Positions 1-64,000 of a DNA stretch of 64,000 nucleotides are shown in pieces (within the stretch, counting starts at the first letter, position 1; every line of letters starts with the position of its first letter). The translations under genes were made by a program, and so were the position numbers. Below the pieces are notes generated by a model. It searched no databases and was not told where the DNA came from. It worked only from the letters and a program-made list of their open reading frames with translations. This DNA is from Anabaenopsis elenkinii CCIBt3563. GTDB lineage: Bacteria > Cyanobacteriota > Cyanobacteriia > Cyanobacteriales > Nostocaceae. The stretch covers positions 4,304,140 to 4,368,139 of the forward strand of contig NZ_CP063311.1 in assembly GCF_015245355.1 (NCBI RefSeq), written 5' to 3'.

Positions 1-2359
1 GGAACGGGTCGTAAATACCATTACTGGTTTTACCCACATAGGCTAAAGTCCCATTTTGAACCCCACGGGCGATCGCATCTTTGAGACCATCACTATTTAA
101 CAGTCGGGGAAATACCGGGGAAGCAAAAAAAGCATCCCGAAGCGCTTTAGTACTCCATTCTGTGAAAGCTGGGGGCCAATTTCTGACTAAAAAGCGGGGA
201 TTGATGGTATCAATTATATCGTCACTTTGACGTAACTTATTAATAATTAACTTAACTAGTTTATCCGCTTGACTAGAGTTAACCTGTCCCAAATCAATTA
301 CACGGATTTGGTTATTTTTATCTAATAAAGCCACATACTTATAAGCATTCCACACACACTCTTTTAAATTCACCTCGCATTTTTTGAGATTTTCTTGTAA
401 CTGACGGGTTTGATTTTCATCTAATTGTGTCTCCTCCTCCCGTATATCCTCCCAAGCGAGAATCTTTCTGGCTTCTTCTCGCATTTTCCCATCATTATCA
501 GCGATCGCCCAAATGATCCCACTCTTAAAGGTTCTATGGGATGTCCCACACTCCTTAGTCATAGATTTCACCATTTCCATGGTTTGGGTATTTTGCCGAG
601 AATATTCTGGTGCTAATATAACTAAACGTAAAACAGGACTATTGGCGATCGCGGCGGAACTTTCGGGAAATTGCACCAACTCTATACCCAATTCCGGGGT
701 AAACACCTTTTTAACTTCTGCTTTTACCCTGTCGGTGATTCGGGAAGTTTGAATATTAGCGCGACGGTCGGCGAGAATTTTATTTAAATTAGGTGAGAGA
801 CTAAAAGAATACCTATTTTGCTCTATTGACAGATAATAACAACTGGTCGCCAGACTTTCCAGCACAGTTTCCACATTTCCAATATCTAAAGATGGTTCTG
901 CCACAGCTAACCGAATTTCTGGTACAGTAGACTCAGCCCGCATAATGCCACCATTAGACTCAAAAAATATGGTGGTTGTTACCTTCTGGTGTAGTCGTGC
1001 TTTTCTAATTTGCTCATCAGCTTCTGCATCCAAACGCACCCCATGGGAATCCTTCCTCCCACAAATATCCGTAGTCACAATCCCTTCTAATCTACTTTCC
1101 CCTAATTGTTCCAACAGTGCTGTACGGAAATTTGGGTCATCCAGGGGAGCAGTCCCTAAAGTAATTAACCCGTCACGGTGTGAGCCTTGATATCCTTTTT
1201 GATAAGCATGAGATACCCACAAAGCTAGGAGTCTTAAAATTCCCCTAGTGCGTTGGAACCGGGGTAAAACTTGCCATTTACGCTCAAATACTGATAATAC
1301 ACAAGGGTGAAAAGGATAGGTAGCATAAAAAGCCTCTCGCGGAGCATCTACCGGAAACCAGCTAGGTAATTGTTGACGGTGGTCTAATACCCAATCAGCA
1401 TATTCATTACAAGTATTCACCGCATCCTTGGGTAAGATAATTCTACCATCCGTAGTCACAGCCCGGCTATCCCACTCAAACAATCTTCTTCTAATAATTT
1501 CTGAGGTTTCCTCTGCTGCTGACATCATGATGGGTTTACCCACCCTATCCAGCATTTTCTTTAATCTTTGTTGGTCTCCCTCATCGTCAGCGGTGTATTC
1601 CATTTCCGAAGCGGGAATAGAAACCACTAACACCACATTATCTAAACCTCTGGCAGTTTCCGACAATGCTTGAATAAAATTGTATAAGCTGTTATGATAA
1701 CCCTTACGACGGTAAGTACTCGCATAATTAAGAACTTCATCCATTAAAATCAAACAGGGTCGATCTTTAGGCAGAAATTGTTTAATCACATCCCCCTTGG
1801 GTTCGATAAATTCCCCTTCGTGTTGTGCCAATATAGCTAGTGCAGACTCACCACCTAACTGATAGGCAATTTCTCCCCATGGTGTTTTGCGTAATGGTGT
1901 ACCATCCTGGCCACCACGTCCATTAATAGAATCAAATTCAGTCCCCACAAATACAGCTACTGCTGCTGGGGGAACGGAGGGTACACCTGCTGCTTGTAAG
2001 ATTTTTTTTACCCCAGTCCAATGTTCCGCATCAGCCCCACCCCGGGCCAGGTGATATAATAAGGTGAGGGCGTGGGTTTTACCGCCACCGAATTGGGTAG
2101 AAAGGTTGAAAACAGCAGAGGTTTGGGTTTTTTCCCCAGATAAACGCCGCACAACTTGGGCTGCAAACTCAGTTAAATATTTAGTTAAATAGGTACGGTC
2201 AAAAAATCTAGCTGGTTGTTGATAATCATCAGGTGCTGTTTTATTCCTCACCTGGTCTAAATGTACTGCAAATTCCGCAGCATCTAAGGGTTTACCTTCC
2301 CGTAGGTCTTCCCGGGGTGTAAGTCCATCGATTTTATACCAAGGTTTAATATTTGCCAT
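1..2359 (-). CDS. DUF499 family P-loop ATPase, partial at window start
   Basis: Read in reverse from the ATG at 2359, an open frame runs 786 codons to the edge of the window, so the C-terminus is missing. Residues about 88-96 carry a Walker A (FGGGKTH) and about residue 204 a Walker B-like LILMDE. The N-terminus (MANIKPWYKIDGLTPRED) is typical of DUF499 (COG1483) proteins, large predicted AAA+ ATPases found beside DUF1156 methylases and SNF2 helicases in anti-phage loci. Here the DUF1156 methylase and a SNF2/DUF3883 helicase lie upstream on the same strand. The likely role, inferred, is ATP-driven action on DNA in a BREX-like defence system. No strong ribosome site is seen before the ATG. Family call is firm; function is inferred. 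Confidence 0.85.
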   Translation of the reverse strand, partial: MANIKPWYKIDGLTPREDLREGKPLDAAEFAVHLDQVRNKTAPDDYQQPARFFDRTYLTKYLTEFAAQVVRRLSGEKTQTSAVFNLSTQFGGGKTHALTLLYHLARGGADAEHWTGVKKILQAAGVPSVPPAAVAVFVGTEFDSINGRGGQDGTPLRKTPWGEIAYQLGGESALAILAQHEGEFIEPKGDVIKQFLPKDRPCLILMDEVLNYASTYRRKGYHNSLYNFIQALSETARGLDNVVLVVSIPASEMEYTADDEGDQQRLKKMLDRVGKPIMMSAAEETSEIIRRRLFEWDSRAVTTDGRIILPKDAVNTCNEYADWVLDHRQQLPSWFPVDAPREAFYATYPFHPCVLSVFERKWQVLPRFQRTRGILRLLALWVSHAYQKGYQGSHRDGLITLGTAPLDDPNFRTALLEQLGESRLEGIVTTDICGRKDSHGVRLDAEADEQIRKARLHQKVTTTIFFESNGGIMRAESTVPEIRLAVAEPSLDIGNVETVLESLATSCYYLSIEQNRYSFSLSPNLNKILADRRANIQTSRITDRVKAEVKKVFTPELGIELVQFPESSAAIANSPVLRLVILAPEYSRQNTQTMEMVKSMTKECGTSHRTFKSGIIWAIADNDGKMREEARKILAWEDIREEETQLDENQTRQLQENLKKCEVNLKECVWNAYKYVALLDKNNQIRVIDLGQVNSSQADKLVKLIINKLRQSDDIIDTINPRFLVRNWPPAFTEWSTKALRDAFFASPVFPRLLNSDGLKDAIARGVQNGTLAYVGKTSNGIYDPF

Positions 2360-2403
2360 AATTTTACAAGTTGTTTTATAAGTTTTTCCGGGGGAAGAGG
2401 GAG

Positions 2404-2490
2404 AAACAATCAAATCCAGTCCCCTCCTCTCTTGAGGGGAGGGTTAGGGTGGGGTCAAACAATATTTGATACACTAATCATAACTTCTTA
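2404..2490 (+). repeat. Dispersed G-rich palindromic repeat, copy 1
   Basis: About 87 bp between two minus-strand genes. It opens with AAACAATCAAATCCAGTC, then a CCCCTC...GAGGGG stem and a GGTTAGGGTGGGGTCAAAC block, and closes with TTTGATACACTAATCATAAC. The same layout recurs near 8627, 9437, 9563 and 10117, with inverted partial copies near 4580 and 14122. A short fragment of the start recurs at about 2509. Confidence 0.8.
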
Positions 2491-2580
2491 CTCCCCTGAT
2501 CAGGGGGGAAACAATCAAATCAATACTAGCTCTTACCTTAAAGTAGCATAAATAATATTATACAATTTTCCTACGGGTAA

Positions 2581-2601
2581 CAGTCAACAGTCAACAGTCA
2601 A
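2581..2601. repeat. Heptamer tandem repeat (STRR-like)
   Basis: Three perfect copies of CAGTCAA directly after the stop of the AAA/PD-(D/E)XK gene. Short 7-bp tandem repeats of this kind (STRR) are known from heterocystous cyanobacteria. Confidence 0.85.
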
Positions 2602-2612
2602 CAAATCCAAAC

Positions 2613-4169
2613 CTACCCCCGAATGACTGTGATATTTCTTCCCTGGGGACTGCGGGCTATTTCCGTAGTAGTGCGATCGCTGATGGGGGGTAAATCCGGG
2701 CGACGGTCAAATATTACTAACCATCCTGTATCTAGATTGAGTCCTGATAAATATTTATCTAGTTGTATTAATCCTTGGGGTAAGGGGTCGGGTTTACCAT
2801 GCTTCCATACCTTTAATTCCATCCCTAAGACCACATCCCCATACCTTAAACATATATCCATCCTCCCGGAGCCTATGGCGTATTCCCGTTCTAAGCTCCC
2901 ACCACCATTAACCACACGGTGTAAAAATGCCATTAATACTAAGTGGGGGGCTATTTCTGGGTAAGGGGTACTTTTAAATAATGGTTCCCCATGTTGTCGC
3001 CAAAAGTCTAAGAATGAATTTAACAATGCTATTGCATCCAGTTTGCCAGTATATGTTAACCAGGTGGGTTGAATCATCGGTAAACTATCTTGAGTTCCCT
3101 GGGATAACACCTTGGGGATGACCTCTTGATAAATGGGGTTAGCTACCTTTAACCCACCCTCTTTACTGCGAATCACTAAGCCTAAATCTAACAGATAACG
3201 GCGATCGTCTTCCGGGGTGTTGGGTAATTCTTCCCCAGCTAAGATGGGTTCTATGATTGCTTTTACCCTATCTTCTCGCAGTCGTTCTGCTAAACTATCT
3301 AGGTGGGTGTCTTGCCTTTGAATTAAGATATCTTTGGCTTGATTGATTAAATCTACCGTGATGGGGATATTCACATCTTCTGCTAAATACTCCGTAACTT
3401 GACGGGCGATCGCATTAACTAACCAAGGTTGACCCTGGGTTAAATAGTAGGCGTGGTGAATGGCTTCGGGGGTGAAAATTTGCCCCGTGGCTTGGGTGTG
3501 TTGTTCGTATAGAATTTTTACCTCTTCCAACGTAAAATTATTTAAAGTTATAGATTCTACCTTGATATTAAAGGGGCTAGAGGTATTTAACCTGTCACTA
3601 CCACCAGAAGCTACCTTGTAATCACGGACATCCCGCATCCCAATTAAGGCTACACATTGGGGGAAACCCTGGGGACGACTGGGATAACCGGAGCGTAATT
3701 GTCGCAGTACAGACATGAGAGTTTCATCACTTAAAGCGTCAATTTCATCTAAAAATACTACCAGGGGATGGGGAGAACTACCAGCCCAAATACTGAGAAC
3801 TGTTTGTAAATCTAACTGGGTAATTCCCGTTTCTTCCTTAATTTGATTAATATGTGGTAAGGGTAACTTCAAAAACCGGATCTGATTCTGCCAGTGATTT
3901 AAAATACTACTTTGCGCCGCCAGGGGGTCATGGGGAAATACTGCGCCCACTTCTAAGGATAGTAAGACGGCGGTGTACTTACCACTAGCTGTTAATTCCT
4001 GTGCTAGGGTGAGCATGGCAGTAGTTTTACCGGTTTGTCTGGGTGCATGGATGACAAAGTAATTCTCTTGCTCAATCAAGCGTTTTAACTCTGGTAACCG
4101 TTCACTGGTGGGTAGGGTATAGTGAATATTTGGCTTACAAGGGCCAGCGGTGTTAAACCATTTAGTCAT
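2613..4169 (-). CDS. AAA ATPase fused to a PD-(D/E)XK nuclease-like domain
   Basis: 518 aa. The N-terminal half is a P-loop ATPase: Walker A HAPRQTGKTTAM at about residues 41-52 and Walker B VVFLDEID at about 136-143. This layout is common in cyanobacterial 'AAA-like domain' proteins. Near residues 430-455 there is GRMDI followed by GMELKVW, which fits the D...ExK core of a PD-(D/E)XK nuclease, so an ATP-gated nuclease is plausible. It lies between the DUF499 and DUF1156 genes, same strand, but with a repeat-rich 761-bp gap upstream, so it may be a later insertion into the defence block. ATPase call firm; nuclease activity inferred from motif spacing only. Confidence 0.75.
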   Translation of the reverse strand: MTKWFNTAGPCKPNIHYTLPTSERLPELKRLIEQENYFVIHAPRQTGKTTAMLTLAQELTASGKYTAVLLSLEVGAVFPHDPLAAQSSILNHWQNQIRFLKLPLPHINQIKEETGITQLDLQTVLSIWAGSSPHPLVVFLDEIDALSDETLMSVLRQLRSGYPSRPQGFPQCVALIGMRDVRDYKVASGGSDRLNTSSPFNIKVESITLNNFTLEEVKILYEQHTQATGQIFTPEAIHHAYYLTQGQPWLVNAIARQVTEYLAEDVNIPITVDLINQAKDILIQRQDTHLDSLAERLREDRVKAIIEPILAGEELPNTPEDDRRYLLDLGLVIRSKEGGLKVANPIYQEVIPKVLSQGTQDSLPMIQPTWLTYTGKLDAIALLNSFLDFWRQHGEPLFKSTPYPEIAPHLVLMAFLHRVVNGGGSLEREYAIGSGRMDICLRYGDVVLGMELKVWKHGKPDPLPQGLIQLDKYLSGLNLDTGWLVIFDRRPDLPPISDRTTTEIARSPQGRNITVIRG

Positions 4170-4930
4170 AAAAGTTTAGGTATAGGTTGATTTGATTATA
4201 ACTTCTATGATTGTTGGCGGTTGACGGGTCAGGGTTTAAGAGCTAGGAGCACGGGGAGCCAGGGGTTAGAAACCCCTGTCTCATAGCTTAAGTCGGATGA
4301 ATCCGACTCGGTGTTAACTGTTGACTACTCATATCCCCGACTTCTGACTATGATATTGGCCACCAGAGTCAACACCCCCAGTCAGTGGCGGGGATGGTGG
4401 TTACTAATGAGGTACGTGATTATGCTTATGGTTAAGGTTTGTTTGTTTTGGGTCTGTGCGGTGATGATGTGGTGATTTTAAATGAGCCGAATTTTCAACC
4501 CCGGAAGTGGTAATAGGAGCTTTCAGAGGGGGCGATCGCCTATAACAGCAGCGATCGCCTTTCGCAGATGGTCGGATGAGGTTTGACCCCACCCCCAACC
4601 CCTCCCCTTGTAAAGGGAGGGGGGTATAGAGAATGGCGATCGCCTTTGGTCAAGATCATCAAATACATGATCTTCTAGTCAGATTTATCTGACTTTAGCT
4701 TTGAGACGGGGGTTTCTAACCCCCGGCTCCCCCTGTAGCATCAAAGGGAATTTTTCAACCCAGGGCGATCGCCTATAACAGCAGCGCTTCGCCTTTGGTC
4801 AAGATCATCAAATACATGATCTTCTAGTCAGATTTATCCGACTTTAGCTTTCAGACAGGGGTTTTTAACCCCTGGCTGCTGTGGGTGTTAACTGTTGACG
4901 GGTGACGGGTGACGGGTGACTGTTGACCCT
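4170..4930. repeat. Gene-free 761-bp block of palindromic repeats
   Basis: I see no convincing gene here. Two direct copies of a multi-hairpin unit lie at about 4642-4728 and 4791-4876. Each has AAGATCAT...ATGATCTT, then AGTCAGATTTATCTGACT (or a one-base variant), then a GGGGGTTTCTAACCCCC-type stem. An inverted copy of the last two stems is at about 4257-4308. A separate 23-bp unit starting GGCGATCGCCTATAACAGC occurs at 4531-4553 and 4764-4786. An inverted partial copy of the G-rich repeat is at about 4580-4626, and heptamers (TGACGGG type) fill about 4892-4926 just past the stop of the methylase gene. Confidence 0.8.
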
Positions 4931-7900
4931 CTAAAACCCTAATCCTTTCTTTCTGGCTAATACCCCATCTACCCAGCGTTTTTCCTCTGAACTAACGGGG
5001 TATAATGCCGATAGCGCCTGAGCAAGTCCCCAAAAACGGGAGTCACCACCGACACCTTCATCAACTAAAAAGCTTTTCAATGCTTCGCTGCGTCCAGCTG
5101 CAAATAAAATCATAGTTTGGTGAATTTGGTCTAAAGTAGTATTTCCTATCTGGGGTAATGTTTGTGTATCTTCCTCCCCGCCATCTTCCTCTGTCATACC
5201 CATTTGGGTTAATAGGTCTAGTTGTTCGGGTTGTTTCTTTTTCCCTTTGGTTTTACCTGTGGTTGGGGTGGGGGAACCGGGGGAAGCAAGTAAATATTGT
5301 CTACGTTCTGAAACTGGTAACAGTCGGGCGCTACTACCTTTAATCTCCACTAACCGGGTTAATTGTTCTAACTTTACCCCCAGTCCTTGGGCTATTTTCC
5401 GCGCTGCGTCATACTCTAGGGTATAACCGCTGGTTTTACTGGTTTTGCTGCTGGTTTCCTCCTCTTCCTCCTCCTCCGGTTCTGTGGTATCAACTTTACC
5501 TGCGGAAAGAGTCCACAACCACATGGCGGTAAGGCGCGCATCTTCTTCAAAGTCAGTGGTATCGGTGTCAGAGAAAATCATACTTAGGGCTTCCCTTGAT
5601 ACCGCCGCCCACACATATTCTAGATATTCCTTCAGGGTGACAATTTCACCAGAAGCCTTTTCTACCCCGGAGTAGCGAGAGAAGATTTCTAAAGCTGGGC
5701 CTAGACACGCAAAGATAGCATCAGCACCCACTACCCCTTCCCCTGCTAATCTACCCATCCAATCATGTATGCGTTGGGGGAGTTCTTCCAGGACATCTCG
5801 CCAGTCGCCAATTTCCTCACAGGTGCGGGGACGACAGACTATATGGACTGAGGAAGCAAGGGCTGCTGTTCCCATTGCATTCATCCTATTTCCCATTTCT
5901 GTATCTATAGGCCAGGAACCAGTTATAGTCCAACCTGCATCTACCATGGCTTGTAGTTGGGCTTCCCACCCAGCAGTTGATTTATGAGCAAAGACAATTA
6001 CAGCTATACCTTCCGGTGCTAAAAATCGGTTTCCTTCCGCCATAGCTTTTTGCATTTGCTGTTCAAAATAGGCTTTATCTTTGCCTCTGCTGGGATTTAC
6101 AATACATTCTTCTTCTTTTGGTGTTAATTCATTTTTAAAATTAAGGCTAATAGTTTTAGGTAATGTACGTTTCAACCACACATAAAAAAAGTCCGATAAA
6201 TCAGAATATTCAATACTGTCATAGTATGGAGGATCTGCCATTAATGCTTGAGCAAAATCATCTGGTAAGATATGGTTATTTGCAGGAATTAAGCTTACAT
6301 TACCAGAAGAATTATATGAACCTAAAATATATTGAAAAACTTTATCAACTATTAAACGCCCCCAACTCCAACTCCAAGAATTACTAAATATTAAATTAGA
6401 TTCTGCAAAATCCCATACCATTGGTATTGCTTGTCTACTAAATAATGCTGTAATTCCTTGATCATCATTTCCCCACCTAGTTAAAGAATTACCAAAATCA
6501 GCAAGTTTATCAACTGTTAATACTAAACAAGTTTGCACAGCCTCAGCCAAACCTTTATCTTCCCTATCTGCTAACTTTTCTCCCACATCTTTAACCAACT
6601 TCACCAAAGTAGTTAAAGCTAAACTTTGCCGATGAGTAAATAAATCTCCAAATTTATCTATTCCGTAAGATTCTAGACGAAAGCTTCTACCTTGAGGTGG
6701 AGTAGGTTCATCAGGAATTAAACTCAAATCCCCAGAATGCTCTTTCACCCGCCTTTGTAACTCAACACCAGCCTTTACCACAGCGTCTAAATCCTGCTGA
6801 TTGGGTAACCGATAAAATCGCCCCTTAGTACCTTCCTTCGTAGTCACCACACAAAACAACCGTGCATCATTCGCCCCTCCCCGACGGGCTTTAAACTGTT
6901 TACGCACCGACGCTACAGGGGTAGTATACCCACAACAAGGACAAGTAGCGGAACCTCTTTTCACCGTCCCATCAAAACTAGGGTTTGTGACCTCTATTTC
7001 TGGGTTATCAGCGACTACCCATTTATTTTTATCCTTCTGGATAATTTCAAACTCTACCCGCTTCTGTTGCGGTTGGGGAATGATCCTTAAACCAATATTG
7101 CGATTACTCTTTTTACACAGATACAAAGACCGCATTAAGGGAACTTCCGCCCCACATCCTGGACCTTCACAAATAATAGTCCTAGCCCATAAATAGGCAA
7201 TGGGGGTACTACCATCGGCATCTTGGGGATAAAATTGACCTAATTCTGTTTCTGCTGCTTCCTTTACCCACTGTCCCCAATGGCGCACCTCATCCGCTAA
7301 CTTTTGCCCATATTTAGGGATATATTCCAACACCACCTTATTTAACAACACCGCCACGGGGTTAATATCAGAGGCGAAAGCATCCCCACCCACCCGCAGT
7401 GCTTCCAGTGGGATGGAACCACCCCCAGCAAAAGGGTCAACCACTAAGGGTTTAGTTCCTGGTATCCCCCCTAAAGCTTCGTGTGCTGCTTGGGTTAACT
7501 GACGACTGGTTTCTAAATAATCAACTTGGGTAGAATTATCCCAGTTAGCAAAGTCTGCAATAAAATCAAGCAAGCTATTTCTTAATATATTCCAATCTTG
7601 AGGACTGTTAACATCTAACTGAGATTCTGATTGAGCTAATATTCCCCATTTACTCCAAACTTCAGTAGAACAATGTTTAGATAACTTCTCATCTGTGGCT
7701 GCTTTCACAGCAAAATTATGAATATATTGGGTAGCTAAATCGCGAAAGGACTGGGGACAGTTTACATCAACCGGATCAGGCCATAACGCCGCACAAAGAA
7801 CAGCCCGACAAGCCGCCAAAGGTCGCCGCGCCCACCAAATATGTAAAGTAGAAATATGTCCATGGCGGATTGATTTCTCTCTTCTAGCGTGGGCGGAAAT

Positions 7901-7948
7901 GCGTTTAATAGGTAGGTCAACCTCAATCAGGCGTTTAGGGTATGGCAT
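4931..7948 (-). CDS. DUF1156 zinc-ribbon adenine-specific DNA methyltransferase
   Basis: 1005 aa. The N-terminus (IKRISAHARREKSIRHGHIS, then WWARRPLAACRAV) is the DUF1156 signature of COG1743. Motif I (DPFAGGGSIPLEAL) lies near residue 172, zinc-ribbon cysteines (CEGPGCG, CPCCG) in between, and the catalytic DPPY of an N6-adenine methylase near residue 567. A Glu-rich linker follows at about 850. Relatives (PglXI of type 3 BREX and DUF499-linked methylases) mark host DNA in anti-phage systems. The SNF2 helicase upstream and DUF499 ATPase downstream support the same role here. Transcribed leftwards; the gene just upstream is an unrelated Uma2 nuclease, 38 bp away. The strand position of the modified base is unknown. 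Confidence 0.9.
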   Translation of the reverse strand: MPYPKRLIEVDLPIKRISAHARREKSIRHGHISTLHIWWARRPLAACRAVLCAALWPDPVDVNCPQSFRDLATQYIHNFAVKAATDEKLSKHCSTEVWSKWGILAQSESQLDVNSPQDWNILRNSLLDFIADFANWDNSTQVDYLETSRQLTQAAHEALGGIPGTKPLVVDPFAGGGSIPLEALRVGGDAFASDINPVAVLLNKVVLEYIPKYGQKLADEVRHWGQWVKEAAETELGQFYPQDADGSTPIAYLWARTIICEGPGCGAEVPLMRSLYLCKKSNRNIGLRIIPQPQQKRVEFEIIQKDKNKWVVADNPEIEVTNPSFDGTVKRGSATCPCCGYTTPVASVRKQFKARRGGANDARLFCVVTTKEGTKGRFYRLPNQQDLDAVVKAGVELQRRVKEHSGDLSLIPDEPTPPQGRSFRLESYGIDKFGDLFTHRQSLALTTLVKLVKDVGEKLADREDKGLAEAVQTCLVLTVDKLADFGNSLTRWGNDDQGITALFSRQAIPMVWDFAESNLIFSNSWSWSWGRLIVDKVFQYILGSYNSSGNVSLIPANNHILPDDFAQALMADPPYYDSIEYSDLSDFFYVWLKRTLPKTISLNFKNELTPKEEECIVNPSRGKDKAYFEQQMQKAMAEGNRFLAPEGIAVIVFAHKSTAGWEAQLQAMVDAGWTITGSWPIDTEMGNRMNAMGTAALASSVHIVCRPRTCEEIGDWRDVLEELPQRIHDWMGRLAGEGVVGADAIFACLGPALEIFSRYSGVEKASGEIVTLKEYLEYVWAAVSREALSMIFSDTDTTDFEEDARLTAMWLWTLSAGKVDTTEPEEEEEEETSSKTSKTSGYTLEYDAARKIAQGLGVKLEQLTRLVEIKGSSARLLPVSERRQYLLASPGSPTPTTGKTKGKKKQPEQLDLLTQMGMTEEDGGEEDTQTLPQIGNTTLDQIHQTMILFAAGRSEALKSFLVDEGVGGDSRFWGLAQALSALYPVSSEEKRWVDGVLARKKGLGF

Positions 7949-7986
7949 TATTTAGAAAATCCGGGAGGTATAGGCGGAGCAATCAA

Positions 7987-8598
7987 CTATAAATCTATAT
8001 TTTCGGTGAAATTAACTTTTTTATATAATTGCTGCACAGACAATTGTAACTTAACTGTTGACAGATTTAACTGAGCATTTTCTGTTTTATACTCAGTCAA
8101 TATCCATTGATGTTCACCAGTCTTGACATATTGCATCACATAATATTGACTCTGGTCAATTAAAATATATTCTTTCAACTCAGGAATTGAGCGATAATAG
8201 AGAAACTTATCCCCCTGGTCATAATCTTTGGTAGATTTCGATAAAACCTCAGCAATTAATAAAGGATTTGTCACCGTTGTAGTATTTGTGCTGTAATAAA
8301 CAGGTTCACCCTCAACAACCATCACATCAGGATAGGTAAACTGTCTATACTGTGGTATCCACAACTTGACATCACCAATATAAACTTCATAGTTCAAATC
8401 ATCTAAAGCTAAATTTAACCTAGTGGCGAGATTTAACGCCAATTTATTATGATTAGTAGTCCCCCCAGTCATCGCTATAATTTCCCCATCTCGAAATTCA
8501 TTTTTATCATCAGCTTTCGCTTCTAGTTCTAAATATTCTTCTGGGGTATAGTAGGCTTTAAGGATTTTGATATTCTGGGTAGTGGTTCGTAATTTCAT
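7987..8598 (-). CDS. Uma2 family (PD-(D/E)XK-type) protein
   Basis: 203 aa. The sequence has the usual Uma2 order: YTPEEYLELEAK near the start, NEFRDGEIIAMTGG, then YPDVMVV at about residue 113 and PLLIAEVLSKST at about 127, which supply the D and E of the predicted nuclease site. A K follows in YDQGDKF and YILIDQ further on. Uma2 genes are very abundant in cyanobacteria and their biological role is unsettled. It sits between the methylase and a toxin-antitoxin pair, with a dispersed repeat just upstream. Family firm, function unknown. Confidence 0.88.
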   Translation of the reverse strand: MKLRTTTQNIKILKAYYTPEEYLELEAKADDKNEFRDGEIIAMTGGTTNHNKLALNLATRLNLALDDLNYEVYIGDVKLWIPQYRQFTYPDVMVVEGEPVYYSTNTTTVTNPLLIAEVLSKSTKDYDQGDKFLYYRSIPELKEYILIDQSQYYVMQYVKTGEHQWILTEYKTENAQLNLSTVKLQLSVQQLYKKVNFTENIDL

Positions 8599-8626
8599 AG
8601 ATTTATTCAGGATAAATTAGGTATAG

Positions 8627-8723
8627 CATAAAACAATAAAATCCAGTCCCCTCCCCTTACAAGGGGAGGGTTAGGGTGGGGTGAAACAATAGTTGATACA
8701 CTAATCATGACTTATCAAACATC
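8627..8723 (+). repeat. Dispersed G-rich palindromic repeat, intact copy 2
   Basis: A full-length copy with the central perfect stem CCCTCCCCTTACAAGGGGAG and the tail GATACACTAATCATGAC. It is nearly identical to the copy at 10117-10434 that carries a MITE, so it serves as that insertion's empty-site reference. Confidence 0.85.
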
Positions 8724-8725
8724 CT

Positions 8726-9136
8726 TTAACGTAATAAAGAAATAAACCCAGCTTGTTCAAAATGTTTATCATAGGCAAGTGCTTCTAATATATTTTTTTC
8801 AGACATAATACAAAATGATGTACAATCTGTCATACTCCATGCTTGATCTAGCCTTTGACTATACAACTCCAGCCCACGTTTAAAGAGGTTATCTGTTTGT
8901 ATAACTACTTCAATCTCAGGATTATCAAAGCAGTAATTAATAAACTTAACCACCTTTTGTTTATAAAAAACACCTTTTGCAGAAAAGGCATTTAGTAATT
9001 CAGTAAATACCATCTCACTGGTCACCAGGTCAATATTATTGATACGATTTGCTATTTCTTTAGCTTTTTGATGTAAATCATCATCAGGATTGAGTAAAGC
9101 AATCCAATAGCCTGTATCAGCAAATATTTTTCTCAT
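8726..9136 (-). CDS. VapC-like PIN domain ribonuclease toxin
   Basis: 136 aa. PIN-domain acidic residues are in place: D7 in FADTGYWIALL, E in SEMVFTELLNAF at about 46, D in SMTDCTSF at about 104, and D in LAYDKHFEQAGF near 123. PIN toxins cleave RNA, often tRNA, when freed from their antitoxin. The start overlaps the stop of the upstream small gene by 4 bp (ATGA), the classic coupling of a toxin-antitoxin operon. RNA target cannot be read from sequence. Confidence 0.88.
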   Translation of the reverse strand: MRKIFADTGYWIALLNPDDDLHQKAKEIANRINNIDLVTSEMVFTELLNAFSAKGVFYKQKVVKFINYCFDNPEIEVVIQTDNLFKRGLELYSQRLDQAWSMTDCTSFCIMSEKNILEALAYDKHFEQAGFISLLR

Positions 9137-9405
9137 AATTCTTCTTTAGATGCACCATATAAATAGTGATCTAGATTTTTTGATAAATCCCTTGGTAGCT
9201 GTAGATTATCTCCTGTGGGTGTTTCAGAATTGATTTGATCTATGAAATTTAACAAAGATGGTAAATCAGAATTATGAGAATTATCTTTCTTCACTATTTC
9301 TTGATTTGACCGGTATTTAATAAATAACAGGAAGTCTAAAACTTCTTTGATTAAAATATCAGGTGTTTGAGATATTTCATTGATTAATCGTTCTCTTGCA
9401 GACAT
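9133..9405 (-). CDS. DUF2281-like antitoxin partner of the PIN toxin
   Basis: 90 aa, small and acidic. The N-terminus ARERLINEISQTPDILIKEV, followed by LDFLLFIKYR, resembles DUF2281-type antitoxins that precede PIN toxins in cyanobacteria. Translational overlap with the downstream toxin supports the pairing. The C-terminus (LSKNLDHYLYGASKEEL) would be the part that wraps the toxin, by analogy. The promoter must lie in the repeat-containing gap at 9406-9650. Confidence 0.8.
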   Translation of the reverse strand: MSARERLINEISQTPDILIKEVLDFLLFIKYRSNQEIVKKDNSHNSDLPSLLNFIDQINSETPTGDNLQLPRDLSKNLDHYLYGASKEEL

Positions 9406-9436
9406 TTACTTTCTCCTTAAAACAGGGAAACATCGG

Positions 9437-9534
9437 AAACAATCAAATCTAGTCCCCTCCTCTTACAAGGGGAGGGTGAGGGTGGGGTGAAACAATACTT
9501 GATACACTAATCATACCTTTTAAAACATCCTCTT
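9437..9534 (+). repeat. Dispersed G-rich palindromic repeat, copy 3
   Basis: Same order of blocks as copy 2, with AAACAATCAAATCTAGTC at the start and GATACACTAATCATACC at the end. It lies directly upstream of the antitoxin gene. Confidence 0.8.
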
Positions 9535-9562
9535 AGGGAACACCGGATAAAAAGGGAAGTAC

Positions 9563-9650
9563 AAAATCCAGTTCCCTCTTGAATAGAGAGAACTGGGTGG
9601 GGTCAAACAATATTTAATACACTGAACATAAATTTTAAAACATCCTTTCA
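9563..9650 (+). repeat. Dispersed G-rich repeat, diverged copy 4
   Basis: Begins AAATCCAGTTCCCTC. The central stem has changed to CTTGAATAGAGAG, but the GGGTGGGGTCAAACAATATTT block and an altered ACACTGAACAT tail remain. It abuts the stop of the Rpn remnant. Confidence 0.65.
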
Positions 9651-10046
9651 ATTATCCTGTGATAAGCGCCCTTGTAACTCCCGCACCCGCTCTAAACTTA
9701 AACCTGTAATTTCTCTAGTTTCTTCTGCACCCATACCCCTGCGGAGTAAATTAATGGCGATGGTTTCCTGTGCTTCCTGAACACCTTGCTGAATACCTTG
9801 CTGAACACCTTCCTGAATACCTTCTTGGCGAGCTTTGCGTTCCCAACTGGTGACAATTTCCATATATTTTTCCTCCTGTAATAATCCCATATTATTCGCC
9901 GTCACCTGAAATAATTCCTCTTCGGTCCCATTCAAATTGAGATAGACATCCACAAACCCTGAAATTAACTGCATCCGCGCTGGGTCTAGCTTCAAAGTAA
10001 TTAACAGAGGATGTTTGGAAAGTGTTAAACAGGTAATTTTTATATT
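9648..10046 (-). pseudogene. C-terminal remnant of an Rpn-family nuclease/transposase
   Basis: About 130 codons remain, from KITCLTLSKHPLLITLKLDP to the stop. Features of the Rpn family C-terminus are visible: MEIVTSWERKARQEG, then a degenerate EGIQEGVQQGIQQGVQE repeat, and MGAEETREITGLSLERV at the end. The N-terminal PD-(D/E)XK catalytic domain is absent. In its place the frame runs into heptamer repeats that translate as FPIPYSLSPIPCSLFPN, so the apparent start near 10115 is an artefact. A MITE-interrupted repeat lies just beyond. Confidence 0.8.
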
Positions 10047-10109
10047 AGGGAACAGGGAACAGGGAATGGGGGATAGGGAATAGGGAATAGGGAATGGGGA
10101 ATGGGGAAC
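10047..10109. repeat. Degenerate heptamer tandem repeat (GGGAACA/GGGAATA type)
   Basis: About nine units of 7 bp (GGGAACA, GGGAATG, GGGATAG, GGGAATA). It marks the break point of the Rpn remnant and resembles STRR arrays of heterocystous cyanobacteria. Confidence 0.8.
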
Positions 10110-10116
10110 GCACAAA

Positions 10117-10434
10117 AAACAATAAAATCCAGTTCCCTCCCCTTACAAGGCTATCCATTACCCGGATCTTTCTTAACATTCGTGAGAGCGATCGCTCGCA
10201 AACCCCCAAACCTTAATCCTCCGTTGATGATTCTCAATAAAATAAGGGTTTTATCAAGAACAATAAGGTACATTTTGTCAAGAGTAGGGAAATTTTCAAG
10301 CGTTGAAACCATTGCCACATAAATGTTTCAAGATTGTTAAGAAAGATGTGAGTAATGAATAGCCTTACAAGGGGAGGGTTAGGGTGGGGTGAAACAATAG
10401 TTGATACACTAATCATGACTTATCAAACATCCTC
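10117..10434 (+). repeat. Dispersed G-rich repeat, copy 5, split by a MITE
   Basis: The first part, up to 10150, and the last part, from 10363, join into one normal repeat once the 212-bp insert and one copy of the duplicated 10-mer are removed. The joined sequence matches the copy at 8627-8723 almost base for base. Confidence 0.85.
10151..10362. mobile_element. 212-bp MITE with 10-bp target-site duplication
   Basis: Terminal inverted repeats of about 30 bp match at 25 of 30 positions. Left end: CTATCCATTAC...ATCTTTCTTAACA. Right end, reversed: CTATTCATTAC...ATCTTTCTTAACA. The flanks carry a perfect direct repeat CCTTACAAGG at 10141-10150 and 10363-10372. The empty site is seen at 8627-8723. 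There is no transposase inside, so it needs a helper in trans. The parent IS family is not identified; a 10-bp duplication would fit IS4-like or related groups. Confidence 0.88.
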
Positions 10435-10491
10435 TGAGGGTGGGGTCAAAGATATTTGCAGCAAATCTCTGGTGTTAATCTTGCCCATATC

Positions 10492-13400
10492 TTATATGAT
10501 ATCTCCTAAAATCTCCTCTGCTTTCAAATAAAAATGCTCAATTTTAATTAAAGGTTCCCAACCCAAGCGCACAGGGTTTTTAATAGTCACCACCCTAGGA
10601 GAAGACGCACAATTAAACACCACATATAACCAATAATCATGCTGTAATCTTTCCGCAGTTTTATATTCATTTGTAGTCAAGGCGACTTGGCCAATATTCC
10701 CCCGTCCCTTAACTTCAATAAACCTCACTTCACTAGCTTTTAAAGGGTCGCCAGAGTCTGGTTGACGGGAGATTAAATCAAAACCCCGGTTTTCTGCTTC
10801 CACACTCACAACCTCCCAACCTCTAGCTTGTTCATATTCTATCACTGCTTGAATGGCAATTTTTTCAATTTGCTCATCAGCAACCATGGGCGCAATTTCT
10901 GGGGATGTTCTTTGGGGATGGGGTAACACCCAAGCTCGCCCATGATGATTAATACTAGTAATGGTACAACTGGCTTCTTTTTGCAATTCTTCCCGACGTT
11001 GTTCTAATCGACCATTTAATTCAAATAGTCGGTCTTCTAATTGTTTAATTCGTCCTTCTAATCCCTGTTCTTTAGAGCCAGATTCCTTAAGTTCAAACAA
11101 CTCTGCATATTGAATCTGGACTTTATTGATAATCACATTCAGACTAATTTCTATATGCTGGGAAATTGTCTTGACTTCCTTTTGTCTTTCGGTGCGAATT
11201 TCTGTTAAAAAGCTATTTAATTCTTGTTCAACTAATGCTTGTTCTACCTGTTCGCGACTGGGTAAGTTACTGTCATCTGGTATGGAATTAACCCAGTTAC
11301 CATTGTCCTCACCTTCTCCACTGGTACTAGATACTAAATCTAAAAATATGGTTGGTTGACGGATGGTGATTTTTCCATCTAACTCTGTCTGGACTACATA
11401 TAAACGTTCATGGAGTTTATTACCCCGTCCATCACTAATCCCGGCGGAAAATACATCTAACCTCCCTGGGGTGTGACGATGTAAATCAAAAAATACTGCA
11501 CCGCGGTGCTGGTGTTCCTGTACTTTGGTAGCAACTTCCTCCCGCACACATTCAAATAGGGGATGTCCTGGGGTGACCCATTCTAAGGTGGGGTCATCTG
11601 TCAAGATATGTTTATCAAAGGTAATCTTTTTATACTCTCGCCCCAATTTACCAAAGCGAGTTTCTAATTTATCTCCCGTTCCCCACAAGGTGCGCGGAAC
11701 CCGCCCAATTTTATATATTTTCTTACCCTTCCCTGTTTCCTTGGGATGAATCCCCGCTATGAATGCTGCTTGGACAAAGAAATCATGGATGACTTCGGGG
11801 ACTAATCGCCGTTCCTTAGCTTCAGCAGATTTACTGATAATTTGTGACAGATTTAATTCCCGTCTGGCTAATCCTTCCAAGGCAGAATCGCTAATTTTAC
11901 GGAAATGTTCTGTATCTACTTGTTCTACAATCCGATTCAGAATTGCCGACTCAGTGAGGTTATGGGCGTACATATCCCGGATCATCTTTTCTAACTCATT
12001 GGCGGGGAAAACATCCCCTAGGACGTTAAATACTTTACCGGTTCTTTCCGGGTCTAAATCCCTTTCAATGGCGCGAATCCGCTCAAACAGCTTCCATAGT
12101 ACCTTACCTTCAGTGGTATTAATAGCGACAAAGTTAAAAATTAAACAATCTTTATCCTGGCCGTAGCGGTGAATACGTCCCATCCGCTGCTCTAACCTGA
12201 CGGGATTCCAGGGGATATCATAATTAATCATGAACCAGCAGAATTGTAAATTAATTCCTTCTCCCGCTGCTTCCGTCGCTACTAGTACCTGACACTCTTC
12301 TTTAAATTTCCGTTCGGAATAGATGCGAGTGTTGGGTGTATCTCGATCGCCTATTTTCATTGTTCCATGAATTTGGGTCACGGATAAACCCCAAGCTTGT
12401 AATTTCCCCACTAGATAATCTAAGGTGTCCTTATGCTCAGTAAAAATGAGCATTTTCATCTTAGGGTCTTGAAAAATTCCCTCCTGGGTAATTACTTCTT
12501 TGAGTTTGACTAATTTAGATTCTACTTCCCGTTTTTCTAAGCTCAAGGCTTGATGAATTAAAGCAGTTAATTGTAAGATTTCCCTTTGTAATGCAATGGG
12601 GTCAATAGAAGCTACCACACCTTCTAAATCCCCCATAATTTTTTCCTGTTCTGTGTCTGTTAAATCATTAAAGTCATCGGGAAGCTTTTTCTTAATTTGC
12701 TCTTGACGATGGGCTTCTGGATCTTCTAAAATTCTTTGGCGTTTATCGCGCATTCGTTCTAAACTGCGCCGCACAGCGTAAATACTAGAAGCAAAGCGAC
12801 GTTGTAACATCGCCATGGTAAAACCTAATGCTCTACCTTTAGCTGTATCATCGGTTGCAGCTTTGATTGATTGGTCTTCTACATAGTCTGTCAGAGCATG
12901 ATAAAATTCTAATTCTTCCGCGTCAATTTGAAACTCAATGGTATCAACTTTGCGATTAGTGAATAATTTTTTAACAATACCGGTTTCTGCATCGGGAAAT
13001 GTTTTTAAAGATTCTTTGGTACGACGCAGGTAAAAAGGAGCATGATTTTGATCAATTGCAGCTTGTAAACTTTGCACATCCCCATACACATCTCTATCTA
13101 ATAATTCTAGGAATAAACAAAAGTTTTTTGGGTCGCCCTTGTGGGGGGTAGCGGTCATTAATAAATAGTGGTCGGTAATTTGGGAGAGTTGTTCACCCAG
13201 TTTATAGGCTAAAGTTTTATTATCGGAACTGTAAGCACTCATTTTATGTGCTTCATCCACAATAATTAAATCCCAGTTACTTCTTAATAAACTATCTTTC
13301 GCATCTTGAATGCGAGAAACCCAAGATACAGAAGTAATCACTTGACTTTTGTCTTGCCAAGGATTAGAACCATAATTAGCCCGCAGGACATCACCCCGGA

Positions 13401-13935
13401 TTACCTCAAATTCTTCGCGAAATTTGTCTTTTAGTTCTCGTTGCCATTGAAATGTCAGGTTGGCGGGTGTAATAATTAGGGTACGTTTCACCAGTCCCCT
13501 AGCTTTTAATTCTTTGAGCAGCAACCCCGCCATAATGGTTTTACCCGCTCCGGGGTCATCCGCCAGTAAAAACCGCAGCCTTGGCTGTTTTAAAAAATAC
13601 TCATAAACCGCCTCTAATTGATGGGGGAGGGGGTCTACCCGGGCGATCGCCAAGGCAAAATAAGGATCATATTCGTAAGCTAACCCCAAACGTAGAGCTT
13701 CCACACCGAACCGAAAATACTGGGCGTTACCATCAAAGGGTTCTCTTTCCGGTGTAGCTTGTAACTGTTCCAACTGTTCAGCGTTGAGTATGGGTTGATA
13801 AACCTGATTAGTTTTGAGTCCTTTACCCGTGAGTTTAACTGCTGTCCCCATTGTTTTCACGGACAACACCTGTACTGGTTCTGGAAAGATGGAACCACGC
13901 ACAATTACATCTTCTTGTAGCTGGTCAATTTTCAT
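10492..13935 (-). CDS. SNF2-type helicase with C-terminal DUF3883 domain
   Basis: 1147 aa from the ATG at 13935. A TTG 15 bp upstream is in frame, but GAGAGG sits 7-8 bp before the ATG, so the ATG is chosen. Walker A LADDPGAGKT is near residue 125, DEAHK near 228, and helicase motifs V/VI (EGINLQF, EQRMGRIHRYGQ) near 560-595. A coiled region around 950 precedes the DUF3883 module (ENRGFDLISR...RFIEVKGRG, about 1050-1090), whose D and ExK resemble a PD-(D/E)XK fold. Such helicases accompany DUF1156 and DUF499 proteins in anti-phage loci. It is the first gene of the minus-strand block. DNA translocation is well supported; nuclease activity of the tail is inference. Confidence 0.9.
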   Translation of the reverse strand: MKIDQLQEDVIVRGSIFPEPVQVLSVKTMGTAVKLTGKGLKTNQVYQPILNAEQLEQLQATPEREPFDGNAQYFRFGVEALRLGLAYEYDPYFALAIARVDPLPHQLEAVYEYFLKQPRLRFLLADDPGAGKTIMAGLLLKELKARGLVKRTLIITPANLTFQWQRELKDKFREEFEVIRGDVLRANYGSNPWQDKSQVITSVSWVSRIQDAKDSLLRSNWDLIIVDEAHKMSAYSSDNKTLAYKLGEQLSQITDHYLLMTATPHKGDPKNFCLFLELLDRDVYGDVQSLQAAIDQNHAPFYLRRTKESLKTFPDAETGIVKKLFTNRKVDTIEFQIDAEELEFYHALTDYVEDQSIKAATDDTAKGRALGFTMAMLQRRFASSIYAVRRSLERMRDKRQRILEDPEAHRQEQIKKKLPDDFNDLTDTEQEKIMGDLEGVVASIDPIALQREILQLTALIHQALSLEKREVESKLVKLKEVITQEGIFQDPKMKMLIFTEHKDTLDYLVGKLQAWGLSVTQIHGTMKIGDRDTPNTRIYSERKFKEECQVLVATEAAGEGINLQFCWFMINYDIPWNPVRLEQRMGRIHRYGQDKDCLIFNFVAINTTEGKVLWKLFERIRAIERDLDPERTGKVFNVLGDVFPANELEKMIRDMYAHNLTESAILNRIVEQVDTEHFRKISDSALEGLARRELNLSQIISKSAEAKERRLVPEVIHDFFVQAAFIAGIHPKETGKGKKIYKIGRVPRTLWGTGDKLETRFGKLGREYKKITFDKHILTDDPTLEWVTPGHPLFECVREEVATKVQEHQHRGAVFFDLHRHTPGRLDVFSAGISDGRGNKLHERLYVVQTELDGKITIRQPTIFLDLVSSTSGEGEDNGNWVNSIPDDSNLPSREQVEQALVEQELNSFLTEIRTERQKEVKTISQHIEISLNVIINKVQIQYAELFELKESGSKEQGLEGRIKQLEDRLFELNGRLEQRREELQKEASCTITSINHHGRAWVLPHPQRTSPEIAPMVADEQIEKIAIQAVIEYEQARGWEVVSVEAENRGFDLISRQPDSGDPLKASEVRFIEVKGRGNIGQVALTTNEYKTAERLQHDYWLYVVFNCASSPRVVTIKNPVRLGWEPLIKIEHFYLKAEEILGDII

Positions 13936-14121
13936 CGGGTTACCTCTCAATACTCAGGAGTATATCTGTTACCAGCACTCTACTGATTATATAAGTATAA
14001 GCATATTGAGGTAAACTTTAGGTGAACTTTATAGTTAAAATTGTTGTACTTAAAGGTGATGGAACTTAATAAATTAACTAAATATTTTTACATAAAATAA
14101 CTTTTTAGGGTAGGTAAAAAA

Positions 14122-14168
14122 GCCCACCCCTCCCTCAACCTCCTTATAAGAGGAGGGGACTGGATTTT
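14122..14168 (-). repeat. Inverted partial copy of the G-rich repeat
   Basis: CCCACCCCTCCCTCAACCTC...GAGGAGGGGACTGGATTTT is the reverse complement of the central part of the repeat family, located next to the stop of the Uma2 gene. Confidence 0.7.
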
Positions 14169-14174
14169 CTGGTT

Positions 14175-14744
14175 TCAGGATGAGCGCTGATTAATTTTCA
14201 ACCAGGTAAAAACTTGCTCTGATGTCAGGTTTAAATCGACTCCTGCTAAAACTTGTAGGGGGGAAGCTCCTCTACAAATCTGAGGTTGTTGGTCTGGGGT
14301 CAAAATCAGGACAGAATAATCATCTGGATCAACCATCCACCCTAACTGACAACCATGTTTTAAACAATGTAAAAGATTATCAATAACCCGATTCGCCTTC
14401 TGATCAGGGGAAAGAATTTCAATAGACCAATCAGGGGGTGCTGTAAAATTATCCTCCGCTTCTCCCACTTCGTTGACTGCAATTCGCGCCCAAGCAATTA
14501 CAGCGATATCAGGAACAATAGATCGCCCGGCGAAAGTACAGCGCAGTTCAGGTAAGGCCGTATATGCTTGGCTATGACTATCAACTTCAGTTAACAGGCG
14601 CTTTTGTAAAATAGAGTGGCGAGTTTTTGGCATTGGTTTTTGCATGGCTTCCCCGTCCATGTATTCCCATGCTGGGGATTCCTCTACACAGGGAAGTTTC
14701 AGAAATCCATCAATTGTCAGAGTTTGGGGGGAAAAGGTAGTCAT
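14175..14744 (-). CDS. Uma2 family protein
   Basis: 189 aa, a second, diverged Uma2 gene. Seen in order: TIDGFLKLP, WEYMDGEAMQKP at about residues 26-37, SIVPDIAVIAW near 75 and PDWSIEILSPDQ near 103, giving the predicted nuclease D and E, followed by GCQLGWMVDPDDYSV. Substrate and role are unknown. It lies head-to-tail 29 bp after cobA on the same strand and may be co-transcribed by read-through, with no implied functional link. Confidence 0.88.
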   Translation of the reverse strand: MTTFSPQTLTIDGFLKLPCVEESPAWEYMDGEAMQKPMPKTRHSILQKRLLTEVDSHSQAYTALPELRCTFAGRSIVPDIAVIAWARIAVNEVGEAEDNFTAPPDWSIEILSPDQKANRVIDNLLHCLKHGCQLGWMVDPDDYSVLILTPDQQPQICRGASPLQVLAGVDLNLTSEQVFTWLKINQRSS

Positions 14745-14773
14745 GGTTTGGGAACTCAGCTTTTACTGTAGAA

Positions 14774-15535
14774 TTACACAGGAGAGCAGCCAGATAAAAT
14801 ACTGTGCATATTGACAACTGCACCAATCACAGCGATCGCCGGGGCGGTAAATCCAGTGGCTGTAACTTGGGCAATAATAGTTTCTAAGGTTCCAATCAAT
14901 TCTTGTTGTTCTGGTCGTGTCCCCCAACGCACTAAAGCAATGGGTGTTGCACAATCTAGCCCAGCTTGGCTTAATTGTTCCACAATATAAGGCAGATTCT
15001 GAACCCCCATGTAAATCACAATAGTTTGTGAACCTTGGGCGATCGCCTGCCAATTTACCTCTGGCTTATACTTATCCACTGATTCATGTCCCGTAACGAA
15101 AGTTACAGAAGAACTATATAACCTATGGGTTAAAGGTATACCAGCATAGGCAGGAGCCGCCACACCCGATGTAATACCCGGCACAACCTCCACAGGTATA
15201 CCAGCAGCCACTAAATCCGCCATTTCCTCCCCCCCACGACCGAAGATAAAAGGGTCACCGCCCTTGAGTCGCACAACTAGGGGGTATTCTTGAGCTTTGG
15301 TAATTAACAACTGGGTAGTTTCTGACTGTAGTAACGAATGTCTCCCCATGCGCTTACCTGCGTTGATTTTCTCCGCTTGGGGGTTAATCATGTCTAAAAT
15401 CTCTGGACTAACCAAAGCATCATAAATCACCACATCAGCAGATTCTAATAAACCCTTACCCTTGAGGGTCATTAGTCCTGGGTCTCCTGGACCCGCACCT
15501 AATAAATAAACCTTACCCGTCACCGTGCGGCTCAT
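14774..15535 (-). CDS. cobA: Uroporphyrinogen-III C-methyltransferase (SUMT)
   Basis: 253 aa, the usual length for a single-domain SUMT. The SAM-binding motif VYLLGAGPGDPGLMTLKG is at about residues 9-26, GGDPFIFGRGGEE at about 90-102 and VVPGITSG at about 117. The enzyme methylates uroporphyrinogen III at C2 and C7 to give precorrin-2, the branch point to siroheme and cobalamin. The next gene upstream is a CbiX/SirB chelatase, so the pair could make siroheme for nitrite and sulfite reductases. A 337-bp palindrome-containing gap separates them, so this gene may have its own promoter. Confidence 0.95.
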   Translation of the reverse strand: MSRTVTGKVYLLGAGPGDPGLMTLKGKGLLESADVVIYDALVSPEILDMINPQAEKINAGKRMGRHSLLQSETTQLLITKAQEYPLVVRLKGGDPFIFGRGGEEMADLVAAGIPVEVVPGITSGVAAPAYAGIPLTHRLYSSSVTFVTGHESVDKYKPEVNWQAIAQGSQTIVIYMGVQNLPYIVEQLSQAGLDCATPIALVRWGTRPEQQELIGTLETIIAQVTATGFTAPAIAVIGAVVNMHSILSGCSPV

Positions 15536-15872
15536 GTATCTATTAAAATATAGTGGGAGAGTGAGAACCCCTACGCTTTAGCGAGGGGATGAAACGTGAC
15601 TCAACAGGATTTATCCTGTCGTATCCTTACAAAAAAACTTTAACAGGTATTTACAAAGCATTTCTGATTAGTTAGGATAAAAAAGCATCCACAAATATGG
15701 TGAAAAACCCAAAAGATGCTTTCCTTAAGTAGCCACACAGCTAAATATACCTTTAGCCAAGGTGGGTAGGGGTTCTTGACAGACCCAAAACAAAGTAATT
15801 TACTTAATCTATTAGATTAAGTAAATCACGTTGTAAACGTTGCACAGCATGGCTTGGGCCTGCGTAGCAACA
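15536..15872. other. Gap with strong palindromes; possible IS200/IS605-type remnant
   Basis: No gene is seen. A hairpin CCCCTACGCTTTAGCGAGGGG at about 15569-15589 resembles the subterminal hairpins of cyanobacterial IS200/IS605 elements. The 11-mer AGAACCCCTAC near 15565 recurs inverted near 15766, bracketing about 210 bp. Other stems are ACAGGATTTATCCTGT near 15605, AAAGCATC...GATGCTTT near 15682-15722, and a 14-bp perfect inverted repeat at 15798-15826 (ATTTACTTAATCTA, one-base centre). The last could be a cbiX terminator or an operator. Transposon origin is a guess from hairpin style. Confidence 0.5.
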
Positions 15873-16616
15873 TCAGTTTAGAATCCCCTGTGTTTCAACC
15901 AGGGGAGATGTCAATAAATCCCCAATTATCTCAGCTAATTCTCGACTTGCTCCCAAAGGCGCAGCCAGTTGGAAAGTCACAGTAGGAAATTGTAATTTTA
16001 GCCTTTCTATAGACAGAGCGATCGCATCAGTTATGCCACCTGTAAATAAAAAGTAGGGTAGAATTGCCACTTTTGTCTGTCCTGCAGCCACTAAAGCCTG
16101 GATACGTGATTCTAAACTAGGAGCCACAGCCCAATAAGCAGTAACTGCACCCAACTGGGCCGCTATGGTTTCTATAGGCTCTAGGGAACCAGGACGACGG
16201 CTACCATGGGCTAATAAAATTGTAGTTTCTGCTGGGATTGTCGCCATTTGCTGGGATAGCAAAGTAACTAAATCCCCGTGACTACCTAAATGGGGGTGCT
16301 GATGAATAATTATATCTTCACCCAGAGCCTGTTGTGCCAAAGCAATCTGCTCCGGAATATCCGCCATCACATGGACACCCGGTAACAGAAACACTGGGAC
16401 AATTTCTAAAGACTTAACCCCCTCCCTCAAAGCAACACCAGCAAAGTCTTGAATCTGCTGATATAAAGGTTGGGGTTGTAATTCCAGAGCAGCTATACCT
16501 ACCAAATGTTTACCATTACCCAGTTGCGCAGATACCAACTGTCCTAATTCCTCCATAGCCACTTGGGGGCGGGGGTCACGACTACCATGGGATACCAGTA
16601 AATATGCAGACATCAT
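15873..16616 (-). CDS. Sirohydrochlorin chelatase, two-domain CbiX/SirB
   Basis: 247 aa, the long form with two related chelatase halves. The metal-site motif SHGSRDPRP is at residues 9-17 and a second AHGSRRPGS near 141. VFLLPGVHVMADIP near 75 and LPYFLFTGGIT near 191 are equivalent segments of each half. It inserts Fe2+ (siroheme) or Co2+ (cobalamin branch) into sirohydrochlorin. It starts 2 bp after the stop of the DUF4359 gene, suggesting translational coupling, and lies upstream of cobA on the same strand. Which metal is used cannot be read from sequence; siroheme is likely given cobA. Confidence 0.92.
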   Translation of the reverse strand: MMSAYLLVSHGSRDPRPQVAMEELGQLVSAQLGNGKHLVGIAALELQPQPLYQQIQDFAGVALREGVKSLEIVPVFLLPGVHVMADIPEQIALAQQALGEDIIIHQHPHLGSHGDLVTLLSQQMATIPAETTILLAHGSRRPGSLEPIETIAAQLGAVTAYWAVAPSLESRIQALVAAGQTKVAILPYFLFTGGITDAIALSIERLKLQFPTVTFQLAAPLGASRELAEIIGDLLTSPLVETQGILN

Positions 16617-16618
16617 AA

Positions 16619-16999
16619 TTATTGCGGCTTGGCAGTATAAGTATAAAAGCTATTAAAAGCTCCTACGGTTTCAAATTTATATAACGGTATCCAGGAACTG
16701 ATTTTTAAATCAGTCCGGTAAACACTAAAAATGACAAAATCCTGCTTTTGGGTACTCCGTGCGAGGATATCCCGCATTTGGGGAATAGTTTGATCTACCA
16801 GATTGTCACATTGAGACTTGATTAAATTTTCTAAAAAATTGCTGGTTTTCTGGCAAACGTCCACCTTTAAATATTCTGTCAGCCGTTGTGTGGCATACTC
16901 TTCATATGCAGCCTGGGAAGGATTGGTCATAGCCATTGCTACCCCCAAGGCTAATAGTCCTAGAACTCCCGAACATCCGATAGTTGTCAGTGCTTTCAT
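16619..16999 (-). CDS. DUF4359 family exported protein
   Basis: 126 aa. The N-terminus is a signal peptide or single anchor (VLGLLALGVAMAMTNPSQAA, cleavage possible after A30). The remainder, with YEEYATQRLTEYL, two cysteines near 50 and 65, and DFVIFSVYRTDL, matches DUF4359, a small cyanobacterial family of unknown function. It is the first gene of the run that leads into the chelatase. Exported location is likely; biochemical role unknown. Confidence 0.8.
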   Translation of the reverse strand: MKALTTIGCSGVLGLLALGVAMAMTNPSQAAYEEYATQRLTEYLKVDVCQKTSNFLENLIKSQCDNLVDQTIPQMRDILARSTQKQDFVIFSVYRTDLKISSWIPLYKFETVGAFNSFYTYTAKPQ

Positions 17000-17070
17000 G
17001 GTTTCTGGGTTAAACTCGCTATAGTCATTCCACTGGAAATTGAGAAAATCCGCCCCTCTAAAAAAAGGTC

Positions 17071-17100
17071 TTGATCATTTTCTGATCATCGTGTTATAAT
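17071..17100 (+). promoter_or_regulatory. Sigma-70-type promoter of tRNA-His
   Basis: TTGATC at 17071-17076 and a perfect TATAAT at 17095-17100 with an 18-bp spacer. The tRNA begins 12 bp further on. Two TGATCA palindromes overlap the -35 and the spacer. Confidence 0.75.
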
Positions 17101-17111
17101 CACAATACAAT

Positions 17112-17185
17112 GGCGAGCGTAGCCAAGTGGTTAAGGCAGTGGTTTGTGGTACCACCATTCGTGGGTTCGAGTCCCATCGTTCGCC
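17112..17185 (+). tRNA. tRNA-His (GTG anticodon)
   Basis: Cloverleaf: G-1 at 17112, acceptor GCGAGCG pairing with CGTTCGC, D arm GCC...GGC, anticodon stem GTGGT/ACCAC with loop TTGTGGT (anticodon GTG), and T arm GTGGG-TTCGAGT-CCCAT. G-1 is opposite C73, the identity pair for histidyl-tRNA synthetase. CCA is not encoded. Confidence 0.96.
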
Positions 17186-17358
17186 CTATTTTACCAGAGA
17201 GTACAATCAACAGTCTAGAGTGCTGGAGAACTTGTCATAAGAAACCTAGGGAATCTCCCCCAAAATTGTCTAACTTGAGTTAGAGTGAAATAACACTGAG
17301 TAGCATATATTCTGAGTAAAGAAAAAGACAAAGCAATTTGCCTGCTCATAAGTAGAAA

Positions 17359-17399
17359 AACACAGATAGATAGAGAATCCGTCTGTGTTGGTTTTTTGT
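17359..17399 (+). terminator. Terminator-like hairpin in the susA leader
   Basis: Stem AACACAGA / TCTGTGTT with a 15-nt loop, followed by GGTTTTTTG. It lies 54 bp before the susA start. It could end tRNA-His transcription or act as an attenuator in the susA leader. Confidence 0.6.
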
Positions 17400-17452
17400 G
17401 TTGATATGTCAAAGAGCGACGTGTTAAATGCAAATTCAATCTGAGGTTTATC

Positions 17453-19873
17453 ATGTCTGAATTGATCCAAGCAATCTTAGATAGTGAAGAAAAAAGCGAC
17501 TTGCGTTCCTTTTTGAGTCAGTTACGCCAGCAAGAACAAAAATACTTACTGCGTAACGATATCCTGAATGTATTTAAGGATTATTGCTCTAAGTCTGAGA
17601 AGTCAGAAACTACCGCGGCTTCTTCCCGCTTAGGGAAACTCATCTACTATACTCAGGAAATTATTCAAGAAGATTGCAACCTGTGCTTGATCATTCGTCC
17701 TAAAATTGCTCGTCAAGAAGTTTATCGGCTCACAGAGGATTTAAATTTTGAGCCGATGTCAGTACAGGAACTGCTAGACTTGCGCGATCGCTTCGTGAAT
17801 AAATATCACCCCCTAGAGGGTGATCTACTAGAATTAGACTTTGGCCCGTTTTACGATTACACCCCAGTCATCCGCGACCCGAAAAATATTGGTAAGGGTG
17901 TACAATTCCTCAACCGCTATCTATCCAGCAAATTATTTCAAGACTCAAAACAATTGCTGGACAGCTTATTGAATTTCTTGCGCCTCCACCAGTATAACGG
18001 TGTGCAGCTGTTAATTAATCAGCGCATTAAGACTCAGCAGCAACTTTCTGACCAAGTAAAAAAAGCCATCACCTTCGTCAGCGAGCGGACTAAAGATCAA
18101 CCCTATGAAGAATTCCGCTTTGAATTGCAGATGATGGGTTTTGAACCGGGTTGGGGTAATACAGCCGGGCGAGTCCGTGATACCCTGGATATTTTAGATG
18201 AATTAATTGATTCTCCTGACCCTCAGACCATCGAAGCTTTCATCTCTCGCATCCCGATGATTTTTAGAATCGTCCTCGTATCCGCTCATGGTTGGTTCGG
18301 TCAAGAAGGTGTTTTAGGTCGTCCCGATACTGGGGGACAAGTAGTTTATGTCCTCGACCAAGCCAAGAACCTGGAAAAACAACTACAAGAAGACATGGAG
18401 CTAGCAGGTTTAGGGGGGTTGAACGTCGAACCAAAAGTAATTATTCTCACCCGGCTAATACCTAATAGCGACGGTACACTATGCAATCAAAGGCTAGAAA
18501 AAGTTCACGGTACAGAGAACGCCTGGATTTTGCGCGTACCTGTGCGGGAATTTAATCCCAATATGACCCAAAACTGGATTTCTCGATTTGAATTCTGGCC
18601 TTATCTCGAAACTTTTGCTCTTGACTCAGAAAAAGAACTGTTGGCAGAATTTCAGGGTAGACCTGACTTAATTGTGGGTAACTACTCCGATGGTAATTTG
18701 GTGGCGTTTCTCCTAGCACGGCGCATGAATGTGACTCAGTGCAACATCGCCCACGCCTTGGAAAAGTCTAAATACTTATTTAGTAATCTCTACTGGGAAG
18801 AATTGGAGGATAAATACCATTTCTCCCTACAATTTACCGCTGATTTGATTGCCATGAACGCCGCCAATTTCGTTGTCAGCAGTACTTACCAAGAAATTGT
18901 TGGTACACCCGATAGCGTGGGACAGTATGAGTCTTACAAGTGCTTCACTATGCCGGAGTTATACCACGTAGTTAACGGCATTGAATTATTTAGTCCTAAG
19001 TTTAATGTTGTACCTCCGGGGGTGAATGAGAGTTATTATTTCCCCTACTCCCGCACTCAAGACCGAGTGGAAAGCGATCGCCAGCGAATTGCTCAAATGC
19101 TGTTTACCCTGGAGGACTCTAACCAAATTTTTGGCAAACTAGATGATCCTCAAAAGCGCCCCCTGTTTTCTATGGCCCGTCTTGACCGGATTAAAAACCT
19201 CACAGGTTTAGCAGAATGTTATGGTCAGTCCCCAGAATTACAGGAGCATTGTAACTTAATCCTAGTGGCGGGTAAGTTGCGTGTAGAAGAGTCAGACGAC
19301 AACGAAGAACGAGACGAGATAATTAAACTCTATCAGATCATTGAACAGTATAACCTCTATGGGAAAATCCGCTGGTTAGGTGTACGCCTATCCAAATCTG
19401 ATTCCGGTGAGATTTACCGTGTGATCGGCGATCGCCAAGGGATATTTATTCAACCTGCTTTATTTGAAGCCTTTGGTTTAACCATCTTAGAAGCCATGGT
19501 TTCAGGACTACCAACTTTTGCTACCCAATTTGGTGGACCTCTGGAAATTATTCAAGATCAAGTCAATGGGTTTTACATTAACCCTACAAACTTAGAAGAG
19601 ACAGCCGCCAAAATCCTCTCCTTTGTCACCAAATGTAATCAAACCCCTGAATATTGGGATGCCGTTTCCCGACAAGCAATCAACCGGGTCTTAAGTACAT
19701 ATACCTGGAAAATCCATACCACTAAGTTGTTATCCCTAGCCAGGATTTATGGTTTTTGGAACTTTACCTCCAAGGAAAACCGCGAGGATTTGTTGCGTTA
19801 TCTTGAGGCTTTATTCTATTTAATTTACAAACCCAAAGCACAAGAGTTATTAGCGCAGCATCAGCATCGCTAG
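17453..19873 (+). CDS. susA: Sucrose synthase
   Basis: 806 aa, full length for the family. The regulatory N-terminal part covers about residues 1-260. The GT-B catalytic part starts near 275 with SAHGWFGQEGVLGRPDTGGQ, and continues with MARLDRIKNLTGLAECYG near 577 and the C-terminal donor-site FEAFGLTILEAMVSGLPTFA near 673-692. It reversibly converts sucrose plus NDP to NDP-glucose plus fructose. In Anabaena, susA-type enzymes feed sucrose carbon into glycogen and other polysaccharides and matter for diazotrophic growth. It stands alone between a tRNA and convergent peptidoglycan-binding genes. A hairpin in the leader may regulate it. Confidence 0.96.
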   Translation: MSELIQAILDSEEKSDLRSFLSQLRQQEQKYLLRNDILNVFKDYCSKSEKSETTAASSRLGKLIYYTQEIIQEDCNLCLIIRPKIARQEVYRLTEDLNFEPMSVQELLDLRDRFVNKYHPLEGDLLELDFGPFYDYTPVIRDPKNIGKGVQFLNRYLSSKLFQDSKQLLDSLLNFLRLHQYNGVQLLINQRIKTQQQLSDQVKKAITFVSERTKDQPYEEFRFELQMMGFEPGWGNTAGRVRDTLDILDELIDSPDPQTIEAFISRIPMIFRIVLVSAHGWFGQEGVLGRPDTGGQVVYVLDQAKNLEKQLQEDMELAGLGGLNVEPKVIILTRLIPNSDGTLCNQRLEKVHGTENAWILRVPVREFNPNMTQNWISRFEFWPYLETFALDSEKELLAEFQGRPDLIVGNYSDGNLVAFLLARRMNVTQCNIAHALEKSKYLFSNLYWEELEDKYHFSLQFTADLIAMNAANFVVSSTYQEIVGTPDSVGQYESYKCFTMPELYHVVNGIELFSPKFNVVPPGVNESYYFPYSRTQDRVESDRQRIAQMLFTLEDSNQIFGKLDDPQKRPLFSMARLDRIKNLTGLAECYGQSPELQEHCNLILVAGKLRVEESDDNEERDEIIKLYQIIEQYNLYGKIRWLGVRLSKSDSGEIYRVIGDRQGIFIQPALFEAFGLTILEAMVSGLPTFATQFGGPLEIIQDQVNGFYINPTNLEETAAKILSFVTKCNQTPEYWDAVSRQAINRVLSTYTWKIHTTKLLSLARIYGFWNFTSKENREDLLRYLEALFYLIYKPKAQELLAQHQHR

Positions 19874-19877
19874 AAGT

Positions 19878-20078
19878 TTAATTAGTCAACTGTTCCCAAG
19901 TTATTGGTCCGACTATTCCATCTACTTTGAGTTGGCGCTGGCTCTGAAAAGCCTTGACAGCTACCTCAGTCAGCGCCCCAAAATTTCCATCCACTCGCGT
20001 CCTATAGCCTTGAGAAACTAACAACCGCTGTAAAACTCTCACCACAAGACCTGAATTACCAAAACGTAATGTTAGCAT
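19878..20078 (-). CDS. Single-domain peptidoglycan-binding protein
   Basis: 66 aa, essentially one PG_binding_1 domain: LRFGNSGLVVRVLQRLL, then VDGNFGALTEVAVKAFQSQR and VDGIVGPITWEQL. It closely matches the C-terminal 66 residues of the next gene (20275-20814), so the two arose by tandem duplication. There is no signal peptide, so either it acts inside the cell or it is a truncated copy. It ends 4 bp from the susA stop, convergent. Confidence 0.7.
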   Translation of the reverse strand: MLTLRFGNSGLVVRVLQRLLVSQGYRTRVDGNFGALTEVAVKAFQSQRQLKVDGIVGPITWEQLTN

Positions 20079-20274
20079 AAATCACTCAGTATATTTGAAG
20101 TTGTAATTAGATCACTTACGCGTACAGGCAGTTGCGACCACTGCTGACTAAACATCTGATCATAGATAGCGGTGTCACCATACTACTTACAGTCAGTTGA
20201 AAATCGCTGTAATTTCCTGCTGTATTATGGGCAATATTTATTGCCACATGCATTTTAGTGTCTTAGATCAATAA

Positions 20275-20814
20275 CTACATTGTCAACTGTTGCCAAGTTA
20301 CTGGCCCCACTATTCCATCTATCCCTAATCTCCGCTGGTTCTGAAAGGCTTTGACAGCTGTTTCTGTCAGTGGACCAAAAGACCCATCAACTCGAATTGC
20401 GTAGCCTTTAGAAACTAACAATCTTTGTAGAACTCTCACCGCAGTACCTGAAGTACCAAAACGCAAAGTCGGTAGAGATTGGCCAGTGAAACTAGATGAA
20501 ACTGCTGCTACTGTGATACTATTGTCCTTAGTAGCTGCCTTAGTCTGGTGATTCCTTTGGCTAGTTGTGATTGAGGCGAGCAGTTTTTGTTGAGCTAGGT
20601 GGGGGGCAGATGAGGTGGTTTGAGAAATTGCATCTGTGGGGATAAATTCCGGTGGCGTGATTTGAGAGTGATCGTTAACTAATTTACTTACATTATTCCT
20701 TAAATGCTCCGAGCTACTTTCTATCTGCAATGGTTGCACATTCGGTAATCTTTGCTGTGAAGATAATTGTCTGACGCTTAATATACTCGTCATTAGCAGG
20801 CCAATTTCGCTCAT
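20275..20814 (-). CDS. Peptidoglycan-binding domain protein
   Basis: 179 aa. A variable, Ser/Thr/Gln-rich N-terminal 110 residues precede a C-terminal PG_binding_1 domain (LRFGTSGTAVRVLQRLLVSK...VDGIVGPVTWQQL). The N-terminus is not a clear signal peptide, although MTSILSVRQL (residue 8) is an alternative start. The domain usually docks a partner activity to cell wall, but no enzymatic domain is present. The closely similar single-domain gene lies downstream. Role beyond wall binding is unknown. Confidence 0.72.
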   Translation of the reverse strand: MSEIGLLMTSILSVRQLSSQQRLPNVQPLQIESSSEHLRNNVSKLVNDHSQITPPEFIPTDAISQTTSSAPHLAQQKLLASITTSQRNHQTKAATKDNSITVAAVSSSFTGQSLPTLRFGTSGTAVRVLQRLLVSKGYAIRVDGSFGPLTETAVKAFQNQRRLGIDGIVGPVTWQQLTM

Positions 20815-21393
20815 CGTTGTTCATTTTAGTAATCATTTAATTTCTCACTTGACAAACAAACCTGTTGTTAGTCCGGAATTATTAATACGGAAAAATTACC
20901 AAAATCTCTGTAATATTCTTTTGGCAACTATTAATTATAAATAATCTCATATTTCACTGATTATGCAAGCCTAAATTTCATTTAAGCTTAGTTAAACTCA
21001 ACAAAATTACTTAAATAATTTTCACTTTATTAGTATAACCTGATATAATCTTATGGTTAAGTAAGTTTTTTTGTGAATTTTTGGTAAATTAATGGTCTGG
21101 TGCACTAACTCAGGTGAGAAGGATGTAAAACCTCTCTTGGGCAAACCATAGAAAATTAAGCCTCACTAGCCTGATTCAGCACGGGGATCATCAAACCTGG
21201 AGAATATCACATAGTATCTGATCAATAAAGTCGGTTTTCTGGTTACTAAAAGCAGCAAGTCAGCAAAAACCCTGGAGACTTTGAGACACTGGGAGATAAT
21301 CACGGAATGTCAATTCAAGATACATTTGAGAAAGTCAGATGATTCAGGACTAACCCATTATATTGAAACGGAGATTATTTGTATGTTTATTAG
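20815..21393. other. 570-bp AT-rich gap, no gene seen
   Basis: No supported reading frame. About 20850-21080 is very AT-rich. From about 21090 the composition is more balanced and the sequence could be a decayed gene or a leader RNA, but I see no recognisable motif. It ends with GTTTATTAG, the left target duplication of the IS4-family element. Confidence 0.5.
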
Positions 21394-22575
21394 CACAAGT
21401 GTTGAATGTTAAGAAAGAGGGTATAAAAATTGCCCAAAATATATTAAAATTTGGGCTAGCTATCTAAAAGGTATTGTTTAATGACGATTATAAATTCATT
21501 TCCGAAGATTGTCAAAGACATCCTCAGCCCATTACCAAAAAACGATTATCCGGTATTGAATAGCCGTCTGTTCGTGGAGTGTTGGCTAGCTTATGCACTG
21601 GATAATAGCTTAACGAGTATGCGGGATTTATTTAAAAGATTAAATCATACAGGGTTTAGCGTGAATATTGGCACATTCTCCAAAGCCAACACACATCGAA
21701 GCCAAGAACCATTCCAAAAAATATATCAGCAATTAAATCAATTAATTCAGAAAAAAGCCCAGAAGAAGTTACATAATAAATACGCAATATGTCCAATTGA
21801 TTCAACCGTCATCACATTGACAAGTAAATTACTATGGGTGTTAGGTCATCACCAAGTAAAGCTTTTTAGTTCTCTCAATCTTGCCACGGGAATTCCAGAG
21901 GATAATTTCATCAATTTTGGGCATAAACATGATTATAAGTTTGGCTCAAAAATGATGTCTAAATTGCCAGCAGATGCTGTTGGAGTAATGGATAGGGGCT
22001 TCGCCGGATTAAATTTTATCGACGAATTAAACCAAGCTAGTAAGTATTTTGTTTTACGAATAAAAAATAATTGGAAACTAGAGCCTGATTCAGAAACTGG
22101 ACTAGTAAAAATTGGTTCAGCTAAAGATGCTAAAGCTTATAGAGTGATTAATTTTTGTGACTTAGAAACTGAAGTAGAATTCCGGTTGGTTACTAATTTA
22201 CCAGCCGATGGAGAAGCACCAGTGACAGATGAAGATATCCGGGATATTTATCGCTGTCGATGGGGAGTCGAACTGTTATGGAAGTTCTTAAAGATGCACT
22301 TGAAGCTGGATAAATTAATTACTAAAAATGTGAATGGTATTGCGATTCAACTGTATGCAAGTCTCATCGCTTATCTAATTTTAGGACTCGTCTCTATTCC
22401 TAAAGAATGGGGTGATAAGTTATTAGATAAATTTCGCTATCTCCAAGCCTGTATGTGTCAACAAATCAGTTACGTCCATTGGATGGAAGATATTATGCTA
22501 TGTTGACATTTTCACCCTTGATAAGACTACTATACAGAATTATGTAAAGTTTTGTAAAGACATTCAACATTTCTG
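21394..22575 (+). mobile_element. Complete IS4-family insertion sequence with 9-bp target duplication
   Basis: 1182 bp. Terminal inverted repeats CACAAGTGTTGAATGT (left) and CAGAAATGTTGAATGT (right end, reversed) match at 14 of 16 positions. The element is bracketed by direct repeats GTTTATTAG at 21385-21393 and 22576-22584. It holds one intact transposase gene. Intact frame, clean duplication and near-identical ends suggest recent, possibly still active, transposition. Confidence 0.85.
21481..22506 (+). CDS. IS4-family DDE transposase
   Basis: 341 aa. Catalytic D in CPIDSTVITLT near residue 103, second D in GVMDRGFAGL near 164, and E inside YRCRWGVELLWKFLK near 257-271. The last string exactly fits the Y-(2)-R-(3)-E-(6)-K signature of IS4 transposases. 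The N-terminus (FVECWLAYALDNSLTSMRDL) fits the DNA-binding region. The gene fills the element and begins 87 bp inside the left end. Confidence 0.93.
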   Translation: MTIINSFPKIVKDILSPLPKNDYPVLNSRLFVECWLAYALDNSLTSMRDLFKRLNHTGFSVNIGTFSKANTHRSQEPFQKIYQQLNQLIQKKAQKKLHNKYAICPIDSTVITLTSKLLWVLGHHQVKLFSSLNLATGIPEDNFINFGHKHDYKFGSKMMSKLPADAVGVMDRGFAGLNFIDELNQASKYFVLRIKNNWKLEPDSETGLVKIGSAKDAKAYRVINFCDLETEVEFRLVTNLPADGEAPVTDEDIRDIYRCRWGVELLWKFLKMHLKLDKLITKNVNGIAIQLYASLIAYLILGLVSIPKEWGDKLLDKFRYLQACMCQQISYVHWMEDIMLC

Positions 22576-22659
22576 GTTTATTAGGTGACTATATATTCTG
22601 AGTTTGTTTTTTTCAACCCCTGATCAAATTTTCAGTTATTGCAGCGAGTAAACAAATAA

Positions 22660-22783
22660 TATATTCCTCAAATATAGCATTTCCCATGCTCGTGAGGTAC
22701 AAAGTTGTTTAGTTTCAGGGAACTAGGGAACAGGCAATTGATGTGTACTTCATTAGCCTGAAAAAGGCTTTATATTCCTCAAA
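22660..22783. repeat. 98-bp MITE-like repeat flanked by 13-bp direct repeats
   Basis: The core 22673-22770 (TATAGCATTTCCCATGCTCG ... GTGTACTTCATTAG ... AAAAGGCTT) is flanked by TATATTCCTCAAA on both sides (22660-22672 and 22771-22783). A longer inverted copy is at 49598-49729 and a partial copy at 27517-27577. The flanking duplication suggests insertion as a mobile unit. Confidence 0.72.
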
Positions 22784-23320
22784 GAATTTCAACCGTAATG
22801 ATACTAGTGAATTAGTCAGATCATGGTCATGGATAAATTTTTTTTTACTGACTATTCCCTCGTGAAATTTTGAGGAATCAAATAGGCATCTTTTGAAATA
22901 CGTATATATAATAAGATAAGTTAATATCACCTTGTGCAGTTAGGTTTCTTAGTTTACAGTATTGTTGCAGATTGTACTGTCTCTAGACTCAAGGCGGATA
23001 TGTAAAATAAAGTTGTAATTGATGGAGAGTTTGTAAAATTTTGTAGGGAAAATAGCCATAAAAGTCTGGAGTTGAGCGACAATATCATTCTGACTAGATA
23101 AGTAGACCGTGCAATATTTGACTGACACTGCTGATCAAAAACCCTGATGTCTGTGGGTTAACGCAGATTTGTTACTGTAGTGAAACAGTTTTTGGGAGAA
23201 TTGGCCGAACCATATAATCATAGTTTTATTATATACCGGATTCTGGATAGAAACCTCTGTTTAAAGGTTTAAATACCCGTATTCGGCGCAAGTGTAAGTT
23301 TTTTATGGAGATGAATATAC
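22784..23320. other. 537-bp gene-free leader region of the GH57 gene
   Basis: No supported gene. AT-rich, with a weak GGAGATG ribosome site just before the ATG at 23321. The promoter of the GH57 gene must lie here, but I cannot point to a convincing -10/-35 pair. Confidence 0.45.
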
Positions 23321-25939
23321 ATGACTTCTGCTGCTGAAAGACCAGTTAAACCCGGCGTAACCCTGACATCACACCCGACTGTTCATGAGAACAAGCAGAT
23401 AGACCCGCTCAAACAGGCGACTGGTGTTTATGTAACGGTGCATGGCCATTTTTATCAGCCCCCACGGGAAAACCCTTATTTAGAAGCAATTGAACGTCAA
23501 CCGAGTGCGTCACCCTTCCATGATTGGAATGAACGCATTCACTGGGAATGCTATCGCCCTAATGCTTTCGCCAGGGTCTTTAATGACCAGGGGGAAATAG
23601 TCGAGATTGTGAATAATTACGAATATTTCAGCTTTAATATTGGAGCAACCCTGATGTCGTGGCTAGAACGCCACGATTTTGAGGTTTATCAGCGAATTTT
23701 GGAAGCAGACACCAAAAGCTGTCAACGCTTGCAGGGTCATGGCAATGCGATCGCCCAGGTATACAATCATATAATTATGCCTCTGGCCAATGAACGGGAT
23801 AAATACACCCAAATCCGCTGGGGTAAAGCAGATTTTCGCTCACGCTTTGGCCGCGATCCCGAAGGTATGTGGCTAGCAGAAACAGCGGTAGACTATGCCA
23901 CCTTAGAAGCGTTAGTAGCTGAAGATATCAAGTTTATTATCCTTGCACCATCCCAAGCCCAACGTTGTCGCCCCCTACCCACACGGGATGATCCTCATCC
24001 CCAATGGCAAGAAGTTGGGGGTAGTCAAATTGATCCCACCCGCCCCTATCGCTGCTATTTACAGGGAAGCAGGGATACTGATCCCCAATCCCGCCCTTAC
24101 ATTGATATCTTTTTCTACGATGGCCCTATTTCCCGGGATATGGGCTTTAGTGATGTGGTTTATAGTTCTAGTCATTTTGCCGGACGTATCGGTTCAGCAA
24201 TACGTGGGGATCACCGACCAGCACAATTAATTTCTGTAGCTACAGATGGGGAAACCTTCGGACACCATAAGAAAGGTACTGAAAAAACTTTAGCCTACGC
24301 CTTTATTGGAGAATTTCCTCAGCGCCATTGGACTGTCACCAACTTTGCTCACTATCTCAGCCTCAATACTCCCACTTGGGAGGTGGAAATTAAACCCGCC
24401 ACAGCCTGGAGTTGCGCCCACGGGGTGGATAGATGGCAAGATGACTGTGGTTGTGGTGGTGAAGGTGGTGTGTGGCATCAAAAATGGCGGCGACCCTTGC
24501 GGGATGCTTTAAATTGGCTGCGGGATCAGTTAATTGATGTCTATGAGAAACATGGCCGGCGGCTATTCAATGATCCCTGGTTAGCACGGGATGAATATAT
24601 TCAGGTGATCCGCGATCGCTCTGTGGCTAATGTGAACAGTTTCCTGTCTCGCCATCAAACCCACAAACTCACCCCCGCAGAACAGGTTGATGCTTTGCGC
24701 TTGTTAGAAATGCAGCGTCACGCTTTACTGATGTTTACTAGTTGCGGCTGGTTTTTTGAAGAAATTTCTCGCCCAGAAGGGACGCAAATTCTCCGTTATG
24801 CTTCCCGTGCTTTGGAGTTGGCTGGGGATGTGGCTGGTGTACAGTTAGAGAAAGCTTTCATCAAACGCCTATCTTTAGCCCCCAGTAATGTGGATGTTTT
24901 CCCAGATGGTGGGTCACTTTATCGCCAAATGGTGCAAACTGCCCAAGTGAGTGTCAAGCAAGTCACAGCACACTATGCTATTAGTTCTCTGTTTGCTAAT
25001 CAAAAATCTACCCAAAAGCGCATTTATTGCTACAGTCTTGATGAGATTGATTACCAGCTGCAACGTATGGGTTCCTTGACCTTGGCGGTAGGAAATTTAA
25101 AGCTGGTGTCAGAAGTTACCTGGGAAAGTGAAAGTTTAGTATTTGCTGTGCTGCATTTGGGCGGCTGGGATTTCCACTGCTGTACCCAATTATTTACCGG
25201 TAGACGTGAGTACAGTCAGTTGAAAGAAAAGCTGTTTACCTCTTTAAAACAGGGGAGTGCTGCCCACAGTATCTTGGTGATGACCCAGCTATTTAGAGAA
25301 GAAACATTTAGCCTCCAGAATCTCTTTGCCGAAGAACGTCACCGGATTATGCGCCTTCTGAGTCAGGAAACACTAACACGGTTAGACCAACTTTATACCC
25401 AGGTGTATCGGGATAATTATGGATTATTGATGGCCTGCCACCGGGATGAGTTAGAAGTACCCCAAGAGTTACAGGTAGCCGCGGAAATTGCTTTGGGCGC
25501 ACGCTGTATGGTCATACTGCGATCGCTTGAGCAAGAGATCACAGACCCAGTATTAAGTTTAAATCACATTGTAGAATTAGAAGCGATCGCGACTGAAGCT
25601 CAGAATTTGCACTGTCGGTTAAATATTCCCGAAGGTAAGCAAATTCTAGAACAACTGATCATGCGGTTACTGTGGCGATTATTACACGATGTCAATGGCA
25701 GTTTCGCCACCCAAATCCAATCTTTAGAAAGGTTGATTGATGCCAGCTATCAGCTGAATATCAACGTTTCTTTGGACAAGTCCCAGGAGCTATATTTTAG
25801 CTGTCTATCCAGTCAAATTGAACCTTTATATCTGACGACCTTGAATAATACAGAAGAAAATTATCAATGTCGTCAATTACTGAAATTAGGACAAAAGTTA
25901 GGCGTTAATGTTACCTATATTCTGAGTCAGTTTGAGTAG
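23321..25939 (+). CDS. GH57-family glycoside hydrolase with DUF3536
   Basis: 872 aa. Conserved GH57 region 1 VHGHFYQPPRENP is at about residues 38-50, region 3 GMWLAETAVDY near 185 (the Glu is the expected nucleophile) and region 4 SVATDGETFGHH near 304 (Asp as general acid). A CGCGGEGG cysteine pair is near 377. The C-terminal DUF3536 part runs from about 530. GH57 enzymes act on alpha-1,4/1,6 glucans (amylase, glucanotransferase or branching enzyme). Substrate is not decided by these motifs. A role in glycogen handling is likely; it is a single gene, convergent with NDH-2. Confidence 0.88.
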   Translation: MTSAAERPVKPGVTLTSHPTVHENKQIDPLKQATGVYVTVHGHFYQPPRENPYLEAIERQPSASPFHDWNERIHWECYRPNAFARVFNDQGEIVEIVNNYEYFSFNIGATLMSWLERHDFEVYQRILEADTKSCQRLQGHGNAIAQVYNHIIMPLANERDKYTQIRWGKADFRSRFGRDPEGMWLAETAVDYATLEALVAEDIKFIILAPSQAQRCRPLPTRDDPHPQWQEVGGSQIDPTRPYRCYLQGSRDTDPQSRPYIDIFFYDGPISRDMGFSDVVYSSSHFAGRIGSAIRGDHRPAQLISVATDGETFGHHKKGTEKTLAYAFIGEFPQRHWTVTNFAHYLSLNTPTWEVEIKPATAWSCAHGVDRWQDDCGCGGEGGVWHQKWRRPLRDALNWLRDQLIDVYEKHGRRLFNDPWLARDEYIQVIRDRSVANVNSFLSRHQTHKLTPAEQVDALRLLEMQRHALLMFTSCGWFFEEISRPEGTQILRYASRALELAGDVAGVQLEKAFIKRLSLAPSNVDVFPDGGSLYRQMVQTAQVSVKQVTAHYAISSLFANQKSTQKRIYCYSLDEIDYQLQRMGSLTLAVGNLKLVSEVTWESESLVFAVLHLGGWDFHCCTQLFTGRREYSQLKEKLFTSLKQGSAAHSILVMTQLFREETFSLQNLFAEERHRIMRLLSQETLTRLDQLYTQVYRDNYGLLMACHRDELEVPQELQVAAEIALGARCMVILRSLEQEITDPVLSLNHIVELEAIATEAQNLHCRLNIPEGKQILEQLIMRLLWRLLHDVNGSFATQIQSLERLIDASYQLNINVSLDKSQELYFSCLSSQIEPLYLTTLNNTEENYQCRQLLKLGQKLGVNVTYILSQFE

Positions 25940-26020
25940 TGATACAGCAGTTGTGCTGACCTGATCAATCTTGTGGGGTGCACATTGTGCGATTTTCTCC
26001 CTCACAAGAAAGGCACAATA

Positions 26021-27382
26021 CTAGACATTCAGAGGATGCTGCTTTTCTTTACCCTGGTAATCATCTTCATTGTTCACAGGTTTGGGATCTAAGAAAGCTT
26101 CTCTACCGGTAATCAATCTGGAACGACGATTACGGGTGATATAGTTCCAAGCCCACTGAATTACTACTACTAATTTAGTGTCAAACTCAATTAAGAAGTA
26201 GATGTGAATTACTAGCCAAAATACCCAAGCAATGAAACCTGAGAGTTTGACTAGGCCTAAATCAACAACGGCTAAATTTTGCCCAATCATCGCCAAACTA
26301 CCCACGTCGTTGTAATGAAATTGTGGCAAAGTGTAACCTTGAAGTTTTCCTTGAATCAGTCCAGCTACATACTCCCCTTGTTGAGTAGCTACGGGTGCAA
26401 CACCAGGTAAGGGTTTACCAGTCTGATGGGAGAAGTTAGCTAAATCTCCCACAACAAAAATGTTTTTATGTCCCTTGATGCTCAAGTCCGGTTCCACAAT
26501 CACACGTCCAGAGCGATCGCATTCTACACCTGTACGCTCTGCTAGAACTTTCCCCATTGATGACCCTTGTACACCAGCAGCCCATAAGACTGTTTTTGAG
26601 GGGATTTGCTCAACTTCATCCCCACTCTTAAAAGTAACGATATCATTTTCAATGTTGGTCACCCTGGTGTTAGTTCTGATCATCACACCCAATTTTGCCA
26701 AAGCTGATGTAGCTGCTTTCGATAACTTGGGCGAAATGTATGGGAGGATGCGATCGCCCCCTTGCAATAGTAAAATTTTCGCCTCGGAAGTATTGATATT
26801 GCGGAAATCTTCTTGCAGTGTTTTGTATGCTAATTCTGCAATCGCACCTGCTAATTCTACACCGGTCGGACCACCACCCACAATCACAAAGGTCAACAAA
26901 GCCTTGCGTTTTTCTGGGTCAGTTTCTCTTTCTGCTGCTTCAAATGCTGTAAAGATCCGGCGACGTATTTCTATAGCATCTTCCACAGTTTTTAACCCCG
27001 GTGCAAATGCTTTCCACTCATCCTTACCAAAATAGGAATGGTTAGCACCTGTAGCTACTACTAATGTATCGTAAGGGACTACCTGATCATCTAAAATAAC
27101 CTCTTGTTTTTTGGGGTCAATATCACTCACCTTTCCTAACAGCACTCGTGTATTCTTACTTCTTCTGAATACGGCTCGCAATGGTGAGGAAATATCAGCA
27201 GGTGAGAGGGTACCTGTGGCGACTTGATATAACAGTGGCTGAAATAGGTGAAAGTTCCGTTGGTCAATGAGGGTAATACTTACATTGGCTTTCGCCAGAG
27301 TCTTGGCTGTATATAGTCCACCAAAACCACCACCAATGATGACAACTTTATGTGGTGCATTCTTCCCAACTGAGACTACCAT
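26021..27382 (-). CDS. Type II NADH dehydrogenase (NDH-2)
   Basis: 453 aa. FAD-binding VVIIGGGFGGLYTAKTLA is at about residues 13-30, with LLYQVATGTLSP near 50-61 and NAD(P)H-binding FVIVGGGPTGVELAGAIAEL near 165-184. The second FAD motif IFVVGDLA lies near 310, and a hydrophobic C-terminal segment FIAWVFWLVIHIYFLIEF (about 385-402) tethers it to the membrane. It oxidises NAD(P)H and reduces quinone without pumping protons, and in cyanobacteria is thought to tune redox balance. Monocistronic, convergent with the GH57 gene. Confidence 0.93.
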   Translation of the reverse strand: MVVSVGKNAPHKVVIIGGGFGGLYTAKTLAKANVSITLIDQRNFHLFQPLLYQVATGTLSPADISSPLRAVFRRSKNTRVLLGKVSDIDPKKQEVILDDQVVPYDTLVVATGANHSYFGKDEWKAFAPGLKTVEDAIEIRRRIFTAFEAAERETDPEKRKALLTFVIVGGGPTGVELAGAIAELAYKTLQEDFRNINTSEAKILLLQGGDRILPYISPKLSKAATSALAKLGVMIRTNTRVTNIENDIVTFKSGDEVEQIPSKTVLWAAGVQGSSMGKVLAERTGVECDRSGRVIVEPDLSIKGHKNIFVVGDLANFSHQTGKPLPGVAPVATQQGEYVAGLIQGKLQGYTLPQFHYNDVGSLAMIGQNLAVVDLGLVKLSGFIAWVFWLVIHIYFLIEFDTKLVVVIQWAWNYITRNRRSRLITGREAFLDPKPVNNEDDYQGKEKQHPLNV

Positions 27383-27516
27383 AGGAAATATTGCCTTCTG
27401 TTAAGAGCGTTAACTATTCTTAACAACTTTGTAACAAATTTATAATATATTTTGCCGTTTATTTAGAACACTTGAAAAAATAATAACTGTAGTCAAATTT
27501 ACGATTTATTTGATTT

Positions 27517-27577
27517 ACAGCATTTCCCATGCTCCTAAGGTAGAAAGTTTTTTAGTTTTAGGGAACACCGGAACAAC
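27517..27577. repeat. Partial copy of the TAGCATTTCCC dispersed repeat
   Basis: ACAGCATTTCCCATGCTCCT, then GGTAGAAAGTTTTTTAGTTT and AGGGAACACCGGAAC. Matches the first half of the units at 22673 and 49598 (inverted). It lies in the 355-bp NDH-2/Zorya divergent gap, which otherwise holds the promoter described next. Confidence 0.7.
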
Positions 27578-27647
27578 CCAACACCATACACTATCTTTTT
27601 TAACCCCCAAACTTGGATACACAGGGCGATCGCACCCCCCGAGTAAC

Positions 27648-27679
27648 TGGAAGAGGTAACTTCCATGGATCTGTATAAT
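27648..27679 (+). promoter_or_regulatory. Candidate promoter and operator of the Zorya-like operon
   Basis: A perfect TATAAT at 27674-27679 lies 58 bp before the first start codon. Directly upstream is the inverted repeat TGGAAG-AGGTAA-CTTCCA (27648-27665) at the -35 position, where no good -35 box exists. That pattern suggests an activator or repressor site. Confidence 0.45.
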
Positions 27680-27737
27680 AATCTAATGATTCATTGCACA
27701 GCCCAGATCGCCTGTTTTCCAGTTACCAGGGAATTTC

Positions 27738-28076
27738 ATGATCCAGTTGACACCATCGGTAATAGAATTAGTTGAAGAAATTGTAGCTGTTAATCAAGCC
27801 TGGAAACTAACTGCTGACATGGGAGAGCATACCTCAGCCATAGCAGACTCACTCGCGGATTTAAAGAACCGGTTACAAGTGCGACTCTTACGTACTTATG
27901 CACCCGAACAGGTTTATTTAGAAGTTGATACTTCTCCAGAAACAACAACCACAGAAGAACTTTATGGGTTAATTCTACGCCAACCAATAGGTGATTATTG
28001 GAATGCGGCACATCTTCCCGTGCGTGTAGCTCAACAATTGCTGTCTTCTGAAGAAATAGCCAAATTTACAATTTAG
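27738..28076 (+). CDS. Unknown 112-aa protein, first gene of the Zorya-like operon
   Basis: 112 aa, acidic, no signal peptide or membrane segment. The N-terminal part (VIELVEEIVAVNQAWKLTAD, then SAIADSLADLKNRLQVRLL) looks helical; the rest (TTEELYGLILRQPIGDYW, HLPVRVAQQLLSSEEIAKF) is mixed. The ATG has AGGGA 6-7 bp upstream. It ends 16 bp before zorA, so both are very probably co-transcribed. I do not recognise the family. Candidate roles, by position only, are a regulator, an immunity/control factor or an added subunit of the ZorAB complex. Confidence 0.72.
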   Translation: MIQLTPSVIELVEEIVAVNQAWKLTADMGEHTSAIADSLADLKNRLQVRLLRTYAPEQVYLEVDTSPETTTTEELYGLILRQPIGDYWNAAHLPVRVAQQLLSSEEIAKFTI

Positions 28077-28092
28077 TGGGGAGTGTAGTCAA

Positions 28093-30120
28093 ATGATTCA
28101 AGGCTTCATCAATATTTTTTGGCAGAATACTTTTTTTCATTGGAGTATTCTAATTGTTTTCCTGGTGGGAGGAATAGCCGAAGTTATATCTATTCTTCTG
28201 TATTGCAGTTCCACAAAAAGAGATTTGGAAGATACTAAAAAAAGTATTAATTACTTGCAGAGCCAGAGAAATCAACCGCAAAATTCACAGACGAATGAAG
28301 TTACTTTAAACCCAAATGGACGATTGTCCTGGTTCCGGAAACATCTAGCTGGAACAGATACTGAGGGAGGTTTCCAACCCAAAGTTGAGGCGGGAAAATT
28401 TGTATTATTACAATACCCAAGAATTTTAAATCCCTCTATTCGTAGCAGCTATTTGCGTTTTATACCTACCATTCTCATCGCCATTGGTGTTTTAGGAACC
28501 TTTTATGGGATTCAGGAAGGATTATCACAAATAGACCTGAGTAATATTAATCAAAACAACTCCAACTTACTAGAAGCTAGTGTCAATCTTCTAGAAGGTA
28601 TGAAAACTGCTTTTTCTACTTCATTGATGGGGTTAGGCTCTAGCAGTGTATTTACTATTCTCTTAGCAGTTGGAGAAGCATATAAACGCTTACGTGGTCA
28701 TGAATTACGCCAAAAATTAGATAGGATTGCTTTTGTAGAAAGTCCCACAAGGCTTTTATCTCGTTTTAACCTTGATGGAACTGAAAAAGCAGCAACCAGT
28801 TTAAGGGATGCTGCTGAGAGTATGAAAACCGGATTTCAAGAATTAATCCAGGTACAAAGTAAATTAAGTCCTGATGCTATTGGTCGAGAAGTGGGAGCAG
28901 TCATGTCTCCCATTTTTAAGGACATCAAAGAAGAACTATCAGCACTCAGAGAAATTAAACAGGATCAAGGTCAGGAAATATTAAGAAATTTAATTACAGA
29001 ACAAAGAGAACAATTAATCAAACCCCTCATAGCTGAACTTACCAAGAGTGCACAACTGACTCAAGAAGCTTCTCAAGCAGTTCGTGAACTCAGAGAAGAA
29101 CTGGGGGGAATTTCCCAAAGTCTCAGCACATCTGTAATGACTATCCAAAAATTCCAAGAAGAGACTTTAGTTAGATTGCAGGAATTTGCAGTTAGTTTGC
29201 AGTCTATCTTAACTGAATTTCGTTCTGATACTCAAGGAGTAATGGAAAGGGTATCTACAGAAATTCAGTCAGCTGTAACTGCAAGTGTTGAAGCGATAAA
29301 TTCTCAGAGAATTGCTTTTGAAGTCAGTTCTAATCAAGCAGCCAATACTTTTAGAAGTATTCGAGAAGATTTAGAAACCGCACTACATACCCAAGCAGAA
29401 ATAGAGCGTCAAATGCTCCAGGAATTTCAAGATCGAACCCTGGCGATTATCACCACACAAACTGAAAGTATTACCACCGTTGGTAATGAAGCATCTCAAT
29501 TAATGAATGGAGCCAGAGAGAACTTAATATCTACTCTCTCTAACATTGATACTATGCTGCAAAATACCCGCATCACTGTACAGGAAGAACTACAGCAATT
29601 CCGCCTGAGTTATCAAACAGCTTTACAAGAGTTCTTCAATAGCCAAAATCAGTTACTAGAAGAAACCCTAGGGGAACAGCGTCAAGGACTAGCTCAGGTT
29701 GTCAATGATTTACAGACTGCTTTTAACGAAGAATATCACAGACGCTCAACTTTAACCGCACAAGTGGACGAAAGTATGAGCAGAATTGGGCAAACTGTAG
29801 AGAAGGTCAGTAATTTTGCTAATGTCACCGGGTTAACTTCAGGAGAAAGGCTAGCACAAATCCAAGAAATTACCAGGGGATTGGGTCGAGAAGCTCATAG
29901 GATTGAACAAACCTATGCAGCTATGATTCAACAGTTAAATCAGGCTTTGGAAATAAGTAATCAACATTTAGTTGATTACCTAAATCAAGCATCTGCATCT
30001 GAAAACCTGTTTTTCACCCAAGCAGATGAAGCCACAACCAGAATTTCTAATCAATTACTACAAGCTGCTAATTATCTAGTAGCTGCAGAAGCTAATCGTC
30101 GTCATCAATCTGAATCATGA
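28093..30120 (+). CDS. zorA: ZorA-like MotA/ExbB-type proton channel with long coiled-coil tail
   Basis: 675 aa. Hydrophobic segments lie at about residues 18-38, 122-141 (IPTILIAIGVLGTFYGI) and 176-197 (TSLMGLGSSSVFTILLAVGE), the MotA/TolQ/ExbB layout. From about 230 to 640 the chain is polar and heptad-like with many Gln/Glu, predicting a long coiled-coil tail. This is the architecture of ZorA, which pairs with ZorB as a proton-driven inner-membrane motor whose tail signals phage entry into the cytoplasm. Its stop overlaps the zorB start (ATGA). Length is close to type I ZorA (about 700 aa). Function by family and neighbours. Confidence 0.88.
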   Translation: MIQGFINIFWQNTFFHWSILIVFLVGGIAEVISILLYCSSTKRDLEDTKKSINYLQSQRNQPQNSQTNEVTLNPNGRLSWFRKHLAGTDTEGGFQPKVEAGKFVLLQYPRILNPSIRSSYLRFIPTILIAIGVLGTFYGIQEGLSQIDLSNINQNNSNLLEASVNLLEGMKTAFSTSLMGLGSSSVFTILLAVGEAYKRLRGHELRQKLDRIAFVESPTRLLSRFNLDGTEKAATSLRDAAESMKTGFQELIQVQSKLSPDAIGREVGAVMSPIFKDIKEELSALREIKQDQGQEILRNLITEQREQLIKPLIAELTKSAQLTQEASQAVRELREELGGISQSLSTSVMTIQKFQEETLVRLQEFAVSLQSILTEFRSDTQGVMERVSTEIQSAVTASVEAINSQRIAFEVSSNQAANTFRSIREDLETALHTQAEIERQMLQEFQDRTLAIITTQTESITTVGNEASQLMNGARENLISTLSNIDTMLQNTRITVQEELQQFRLSYQTALQEFFNSQNQLLEETLGEQRQGLAQVVNDLQTAFNEEYHRRSTLTAQVDESMSRIGQTVEKVSNFANVTGLTSGERLAQIQEITRGLGREAHRIEQTYAAMIQQLNQALEISNQHLVDYLNQASASENLFFTQADEATTRISNQLLQAANYLVAAEANRRHQSES

Positions 30121-30761
30121 ATAATTTTAGCGATTGGGAACCAACACCACAAATAGAAGAGGATAACTCCAGCGTTTTACTCGCCATTGGCGATATGATG
30201 TCTGGACTGTTAATGATATTTGCGCTGTTGTTTATTACCGTTTCTTTACAGTTGAGTCAAAGATCAGAACCCAGACGTATTGTCATTGGAGAAGTGATTG
30301 GTGCTTTAAAAGCAAATAACGTGAAGGTAGAAGTTAATCCAGACACCGGAGATATTAGCTTGAAAGAAAATATCCTATTTCCAGAAAATAGTGCTCAATT
30401 AAGTGATGCTGGAAAAAGCACTCTACGATCATTTATCCCGGTTTACAGTAATGTAATTTTATCCAACCCTGAATATGAGAAAGAAATTACCCGGGTTGTG
30501 ATTGAAGGACATACTAGTTCTAGTGGAACTTATAACGGTAATTTACAGTTAAGTCTGTTGAGGTCTTTTGCTGTTGCTGAATATATCTTCTCTCCAGAGA
30601 TGAAATTTCAAACTAAATCACAACTGAGTCAAAAAATCCTTGCTTCTGGAAGGGGAGAAATTGAAGCTAATCCAAATATTGATGACCCCAATGATAGAAA
30701 GGTAATTTTCCGGTTGCAATTTAAGGGAGATAATTTATCTGGTATTTTTCCGTCCAAATGA
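30117..30761 (+). CDS. zorB: ZorB-like MotB/OmpA-type stator subunit
   Basis: 214 aa. A single membrane helix at about residues 20-44 contains D26 in AIGDMMSGLLMIFALLF, the position of the proton-carrying Asp of MotB/ZorB proteins. A periplasmic OmpA-like domain follows (ILFPENSAQLSDAGKSTL near 92, VVIEGHTSSSGTYNGNLQLS near 126-145, DPNDRKVIFRLQF near 192). It would anchor ZorA to peptidoglycan and couple proton flow to movement. Overlaps zorA by 4 bp and is followed 19 bp later by zorC. Confidence 0.9.
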   Translation: MNNFSDWEPTPQIEEDNSSVLLAIGDMMSGLLMIFALLFITVSLQLSQRSEPRRIVIGEVIGALKANNVKVEVNPDTGDISLKENILFPENSAQLSDAGKSTLRSFIPVYSNVILSNPEYEKEITRVVIEGHTSSSGTYNGNLQLSLLRSFAVAEYIFSPEMKFQTKSQLSQKILASGRGEIEANPNIDDPNDRKVIFRLQFKGDNLSGIFPSK

Positions 30762-30780
30762 TTTTGACAACCTAGAAAAT

Positions 30781-32322
30781 ATGATGTTAAATTTTCGCAC
30801 TTTATCCTTAAGCGATCGCCAGTCACCGGAACCAACCAATTTACTCCAGTTAGTCAACAATTTCCCTAACAGTGGACAATTCCGCCAGCTTCACAATCTC
30901 CCTAATGTAGAAACAGATACTTGGCGTTCTTTAGATCAAATTATCGAAACCATCCAATCCGGCAATATTGACGACATTCAACACATAGAATGGGTCTATT
31001 GTCTCCATAATAAGGCTGAATGGGATAAGCAACACCCAGAAATCAGCTATACAACTTCAGCATTAATCTGGAGAGCAGCAGTTAATAACTTACGGCTCCA
31101 ACAAACTTTATTATGGCTGTTAGTGTTGAATCATAGCGAGTCACAGCCAATTATCAGTGAATCTTTAGTTACAAGTTTTTCTGTGTTTATCAGGGAATCA
31201 GGGGACAGTGACGCACAAATATTACAAATCATACAAGCCATCACCCAGGACGACTATCACAGATTAGCTTTAATTGCTAGGGAGAAGAATTGTACACCCC
31301 AAGAATTACTCAAGAAATTTAATCTTCCATCAACTGGTAATGCGGTGAATCAGGCTTTAAACTATGTAGTGACAATATTTTCAGACAGGAAAGACAAACC
31401 AGAATGGTTCCCAGAATGGTTACTGCGTTGTTTTGCGCAAATGTCCCACTCACAACAATGTCAGGAAGTTAATCGTTTATTGACAGCGATCGCCCCTGAA
31501 ATAGGAAGCGGTTTTTTATCAATCGTAGAATGGTTACGTCAAAATTATGGACCCCGCACTGTTAATTCTCGGTGGAGTCAATTATCACCACAAGCTCAAC
31601 TAGCATTACGTAAATGGATTGGTGCTGCTACTTGGGGAGATTTTGACAGAATGATTACAGCGTTAATCAATGATCGGAGTTCACAGTTACGAAACTTACG
31701 ACAGAATAACAAGATATGTGACAAACTAGATTATGAAAGAAACCAACTAGAAAGACGTAAAGAGTTTTGGTCAAATTATAGCGATCGCTTTGAACGTCTG
31801 CGTATTTTAGTACCCGCATCAACTAGTGAGAATACTCAAGAATTAACACGAGATATTGATATTCTGGTCAATGATGATAGTAATGAGACAGAAATTTGTA
31901 TCTTTGACTTTGGGGATTGGTTTATTGTAGAATTCTTCCGGGGTAATGGCAGTGAAATTTTACTGTTTAACCGCAATTCCTCTGCTAATGTGGAAGAAAC
32001 ATTATTTCAATCGCCAAATTTATCTATCTCAGATATTCGCCGTTTATATCGTTTTGGCGGTGAAATTCATGATCATGTTTTCCTCTGGCAATATTATGCG
32101 GAAAAGTGGCTGAGAACGCAACATAATATTTACCCGAATGACGGGATAACTCGTTTTAAAGGAATTCCTCCAAAATATAATCAATTTAGTCACACAACAG
32201 GTTTACCCACTCCTGCAGTAGATAAACAGAGAATCCGTGAACAACGTTTAGCACGCTGGCGCCAGGATATTCAAAGAATATACCAAGGACTTGGTATAAC
32301 CTTGAAGAACTGGAGTAACTAG
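30781..32322 (+). CDS. zorC: ZorC-like EH-signature protein
   Basis: 513 aa, no membrane segment. The segment near residues 320-345 (NQLERRKEFWSNYSDRFERL) looks like the EH_Signature motif that defines ZorC, and the C-terminus (DHVFLWQYYAEKW, NQFSHTTGLPTPAV) is consistent with it. In type I Zorya, ZorC is a DNA-binding cytosolic component that acts with the ZorD helicase-nuclease. The length is close to type I ZorC (about 560 aa). A strong terminator lies 22 bp after the stop and no zorD or zorE follows. Family call moderate to good; completeness of the system is open. Confidence 0.78.
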   Translation: MMLNFRTLSLSDRQSPEPTNLLQLVNNFPNSGQFRQLHNLPNVETDTWRSLDQIIETIQSGNIDDIQHIEWVYCLHNKAEWDKQHPEISYTTSALIWRAAVNNLRLQQTLLWLLVLNHSESQPIISESLVTSFSVFIRESGDSDAQILQIIQAITQDDYHRLALIAREKNCTPQELLKKFNLPSTGNAVNQALNYVVTIFSDRKDKPEWFPEWLLRCFAQMSHSQQCQEVNRLLTAIAPEIGSGFLSIVEWLRQNYGPRTVNSRWSQLSPQAQLALRKWIGAATWGDFDRMITALINDRSSQLRNLRQNNKICDKLDYERNQLERRKEFWSNYSDRFERLRILVPASTSENTQELTRDIDILVNDDSNETEICIFDFGDWFIVEFFRGNGSEILLFNRNSSANVEETLFQSPNLSISDIRRLYRFGGEIHDHVFLWQYYAEKWLRTQHNIYPNDGITRFKGIPPKYNQFSHTTGLPTPAVDKQRIREQRLARWRQDIQRIYQGLGITLKNWSN

Positions 32323-32344
32323 TAACATCTGAATCTAGATTACC

Positions 32345-32380
32345 ATAGTGTGTTGTCCCGCACAACGCACTATTTTTTTC
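32345..32380 (+). terminator. Intrinsic terminator of the Zorya-like operon
   Basis: ATAGTGTGTTGT / ACAACGCACTAT stem (one mismatch) around a CCCGC loop, followed by seven T. It ends the zorABC transcript 22 bp after the zorC stop. Confidence 0.88.
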
Positions 32381-32510
32381 ACGCAAAGGAGCGCAAAGGT
32401 TTAAGATTAACTACATTTACCCCAAAGGTGATTAATAATAACTTTTAAAATTCTCAATTCCCTATGATATGGGTGGAGTCAGCAACAATATATAGCAACC
32501 GCCAAGGAGG

Positions 32511-32993
32511 TTAGGACGCAAAAAGCAAGACATCCTCAATGGCATCTCGTAAAGAATCAAACCGCTCAAGTTTTTTGCGGATTCGACTTTTTAACCAAGA
32601 CCAACATTTTTCAATCTGATTCAGGTCTGGAGAATAAGGTGGTAGGTACAGCACTTCACACCCTGCGTACTGAATCAGTTGTTGAATGCGCCCACCTTTA
32701 TGAAATGTGGCATTATCCATCACCACAACCTGTCCTGGTTTGAGTGTGGGAAGCAAACAAGCTTCAAGCCAAGTCTCAAATACTATTCGATTACACGCAC
32801 CCTCAACAGTGAAAGGAGCTATCAGCTTATGGTTACACAGCGCGGCAATTATGTTCACCCGACCTTCACGACGACCTGATTTAAGTGCATGGAAGCGCTG
32901 TCCTTTTGAGTTCCAACCGTAATCATACTGGTCTCGGTTGTCCATTCCTGACTCATCGAGGTATACAATCTTCTCCACAGGTAACTCAGACAA
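32511..32993 (-). CDS. IS630 transposase, catalytic part (second frame)
   Basis: 160 aa as an isolated frame. DDE residues: D in KIVYLDESGMDNR near residue 13, D in VVVMDNATFHKGG near 97, and E in YSPDLNQIEKCWSWLK near 127, all typical of IS630/Tc1-mariner enzymes. The frame continues upstream without a start into KKTYGYRERDEVKRQAFVTQ, which meets the first frame at the A8 tract (33049-33056). The natural product is probably a single fused transposase made by ribosomal frameshifting. Confidence 0.88.
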   Translation of the reverse strand: MSELPVEKIVYLDESGMDNRDQYDYGWNSKGQRFHALKSGRREGRVNIIAALCNHKLIAPFTVEGACNRIVFETWLEACLLPTLKPGQVVVMDNATFHKGGRIQQLIQYAGCEVLYLPPYSPDLNQIEKCWSWLKSRIRKKLERFDSLRDAIEDVLLFAS

Positions 32994-32998
32994 CTGCG

Positions 32999-33385
32999 TT
33001 ACGAAAGCCTGTCGTTTGACCTCATCGCGCTCACGGTAGCCATAAGTCTTTTTTTTCGCGTAAAACCAATTTTTTTCAAAGCTCTTGAGATTGTGCGATC
33101 GCTAATTTCTTCAGGCCAAAGTGAGGCCATCTCTACTTGGGTTTTATCGCCATGTACGGAAGCAAACTCACGAAATTTTTCCCAATCGGTAATTTTGTGA
33201 CCATTCCCAGGACGCTGATTAGGCAAGGCTTGGAAGTCCCCCGTTTCGGTTTTTCGCTTCAACCATAGGGTGATGGTGTTGCGACTAATATTAAACATTT
33301 GACTGGCTTGAGTTTTCTTCAAGCCATCGAGTTCAATCGCTTGGATTACTTTTTGACGAAGGTCGTAACTGTACGGCTTGGGCAT
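32999..33385 (-). CDS. IS630 transposase, N-terminal DNA-binding part (first frame)
   Basis: 128 aa. PKPYSYDLRQKVIQAIELDG and KTQASQMFNISRNTITLWL form the helix-turn-helix of IS630 transposases. A second helix-turn-helix with SLWPEEISDRTISRALKKIG follows. After FTRKK the frame reaches eight A residues on the coding strand and then reads out of frame (RLMATVSAMRSNDRLS), so those last residues are probably used only by the unshifted product. Confidence 0.85.
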   Translation of the reverse strand: MPKPYSYDLRQKVIQAIELDGLKKTQASQMFNISRNTITLWLKRKTETGDFQALPNQRPGNGHKITDWEKFREFASVHGDKTQVEMASLWPEEISDRTISRALKKIGFTRKKRLMATVSAMRSNDRLS

Positions 33386-33474
33386 ATACCTGTAGCAAGC
33401 GATCGCTTCACATGAAAAGGGACTACTTATAGTTTATGCTTAAATTACCTTGGCGGTTGCTATATAGGTTGATT

Positions 33475-33936
33475 ATGCCACAGCGGGTAGTTACAGAAGT
33501 CAAAAGTTGGTTTAGGCGTGAGAGAATTGTGAGGAACTTAGAAATTTTCCAAGACTTTATTGTAATTTCTCTATGCTTGGGATTATTCGGCGTGATGCTG
33601 ATTAGACTAGGTGATATGTTTTTGTTATTTTTACGTCCCTTGGATTTACGGGAAGTAACATCTGATATTTTGTTTATTTTGATTTTAGTAGAATTATTCC
33701 GGTTATTACTTGATTATATCCAGGAGCAGCAGATTTCTGTAGGGGCAGCGGTAGAAATTACTATTGTATCTGCTTTGCGAGAAGTAATTTTACGTGGGGT
33801 TCTGGAAATTCCCCGCGATCAAATTTTAGCTATTTCTGTATTTCTCATGGTTTTAGCAGGAATTCTCGCCGCATTACCTTGGATATCTCGATTTTTTGAA
33901 CACGTTAAACTTACCAGTGAGGAAATCAAGCAGTAA
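33475..33936 (+). CDS. PsiE family membrane protein
   Basis: 153 aa from the ATG at 33475. The frame is open back to 33436, but that stretch lies inside the IS630 end, so the later start is preferred. Four hydrophobic segments are visible, e.g. DFIVISLCLGLFGVMLI and ILFILILVELFRLLL, plus AISVFLMVLAGILAALPW. The order matches phosphate-starvation-inducible PsiE proteins, whose function is unknown. The IS630 sits directly upstream, so native promoter and leader are displaced. A HIP1-centred palindrome lies 34 bp after the stop. Confidence 0.82.
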   Translation: MPQRVVTEVKSWFRRERIVRNLEIFQDFIVISLCLGLFGVMLIRLGDMFLLFLRPLDLREVTSDILFILILVELFRLLLDYIQEQQISVGAAVEITIVSALREVILRGVLEIPRDQILAISVFLMVLAGILAALPWISRFFEHVKLTSEEIKQ

Positions 33937-33970
33937 AAATTCACTGATATTTTTATTTGTGAATTAAATT

Positions 33971-33998
33971 CGGTAGTTGGGCGATCGCCCAATTACCG
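33971..33998. terminator. HIP1-centred palindrome after psiE
   Basis: CGGTA-G-TTGGGCGATCGCCCAA-T-TACCG is symmetric apart from one mismatched pair and could form a hairpin with GCGATCGC at its tip. There is no T-run, so its role as terminator is uncertain. The rest of the 341-bp gap to the ParM-like gene shows no gene and no clear array of direct repeats. Confidence 0.5.
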
Positions 33999-34278
33999 AT
34001 GATATTAATCATAAAATATTTTACCCAAAATATACTTTGTATTTTTTTATATTCAATCAATATCCTAGGGAAAAAAGCAGTTATTTATCTTGACTTAATT
34101 AATAGAATATGCGTGTCTGGGAAAAAGATCAGCGATACCAGATTTTTAGAAGTCATGGTAATTTAAGCTTTAGTTGATAAAATCTATGGACTAGCAGGAT
34201 TACTGATATGCCTAGATCCCTTAATTCTTGAATTGGGGTAAAACTGTTCCTTGCAAATTTTTAGGTCTACATTTACAA

Positions 34279-35406
34279 ATGTCTAAAAATCTCAACTCTC
34301 AAGAGTTAAAACCTGATCAACCCAATGATCAACCTCCTGCGGAATCTCAAACAGCAGTAAAACGGGAAGCAGATACACGCAGTTCAGTAGAAACTGGTTT
34401 ATCAAAGGATACCGCATTTGTAGCTGCTCCTAGAGCCATTGAAGTGATTTTTGACCCTGGTAATCGCTCAATTCTGCTCTATGATGGCAAGAATCTTGTC
34501 AAACTAGCTTCTTTATATGCATGGCTATCTGGGAATCGTAAACCCATCCGTATGAATGATCAATCATCTGTTGTTGAAATTCATACCTCAGATGGTAGTT
34601 CTGAATATAATGGTACTCGCTATTTGATTGGCGAAGCAGCCTCCAGACAACCCCGTTACGAACGGGTCTACAATCGTCCTAAATTTGATGAATGCTTACT
34701 TTATCTGCTACCCTGTATCGGTAAACTTTTCCCCAAACAGAAAGATCTGACTCTAGCGGTGAAAGTCAATGCTACAGAAGCTGAACTTCATCAAAATCTT
34801 TTGGAGCAAAAGCTCAAGGGAAAGACAGAAGCTACTCTTGACGGACGGGATATCTCACTCACGGTGGAGTCTGTGACTGTTTTTGAGGAAGGTTTGGGAG
34901 CTTGGTATCTGCTGAATGATTCTGAACCTCAAATCAAAGGCCACTATACAGGAGTGCTAAATTTGGGCGGAGCCACTATTGACTCTATTTTAGTGGATTA
35001 TGATGGCTATGTTTTAACAGAAGCCAGTTTGAGAAGTCCTAAGGGGGGTACATTTGACCTGGCCACGGAAATCAGACGCGTCATTACAGCTGACCGAGCA
35101 GATATGGCTTATCTAGAGGCCGATGTAATTATGAATTGTCTGGAGTTCAATGATTATGTCATTGATGGTTATGATTTCTCATCTATTGTCAGAAATGAGA
35201 TAGATAACTGGTTTAAGTCGGTGATGGGAAAAACTCAAGCTGTCTGGTCTAGTTACTTCCATAAAATTTCTCGCTATATCCTTACAGGTGGTAGTGCTTA
35301 TCTAGTTATTGATAAAGCTGCTCGTTCCCCCAAGTTCCACGTTACCCGTAACCCCGTATACGATAATGTTATAGGTCTCTATGGACGACAAAAAATTAAT
35401 AGCTAA
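34279..35406 (+). CDS. ParM/StbA-type actin-like ATPase
   Basis: 375 aa from the ATG at 34279 (a TTG at 34228 is in frame but weaker). Actin-fold motifs: phosphate-1 EVIFDPGNRSILLYDGK near residue 38, phosphate-2 GVLNLGGATIDSILVDYDGY near 222, and adenosine motif RYILTGGSAYLVI near 335. Such proteins form ATP-driven filaments that move plasmids or other DNA, through a ParR adaptor on a parC site. Genes on both sides look chromosomal. A short inverted repeat (ACATTT-AC-AAATGT) overlaps the start codon and could affect translation. The last codons overlap the next gene. Confidence 0.83.
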   Translation: MSKNLNSQELKPDQPNDQPPAESQTAVKREADTRSSVETGLSKDTAFVAAPRAIEVIFDPGNRSILLYDGKNLVKLASLYAWLSGNRKPIRMNDQSSVVEIHTSDGSSEYNGTRYLIGEAASRQPRYERVYNRPKFDECLLYLLPCIGKLFPKQKDLTLAVKVNATEAELHQNLLEQKLKGKTEATLDGRDISLTVESVTVFEEGLGAWYLLNDSEPQIKGHYTGVLNLGGATIDSILVDYDGYVLTEASLRSPKGGTFDLATEIRRVITADRADMAYLEADVIMNCLEFNDYVIDGYDFSSIVRNEIDNWFKSVMGKTQAVWSSYFHKISRYILTGGSAYLVIDKAARSPKFHVTRNPVYDNVIGLYGRQKINS

Positions 35407-35770
35407 TATGGATTTTGTCAGGAAAAAAATTGCTCGACGTAAGCTTCAAAAACGTTCCGGTTCAACCCATGTCTGGAGCATGACTGCTACGATCAAGGAA
35501 GAAAATTATGATGTGGTATTAACCGAAGGTGACAATAGCGAAACTGACAGCGTATCTAAAGTTGTTAACCGTGCATTAACTCTGATGCAAAGATTAATGG
35601 ACTCTACCCAAACCGATACGTTTTCCGAAGCTATGGATGTCGCCCTTCGGTTGGTGAAGCAGACTAACTTATCTACTGTCAAGGAGTCTGAGAATGTTGT
35701 TTCTCAACCAGATCATTCAAACACAAACATTGATTTTGTTGATCCTGATTTTTTGAATGTCATGGGATAG
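35381..35770 (+). CDS. Small basic/acidic protein overlapping the ParM-like gene
   Basis: 129 aa. The ATG at 35381 has AGG 6 bp upstream and lies 26 bp inside the ParM-like gene; the alternative ATG at 35408 lacks a ribosome site. The N-terminus is strongly basic (RKKIARRKLQKRSGS), which could contact DNA or RNA. The middle (VSKVVNRALTLMQRLMDS, FSEAMDVALRLVKQ) looks helical, and the tail is acidic (DFVDPDFLNVMG). Position and coupling suggest a ParR-like adaptor for the filament protein, but I do not recognise the family. Confidence 0.75.
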   Translation: MDDKKLIANMDFVRKKIARRKLQKRSGSTHVWSMTATIKEENYDVVLTEGDNSETDSVSKVVNRALTLMQRLMDSTQTDTFSEAMDVALRLVKQTNLSTVKESENVVSQPDHSNTNIDFVDPDFLNVMG

Positions 35771-35798
35771 TCAGACTCAGCTTTTAATTGAGGATAAA

Positions 35799-36041
35799 TT
35801 ACTGAAAATGTCGCCGAAAGCGGGGATCAAGTTTATCTGTTTTTTCCTGATTACAAGTAAAACACAGGGTCTGTAAGTTGCTGATATCATTTTGACCACC
35901 ACGAGCTAGGGGGATAATATGGTCAACTGTCAGCTTAGTTTCTGAACTTGTTTTACCACAGCTTTGACATTGATATTTATCTCTTGCAAATACGTATTTT
36001 CTCACTGAGGAGGGAATGGGAATCCGGGGGGTTTTATTCAT
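35799..36041 (-). CDS. Small HNH endonuclease
   Basis: 80 aa. CQSCGK and CFTCN supply the zinc cysteines, and LTVDHIIPLARGGQNDISN the HNH core (H in DHIIP, N in DISNL). This stand-alone HNH layout is common in cyanobacteria, with uncertain roles that include homing and defence. It starts 14 bp after the dynamin-like gene stop, same strand, so they are probably one transcript. Confidence 0.88.
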   Translation of the reverse strand: MNKTPRIPIPSSVRKYVFARDKYQCQSCGKTSSETKLTVDHIIPLARGGQNDISNLQTLCFTCNQEKTDKLDPRFRRHFQ

Positions 36042-36055
36042 TAGTTACCATCACT

Positions 36056-38461
36056 TCAGGAATCAGCGACAATCTGCTGAAAATCTTCATTGCTAATTAC
36101 AGGTAATAAATGATCATACAACTGCATAGACTGTAAACAGTTATTAATATGGGAGACTGCTGTGTTATAACCATCAATTTTCTCTTTAACAACATTCAGT
36201 AAGCGTTGATTACTCAGAATTTTGTCCTCTGCTTCCTGTTGTAAAGTTTTTTCCAAATAAGCACGGGCTTGGGAGTATTGCTGTAATATATTATCCTCTT
36301 GCTCCTGTGCCATGGCTAATAATTGCTTTTTGAGGATGGTGTTGATAGTTTGACGCAAAGATTTACAAACTGTCTGGGAAACCTTTGGTTCAAAATCCAA
36401 CTTTAACAATTGTCTAATTGCTGGTTCAGCTTCTACCATACTTTGGGAATCGTAACTTTGGGAGGTTTGCAACAAAGTCTGACGAAACTGATATATAGAA
36501 AAAGTCCCCTCATCATAAAATCTCGGACTTTCTCGCACAAAGCGATCGCATTCCGCACTCGCTGCATTATCCAAAATCACTGAAACGTTTTTGGCTGTAG
36601 CTTTTACCTGTTCCTCAATTCCCCCATCATTACCTAACAATCGATACAATTGACGATAGTATTCTGATTTGCGAATCTTGTCAATTAATTGCCCAAACAA
36701 ATTATTTACTAATTGTTGACAACATTCGCTCAAAATATCCTCTAACTCGTTTGCTAAATAATAAAATGCTTCTACTAAAATCGCCAGTAAAGGCGCAGTG
36801 GAATTGCGGGGATGGCTACGGGTAGAACGTTGATAAGCATCAGCGACGGAAAATGTGTTTAGTAACTCATCTAAACGCCGAATCATCCGCCCTTGTAGTT
36901 GGCGAAAATCACGCTCAAAAGCATCACAGGAATGATTAATTATTAGGTTGACCTCTTCTGTGATGTGCTGACCAAATTCTTTAGATACTTGCTGGAGTTG
37001 CTGATTCAGTCGTTGTAACTCCTGCGCCTTCATCCCCTCAATTTCTCGCGGTTGACTATCTAGTTTTATGTATTCAGTTTGATAATGTTTTTTTAATTTA
37101 ATACAAACATCTTCTAAATCATCAGCCAAATTTTCAAATAGTTGTGGGCGCTTTTCTTCTACCAAATATTTAGTAATCGCTGTGCGAAATTCCTCAATAC
37201 CACTATCTTGAATTAGCTGATTAATTAAAGGCGTTCCCTGCTCTGCTAAAATTCTGACATAATTCTCATTGGGAGTTTCATAACTGTTTACCGAAATCCG
37301 AAAATGACTGGATGATAATTTACCAGAATTAGCACAGTAACGGTTAAACTCATTAATAAATTGCGGTGTTTCTTCTCTCCCATTACTACTTTTAACAGTA
37401 TCTGCAAAAACAGAATCTAACCCAAATCTATCGCTGATAGTTGTATGTTTAATCTGACTGCCGTAAAATCCCAGTAATCCACTGGTTTTATAGACCCTAG
37501 GAGCATCACGAAACTCTTTACTGATTAAGTCATCTAAGCGCTGCTTTAGCTGGGTATTATACCAAGTTTCATCAATGCGGTTGAAAGTGTAGAAAATGCG
37601 ATCGCGTATTCCCCCATTGTCTCGCATTATTTCTAAAAGTTCCGTTTCCTCCTTGGTCATATCACCAGCAGCAGCAGGTTTTAATACACACACCACCGCT
37701 GATGTATCCGGATGTTGAATTTTAGCATAAGTTAACTGTGCATCCTTCTCCACCGGTGCATCAATACCAGGAGTATCAATAATTACATTTCCATCTTCTA
37801 ACAGGGGATGATTGCAGTAATATTCAATTCGTTTTAAAACAGAGCTATTACTACCACGCCGCGCATATCCCGCAGCTTCCTTAATATTAGAAAAATTAAA
37901 TTGCTCCATAGAATATGTAGCATTCTTCATCGTCTGAATATGTTGACGATTTGCCTCATAGCCATCAAGTAGTAATATTAAAGCCCTCCCTTGTTTTGCT
38001 CGTTCTGACTTACTTTCTCCACCTTCCTGCTGAATAATAGCATTACAACCTTGACGCAGTAAATCAATAATTTCAGGTTGGTTAATATTAGCTGCTGTTT
38101 GAAACCCCAATTTTTCACATAAAAAACTGGCTTGTTCCCGAATTTCTACTTCACTTAAAAAGGTTAAAACCACCCTTTCCTGATCTAATGGTGCATACTC
38201 AATTCTGCATTCTGTACCTGTAGCGTGTCCTTCTGCACTGTATAGTAATTCCCTTTCCAGTAGTGCATTAATCAACATCGACTTACCCGCACTAAATGCA
38301 CCTGCAAAGACAATTTCAAACTGCGGTGAAACGACTTTTTCCAGAGAAGTTTGCACAGATGCAATATCTTCAGAGCGCAAAGATGGCTCTTGTTGCAACA
38401 GTTGTAATACAGTTTCAACCTGCTGTTTTAAATTTTCACACTGGGTAGGGAGGTTCGACAT
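36056..38461 (-). CDS. Bacterial dynamin-like GTPase
   Basis: 801 aa. G1 GAFSAGKSMLINALL is at about residues 55-69, G2 region GTECRIEY near 82, G3 VIIDTPGIDAP near 226 and G4 TFNRIDE near 290. Long helical regions follow (residues about 440-800, with a hydrophobic APLLAILVEAFYYLANEL stretch near 562 that could insert in membrane). Dynamin-like GTPases remodel membranes, and some protect cells from phage lysis. It is coupled to a small HNH nuclease and near a GIY-YIG protein and the Zorya-like genes, which favours a defence or membrane-stress role. Function inferred. Confidence 0.85.
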   Translation of the reverse strand: MSNLPTQCENLKQQVETVLQLLQQEPSLRSEDIASVQTSLEKVVSPQFEIVFAGAFSAGKSMLINALLERELLYSAEGHATGTECRIEYAPLDQERVVLTFLSEVEIREQASFLCEKLGFQTAANINQPEIIDLLRQGCNAIIQQEGGESKSERAKQGRALILLLDGYEANRQHIQTMKNATYSMEQFNFSNIKEAAGYARRGSNSSVLKRIEYYCNHPLLEDGNVIIDTPGIDAPVEKDAQLTYAKIQHPDTSAVVCVLKPAAAGDMTKEETELLEIMRDNGGIRDRIFYTFNRIDETWYNTQLKQRLDDLISKEFRDAPRVYKTSGLLGFYGSQIKHTTISDRFGLDSVFADTVKSSNGREETPQFINEFNRYCANSGKLSSSHFRISVNSYETPNENYVRILAEQGTPLINQLIQDSGIEEFRTAITKYLVEEKRPQLFENLADDLEDVCIKLKKHYQTEYIKLDSQPREIEGMKAQELQRLNQQLQQVSKEFGQHITEEVNLIINHSCDAFERDFRQLQGRMIRRLDELLNTFSVADAYQRSTRSHPRNSTAPLLAILVEAFYYLANELEDILSECCQQLVNNLFGQLIDKIRKSEYYRQLYRLLGNDGGIEEQVKATAKNVSVILDNAASAECDRFVRESPRFYDEGTFSIYQFRQTLLQTSQSYDSQSMVEAEPAIRQLLKLDFEPKVSQTVCKSLRQTINTILKKQLLAMAQEQEDNILQQYSQARAYLEKTLQQEAEDKILSNQRLLNVVKEKIDGYNTAVSHINNCLQSMQLYDHLLPVISNEDFQQIVADS

Positions 38462-38546
38462 GATTCTTTATCTATAATCTAAGTATTCAGCCCGCTATTC
38501 CGGGGGCGATCGCCCCATCCATGATATATATTATTTTCCCTCTACA

Positions 38547-39167
38547 CTAACCCAAACCTCGCACCACAGGATAAATCGCCACAGACTTTACCGTGGCTAT
38601 ACCTGTCTTTTCCTCTTCTTTCTTCTTTTCCTTCAGCAGGGAGTTGAGCGCCTCCACTTCCTCCGAATAGTCCCATGTGTTCCTTTTAACTAAATATGCA
38701 TTTAAATCAGGGGTTTTGATTTTTCCCCCATGCTTCTGAATCAGGGTCACCAGGTTAGGCTTTAACTCCTCCAATTCCTGCTCTAGATTCGCCTGCATCT
38801 GCTTAATTTCCCGATATCTGTGAAAATACTCAGACTCATCATACCCTAAATCAACCAGGGGTAACTCAGGCTCAGTTAAGTTTTTATTTAGTGGTGGTTG
38901 GAACTTTTGAATATTCTTATATTCCCAGTCATGCAAATCATCCACATCATCCCAATTTAAGTAACATATCCACTGACCGCCATTACTTTTGAAATCCCCA
39001 GTCCGCTCATGGTTTTGGTGTCTGTGTCTTAAGCTACTCGTAGAAATACCAACATACCAAACCCTGTAAGCATCATCACATATAAAGTAAATACCTGGTG
39101 AATCAGGTAAATTATGGTGTTCACCTAGCATCACCTTAGCTAGTTTTTTAATTATTATCTCCATCAC
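38547..39167 (-). CDS. GIY-YIG nuclease domain protein
   Basis: 206 aa. The N-terminal 95 residues contain GIYFICDDAYRVWYVGIS (GIY...YVG core), an R/H-rich SLRHRHQNHERTG and a possible catalytic E in DLHDWEYKNIQKF. The rest is a charged coiled-coil region (LEQELEELKPNLVTLIQ, then SLLKEKKKEEEKTG). GIY-YIG domains cut DNA in repair, homing and restriction. No partner domain shows which applies. It sits 85 bp upstream of the dynamin-like gene, same strand. Confidence 0.78.
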   Translation of the reverse strand: MMEIIIKKLAKVMLGEHHNLPDSPGIYFICDDAYRVWYVGISTSSLRHRHQNHERTGDFKSNGGQWICYLNWDDVDDLHDWEYKNIQKFQPPLNKNLTEPELPLVDLGYDESEYFHRYREIKQMQANLEQELEELKPNLVTLIQKHGGKIKTPDLNAYLVKRNTWDYSEEVEALNSLLKEKKKEEEKTGIATVKSVAIYPVVRGLG

Positions 39168-39277
39168 ACAAGTTCATTAATTCCAGTATTTAAAGATACT
39201 ACCATCTTTGGTATAAATAAAAAAATACCTCTAAAGATAGATTTAAAATCCTGAAAAAGAGGTACTGCGCCTTGATT

Positions 39278-40231
39278 TTAATCCTTCCCGTTCCTCCACA
39301 CCGGAGGCAAAGTATCTAAATTTACTTTTTTTCTTTGACCTTCCCTGGTATTTTTCCACAGCACCGTAAACCCACCAGCACCTAACCTATACTGGGGAAA
39401 CAGCCGATAACAAGGAATATCAGTTAAATGGGATTGATATTCCCCTAAATAACTGACTGTAACAGGTTTAAAATCAGGGAACCGTGACATAAACCATTGA
39501 CAAACCTGCTCATTTTCCTCTGGAGAGTAAGTACAGGTCATATAAGCAAGATAGCCCTGGGGTGCAACTAATTGAGCCGAATTAGCTAGAATCCTCTTTT
39601 GTCGATTAGCACTTTTATTAATCGCTGTGGGATGAAAACAGCCAGGGGCTTTTTCACCTTTAGCTACTAAAGATTGTCCAGTACAAGGCGCATCAACTAT
39701 AACTAAATCACTAGATAATGGGATTTGCTCCGTAAAAATACTAGAATCTCGACTCACCACAGTACAAGGGCTAACTTGACAACGCTTTAAATTAGAAATC
39801 AGCATCCCTAAACGTTTACCAATGACCTCATTGCAAATTAGTAAATTAGGTTGCAAAGCTTTCCAAGCAAAAATACTCTTACCCCCTGGGGAAGCACACA
39901 TATCAAAAACTAAACCCACCGACGGAGGAATCATCAATAAAACTGTAGCCTCAAACACAGAAGAAAAATCTAAACAATAAAAATCACCTTGTTGATGTAG
40001 AGGATGTTTACCAGGCTTTTCTGTTAATGATAAACGCTGCACAAAATCTGGTTGCCAATTTATTGATGATTCTACCGAAAAAGGTGATAAATTAGGCTGA
40101 TTTTGACACCAAATAATAGCAGGGTTAAAGGGTTGAGGATTCATTAATGAATCAACAAATTGCTCTTGTTTATCAGGGTTTTCAAACAAACGACGTGAGA
40201 GCTTAAGTAATAAATTCGATGGCTTTTCCAT
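39278..40231 (-). CDS. RsmB/NOP2-Sun family RNA (cytosine-5) methyltransferase
   Basis: 317 aa from the ATG at 40231 (a GTG 15 bp upstream is in frame). SAM motif I is seen in DMCASPGGKSIFAW near residue 118, the catalytic-site DAPCTGQS near 180 and the second cysteine in MTCTYSPEENEQV near 228. Both cysteines needed for m5C chemistry are present. The likely target is rRNA or tRNA. No separate N-terminal NusB-like domain is present, so it is nearer to RsmF/Trm4-type enzymes than to RsmB. Single gene, divergent from the DUF2157 gene. Confidence 0.88.
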   Translation of the reverse strand: MEKPSNLLLKLSRRLFENPDKQEQFVDSLMNPQPFNPAIIWCQNQPNLSPFSVESSINWQPDFVQRLSLTEKPGKHPLHQQGDFYCLDFSSVFEATVLLMIPPSVGLVFDMCASPGGKSIFAWKALQPNLLICNEVIGKRLGMLISNLKRCQVSPCTVVSRDSSIFTEQIPLSSDLVIVDAPCTGQSLVAKGEKAPGCFHPTAINKSANRQKRILANSAQLVAPQGYLAYMTCTYSPEENEQVCQWFMSRFPDFKPVTVSYLGEYQSHLTDIPCYRLFPQYRLGAGGFTVLWKNTREGQRKKVNLDTLPPVWRNGKD

Positions 40232-40355
40232 TAGTAAAAATGTCACAGAAGAACAATGTTATAGCTAGTCTTAGCTGCATACTGAAAATATCATGACCGG
40301 TTAATCCAACTGAATCAAGAATGTTTGCTCCAAAACTGTTCGGAGATAATCATCA

Positions 40356-41777
40356 ATGTTGAATAATTTCCCGGATAAATTACGCCGAGAAGCGCAATTG
40401 TGGCGAGATGAAGGGCTAATTAGTGCTTCACAGTACGAAGACTTAGCACAACGTTATGGATTTAAGAACCTAGAAGCAGCATCACGCGATCGCTTTGTGG
40501 TCACTGCAATTGGTATAGGTAGTATCCTGTTGTGTTTAGGTATAATTACCTTCATAGCCACAAATTGGCAATCATGGTCACGAGAAGTCAAGTTCATCTT
40601 GATGATCAGTTTATTTCTCTCCACTAGTATCACGGGCTTCTCTACATGGGTAGAAGCTAAATCTGGGAACAATGAAAAGAGAAAACAGCAACAAAGTAAA
40701 CGCATCTTGGGAGAAGGACTACTCATTCTGAGTGCCTTCATTTTAGGTGCAAACATATTGCTCATGGCAGAGATTTTCAATATTAATGGTTCCCCAGCAC
40801 AATTGTTTTTAGCCTGGGGATTTGGGGTTCTGGTCATGGCCTACAGTTTGTGTTTAAACTCCCTGGGAATTATGGCTATTATCCTCAGCCAAATTGGTTA
40901 CTGGGCTGGAAGAGGAGACTTTGGGGTTTCCACACTTGACTGGAACTGGGTAAGTTTAGCTGTTCGACATATGCCCTTATTGTCATGGTTGCTCTTCGTA
41001 CCCTTAGCATACTTTTGTCGCTCTCGCTGGATTTTTGTCTTAGCAGCCTTTGTGTTTGCTGGTACCTTGCAGTTGAATGTCAATCCCCTACCACTGCTCA
41101 ACCTTGACAACATAGCCCCTTGGGCAGCATCCTTTGCTTTTGCACTGCCACCTGCATTATTCTGGAGTTATGACGATTTACTGTTCCCCACAGTCAATTA
41201 CAGGTTATTTCAACCCCTCGCGCGTCACCTCGCCTTAATATTTTTTAGCTTAGTGTTTTATGTCTTATCTTTCCGTTGGCAATGGATAGCCCCAACATTG
41301 AATCCTTTTATGTCCACTAGCAACAATAACCTATTCATGTCTCTCCCTGTGATCGATTTAGGGGTTCTCAGTGGTTTAGCAGTATTACAATGGTTATCAA
41401 TGCTGCGTCTGCGCAATAATCCCCCCCGCCGGGAGGTGATTTTTACCCTGGCTGTTATTGTTACCTTTTTGGCTTTCATTATTATTACACCTTTCTGGCA
41501 TCTAGCTATTACCCGCATTGATGAATTAGGCACTTTCATCTTTAATGTGCTTTTCGCCTTCTTAGCATTCGGGTTAATCCGAGAAGGATTAAAGTTAAAC
41601 AATAGGAGAACATTCTGGGGAGGTATGCTATTATTAACCTTACAAATTATTAGTAGGGTAATAGAGTATAACACCGACCGACTGTTTCAGTCCTTGGTGT
41701 TCGTCATCTGCGGTTGGGGATTAATTACCGCCGGACTATGGTTTGAACGTCGTCTACCTAGTAAGTCTAATTCATAA
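40356..41777 (+). CDS. DUF2157 integral membrane protein
   Basis: 473 aa. A cytoplasmic N-terminus (LRREAQLWRDEGLISASQYE) is followed by about 10-12 hydrophobic helices, beginning with VVTAIGIGSILLCLGIITFI near residue 48. That N-terminal string and the helix series define DUF2157. Function is unknown. In cyanobacteria and others it often precedes a GDYXXLXY-domain gene, as here (138 bp downstream). Confidence 0.87.
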   Translation: MLNNFPDKLRREAQLWRDEGLISASQYEDLAQRYGFKNLEAASRDRFVVTAIGIGSILLCLGIITFIATNWQSWSREVKFILMISLFLSTSITGFSTWVEAKSGNNEKRKQQQSKRILGEGLLILSAFILGANILLMAEIFNINGSPAQLFLAWGFGVLVMAYSLCLNSLGIMAIILSQIGYWAGRGDFGVSTLDWNWVSLAVRHMPLLSWLLFVPLAYFCRSRWIFVLAAFVFAGTLQLNVNPLPLLNLDNIAPWAASFAFALPPALFWSYDDLLFPTVNYRLFQPLARHLALIFFSLVFYVLSFRWQWIAPTLNPFMSTSNNNLFMSLPVIDLGVLSGLAVLQWLSMLRLRNNPPRREVIFTLAVIVTFLAFIIITPFWHLAITRIDELGTFIFNVLFAFLAFGLIREGLKLNNRRTFWGGMLLLTLQIISRVIEYNTDRLFQSLVFVICGWGLITAGLWFERRLPSKSNS

Positions 41778-41915
41778 TTAAACTTTTGTAACAATTACGG
41801 AAGTTTTACTGGGTGGTTTACCCTTGTTAAAGAATCTCTGCGTTAGTCCTCATTCTGCCAATTTCACCAGACAAAATTTTGGCCAATAATAACCCTTCAT
41901 CTGAGGACTAGGCTG

Positions 41916-42674
41916 ATGAGAAATAATTCCTCTGAATCAACTGGAAACCAATCATCTAAAACATTATCCCCTGAAGTTGAATTTTCTGAAAAGCTCACCT
42001 TTAGAGATTACCTCATTGCCACTGAACAAAAGGCAAACCAGCCCCTACCTTTTTGGCGGCTCTTAGTTCCCCTCTTAATTCAAACTGGAATTATCCTAGC
42101 TGTTCCCACCCAAGCACTATACACTAACATCGCCGGTAGGGATGTGATCCTGCAAACACTGGCTCAAGACCCTAATAATGTCGTGCAAGATTTTTCACTG
42201 ACACTAGAATACAATATATCCCGTGTACAAAATTTGCGCCGGCTTCCCGGTTGGAATGATTTATTTAGAAGCAATCAGGGGAGAAACAGACAGCTGCTCC
42301 CAGGGACTAATTTATACGTGATTTTGCAAGAGCAACTTGGTTCCGATCGTGGGGTTCCCAGTCCTTGGCGACCAATTAGGGTGACTAGGAATTTACCTGA
42401 CTTTCTTCCCAGTAATCAAGTAGCCATCAGAGGTGTATATCAAGATAATTCCATTAACTATGGAATAGAAACTTATTACCTTCGAGAACAACAAAGACAG
42501 CAAATTAGTAACGACATTTTCCGCAGCGCCCAGCAAACTAGAGGAAATCGACGCTCACAAATTCGACCCCTCACCGTCAGAGTTAGAGTAGACCCTCAAG
42601 GTAATGCTATACCCGTTAGTTTATGGGTGCGCGATACCTACGGCGATCGCAGTTATCGCAATTATCGCTTTTAA
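41916..42674 (+). CDS. GDYXXLXY-type membrane-anchored protein
   Basis: 252 aa. One hydrophobic segment (FWRLLVPLLIQTGIILAVPT, about 45-64) and an exposed C-terminal domain with VILQTLAQDPNNVVQDF, FSLTLEYNISRVQ and the Tyr-rich INYGIETYYLREQQRQQ near 184. The order and partner gene fit the GDYXXLXY domain family, found beside DUF2157/DUF4401. No activity is known. Two C-terminal strands (LTVRVRVDPQGNAIP, VSLWVRDTYGDRSYR) complete the domain. Confidence 0.75.
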   Translation: MRNNSSESTGNQSSKTLSPEVEFSEKLTFRDYLIATEQKANQPLPFWRLLVPLLIQTGIILAVPTQALYTNIAGRDVILQTLAQDPNNVVQDFSLTLEYNISRVQNLRRLPGWNDLFRSNQGRNRQLLPGTNLYVILQEQLGSDRGVPSPWRPIRVTRNLPDFLPSNQVAIRGVYQDNSINYGIETYYLREQQRQQISNDIFRSAQQTRGNRRSQIRPLTVRVRVDPQGNAIPVSLWVRDTYGDRSYRNYRF

Positions 42675-42910
42675 TCCTCATGGCGTAAATTCCATGCTAC
42701 ACCGGCCGCCGCCCCTGCGCCTGCTACCAAACCTGTAGCCATTCCTTGGATAGTTCTTTGTATGGGGTCTTGTGTGAGACAATCACTAGTCACAGTCTGA
42801 GATTGTAAGCAAGAATTACTTTCTGCCCAGCTGGATGTACCCCCTAGAATTACACCCGCTAAACTACAGGAACAAACGAGCAACAACAGGCGCTTGGTTT
42901 TTCTATCCAT
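42671..42910 (-). CDS. Small exported hypothetical protein
   Basis: 79 aa. A signal peptide is clear: KRLLLLVCSCSLAGVILGGT, with likely cleavage after SWA. The mature part is short with two cysteines (SNSCLQSQTVTSDCLTQDP) and a Gly/Ala-rich possible membrane helix (ATGLVAGAGAAAGVAW). Not recognised. Its stop overlaps the 3' end of the convergent GDYXXLXY gene by 4 bp. Confidence 0.6.
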   Translation of the reverse strand: MDRKTKRLLLLVCSCSLAGVILGGTSSWAESNSCLQSQTVTSDCLTQDPIQRTIQGMATGLVAGAGAAAGVAWNLRHED

Positions 42911-43091
42911 AGATGGATGCTTTCAAGGTGAGGATGAGATAACTAACCTCAACTAATGTACAGCTGTTTCTCTAAATTGACCACTCACTACTGAAAATCC
43001 TTGTCCATGAAAAACTGCTGTAAGTCATAAACTCCAGATTGCTCTTGAGTAATGACGTTGGTATAGCTTACCCTAGGTATGCAATATTATT

Positions 43092-44885
43092 GTGTCACAC
43101 CCAATGCAGATGGATTGGATTAGCTTACTCAAAGCTCAACAAGCTGACTTCCTTCAACGTGTGAAAAAACCTAAAACTTATGATTTATCCTTGCTGGAAA
43201 GTCAAGTTAAAGCATCTCACCGTGAGAGAATAGTATTTTACGGTGAGCAATTGCTGAAAATATCCGAATCTTCCCGCCAGCAAGCCGAAATTGTCGCCAA
43301 AAATCCACCCCCCACCCCCCCAGAATATCCCGACCCGGATGACTGGGGGATGACTTTTCCCGAATACTTCCAGAAACAAGCAGAAGATTATCTTTTCCGA
43401 GAGCAAATTGTGGGGTTAGTCATGGCTGAATGTCTGGGTAAGTTAGTCAAAAAAATCCCACAGAACACTCCAGAAAACATCCTCTTAGATGATGAAGGGA
43501 ATTTGCGCACAGAAAGCAAATTTCCTTACCTATTGGCTAGTAATCCTCAGTTGAGTATTCAAGTTTACGCAGTTGATGGAGAAAGTGTTAATAGTATTAA
43601 GAAAAATAAAGTTAGATGGTCAGTTACTCAGGATGATTTAAGGAATTATCAAGTATTAGTTTTTCTGTGTTTACTGCATCCATTTACCGATGGAGAATGT
43701 TATCAAAAGCACTGTATAGTGGCGGGATTTTTACCGGCGAGCCAAATTGAACTTCCCGAACCAAAACTGTATCTTACTCCCAGTCATTTATTATATACGG
43801 GAGGTTTGAGTTGGTACTTGGAATCATTAGTTACCCAAGGAAATATCAAAAAACCTATACACCCATTAATTGAGCGACAGATAATACTAGAAACAGTTCA
43901 GACTGTACCAGCAGAACATCCCCAAAAGGCAATAATTGGTGATTGGGAATGTTGGCAAACATTGAAAGGCCACACAAGAGGTATTAAGTGTATAGCTTTT
44001 AATTACAGCTGTAAGAATGGTACAACCTCCCCTATATTGGCAAGTGGCAGTTATGGGGAAACAAAAATATGGGATTTAGGCAAGGGTGAATTAATTCAGA
44101 CATTATCAGAATATCCTTGGGTGGTGTCTGGCCGGATAGATATGGTAAATTCTCTAGCTTTTAGTGCTGATGGACAAACTTTAGTTACAGGTGGCGCTGA
44201 TTCTACGGTGAAGATTTGGCACGTAGGTGCACTAGATTTAATCGATATTCTACACAAGCATAATGGTATAGTGCGGTGCGTTGCATTTACACCAGATGGA
44301 TTGCTGTTGGCAACGGCAGGAGATGACAGAAAAGTATTATTTTGGGATTTGACTCAACGTCAGGTAGCGATCGCCTTATCCTTAGATGATACAGCAGCTC
44401 ATTCCCTAGTGTTCAGTCAAGATGGGCAAATATTAGCTACAGGTAGCTACCGTAAAATTAAAGTTTGGCGGACTTCACAAGCCAGGGAGTGGAAACAGCT
44501 TAAAGAGTCATCACCCTTATACAGCCTCAAAGGTCATACTCACATAGTTTCCGCCATGAGTATCAGTGCCGATGGTAAACTACTCGTCAGTGGTAGCTGG
44601 GATCAAACAATTAAAATTTGGAACTTGGAAACAGGGAAATTAATTCGTAGCCTCAAGGGTCACACAGATAAAGTATATACTATCGCCTTAAGTCCAGATC
44701 AAAAAATTATAGCCAGTGGTAGCGCAGATCAAAGCATCAAGTTATGGTACATAGAAACAGGTGAATTACTAGCTACTTTTAAAGGCCATAACCATACAGT
44801 TACAGCCCTAGCCTTCACAGATTCCGGCGATATGTTAGTTTCTGGCAGTTTTGATAAAACCATAAAAATTTGGCACAGAAGCTAA
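43092..44885 (+). CDS. WD40 repeat protein with cyanobacterial N-terminal domain
   Basis: 597 aa (GTG at 43092; an ATG four codons on is an alternative). Residues 1-280 form a domain I do not recognise by name, with VMAECLGKLVKKIPQNTPEN and PKLYLTPSHLLYTGGLSWYL. From about 285 there are seven WD40 blades, e.g. KTLKGHTRGIKCIAF-like units and GHTDKVYTIALSPDQKIIAS, each ending in a W-[DN/Y] pair, enough for one propeller. WD40 proteins are scaffolds. Substrate or partner unknown. Confidence 0.85.
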   Translation: MSHPMQMDWISLLKAQQADFLQRVKKPKTYDLSLLESQVKASHRERIVFYGEQLLKISESSRQQAEIVAKNPPPTPPEYPDPDDWGMTFPEYFQKQAEDYLFREQIVGLVMAECLGKLVKKIPQNTPENILLDDEGNLRTESKFPYLLASNPQLSIQVYAVDGESVNSIKKNKVRWSVTQDDLRNYQVLVFLCLLHPFTDGECYQKHCIVAGFLPASQIELPEPKLYLTPSHLLYTGGLSWYLESLVTQGNIKKPIHPLIERQIILETVQTVPAEHPQKAIIGDWECWQTLKGHTRGIKCIAFNYSCKNGTTSPILASGSYGETKIWDLGKGELIQTLSEYPWVVSGRIDMVNSLAFSADGQTLVTGGADSTVKIWHVGALDLIDILHKHNGIVRCVAFTPDGLLLATAGDDRKVLFWDLTQRQVAIALSLDDTAAHSLVFSQDGQILATGSYRKIKVWRTSQAREWKQLKESSPLYSLKGHTHIVSAMSISADGKLLVSGSWDQTIKIWNLETGKLIRSLKGHTDKVYTIALSPDQKIIASGSADQSIKLWYIETGELLATFKGHNHTVTALAFTDSGDMLVSGSFDKTIKIWHRS

Positions 44886-45033
44886 TTAGATGGGAGTTCG
44901 ATGGGGTGATGAATCAAGTTTAGATATATATGCCATCATGACAACTTTCAGACCCAAGATACAACCCTAGGTAGAGCATGAGAAACAGGGATAGCCAATA
45001 GCCTAGATACAACCCACTAACAGAGGTGAAGTT

Positions 45034-45225
45034 ATGGCAGTATCTGCAGTTGATATTTCTAAAAGTCTCAGTGGCATAGATTTTCCAGCCAATAAACAGG
45101 ATTTAGTCAACCATGCCAGACAGAAAAACGCTAGCCAAGAGATCCTCGACATCCTCCAAAAAATGCCAGAAAGGCAATATGGCAATATGGCAGACGTAGA
45201 ACACGCCTTTGGCGAAGTGAGATAA
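45034..45225 (+). CDS. DUF2795 family small protein
   Basis: 63 aa. SLSGIDFPANKQDLVNHARQ and LDILQKMPERQYGNMADVEH match the DUF2795 pattern (FPA-K-dLv-hA, L--LP--y-s--dv). The role is unknown; relatives are frequent in bacteria as stand-alone small proteins. An AGAGGTGAAGTT leader supplies the ribosome site. Confidence 0.85.
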   Translation: MAVSAVDISKSLSGIDFPANKQDLVNHARQKNASQEILDILQKMPERQYGNMADVEHAFGEVR

Positions 45226-45251
45226 TTTATCCGGTAGTCAGCAAGAGCAAG

Positions 45252-45286
45252 AAAAAAGCGATCGCCCTATTTCTAGAGCGATCGCT
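45252..45286 (-). terminator. ftsH terminator built from two HIP1 sites
   Basis: On the minus strand two GCGATCGC octamers pair as AGCGATCGC / GCGATCGCT around an 11-nt loop, followed by T6. It lies 22 bp after the ftsH stop. Confidence 0.75.
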
Positions 45287-45307
45287 CAACAATTCACGCT
45301 AAAATCA

Positions 45308-47248
45308 TTAAACCAGAAGTGATTGCATCAATGGTTTATCTGCCAATAACTTACCGGTTCGTAACCACTCATCCAGTTCATCGGGTGCTTGAACTAGGTT
45401 AAGAAACTCCCGCAATTGTGGACCCTCAAGAATTTCCTTTTCCAATAAAGCCTGTGCAATCTCCTCGAGCAACTCGCGGTTATAATGCAAAATGCTCAAA
45501 GCAATGTGATGAGCATTATCTAGACTCAGCTTCACTTCCCGGTCAATTTCCTCAGCCACCCGGGGACTAATACTACGGCGAGGATTAGCAAAACCTTCCA
45601 GAAACTGCTGTTGAATCTTCTCAAAAGCCACAGTACCTAAATTTTGGCTCATCCCATAGATAGTAATAGCTCGTTCTGCCAAATCAGTAGCTTTCTGGAT
45701 ATCATCAGCAGCACCAGTAGAAACCTTGCCAAAAACAATTTCCTCAGCAGAACGGCCACCCAATAAAGTAGCAATGCGTCCGCGAATTTCATCTTCTATC
45801 ATCAAGAAGCGGTCTTCTTCTGGCATCTGAATTGTATAACCCAAAGCACCCACACCACGGGGTACAACAGAGATTTTCTCCACCTTACCAGCACCAGGCA
45901 TTAAAGCGGCGATGATAGCATGACCAACTTCATGATAGGCGACAGTGGTTTTCTCCAGTTCATTGAGCACACGAGAACGTTTTTCTAAACCAGCCACCAA
46001 CCGCTCAATAGCTTCATTAAAATCTGCCATTAATACTGCAGGGCGATTTTGTCGAGCTGCTAACAGAGCCGCTTCATTGACTAGGTTAGCTAAATCTGCA
46101 CCTGCAAAACCAGGAGTTCTAGCTGCAATAGTTGATAAATCAACATTATCAGCTAATTTGACATTTCTAGCATGGACATTCAGAATCGCTTCACGACCGC
46201 TTTTATCAGGACGGTCAACCACAACTTGACGGTCAAATCTACCAGGACGACGTAAGGCGGGGTCAAGGACTTCGGGACGGTTGGTAGCTGCAATGATAAT
46301 CACTCCCGTGTTAGCATCAAAACCATCCATTTCACTCAGTAGCTGGTTGAGAGTTTGTTCACGCTCATCATTACCGCCCATAATCGGCCCATTACCCCCA
46401 CGAGACTTACCCAGTGCGTCTAATTCGTCAATAAACACAATACAGGGGGCTTGCTGTTTAGCTTGATCAAACAAGTCACGCACACGGGCTGCACCTACAC
46501 CCACAAATAATTCAATAAATTCTGAGCCAGAAATACTGAAAAAGGGAACACCAGCTTCACCCGCCACCGCTTTAGCTAGCATGGTTTTACCCGTTCCCGG
46601 CGGTCCTACCAACAATACACCTTTAGGAATCTTTGCCCCCAGTCTGGTGTATTTACCAGCATTTTTGAGAAAATCAATGATTTCTTCTAATTCTGCTTTA
46701 GCTTCATCTACACCGGCAACATCACTAAATTTTACACCTGTGATGCCTTCGGAATAGATGCGGGCTTTACTTTTACCCACTGTTAAGGCCGCTGGACCGC
46801 CACCTTGACGACTGATGACAAAAGCCCAAATCCCAAAGAAAATTAATGGTGGTGCAATCCAACTGAGTAAGGTACCAATCCAGGCGTTTTGGGATGGTGG
46901 CGGTGCTGTAAATTCTACATCATGCTCACGCAGAATTTTCGGTAAATCTAAATCAAGAGCTACTGGTGTGGTGGTGAATACCTGTTTTACAGTTTCGCCT
47001 TCGGGAGTTTGCGTTTTAACAGTATATTGAATGCGATCGCTACCTACAACCGCTTGCTCAACTTGATTATTTTGCACCTGCGTGATAAACTCACTATAGG
47101 CAACTTGGGCTTTTCTCTGCCCAAACAAACTAGGAATAACCAAGTTAAGCAGTAATAAGAAAGTCAATAGAATAAGTAAACTACCACCCAACTGCCTAGG
47201 TTCCGGTGCTTTATCTGATCTTTTGTAATTATTAGTTTCTACAGGCAT
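45308..47248 (-). CDS. ftsH: FtsH ATP-dependent zinc metalloprotease
   Basis: 646 aa. Two membrane helices ([20 protein letters not shown] near 26; [17 protein letters not shown] near 130) flank the lumenal or periplasmic domain. The AAA module follows: Walker [14 protein letters not shown] near 218, Walker [17 protein letters not shown] near 275 and [23 protein letters not shown]. The zinc site HEVGHAI is near 446. It degrades damaged membrane proteins, and cyanobacterial paralogues repair photosystem II. Cyanobacteria carry several copies; which one this is cannot be fixed here. Single gene with its own terminator. Confidence 0.95.
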
Positions 47249-47517
47249 TTAAATACACCCTCCTTATTCAGTTATCTACTCACCAGTACACCGCTGTATC
47301 AGTTCCTCAAAGAATTTGCCCCTTTCCAAAACCCACAAATACATATATATATTTCTGAGCTAGACGGTAAACCACTATTAGCAACCAAAAGTTTCACACA
47401 GCAACGATTTTGGCAGTATTGATCTCAAGATTTGTGTCTATATAGGTTTATTCTAGAAACTAAACCCAGTAACCAAATATCGGGTATACCCCACAGAGCA
47501 ATGTGCATTGCCGTACT

Positions 47518-47718
47518 ATGATGAAAAATAATTTAGGATTTATAGCTAAATTGCTGATGCTTTCCGGTTTGGTGTCCCTATTGATTAAATATGCAGGACC
47601 AAATTTATCCATCGCCGCCACAAATGCCAATGCCCTGATTATAGTTCTGTTACCGAATGTGATGCTGTCCATGGCTTTATTTTGGAGATTTCAGTCAGCA
47701 CAGCCACAAAACAAGTAG
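47518..47718 (+). CDS. Small two-helix membrane protein
   Basis: 66 aa from ATG 47518 (an in-frame ATG at 47503 is less likely). Two hydrophobic helices (FIAKLLMLSGLVSLLIKYAG and ALIIVLLPNVMLSMALFW). Not recognised beyond being a short conserved-looking cyanobacterial membrane protein. It lies upstream of the AI-2E-family gene, same strand, 52 bp apart. Confidence 0.6.
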   Translation: MMKNNLGFIAKLLMLSGLVSLLIKYAGPNLSIAATNANALIIVLLPNVMLSMALFWRFQSAQPQNK

Positions 47719-47770
47719 AAATTGGTAAAATCAGCTAACCTAATCTCAATGATACATCTGGGGGCAGCTT

Positions 47771-48919
47771 GTGAACCTTGGGCAATGGATCGGCTTAATT
47801 GCTATAGTTCTTTCTTGGTATATCTTATGGCAAATTCGGCAGGTGCTGTTGCTGATATTTGCCGCCGTCGTCTTGGCTACCACTTTAAATCGGCTAGCCA
47901 AACGTCTTCAAAGCTTCGGATTGAAACGTGGCTTGGCTGTTCTCCTGTCAGTGGCTATTTTCTTCCTAGGTGTAGTGTGTTTTTTCTGGCTGATTGTTCC
48001 CCCTTTTGTGCAACAGTTTCAAGAACTAACTTATCGGGTTCCCCAAGGTTTTGCTCTGTTTAATAGTTGGCTCAAGGAACTAGAAACCCTCGTTCCTCGC
48101 CCCCTAGTTCCCTACCTCCCTAATCTCAGTCATCTGATTGCACAAGCACAACCATTTCTTAATCAGTTATTGGGAAATTCATTTGCTTTTGTTTCCGGCT
48201 CACTAGAAGTCCTACTTAAGATGTTATTAGTCCTAGTGCTCACAGGGATGTTACTAGCCGACCCTCAAGCCTATCGCCGATTATTTATTCGTCTGTTTCC
48301 CTCATTTTATCGATTCAGAATAGATGGGATTTTGGATAAATGTGAGCTTTCATTGGAGGGATGGATTACAGGTGCTTTTATTGCTATGAGTGTGGTGGGA
48401 ATATCAAGTGTAATTGGCTTATCTTTTTTGGGTGTGAAAGCTGCTCTAGCTTTGGGAGTTTTAGCAGGATTTCTCAACTTAATTCCTAACTTAGGTCCGA
48501 CATTGAGTGTAATACCCGCTATGGCGATCGCATTGTTAGATAATCCTTGGAAACCTCTATTAGTCTTGCTTCTCTATTTTGTGATTCAACAGATTGATGC
48601 CAACTTTGTTACTCCCACTGTCATGGCACATCGAGTTTCACTACTACCTGCTGTCACATTAATTTCACAACTATTTTTCGTTACTTTCTTTGGTTTTTTA
48701 GGATTATTTTTAGCCTTACCTTTAACTGTGGTTGCTAAAATTTGGTTACAAGAAGTATTGATTAAAGATGTTCTAGATCAATGGGGTAATACTCAAAACC
48801 AAGAAGGTGATTTAGTCATAATTTCCCCATCTTCTCAGCCAGATAGTGATGCTAAAAAACTAACTCCTAATAGCAGCTTAGAACCAAAAATTGATGAAAT
48901 TTTACCAGCAGAAGAATAG
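47771..48919 (+). CDS. AI-2E family membrane transporter
   Basis: 382 aa from a GTG with GGGGGC upstream. Eight or so hydrophobic helices, with the family signatures FLNLIPNLGPTLSVIPAMAIAL near 237-258 and GLFLALPLTVVAKIW near 317. Members export small molecules (TqsA: autoinducer-2; others are Na+/H+ antiporters), so substrate is open. The tail (SQPDSDAKKLTPNSSLEPK) is hydrophilic. Confidence 0.9.
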   Translation: MNLGQWIGLIAIVLSWYILWQIRQVLLLIFAAVVLATTLNRLAKRLQSFGLKRGLAVLLSVAIFFLGVVCFFWLIVPPFVQQFQELTYRVPQGFALFNSWLKELETLVPRPLVPYLPNLSHLIAQAQPFLNQLLGNSFAFVSGSLEVLLKMLLVLVLTGMLLADPQAYRRLFIRLFPSFYRFRIDGILDKCELSLEGWITGAFIAMSVVGISSVIGLSFLGVKAALALGVLAGFLNLIPNLGPTLSVIPAMAIALLDNPWKPLLVLLLYFVIQQIDANFVTPTVMAHRVSLLPAVTLISQLFFVTFFGFLGLFLALPLTVVAKIWLQEVLIKDVLDQWGNTQNQEGDLVIISPSSQPDSDAKKLTPNSSLEPKIDEILPAEE

Positions 48920-50118
48920 TAATCCATCTCTTCTTATTTCCAGTTTTTTTTAGTGATTCTTCATATTTTTACATCTATTAAATCACATTGAATATGATAA
49001 TTTTTGTGTTAGATACAGCGTTTATGTCACGACAAATGATCTACTGAGAACTGCTGTACCTCTGGTGAAAAAAAATTTTTATCAACTTTTATTACGGTGA
49101 TAGTAGCAGCCGTTACTTTTTCATAACCAGGATTTATGTTATTTATTATTTTTAATCCCTGAGCCTGAATATTATAGCTAACAGGAGAAGAAACATCCTA
49201 GCATCAACTCTCTACAGAAAGTTATGCCTAAGATGAGATTTTATTTTTACTCGTATCCAGGGTTCTTCCTACTTATATTCTAAGTATAATAATTTGATAA
49301 CAAAACCACAGTATCTCCACAAAGGTAAAGTATCCCAAAAACCCCTTCTCCCTTCCCTTGTCATCAAGACAATTTTTAACTCCCACCAATATGTATAAGA
49401 TAATGACAATTTTCGTACATTTATCGGTGATTTTTCAAATACTAAACATGCTACACATCAGTATTTTCATAAACATGATGATGTCATTTCGTAGAATTAT
49501 CAAAGTTAATCAAATTTTGGAGTATTTTAGATAACTTGAAATGGGAAGATAATTATGCATACTTTGGTAATATTTAATATCTATCTCAAGAAAGTATTAT
49601 GTATAGCGTTTAAAGCCTTTGTGTGTGTCTAATGAAGTAAACACTAATTTATTCCCTGTTCCGGTGTTCCCTGTTCCCTTAAACTAAAAAACTTTGTACG
49701 TCACGAGGATGGTAAATGCTATATACATAAACTTATCATTGATTTATTTGGTAAAATATCGGATTGAATCAGATGTAATAAATATGTGGGAGTATCAATT
49801 ACTATGTTCTTACTAATCTTCATATTGAAAATGTTTATTTTGGGAACTAAATAAATGAATGGGTATATATTATGATGTTTAAAATTGATATGTAATAAAC
49901 CTCAGTTAATGCAGGTATATAAAGCAATTAAACTGACAGAATTAACCTATACACGCAGAATAATTAGAGTTATCTTAATCAAAAAATAATATATGTAGAT
50001 AAGTTCGGTAAAACTATCTGTTTCATAAAGATTGCACTAATTATGGCTAAACATTTATGTTTAGTCTGATAGCATCCGGAAACCAAAGTATATACTTTGA
50101 AAAAAGGAAAATAAAGCA
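48920..50118. other. 1.2-kb gene-free, AT-rich region upstream of the TerY-P triad
   Basis: I find no supported reading frame. It contains one dispersed repeat copy (49598-49729), a hairpin-forming stretch near 49105-49125 (GTGATAGTAGCAGCC...), and AT-rich sequence from 49740 on. Room exists for a non-coding RNA or long leader, but no known family is recognisable. Confidence 0.55.
49598..49729 (-). repeat. Longest copy of the TAGCATTT dispersed repeat, inverted
   Basis: 132 bp with imperfect terminal inverted repeats TATGTATAGCGTTT (left) and TATGTATATAGCATTT (right end reversed). Inside, read on the minus strand, are GTACAAAGTTTTTTAGTTT, GGGAACA heptamers, and GTGTTTACTTCATTAG, as in the copy at 22673-22770. 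Looks like a non-autonomous mobile unit. Confidence 0.7.
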
Positions 50119-50820
50119 ATGACCTACAACATAACAAAAACCGTTATGCATGAAACCTTACAACTCGATGAAATAGTTGAATTTGCCGAAAATCCTGAAC
50201 CACGTTGTCCCTGTGTGCTATTGCTAGATACCTCAGGCTCAATGCAAGGAGATCCTATAGAAGCTTTAAATCAGGGCTTACTGAGTTTGAAGGATGAATT
50301 ACTAAAAAATTCCTTAGCAGCCAGAAGGGTTGAAGTGGCTATCATCACTTTCGACAGTAATGTGAATATAGTTCAGGATTTTGTCACAGCCGACCAATTT
50401 AACCCACCCATTTTGACAGCCCAGGGACTAACAACTATGGGCGCAGGAATTCATAAAGCATTGGACATGGTGGAAGAGCGTAAATCATTATATCGTGCCA
50501 ATGGCATTGCTTATTATCGTCCTTGGGTATTCATGATTACAGATGGAGAACCACAGGGTGAATTAGATCACCTCATAGAGCAAGCAGCCCAACGCCTGCA
50601 AGGAGATGAAGCCAATAAACGAGTTGCATTCTTCACAGTAGGTGTAGAAAACGCTAACATGATGCGCTTAAATCAATTAGCAGTACGAACCCCCCTCAAA
50701 CTCAAAGGACTTAACTTTATTGAGATGTTTGTTTGGTTATCAGCCAGTATGTCAGCAGTTTCTCATTCTCATGTAGATGAACAGGTAGCACTACCACCCA
50801 TTGGCTGGGGTACTCTTTAA
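50119..50820 (+). CDS. TerY-like von Willebrand factor A protein
   Basis: 233 aa. MIDAS motif VLLLDTSGSMQGDP is at about residues 33-46, the conserved Thr in LTTMGAGIHKAL near 112 and Asp in FMITDGEPQGELD near 145. TerY-type vWA domains bind metal and protein partners in Ter stress-response complexes. It is followed by PP2C and kinase genes, together forming the TerY-P triad. A long AT-rich leader lies upstream, with GGAAA 11 bp before the ATG. Confidence 0.9.
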   Translation: MTYNITKTVMHETLQLDEIVEFAENPEPRCPCVLLLDTSGSMQGDPIEALNQGLLSLKDELLKNSLAARRVEVAIITFDSNVNIVQDFVTADQFNPPILTAQGLTTMGAGIHKALDMVEERKSLYRANGIAYYRPWVFMITDGEPQGELDHLIEQAAQRLQGDEANKRVAFFTVGVENANMMRLNQLAVRTPLKLKGLNFIEMFVWLSASMSAVSHSHVDEQVALPPIGWGTL

Positions 50821-50893
50821 TCGCTTTGGCGTCGCTTATCCTGGCCTGGGTATCGTGGCTGATACTCACAGGAGCTATACCTTGAAGAAAACT

Positions 50894-51682
50894 ATGAATA
50901 CAACATTGAAACAGATATCTCATTGGCAAGTAGTGGCAGCATCTGTCTGCGGTACAAGCCACATCAGAAATAAACAGATGTGTCAGGATGCTCACCACTG
51001 GCAGCTACTACCAGGTAATGTATTACTAACTGCGGTTGCGGATGGTGCGGGTTCTGCCAGCCTGGGAAAAGTGGGAGCAATGGTAGCTGTAGAAACAGCA
51101 ATAGAAACCCTTGCTATCAAGGAAATTACTAGAGATTCCCTTGCAGATGATGCAATTGTGCGATCGCTATTGCATGAGGCCTTAGGAGCTGCCAAAAAAG
51201 CAGTAGAGGATGCAGCAATAGCTGATAGCAAACAGCCTCAAGATTTAGCAACTACCTTAATTATTATGGTTGCTACACCAGATCTGGTTGCAGTGGTACA
51301 AATTGGTGATGGTTTAGCAGTAGCCAAGGATCGTATGGGTAACTTAATGGCACTGACAAGACCTGATCATGGGGAATACATCAACGAGACGACTTTTTTA
51401 ACTTCTCCTCATGCCTTAGATACAGTGCAAATCAGATTATGGCGTGAAAACATAGTTAATATTGGCGTCCTTACCGATGGACTACAAATGCTGGCCTTAA
51501 ATATGCTTGTGGGTGAACCTCATAAACCCTTCTTTTTCCCCTTATTTAACTTTGTAGAAAATGCCGAAGATCAGACAACAGCCAAAGAGCAGTTGGTGAG
51601 GTTTTTAGGTTCTGAACGTATTACCCAACGGACGGATGATGATCTCACCCTGATTTTAGCAGGCTTGAGGAGTGCTCAATAA
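50894..51682 (+). CDS. PP2C-type protein phosphatase of the TerY-P triad
   Basis: 262 aa from the ATG at 50894; a TTG at 50801 is in frame but overlaps the upstream gene. Metal-binding aspartates are in MCQDAHHW near residue 30, AVADGAGSASLG near 47, VVQIGDGLAVAKD near 137 and RTDDDLTLIL near 250. Expected role: dephosphorylating a target of the adjacent kinase. It lies 73 bp after the vWA gene and 75 bp before the kinase gene. Confidence 0.9.
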   Translation: MNTTLKQISHWQVVAASVCGTSHIRNKQMCQDAHHWQLLPGNVLLTAVADGAGSASLGKVGAMVAVETAIETLAIKEITRDSLADDAIVRSLLHEALGAAKKAVEDAAIADSKQPQDLATTLIIMVATPDLVAVVQIGDGLAVAKDRMGNLMALTRPDHGEYINETTFLTSPHALDTVQIRLWRENIVNIGVLTDGLQMLALNMLVGEPHKPFFFPLFNFVENAEDQTTAKEQLVRFLGSERITQRTDDDLTLILAGLRSAQ

Positions 51683-51757
51683 TCTTGTGTCTGACCAGTG
51701 TTCTAATGAGTTGGCGATATTAGTAATTTATATAACTCTATTCCCAGTAATTTTATC

Positions 51758-53911
51758 ATGCAGGTCTTACGTTGTTTTCCTCAACCAGAAATTATCAACC
51801 TCAGCGTGAGTTTGGGGCGTGGCGGTGAAGCTTGTATCTATGCAGTACCGTCCTCTGGTGATTTAGTCGCTAAAGTTTATCACAAACCAACAGTTGCTCA
51901 CGCCAACAAACTCCAGGCGATGCTGGTTAACCCTCCAGAAAACCCCACAGCTAGCTTGGGACATATTTCCATTGCTTGGCCTGTGGATTTATTACGGTTA
52001 AAAGATCAAGATCATAGGATCATCGGCTTTTTGATGCCTCGGATTCGTGGGATGCGTCCCATTATCGACTTTTACAATCCCAGAACCCGTCGCCAACACT
52101 GTCCCTTATTCAATTATCAGTATCTGCTACGTACCGCTCGCAATTTAGCAGCAGCTTTTGCCGCTTTACATAATACTGGATATTGCGTTGGTGACGTCAA
52201 CGAGTCCAATATTCTGGTCAGCGATACAGCACTGGTGACTTTGGTGGATACTGATTCCTTCCAAGTATACGATCCTGATCAGGATCTTGTTTATCGCTGT
52301 CCTGTAGGTAAACCAGAGTTTACCCCACCAGAACTACAGAATAAAATTTTTGCTCAACATGATCGCCAAGTCACCCATGATTTGTTTGGACTGGCTGTGT
52401 TGATTTTCCAACTTTTAATGGAGGGTACTCACCCCTTTTCAGGTATCTTTCAAGGTACTTCTGAGCCACCACCCTACGAAGCCCGGATTGCTGCAGGACA
52501 TTTCACTTATAGTCAAAAGCGTCAAGTACCTTATCTCCCTACCCCTATCGCACCTGCTTGGGAAGTGCTGCATCCTAAGTTGCAAGAATTGTTTTTACTT
52601 TGTTTTGAGGATGGTCACCATAACCCACATCTGCGCCCTAACGCCCAAACTTGGTTATCAGTTTTAGCCGAAGCAGAAGATAGTCTGATTACTTGTACCA
52701 CTAATCCCCAGCATCGCTACAATCACCATTTAGATAGTTGTCCCTGGTGTGAACGTGCTTTACGCTTAGGTGGACGTGATCCATTTCCATCACCCAGAGC
52801 AGTAGAAAATCGCGAACATCTACACCCGCGAATTGTACCGAAAAGGCGTTACGCCCAGCGTCCACGTTCTCCACAACGAGTCAGGCCGCAATCCCAAATA
52901 AATTCTTGGCAATTACCTAAGTATTCTGTTTATCAACCTCAAAAAAATACAAAGTTTTATCCCGCTATCTTGTGTTTACTGGGTTTTGGTCTGTTGGGGT
53001 ATTTAGACGTAGCCATTAAATTTACTCGTCCTTATATTTCTCAAAATGCCTACACTCAACAAACTTTGATGGCTCGTCCTCAACCCCAGCCAGAGACTCT
53101 GACTTTCGGCGATTACTATCAACAAGGTCATGATGCTTACCAAGCACAAGATTATCACAAAGCATTACAAAACTTTAGCCAAGCTATAGAACAGGAACCA
53201 ACAAATGCTAGTGCTTATGTTCACAGAGGTAATGCGCGCTCTGAATTGAGAGATTATGAAGGCGCTCTGGCAGACTATAGTCAAGCTTTACAGATTAACC
53301 CTCAAGAAGTTAAAGCTTTGATCCACCGGGGTAATGTTCGTTATGTGCTGGCTGAATATAGCCACGATCCTGATCGGGAATATAATCTAGCGATCGCTGA
53401 TTTTAATCAGGCTTTATTGCTGAATGATCAAGCAACAGAAGCCTATATTAAAAGGGGTATTGTCCGTTCGGAAATGGCTAGATACAGCGGTCAATCTGTA
53501 CAAGATTATCAAAAAGCGATTCTTGATTTTACCCAGGCTATTCGACTGAATGCATCCAAAGCAGAAGCTTATTTTCAGCGCGGTGAAGTTCGCTATAGAA
53601 TGGCACAATTTAGCAGCAACTTTATTCCCGAGTATCAACAGGTCATTGCTGACCTCAACCAAGCACTAAAAATCAATGGCAACTTGGCGAAAGTCTATCT
53701 CAAACGGGGGATGATTCGCTATGAACTTACACAATATATTGGTCAAGACTCTGACGACAACCATCTCAAGGCTCTTGAAGATTTACAAACCGCTGCCAAG
53801 GTATCCTTAGAACAAGAGGATACACACAGCTACCAGCAAGCGGTGAGCAGTATTTGTGTAATTATAGAAAGCCAATGTACTGCTTTATTAAAAAGTTCGG
53901 CAATGTGGTAA
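51758..53911 (+). CDS. TerY-P-type protein kinase with zinc ribbon, membrane helix and TPR repeats
   Basis: 717 aa. Kinase: GRGGEACIYAV near 15-25, K in LVAKVYHK near 38, catalytic GDVNESNILV near 146 (no classic HRD; the Asp is present), metal-binding VDTDSFQVY near 161. A zinc-ribbon-like segment (C-x-PQHRYNHH...CPWC) lies near 310-335. A single membrane helix FYPAILCLLGFGLLGYLD is near 400. Four or five TPR units follow (DYHKALQNFSQAIEQEPTNA, DYEGALADYSQALQINP and others). The membrane and TPR parts suggest a signalling scaffold at the membrane. Third gene of the triad. Confidence 0.86.
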   Translation: MQVLRCFPQPEIINLSVSLGRGGEACIYAVPSSGDLVAKVYHKPTVAHANKLQAMLVNPPENPTASLGHISIAWPVDLLRLKDQDHRIIGFLMPRIRGMRPIIDFYNPRTRRQHCPLFNYQYLLRTARNLAAAFAALHNTGYCVGDVNESNILVSDTALVTLVDTDSFQVYDPDQDLVYRCPVGKPEFTPPELQNKIFAQHDRQVTHDLFGLAVLIFQLLMEGTHPFSGIFQGTSEPPPYEARIAAGHFTYSQKRQVPYLPTPIAPAWEVLHPKLQELFLLCFEDGHHNPHLRPNAQTWLSVLAEAEDSLITCTTNPQHRYNHHLDSCPWCERALRLGGRDPFPSPRAVENREHLHPRIVPKRRYAQRPRSPQRVRPQSQINSWQLPKYSVYQPQKNTKFYPAILCLLGFGLLGYLDVAIKFTRPYISQNAYTQQTLMARPQPQPETLTFGDYYQQGHDAYQAQDYHKALQNFSQAIEQEPTNASAYVHRGNARSELRDYEGALADYSQALQINPQEVKALIHRGNVRYVLAEYSHDPDREYNLAIADFNQALLLNDQATEAYIKRGIVRSEMARYSGQSVQDYQKAILDFTQAIRLNASKAEAYFQRGEVRYRMAQFSSNFIPEYQQVIADLNQALKINGNLAKVYLKRGMIRYELTQYIGQDSDDNHLKALEDLQTAAKVSLEQEDTHSYQQAVSSICVIIESQCTALLKSSAMW

Positions 53912-54257
53912 TTGCATATGTAACCTACCAAATATAATCGGCAAATAATAACTATTATTATCTAAATATTTTGAGTATATTCCCAACAAAGACATGATAG
54001 GTTATTGCTTGTCATGTCTAATTATTTTGTTGAAGTTCAATTGATGTATAATTCATAATCAATTATTCATTTATATTTTATAGACTTAATAAAATTATTT
54101 ACGCCAGCTTCATTAATTTGTTATAGATAACAGTTATATTATCTATAGAAATAAAGACCTTATACCAGCAATTGGTTCTGATCAAAACCCGTGCATCTGT
54201 TTTATGCCCAGAAGTTGGAGAAATCAATAAGCGAGAAATCCTCAACAATATAATTAT
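53912..54257. other. 346-bp AT-rich leader of the HEP gene cluster
   Basis: No gene seen. This is where the promoter for the cytidylyltransferase operon should lie. I see several TATAAT-like strings but no pair that I can defend, and no clear NtcA box (GTA-N8-TAC). Confidence 0.4.
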
Positions 54258-55031
54258 ATGAAAGCAGTAATTCTGGCTGGAGGACTAGGTACACGCCTCA
54301 GTGAAGAAACTAGTATCAGACCGAAGCCAATGGTTGAAATTGGTGGTAAACCAATTCTTTGGCACATTATGAAGATTTACTCCGCCCACGGCATTAATGA
54401 CTTTATTATTTGTTGTGGCTATAAAGGTTACATCATTAAAGAGTATTTTGCTAATTACTTTTTACATATGTCAGATGTTACCTTCGATATGCGATTTAAC
54501 CAAATGAATGTACATTCTGGTTATGCTGAACCCTGGCGCGTCACCCTAGTGAATACGGGAGATTACACCATGACTGGTGGACGATTAAAACGCATTAGTG
54601 AGCATATTGGTAACAGTACATTTTGCTTTACCTATGGTGATGGTGTCTGTAACATAAATATCACAGAGTTAATTAAGTTTCATCAAGAACAAAAAACCTT
54701 AGCAACACTCAGCGCAGTTCAACCTGCAGGACGCTTTGGTGCTATTTCCCTAGGACAAGAGCAAACTAAAATCAGCAGCTTTCACGAAAAACCTGAAGGT
54801 GATGGCGCATGGATTAATGGCGGTTACTTTGTTTTGGAACCAGAAGTAATTAACTTGATTGCTGATGACTCTACAGTTTGGGAGAAGGAACCATTAGAAA
54901 AACTCGCACAGATGAATCAGCTATCTGCCTTTAAACATGATGGTTTTTGGCAACCCATGGATACATTACGCGATAAAAACCTCCTCGATGAGCTATGGAA
55001 AAGTGGTCAGGCTCCTTGGAAAGTGTGGTAA
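54258..55031 (+). CDS. rfbF: Glucose-1-phosphate cytidylyltransferase
   Basis: 257 aa. The nucleotidyltransferase N-terminus MKAVILAGGLGTRLSEETSI, KPMVEIGGKPILWHIMKIYS and the diagnostic YGDGVCNINITELIKFH near 131 identify RfbF. It makes CDP-glucose from CTP and glucose-1-P, the first step to CDP-deoxysugars. First gene of the HEP island; in Anabaena PCC 7120 the matching gene is alr2825 (from memory). The next enzyme of the pathway follows directly. Confidence 0.95.
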   Translation: MKAVILAGGLGTRLSEETSIRPKPMVEIGGKPILWHIMKIYSAHGINDFIICCGYKGYIIKEYFANYFLHMSDVTFDMRFNQMNVHSGYAEPWRVTLVNTGDYTMTGGRLKRISEHIGNSTFCFTYGDGVCNINITELIKFHQEQKTLATLSAVQPAGRFGAISLGQEQTKISSFHEKPEGDGAWINGGYFVLEPEVINLIADDSTVWEKEPLEKLAQMNQLSAFKHDGFWQPMDTLRDKNLLDELWKSGQAPWKVW

Positions 55032-55076
55032 TTAAATGGTTGATTTACGTAGTATTGTATGAGGAGAATTTATCCC

Positions 55077-56183
55077 ATGGAATCCAATTTTTGGGCAGGA
55101 AAAAAAGTTTTTGTCACCGGACATACAGGCTTTAAAGGTAGTTGGTTATCACTGTGGTTACAAATGTTAGGGGCTCAAGTGTATGGTTATGCTTTAACTC
55201 CTCCCACAAAGTTGAATCTGTTTGAATTAGCTGGTGTTGCTGATGGAATGACATCGGTAGTAGGAGACATCAGAAATTTAGATTTTCTCCAGCAAGTAAT
55301 GCAAACCTACCAGCCAGATATTGTGATCCATATGGCTGCTCAGGCGTTGGTGCGGGAATCTTACTACAACCCAGTAGACACCTATGCGGTCAATGTTATG
55401 GGAACAGTTAATGTCTTAGAAGCAGTCAGGAATGTACCCAGTGTCAGAGCAGTAGTGTCGGTTACCTCTGATAAGTGTTATGAAAATCGGGAATGGGTTT
55501 GGGGCTACCGGGAAACAGATCCTATGGGGGGATATGACCCTTACAGCAGCAGTAAAGGATGTGCCGAATTAGTCACTACAGCTTATCGTCAATCGTTCTT
55601 TAATCCCGCTGATTACGCCCAACATGGGGTCGCGATCGCCAGTGTGCGAGCCGGGAATGTAATTGGTGGAGGGGATTGGGCTAAAGATCGGTTGGTTCCC
55701 GATATTCTCAATGCTTGGCTTTCCGGGAAAGAAGTTGTCATTAGAAACCCCCAAGCAGTGCGCCCTTGGCAACACGTTCTGGAACCCCTAAACGGTTATT
55801 TAATGCTGGCTGAAAAATTATTTACTCAGGGTTCAGTATATTGTGGGGGCTGGAATTTTGGACCAAATCAGTCAGGAGTGAAAACTGTAGCTTGGGTAGT
55901 GAATCAGCTACAGCAGTTTTGGGGTGACAACGCTCATTGGATTGAGGATGGTGGAGTTAAACCCCATGAGGCTAATTTTTTAACCTTGGATTGTTCTAAA
56001 GCCCGGACTGAAATTCATTGGGAACCTCAATTAGATTTACCGACTGCTTTAGCTTGGATTGTGGATTGGACTAAAGCCTGGCAAAAAGGCCATGATATGC
56101 AGGAAAAAACCCAATCTCAGATTCAGCAGTTTATGCAACTTGCAGATTTTCAGCAACGAGAATTTTCTCTGGTAGTAGTTTAA
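55077..56183 (+). CDS. rfbG: CDP-glucose 4,6-dehydratase
   Basis: 368 aa. The ATG at 55077 is chosen because AGGAG lies 10-14 bp upstream, overlapping the earlier in-frame ATG at 55059. SDR features: VFVTGHTGFKGSWLSLWLQ near 12, TSDKCYENREW near 130 and catalytic YDPYSSSKGCAELV near 150 (Tyr-x3-Lys). It converts CDP-glucose to CDP-4-dehydro-6-deoxyglucose. Follows rfbF by 45 bp; HEP island. Confidence 0.95.
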   Translation: MESNFWAGKKVFVTGHTGFKGSWLSLWLQMLGAQVYGYALTPPTKLNLFELAGVADGMTSVVGDIRNLDFLQQVMQTYQPDIVIHMAAQALVRESYYNPVDTYAVNVMGTVNVLEAVRNVPSVRAVVSVTSDKCYENREWVWGYRETDPMGGYDPYSSSKGCAELVTTAYRQSFFNPADYAQHGVAIASVRAGNVIGGGDWAKDRLVPDILNAWLSGKEVVIRNPQAVRPWQHVLEPLNGYLMLAEKLFTQGSVYCGGWNFGPNQSGVKTVAWVVNQLQQFWGDNAHWIEDGGVKPHEANFLTLDCSKARTEIHWEPQLDLPTALAWIVDWTKAWQKGHDMQEKTQSQIQQFMQLADFQQREFSLVVV

Positions 56184-56244
56184 TACATGAATAGTGGGAT
56201 TAATTAAACTACCGATTACGAGATAATCTAACTTCATAAATTCT

Positions 56245-56796
56245 ATGAATTTTACTCCAACTGCACTCAAAGACGCATTCATTGTTGATGTGGAAAAAAA
56301 GCCGGATCATAGGGGATTTTTCGCACGTGGTTTCTGTGCTCAGGAATTTATGGCACATGGTTTAAAACCTACGGTTGCCCAATGTAATATATCTTTTAAC
56401 CACAAGAAGGGTACTGTCAGAGGAATGCATTATCAAGTGTCCCCAGCTGCAGAAACCAAATTAGTGCGTTGTACTCAAGGGGCTATCTATGACGTAATTA
56501 TTGATATGCGTCCTGATTCCCCCACATTTTTATCACATATTGGTGTGGAATTGACCGCAGAAAACCATCGAGCTTTGTATGTCCCAGAAATGTTTGCTCA
56601 TGGTTATCAAACCCTGACAGATGAGGCTGAGGTTGTCTATCAAGTCGGTGAGTTTTATACACCAGGTTATGAACGGGGATTACGCTATAATGACCCATTT
56701 TTTAATATTGAATGGCCTCTAAAAGTGACTGAGATTTCAGAGAAAGACTTAAATTGGACTTTACTGGAAATGATCCCGGTTGGTAGCGCGGATTAA
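56245..56796 (+). CDS. dTDP-4-dehydrorhamnose 3,5-epimerase-like protein (RmlC fold)
   Basis: 183 aa. DHRGFFARGF near 21, catalytic His in GTVRGMHYQ near 61, YDVIIDMRPDSPTF and MFAHGYQTL near 117 fit RmlC epimerases. In this cluster it should act on the CDP-4-keto sugar. An overlap of the reading frame with the next ORF exists only if the latter's early start is used. HEP island. Confidence 0.93.
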   Translation: MNFTPTALKDAFIVDVEKKPDHRGFFARGFCAQEFMAHGLKPTVAQCNISFNHKKGTVRGMHYQVSPAAETKLVRCTQGAIYDVIIDMRPDSPTFLSHIGVELTAENHRALYVPEMFAHGYQTLTDEAEVVYQVGEFYTPGYERGLRYNDPFFNIEWPLKVTEISEKDLNWTLLEMIPVGSAD

Positions 56797-56860
56797 TTTT
56801 ATAAGTGTATTTACTGATTTTGTCCAGAATTTTAAAAAAATAACACAGAAGGTTGAGCTA

Positions 56861-58174
56861 ATGATTATTATTGATCGTGCCTTACAAGCCCGCGCAGCAG
56901 CAGGTAATCCGGTGAAAGTGGGGATGATTGGTGCTGGTTTTATGGGTCGGGGGATTGCTAATCAAATTATTAATTCAGTTCCCGGAATGGAGTTAGTGGC
57001 GGTTTTTAGCCGTCAGGTTGATGCAGCTAAAAGAGCTTATACAGAAGCAGGACGAGAAAATATTCAAGTTGTTACCAGTGTAACCGAATTAGAAACAGCG
57101 ATCGCACAGCATAAATATGCAGTTACCGAAGATGCTGAATTACTCTGCCAAGCTGAGGGAATTGATGCCATCATCGAAGTGACTGGCGCAGTCGAATTTG
57201 GTGCTCACATTGTGATGGAAGCGATCGCCCATGGTAAACATGTAATTATGATGAACGCCGAACTTGACGCGACCATCGGACCGATCCTCAAAGTGTATGC
57301 CGACAAAGCTGGAGTCATTCTCAGCGCCTGTGATGGTGATCAACCAGGGGTAGAAATGAATCTTTACCGATTTGTCAAAAGTATTGGTCTAACTCCCCTA
57401 TTATGCGGTAATATTAAGGGACTTCAAGACCCCTATCGCAATCCCACAACCCAAGAAGCATTTGCTAAACGTTGGGGTCAAAAAGCCCACATGGTCACCA
57501 GCTTTGCCGATGGAACCAAAATATCCTTCGAGCAAGCGATCGTTGCCAACGCCACAGGAATGAAAGTAGCCCAGCGGGGAATGCTAGGTTACAACTTCAC
57601 TGGTCATGTAGATCAAATGACCAAAATGTACGATGTAGAACAACTCAAAGAACTTGGTGGTATTGTTGATTATGTAGTTGGCGCTCAACCTAGCCCTGGC
57701 GTGTTTGTATTTGCTACTCATGAAGACCCCAAACAACGCCACTATCTAGATTTGTACAAATTAGGTGAAGGTCCCTTATATAGCTTCTACACTCCCTATC
57801 ACCTCTGCCATTTTGAAGTTCCATTATCCGTAGCCCGTGCTGTCCTGTTCCAGGATACCGTTTTATCTCCCCTAGCCGGCCCAGTGGTAGATGTAATCAC
57901 CACTGCCAAAATTAACCTCAAAGCTGGCGAAACCCTAGATGGTATTGGCTACTATATGACCTACGGCCAATGTGAGAATTCTGCCATTGTTCAACACCAG
58001 AAATTGCTACCCATCGGTTTAGCCGAAGGATGTCGCCTCAAACGAGACATTTACCAGGATCAAGTCATCACCTACGATGATGTAGAGTTACCTCAAGGTA
58101 GACTTTGCGACCAACTGCGCGCAGAACAGAACGCTTATTTTGCATCCGAAAAAGTTCTGGCAATGGTTGGGTAA
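56861..58174 (+). CDS. NAD(P)-dependent oxidoreductase with SAF domain
   Basis: 437 aa from the ATG at 56861, which has GAAGG 8 bp upstream (the longer frame from 56780 overlaps the epimerase gene). The Rossmann GMIGAGFMGRGIANQI is near 22, with IIEVTGAVEFG near 107 and a homoserine-dehydrogenase-like middle. The C-terminus has the SAF domain pattern (LKAGETLDGIGYYMTYG, IGLAEGCRLKRDIYQDQ). Sugar or branched-sugar precursor reduction is a guess; substrate unknown. Conserved neighbour in the HEP island. Confidence 0.85.
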   Translation: MIIIDRALQARAAAGNPVKVGMIGAGFMGRGIANQIINSVPGMELVAVFSRQVDAAKRAYTEAGRENIQVVTSVTELETAIAQHKYAVTEDAELLCQAEGIDAIIEVTGAVEFGAHIVMEAIAHGKHVIMMNAELDATIGPILKVYADKAGVILSACDGDQPGVEMNLYRFVKSIGLTPLLCGNIKGLQDPYRNPTTQEAFAKRWGQKAHMVTSFADGTKISFEQAIVANATGMKVAQRGMLGYNFTGHVDQMTKMYDVEQLKELGGIVDYVVGAQPSPGVFVFATHEDPKQRHYLDLYKLGEGPLYSFYTPYHLCHFEVPLSVARAVLFQDTVLSPLAGPVVDVITTAKINLKAGETLDGIGYYMTYGQCENSAIVQHQKLLPIGLAEGCRLKRDIYQDQVITYDDVELPQGRLCDQLRAEQNAYFASEKVLAMVG

Positions 58175-58450
58175 TAACAGTATCTTTTGTATCAGTGCAG
58201 TGAAGAAACCCCCTCAAAAGCTCAGACGATATTTGAGGGAATCTTCCACAAAAACATCAATTGAGTTTGTAGTTAGAACTTGATTCCCAGCAACATTGAT
58301 CATGAGGGCAGATCTTTTGACCTTGTCTAGGTTTGTATGTAGAGGGGAAAGATATCAGAATCGGCATTGATAATTCTCACAACTCAAGTTATTAACAGCA
58401 ACTAGCTGCAAACTTTTGCAACATACTTAACAAGAAATTTACACACAACT

Positions 58451-59542
58451 ATGAAAATTGCTCTAGTTCATGATTACTTAACCCAGCGCGGTGGAGCAGA
58501 GCGCGTATTTGAGTTACTTTGTAGACGCTATCCCGAAGCGGATGTTTTTACCTCTTTATACAATCCGCAAAAAACTATTGATATGGGTGAGCGTATAGTT
58601 AAAACTACTTTTTTGCAAAAAATACCCGGTGCAGTCAAGTATTTTAGATTGATGGCTCCTTTGTATTTTCCTGCCTTTCGTGCTTTAGATTTACAAGATT
58701 ACGATTTGATTATTAGTAGCAGTACTAGCTTTGCCAAAGCAGTACGCAAACGTCAAGATGCAAAACATATTTGTTTTTGTCATAATATTACCCGTTTCCT
58801 GTGGGATACAGAAACTTATTTAAGGGAATATGGAGACTACCGATATTTTGCGCCATTAATTGAGCAAATTTTTCAATTAATGAGAAATCTGGACTTGAAA
58901 TATGCTCAGGAACCTGACTTATACATTGCTAACTCTAGTATAGTTGCCCGTCGTATTGAAAAAATTTATAATAAACAAGCAATTGCCATTAACTATCCCA
59001 TTGATACAAATAACTTTGTGTTTTCAGATATAAAAGATGAATATTATTTAGCCTCAGCGAGAATGATCAGCTATAAGCGGCTAGATATAATTATCGAAGC
59101 ATTTAATTGGCTAGGTTGGCAATTATTAATCTCAGGTGATGGACCTGAACAAGAACGTCTCAAAGCTAAAGCTTTAGATAATATTAAATTTTTAGGACAC
59201 GTCAGTGATTCTCAACGCAAAGAATTATTTTCTAAAGCCAAGTCTGTGATAGTTGCAGCTTTAGAGGATTATGGATTAGTTCCAGTTGAGGCCAATGCTA
59301 GTGGCACACCCGTGATTGCCTACGGGGCAGGTGGAGTTTTAGATACACAGATACACGGTAAAACAGGGGTATTGTTTAACAGACAAACACCAGAGTCCAT
59401 ACAATCTGCATTACTAGAGTCCGGACGAATCATTTGGGATTATGAAAGTATTCGTAACCATGCAGTGAATAATTTTTCGGAGCCAGTATTTTTTAACAAG
59501 GTTGAGCAGCTTATTGAACAAACTTGTAGTGTGAATTTATAA
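58451..59542 (+). CDS. GT4-family glycosyltransferase
   Basis: 363 aa. KIALVHDYLTQRGGAERVFE at the start, SARMISYKRLDIIIEAFNWL near 200-220, LISGDGPEQERL and the donor-site EANASGTPVIAYGAGGVLDT near 277-296 are GT4 features. It transfers a sugar to the growing HEP repeat unit in the cytoplasm. A 276-bp gap with HEP-type spacing precedes it, so a separate promoter is possible. Confidence 0.9.
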   Translation: MKIALVHDYLTQRGGAERVFELLCRRYPEADVFTSLYNPQKTIDMGERIVKTTFLQKIPGAVKYFRLMAPLYFPAFRALDLQDYDLIISSSTSFAKAVRKRQDAKHICFCHNITRFLWDTETYLREYGDYRYFAPLIEQIFQLMRNLDLKYAQEPDLYIANSSIVARRIEKIYNKQAIAINYPIDTNNFVFSDIKDEYYLASARMISYKRLDIIIEAFNWLGWQLLISGDGPEQERLKAKALDNIKFLGHVSDSQRKELFSKAKSVIVAALEDYGLVPVEANASGTPVIAYGAGGVLDTQIHGKTGVLFNRQTPESIQSALLESGRIIWDYESIRNHAVNNFSEPVFFNKVEQLIEQTCSVNL

Positions 59543-59776
59543 TTTTTGAGCTATTGTATACTAAATATCAAAACGAAGCAAAGATGACACTTCTAGAAAT
59601 AAAAATCGAGTTATATTTTCTAAATTAAAGATTAGGTAAAGCTAATGTTTCCACCATAAAATCTATTGTCATAGTTAGCCTGAGAGATTAGAATCAGGGA
59701 GAATTAAAAGTAGTATGACTATATCCCGCAGGGGATTTAAGTTACCCATAGCGTATCGTATATCAGGATAATAAAC

Positions 59777-62020
59777 ATGAATCAACCTAGTCTTAGTCCC
59801 GGTATAAATCATATTAGTAACTCTAATATAGAACCCAGTTACGGACAGCTATTTAAGATATTGATTCGCAGGTTTCCTTGGTTCTTGGCAGTATTTCTGA
59901 CTTCAATCGCAATAGCGTCTGTGGTAACTTCTAGGACAAAACCTACTTACAAAAGCTCCATGCAGCTGCTTGTAGAACCTAACTATCAAGGTAGGGGAGA
60001 AGGTGCCGGGTTGGACAGTCAATTTATCGAGCCTAATATTCAGATAGATACAGCAACTCAGCTGAATCTAATGCAAAGTTCAGGACTGATACAACAAGCA
60101 GTTGAAAAACTTAAATCTGACTATCCTCATATCAATGTCAACGCAATTAAAGAATCTTTAGTTCTTTATCAAATCAGGAATAAAGAAGATAATTTAGCTA
60201 CAAAAATTTTCCAAGTAGAGTATACTGCCAATGATCCAGAACAGACCCAAAAAGTTCTGGAGGCAATTAGGCAAGTTTATGTGGAATATAATAAACAGCA
60301 ACAGGATGCGCGGTTACAAAAAGGTTTACAAGTTATTAGGGAACAGTTAAATAAAGCCAGCGAGGAAGTGAACGCCTCAGAGACGAACCTACAAAGATTT
60401 CGCAGAAACCAAAATTTAATCGATCCTGAGTCACAAGCTAAAATCCTAGAAGACTCTTTAAATGCTATTCAACAAGAGCGTCGTACCACTCGTTCTCAGT
60501 ATCAAGAGGCTATAGCACGCCAAAAAACTTTGCAAGAACAACTCAGGCGTTCTCCACAAAATGCTCTGGTTGCTTCTCGTCTGAGTCAGTCTGCTCGCTA
60601 CCAAAGCTTACTCAACGAAATTCAAAAAACCGAACTAGCACTAGCTCAAGAGCGTTTGCGTTTTACCGATGCAACTCCCAATGTGCAAAAGCTCGAAGAA
60701 CAACTTGAAAGCCAGAAGAAATTATTGCAACAAGAGGTGAGTAGAACTTTAGGTGTACAGTCTAATAGTATAATTTCTTCCCAAGTACCTCTTTTGGAAC
60801 AAGGACAATTTGGTGATATTGACCTCAACCTGGCTACTCAGTTAGTGGAGACGCAAACAACTATAGTTGCTTTAAGCGCCCGCGATCAAAGTTTGGCGGA
60901 AAAAGAAAATGAATTGCGTTTTGAAATCAAACGCTTCCCGCCTCTGTTGGCTTATTACAATCGGATTATGCCACAGCTACAATTTAGCCGTGAAAGGTTA
61001 GAGGAGCTATTGCGAGCAGAACAGAAATTGCGGCAAGAACTTGCCAAAGGGGGCTTTAACTGGGAAGTTGTGGAAGAACCGCAATTAGGTATTTACATGG
61101 GCCCCCATCTCCAACAGAATCTGTTGTTGGGTGCAGTGGTTGGCTTGATGTTGGGAGGTATGACTACTTTTATTCGAGAAGCATCTGATGATGCTGTTCA
61201 TACCACTGCTGAATTGGAAAAACAGGTTTCCTTACCTTTGTTGGGAACTACTCCCAAACTACCAACTACCAAAAACAGAGAATCAATTATTAAGTTACCT
61301 TTTGGTAAACCAGAAGTTCTTGCCCCGTGGACAATTCAGGTGTTGCAATCGGCACCGCGTTGGGAATCCCTGGATTTAATTTTGAAAAATATCGAACTTT
61401 TAAATTCAGTTCCCAACTTGAAGTCTCTGATGGTGACCTCGCCCTTACCAGATGAGAGTAAATCCGCTTTGGCTTTGGGTTTGGCTATGAGTGCGGCTCG
61501 TTTACACAAACGGGTACTACTGATTGATGCCAATTTACGAGCGCCTAGCCTCCACAAACAGCTCAATCTTCCCAATGAGCAAGGGCTATCTACTCTCTTG
61601 GCTAGTGATGTGGCTATTCCCAACCAGACTGGTATTCCCAGTTTAGATTCGGCTTACATTGATATTTTGACAGCCGGGCCTATACCTATTGACCCGGCAA
61701 ATCTTCTGAGTTCACCACGCATGAAGGAACTAATGGCGGAATTTGAGGAAAATTATGATTTAGTTCTCATAGATGCTCCGCCAGTTATCGGTTTGGTGGA
61801 TGCCATGCTTACGGCTTCATCTTGTCGTAGTGTGGTACTCGCAGCAAGTATGAGTAAAGTAACTCGCAGTCAACTAACCCAAGCTACAACCATGTTGAGT
61901 AAGTTAAACCTGATCGGGGTTGTTGCTAGTGGAGTCTCAAACTCTAGTAGTAGTTATGTACACTATCCCCAGCCGTCTAGGTCGTCTCAATTGGCGCTAC
62001 AACAAGCGGTGGAAAAATAA
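59777..62020 (+). CDS. Wzc-like chain-length protein / tyrosine autokinase with degenerate P-loop
   Basis: 747 aa. A Wzz domain flanked by two membrane helices (WFLAVFLTSIAIASVVTS near 38 and LLGAVVGLMLGGMTTFI near 455) encloses a long coiled coil. The cytoplasmic part resembles BY-kinases: PDESKSALALGLAMSAA near 562 where EGKS(T) is expected, VLLIDANLRAPSLHKQL near 581 (Walker A') and DLVLIDAPPVIGL near 660 (Walker B). Only a few tyrosines remain in the tail (SYVHYPQ). The family controls chain length and export of polysaccharide; kinase activity may be lost. Same position as alr2833 of Anabaena (from memory). Confidence 0.85.
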   Translation: MNQPSLSPGINHISNSNIEPSYGQLFKILIRRFPWFLAVFLTSIAIASVVTSRTKPTYKSSMQLLVEPNYQGRGEGAGLDSQFIEPNIQIDTATQLNLMQSSGLIQQAVEKLKSDYPHINVNAIKESLVLYQIRNKEDNLATKIFQVEYTANDPEQTQKVLEAIRQVYVEYNKQQQDARLQKGLQVIREQLNKASEEVNASETNLQRFRRNQNLIDPESQAKILEDSLNAIQQERRTTRSQYQEAIARQKTLQEQLRRSPQNALVASRLSQSARYQSLLNEIQKTELALAQERLRFTDATPNVQKLEEQLESQKKLLQQEVSRTLGVQSNSIISSQVPLLEQGQFGDIDLNLATQLVETQTTIVALSARDQSLAEKENELRFEIKRFPPLLAYYNRIMPQLQFSRERLEELLRAEQKLRQELAKGGFNWEVVEEPQLGIYMGPHLQQNLLLGAVVGLMLGGMTTFIREASDDAVHTTAELEKQVSLPLLGTTPKLPTTKNRESIIKLPFGKPEVLAPWTIQVLQSAPRWESLDLILKNIELLNSVPNLKSLMVTSPLPDESKSALALGLAMSAARLHKRVLLIDANLRAPSLHKQLNLPNEQGLSTLLASDVAIPNQTGIPSLDSAYIDILTAGPIPIDPANLLSSPRMKELMAEFEENYDLVLIDAPPVIGLVDAMLTASSCRSVVLAASMSKVTRSQLTQATTMLSKLNLIGVVASGVSNSSSSYVHYPQPSRSSQLALQQAVEK

Positions 62021-62807
62021 GGGAGAAACAGAGGAAGCATCTACTTGTATCAGTGTGCAAATTCACCAATTGAAAGGTTTTATATTATGTGCAATCGCTC
62101 AGGTCAACTGCCCTCCGGGTATCCAAGCAACAGTACTGGAGCGATCGCACATATCTTTTTTTGAGATAATTCTCGAAAGCCGCTTCAATTCCAGGTAAGG
62201 TAGAGAAATTCCATAGAAGGTCTCTACATTCTTTTTGCTAGATGAGTAATATTAAATCGCCAGGATACTACTGTTACTTTAAAATCAGTATATTTATAGC
62301 AGCTTTATAATTTGGCATAAAAACCACTGGCTGTTTAAAGACTAAATAAAGAATGCAACTGAGCATATAGTCAGGTCTCCAAGGTCTTATATCCTAGACA
62401 TTAAAGCCCCAACGCAACAACTAAAAGTCAAAGTTAAACTGGTTTTGTGAGACTAAGCAAAAAAATAGGTAGTCGCAACTAAACGTAGATATGAATTTAT
62501 GGCGCACTTAAGGAATGAGGTAATTTTCTGGAAGCACTTGTCTATAAGTTATTCAAATAATACCCTTAATTGCCTGGTTGTGCCGTATGTTTACTACTAC
62601 TTATTTCCTAATTATCCTTTTGGTTTGTACATTTTCACGTCAGCATAATTGCCAAAAATATAGATGTATCTGGAGTGCAAGTTAAAAACTATATTTTTGC
62701 ACACAATCATCTATTGTTGCCGCAAAACCAAATTCGGTTGGAGTCTTTGGCATTGATAGCCTTCAATATTAACTCAGCGATTCACTATTGTATAGATCCA
62801 AAGACAT
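62021..62807. other. 787-bp gene-free region upstream of hepC
   Basis: No supported gene. In Anabaena the hepC/hepA genes are switched on in developing heterocysts, so regulatory sites should lie here. I cannot identify a specific box. One HIP1 half-site cluster lies near 62140. Confidence 0.45.
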
Positions 62808-63521
62808 ATGACAATTTCACTAATTCCTCCTGCTCTAGGCAATTCCTCTGATCAACCCCAGCAACACCACAATCATCGCTTTTCTTACTGTACACTCCAA
62901 TGGCGGCGTGGTCAGTTGTTAGTCAAATCCCCCGGAAAAACTCAACAGTTTTATCTACCTTCTTTACATGATGAGCAATTATTAATAAATTGCTTAAAAC
63001 ATTCTCCAATCAATTTGGTCAGTATAGATCCAACAGTTGGCAAGGATTATCTAAAACTGTGGGTTGAAGCCTGTCAGGAAGCTGGAAAGCCCATATTTCT
63101 GAGATTACAGTCTAGCAATAAACAAGTTAGCCGTTGGCAACAACTCATTGACTGGATTACCGCTTTGTTTTTACTACTACTCATGAGTCCAGTTATGCTG
63201 GTATTATTTTTCATTTTACAGATTGAGTCACCAGGGGGAGTTTTGACCAGTGAGTGGCAGGTGGGAAAACGAGGTAAAATCTTTCGTGCCCTCAAGTTTT
63301 GTACAACCACAAATGAGAAGCTTACACCTGTAGGGCGTTGGATACGTAAATATGATCTAGACTATTTGCCCCAGTTGTGGAATGTGCTGCGCGGTGAAAT
63401 GACTTTGATGGGATCTGGTAGTTGTACTTTAGAAAATGCCCTAACTTTGGCAGAACAAGAGCAGATGACGGATTCATGGCAACAATCTACTCTCTTGAAT
63501 TTAGATAACCCAACACTGTGA
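62808..63521 (+). CDS. hepC: HepC: sugar transferase for heterocyst envelope polysaccharide
   Basis: 237 aa. A hydrophobic helix (FLLLLMSPVMLVLFFILQI near 120) precedes the catalytic part of bacterial sugar transferases (PF02397): WQVGKRGKIFRALKF near 148, VGRWIRKYDLDYLPQLWNVL near 177-196 and RGEMTLMGSG. It would start repeat units by moving a sugar-phosphate to undecaprenyl phosphate. Position directly before a HepA-like transporter agrees with alr2834/hepC of Anabaena (from memory). The N-terminal 100 residues have no named domain. Confidence 0.83.
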   Translation: MTISLIPPALGNSSDQPQQHHNHRFSYCTLQWRRGQLLVKSPGKTQQFYLPSLHDEQLLINCLKHSPINLVSIDPTVGKDYLKLWVEACQEAGKPIFLRLQSSNKQVSRWQQLIDWITALFLLLLMSPVMLVLFFILQIESPGGVLTSEWQVGKRGKIFRALKFCTTTNEKLTPVGRWIRKYDLDYLPQLWNVLRGEMTLMGSGSCTLENALTLAEQEQMTDSWQQSTLLNLDNPTL

Positions 63522-63655
63522 TTTGATCCTAAATGCATTTAGTCTCTCAGGTGCCTTATGGCCCTTTGTCTGACGCCCCCTCAAACTCAAATTAAAGGGT
63601 TGTTGAGCATCTCTATGACTGTTCCAATTGATCACATTATCTTTGTCAAAGAATC

Positions 63656-64000
63656 ATGTATATTCATGCTGCCCAAGTCTTAGGCGATCGCTTTAAAGCC
63701 AGTAAATTTTGGCAGAAAAATTATTTAATATTGAGAGAATTTAAAAAATTCCGCAAAGTTGCTATTCTCGCTTTACTATTTTCAGTAATAGCTGCAACTT
63801 TTGAAGGTTTTAGTATTGGCTTTCTCTTGTCATTTTTGCAAAATTTAACTACCCCTGATGCCGAACCAATTCAAACTGGAATCTCCTGGTTTGACACTTG
63901 GATTTTAGCAGATCATTCATCGGCAATTAATAGGCTATATCGTATTTCTTTACTAATTTTACTGAGTACCTGGATACGTGCTAGTTTCAATTACCTCGCA
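63656..64000 (+). CDS. hepA: HepA-like ABC exporter, N-terminal fragment (runs off window)
   Basis: 115 codons from ATG 63656 to the window edge. MYIHAAQVLGDRFKASKFW starts the protein, followed by a first membrane helix (AILALLFSVIAATFEGFSIG) and a second one beginning YRISLLILLSTWIRASF. The layout is that of the membrane part of an ABC exporter; the ATPase part is outside the window. Following hepC, it matches hepA (hetA), needed for the polysaccharide layer of heterocysts. Not included in longer-frame evidence because it is cut by the edge. Confidence 0.75.
   Translation, partial: MYIHAAQVLGDRFKASKFWQKNYLILREFKKFRKVAILALLFSVIAATFEGFSIGFLLSFLQNLTTPDAEPIQTGISWFDTWILADHSSAINRLYRISLLILLSTWIRASFNYLA

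What the first reader, a model, noticed from the sequence alone, without database searches (positions are those of the whole stretch)
27738..32380. Zorya-like operon: ZorA, ZorB, ZorC plus an extra 112-aa first gene, and no ZorD or ZorE
Seen: ZorA-like motor with long coiled tail, ZorB with membrane Asp 26, ZorC-like EH-signature protein, 4-bp and 19-bp spacings, and a strong terminator right after zorC. Known: type I Zorya needs ZorD (helicase-nuclease), type II ZorE (HNH), type III ZorF/G. None follows here, and IS630 lies beyond the terminator, so it did not simply split off zorD. Inferred: a minimal or variant Zorya in which the 112-aa protein, or a gene in trans (SNF2/DUF3883 helicase at 10.5-13.9 kb, HNH at 35.8 kb), supplies the effector.
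Basis: partly seen in the sequence, partly recalled or inferred. Interest (0 to 1): 0.82.

Follow-up and report, generated by a model that had tools for sequence, protein, structure and literature searches.

The report
Cyanobacterial Zorya variant with new subunit
Many filamentous cyanobacteria carry a four-gene version of the Zorya anti-phage machine in which the usual DNA-cutting helicase ZorD is missing and a small, highly conserved protein of unknown fold travels with the motor and DNA-binding genes instead.

Summary
The operon is real: a 112-aa protein (here "X"), ZorA, ZorB, ZorC, then a strong terminator. ZorA/B/C match PADLOC type I models at 853, 232 and 590 bits; the modelled ZorC matches solved ZorC (8r68) at Z 13.2. 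Motor residues and ZorC's E384/H432 are invariant in 43 full-length loci.

X is no local oddity. It co-occurs with ZorC (192 genomes: X in 61, ZorC in 58, both in 52; 386 genomes: 24, 29, 23). Intact X accompanies 42 of 43 full-length ZorABC sets, before zorA (36) or after zorC (6). No other fifth gene recurs. No ZorD was recognised beside zorC or, with one ZorD model, elsewhere in 58 zor-positive genomes.

Counter-case: one genus (29 genomes searched) has no detectable X; ZorC stands alone in 13 genomes, always with H432 changed to R; ZorAB lie on another contig in the 3 checked.

Verdict: a ZorD-less Zorya variant defined by a new component. I infer that X acts on the cytoplasmic side with the ZorA tail and ZorC. 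Its activity, and phage defence itself, are untested.

The parts
27738..28076 (+). X: 112-aa cytoplasmic protein of unknown family, first gene of the operon
   Evidence: conserved family; predicted helix-helix-three strands-two helices, pLDDT 84; beside zor genes or remnants in 73 of 74 X loci, one of these at 1.6 kb
28093..30120 (+). ZorA: motor subunit with long cytoplasmic tail (675 aa)
   Evidence: PADLOC ZorA1 PDLC00597 853 bits; PDB 8qyh E 1.2e-5; T136 and S177 invariant in 43 of 43
30117..30761 (+). ZorB: stator subunit, membrane Asp26 and OmpA-type peptidoglycan-binding domain (214 aa)
   Evidence: PADLOC ZorB1 PDLC00609 232.5 bits; OmpA 41 bits; PDB 8qyd E 2.1e-7; D26 in 43 of 43
30781..32322 (+). 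ZorC: EH-signature protein (513 aa)
   Evidence: PADLOC ZorC1 PDLC00618 590.5 bits; EH_Signature 73 bits; model matches ZorC 8r68 Z 13.2, rmsd 6.6, 344 aligned; E384 and H432 in 43 of 43
32345..32379 (+). Intrinsic terminator closing the operon
   Evidence: 12-pair stem then T run; fold z -4.27

Best explanation
This is a four-component Zorya variant of cyanobacteria, X-ZorA-ZorB-ZorC, that has no ZorD. ZorA and ZorB form the ion-driven membrane motor that binds peptidoglycan and reports an envelope insult through the long ZorA tail (inferred from invariant motor residues and homology to solved ZorAB). ZorC is the DNA-binding signal receiver, as in type I (inferred from homology). X is a dedicated cytoplasmic component that takes the place ZorD has in type I: most likely it docks on the ZorA tail and/or ZorC and turns the motor signal into ZorC action on incoming DNA, either by licensing ZorC or by forming the active complex with it. 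Shown: composition, linkage, conservation, absence of a recognisable ZorD. Inferred: the mechanism and the anti-phage role.
For: Linkage: X in 61 and ZorC in 58 of 192 family genomes, both in 52; 24, 29 and 23 of 386 in the phylum sample (Fisher 1.4e-30 and 1.8e-30; samples overlap and genomes are related, so the p-values overstate). Intact X in 42 of 43 full-length ZorABC loci, the other one (L035) having X broken by a stop; order X-A-B-C in 36, A-B-C-X in 6. No other flanking family is shared beyond 11 of 58 loci, these mainly same-site Nostoc neighbours. ZorD: model PDLC00628 finds only SNF2 cores (model positions from 429 on) in the own genome and in 58 further genomes, none near zor genes. 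X is under purifying selection, dN/dS 0.13-0.49 in 8 pairs, and keeps N19, W22, K23, K43, Q47, D64, E73, H92, R96 in 42 of 42. X to the ZorC site: the genus without detectable X has H432 changed to R in 13 of 13 ZorC. Partial distance correlation of X is highest with the ZorA tail (0.32), then ZorA head (0.22), ZorC (0.15) and ZorB (-0.18) in 41 loci; this is weak evidence.
Against: No activity or interaction is shown. In that genus ZorA, ZorB and ZorC persist under purifying selection (dN/dS 0.09-0.26) without X or ZorD, so X is not needed for keeping the other three. The X-loss/H432R link is one evolutionary event. Only one ZorD model was used genome-wide. Most loci sit among housekeeping genes, not in defence islands, so the defence role rests on homology. 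Between the two Nodularia, zorA and zorC show dN/dS 0.87 and 1.00 at very low dS.
Confidence: 0.5

Rival explanations
1. X is itself the effector, a small nuclease or nucleotide-acting enzyme of a new fold delivered by the motor, which replaces the ZorD nuclease.
For: Invariant polar set D64, E73, H92, R96, K43, Q47; from the predicted strand order, D64, E73 and H92 would lie at the same edge of the sheet (inference from the secondary structure; no coordinates were inspected). In E. coli, type I ZorABC without ZorD gave no significant protection (PMC11890865, Fig. 2 legend, passage seen), so something should supply an effector.
Against: No nuclease family in Pfam, NCBIfam, PADLOC, PHROGs or PDB sequences and no convincing fold match. 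An intact X stands without zorABC in L128 and beside zor remnants in others, so free X is tolerated. Median pI 5.75.
Confidence: 0.17
2. The system is not (or no longer) an anti-phage system: it is an envelope-linked motor with a cellular role, kept vertically in Nostocaceae and often lost.
For: Recurrent neighbours are housekeeping genes, and one site is shared by 10-11 Nostoc-type loci. One genus keeps solitary, syntenic ZorC with an altered EH site and a separate ZorAB pair under purifying selection. Few flank genes match defence models: no family matched more than 3 of 121 scanned proteins.
Against: Patchy distribution with several insertion sites and much decay (by my length limits 33 of 58 family genomes with a ZorC match have full-length ABC), a copy on a mobilizable plasmid of Nostoc sp. 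HK-01 next to a helicase and methylase, and homology to proven defence systems. These are habits of defence genes.
Confidence: 0.2
3. A host protein in trans, such as the SNF2 helicase found in every genome searched, supplies the ZorD function.
For: A SNF2 protein of about 1020-1110 aa scores about 250-296 bits on the ZorD core in most of the 59 genomes searched.
Against: It is also found in a genome that I included by slip without known zor genes (G123), and the same search rings in Synechococcus elongatus and other controls, so it is generic; the first 428 positions of the ZorD model were not matched in any row. HmaA in the window belongs to an Hma system.
Confidence: 0.1
4. ZorD was lost recently here and X is an unrelated passenger.
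For: IS630 lies just downstream.
Against: The relative without the IS has no zorD either; X linkage and order change across families; no EH_Signature protein outside this lineage in 386 genomes, that is all 25 genomes found are among the 29 with this ZorC, and no zorD beside the loci fetched.
Confidence: 0.03

Closest known systems
Zorya type I (ZorA, ZorB, ZorC, ZorD)
   Same: ZorA and ZorB with the motor residues; ZorC with EH signature and a fold match to solved ZorC 8r68 at Z 13.2.
   Different: No ZorD helicase-nuclease; a fourth gene X instead; sequence subfamily far from the E. coli one (best ZorA model 853 bits, next 47.6; ZorC matches one ZorC model only; no PDB sequence match for ZorC).
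Zorya type II (ZorA, ZorB, ZorE)
   Same: ZorAB motor.
   Different: No ZorE HNH nuclease in the operon; ZorC present.
Zorya type III (ZorA, ZorB, ZorF, ZorG)
   Same: ZorAB motor plus small extra proteins.
   Different: ZorC present; X has no Pfam match, so it is not recognised as DUF3348 or DUF2894.

Membership tests
Zorya (all types) | ZorA: MotA-like membrane region with polar ring residues and long cytoplasmic tail | tested here: met
   PADLOC 853 bits; alignment to 8qyh; T136 and S177 in 43 of 43, length 599-839 aa
Zorya (all types) | ZorB: membrane Asp and peptidoglycan-binding OmpA domain | tested here: met
Zorya type I | ZorC with EH signature | tested here: met
   EH_Signature 73 bits; 8r68 Z 13.2, rmsd 6.6, 344 aligned (Foldseek alone did not list it in its 50 printed rows); E384 and H432 in 43 of 43
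Zorya type I | ZorD helicase-nuclease next to zorABC | tested here: not met
   Absent in the window and in L040; model PDLC00628 finds only SNF2 cores, none near zor genes, in the own genome and 58 further genomes, one of them (G123) not zor-positive (rows at E <= 1e-20)
Zorya type II | ZorE HNH nuclease in the operon | tested here: not met
   Nearest HNH is an 80-aa protein on the other strand, 3.5 kb beyond zorC, 18.8 bits to ZorE2
Zorya type III | ZorF (DUF3348) and ZorG (DUF2894) | tested here: not met
   X has no Pfam hit and no PADLOC hit better than 0.019; the first two genes on the zorC strand beyond the IS/PsiE insert (34228-35403, 35381-35767) have no PADLOC family
Zorya (all types) | Protects against phage | not testable with these tools
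   needs a plaque assay
Hma (for the trans candidate) | HmaA helicase with HmaB methylase | tested here: met
   window 10492-13950 HmaA 641 bits; 4931-7948 HmaB 425.7 bits; HmaC not looked for

The most novel reading that the evidence does not exclude
X-ZorABC is a separate Zorya type of cyanobacteria in which a 112-aa protein of a new fold, not a nuclease-helicase, is the dedicated partner that converts the rotary motor signal into ZorC action on phage DNA. Loss of X together with the H432R change of ZorC and the scattering of the operon in one genus would then show that X and the ZorC EH site work together.
Probability: 0.45. Interest if true: 0.78.

Novelty: new variant of a known kind. Interest (0 to 1): 0.62.

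Why it matters
Zorya is thought to work by motor-driven recruitment of a nuclease (ZorCD or ZorE). A widespread version with ZorAB and ZorC but no recognisable nuclease, always accompanied by a new small protein, is a natural test of what the motor and ZorC do by themselves. It also adds a candidate component that family libraries do not hold, and a simple knock-out test of it.

Tried and rejected
IS-split zorD: rejected by the uninterrupted relative. A missed fifth gene: clustering of up to 6 flanking ORFs (80 aa or longer) on each side of 58 loci gave no family in more than 11 loci; those shared by 8-11 loci are almost all same-site Nostoc neighbours. The 857-868 aa ORFs upstream of zorA in some A-B-C-X loci were read by their first residues only (one looks aminopeptidase-like from recall) and were not followed. 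A helicase just behind zorC in two congeneric genomes (L053, L055) has SNF2/helicase domains (L053); since no family other than through the added HmaA reached more than 3 of 121 members and the best DpdE value (3.9e-209) is not HmaA's, I take it as DpdE-like, not ZorD; the attribution to these two is inference.

Fold of X: Foldseek against PDB had no match with E below 1.5, VIA-align best Z 7.6 over the helix hairpin only, viral library best E 0.16; no fold was assigned. X-ZorC profile comparison showed no relation. X in viral contigs: 31 pattern matches, none a relative. X in phage records: none in 50,697. X in plasmids: 1 of 72,556.

Zorya plasmid loci of other bacteria gave a type II-like set in Vibrio and no ZorD usable as a query. 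Hu et al. 2025 (Nature) is not held and is cited from recall only; the roles of E. coli ZorA T147/S184 and ZorC E400/H443 are recalled. Literature searches for a cyanobacterial, ZorD-less or X-bearing type; none described one in the listings or in the passages I opened.
Full report
What is there. PADLOC names ZorA1 (853 bits), ZorB1 (232.5) and ZorC1 (590.5); X has nothing better than E 0.019. Pfam and NCBIfam give X no family, ZorB an OmpA domain and ZorC an EH_Signature. NCBIfam Zorya models for ZorA and ZorB are matched only far below their cut-offs, so this is a distant subfamily.

Members of the machine. ZorA aligns with solved ZorA 8qyh and ZorB with solved ZorB 8qyd, with Asp26 on Asp26. 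ZorC has no sequence match in the PDB. A model from 8 sequences (mean pLDDT 81) has solved ZorC 8r68 as its best VIA-align match, Z 13.2, rmsd 6.6, 344 residues; the next row has Z 7.2. Foldseek's own 50 printed rows do not show it. Over 43 full-length loci ZorA T136 and S177, ZorB D26, and ZorC E384 and H432 are invariant. That these are the counterparts of E. coli T147, S184, E400 and H443 is recalled, apart from the alignments printed.

How common. With ZorC as query, 58 of 192 sampled genomes of the family match; with a profile of X, 61 of 192. Both are present in 52; 9 have X only and 6 have ZorC only. In a phylum sample of 386 genomes (which overlaps the first) X is in 24, ZorC in 29, both in 23. 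Chance would give 18.4 and 1.8 shared genomes; the Fisher values of about 1e-30 ignore relatedness. EH_Signature was found in 25 of 386, all among those 29, so no other EH_Signature protein was found in that sample.

X belongs to the unit. I fetched neighbourhoods of the ZorC and X matches of both samples (one 22-bit X fragment in G377 was not fetched). Dropping six loci that repeat the same genomes (L032, L033, L036, L037, L039, L104), 58 loci hold A, B and C ORFs; 43 of these are full length by my length limits. Of the 43, 36 have X before zorA, 6 have X after zorC, and one (L035) has X interrupted by a stop. Of 74 loci with X among 90 examined, 72 have a zor gene or remnant within 1 kb, L094 at 1.6 kb, and L128 none. 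The nine X-only genomes of the family sample thus prove to be decayed loci, with L128 the one orphan. ZorC without X in these samples: short remnants, contig ends, L110 (A-B-C with short zorA) and the genus described below.

No ZorD. A ZorD1 model finds six SNF2-type matches in the own genome, the best 269.9 bits over model positions 501-963 of 1171 and 85 kb from zorC. In 59 genomes (58 zor-positive and G123 by slip) each row printed at E <= 1e-20 starts at model position 429 or later and none lies near zor genes; the same search rings in 7 of 14 control genomes. No other flanking family is shared by more than 11 of 58 loci, and the larger ones are chiefly same-site neighbours in Nostoc-type genomes. 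In a PADLOC scan of 120 flank ORFs plus HmaA of the window, no family matched more than 3 proteins; only the top 25 of 92 families were printed. The relative L040 lacks the IS630/PsiE insert and has no zorD at that place.

The nature of X. X is 111-125 aa in most members; 16 positions are invariant in 42 of 42 (I15 N19 W22 K23 K43 Q47 L50 L51 P56 L61 D64 E73 A90 H92 P94 R96). Its model (7 sequences, pLDDT 84, pTM 0.77; two of the five models near 84, the others 60-70) is two helices, three strands and two helices. No fold match is convincing. In 8 pairs its dN/dS is 0.13-0.49; ZorA 0.29-0.87, ZorB 0.11-0.64, ZorC 0.25-1.00, the highest values all being for the window and L040 at dS 0.11 or less. 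Pairwise distances of X follow those of ZorA, ZorB and ZorC (r 0.80-0.89, 41 loci); the partial correlation is highest with the ZorA tail (0.32) and negative with ZorB (-0.18). This fits a cytoplasmic partner but is weak.

A natural experiment. In one genus of the order, ZorC is found in 13 of 29 genomes and X in none (one search had no positive control of its own, though a sister profile of X finds members of many families; a relaxed search of three of these genomes gave one chance-level match). In the 13, ZorC stands without zorA, zorB or X in the stretches fetched and has R at position 432, E384 being kept (3, 10). Three were checked for ZorA: it lies with zorB on another contig with all but one of 43 ZorA and 34 ZorB invariant residues each. 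dN/dS of the three genes is 0.09-0.26. So X loss, scattering and change of the signature histidine go together, once. This supports a link between X and the ZorC site; it also shows that ZorABC can be kept without X, which speaks against X as a strict requirement.

Mechanism. Published work: ZorAB is a 5:2 motor, ZorB binds peptidoglycan, the ZorA tail is needed, and type I ZorABC without ZorD gave no significant protection in E. coli (PMC11890865: introduction and discussion read, other passages seen). A review says that the motor recruits ZorC and ZorD to injected DNA (PMC12904381, passages). By analogy I propose that X takes ZorD's place as partner of the ZorA tail and ZorC. Whether X licenses ZorC, forms a nuclease with it, or blocks DNA is open. 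I give 0.5 to the partner reading, 0.17 to X as effector enzyme, 0.2 to a non-defence role and 0.1 to a host protein in trans.

Known or new. PADLOC-DB already has models that fit this ZorA, ZorB and ZorC, so the genes are not unseen. PADLOC's paper defines type III by ZorF and ZorG and allows relaxed 'other' calls (PMC8565338, passages). The distribution passage of PMC11890865 names proteobacterial genera for types I-III. Searches for a cyanobacterial or ZorD-less type found no description; a Synechococcus paper reports a type II Zorya (PMC10696648, passages). I rate it a new variant of a known kind.

Noticed in passing
L142:7249-14200, L143:5305-11117, L144:6420-15060: A second, different ZorA/ZorB-like pair (ZorA 544-642 aa, at most 56 bits to ZorA models; ZorB with the membrane Asp) next to a 1024-1083 aa tubulin-like gene (Tubulin_2, 363 bits in L142; the others by like start sequence) and, in L142 and L144, a 369-382 aa gene of unassigned family. 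It may be a motor plus tubulin-like module.
   Followed up: partly
window 4931-13950: HmaB-like methylase and HmaA-like helicase on the minus strand: an Hma-type defence pair in the same window.
   Followed up: partly
window 32440-33999: IS630 with split transposase plus a PsiE-like gene, absent from the otherwise collinear Nodularia relative L040.
   Followed up: partly
L115, L116, L118, L146-L155: Solitary syntenic ZorC with H432 changed to R in 13 of 13, in a genus without detectable X.
   Followed up: yes
L104 (Nostoc sp. HK-01 plasmid2, AP018320.1): X-ZorABC on a mobilizable plasmid, followed by a SNF2-type helicase and an Eco57I-type methylase.
   Followed up: partly
window 36056-38461 and L126:5717-8422: Dynamin-family GTPases near X/zor loci in two genomes; in L126 it follows X and a zorA remnant where zorB and most of zorC are missing.
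   Followed up: no
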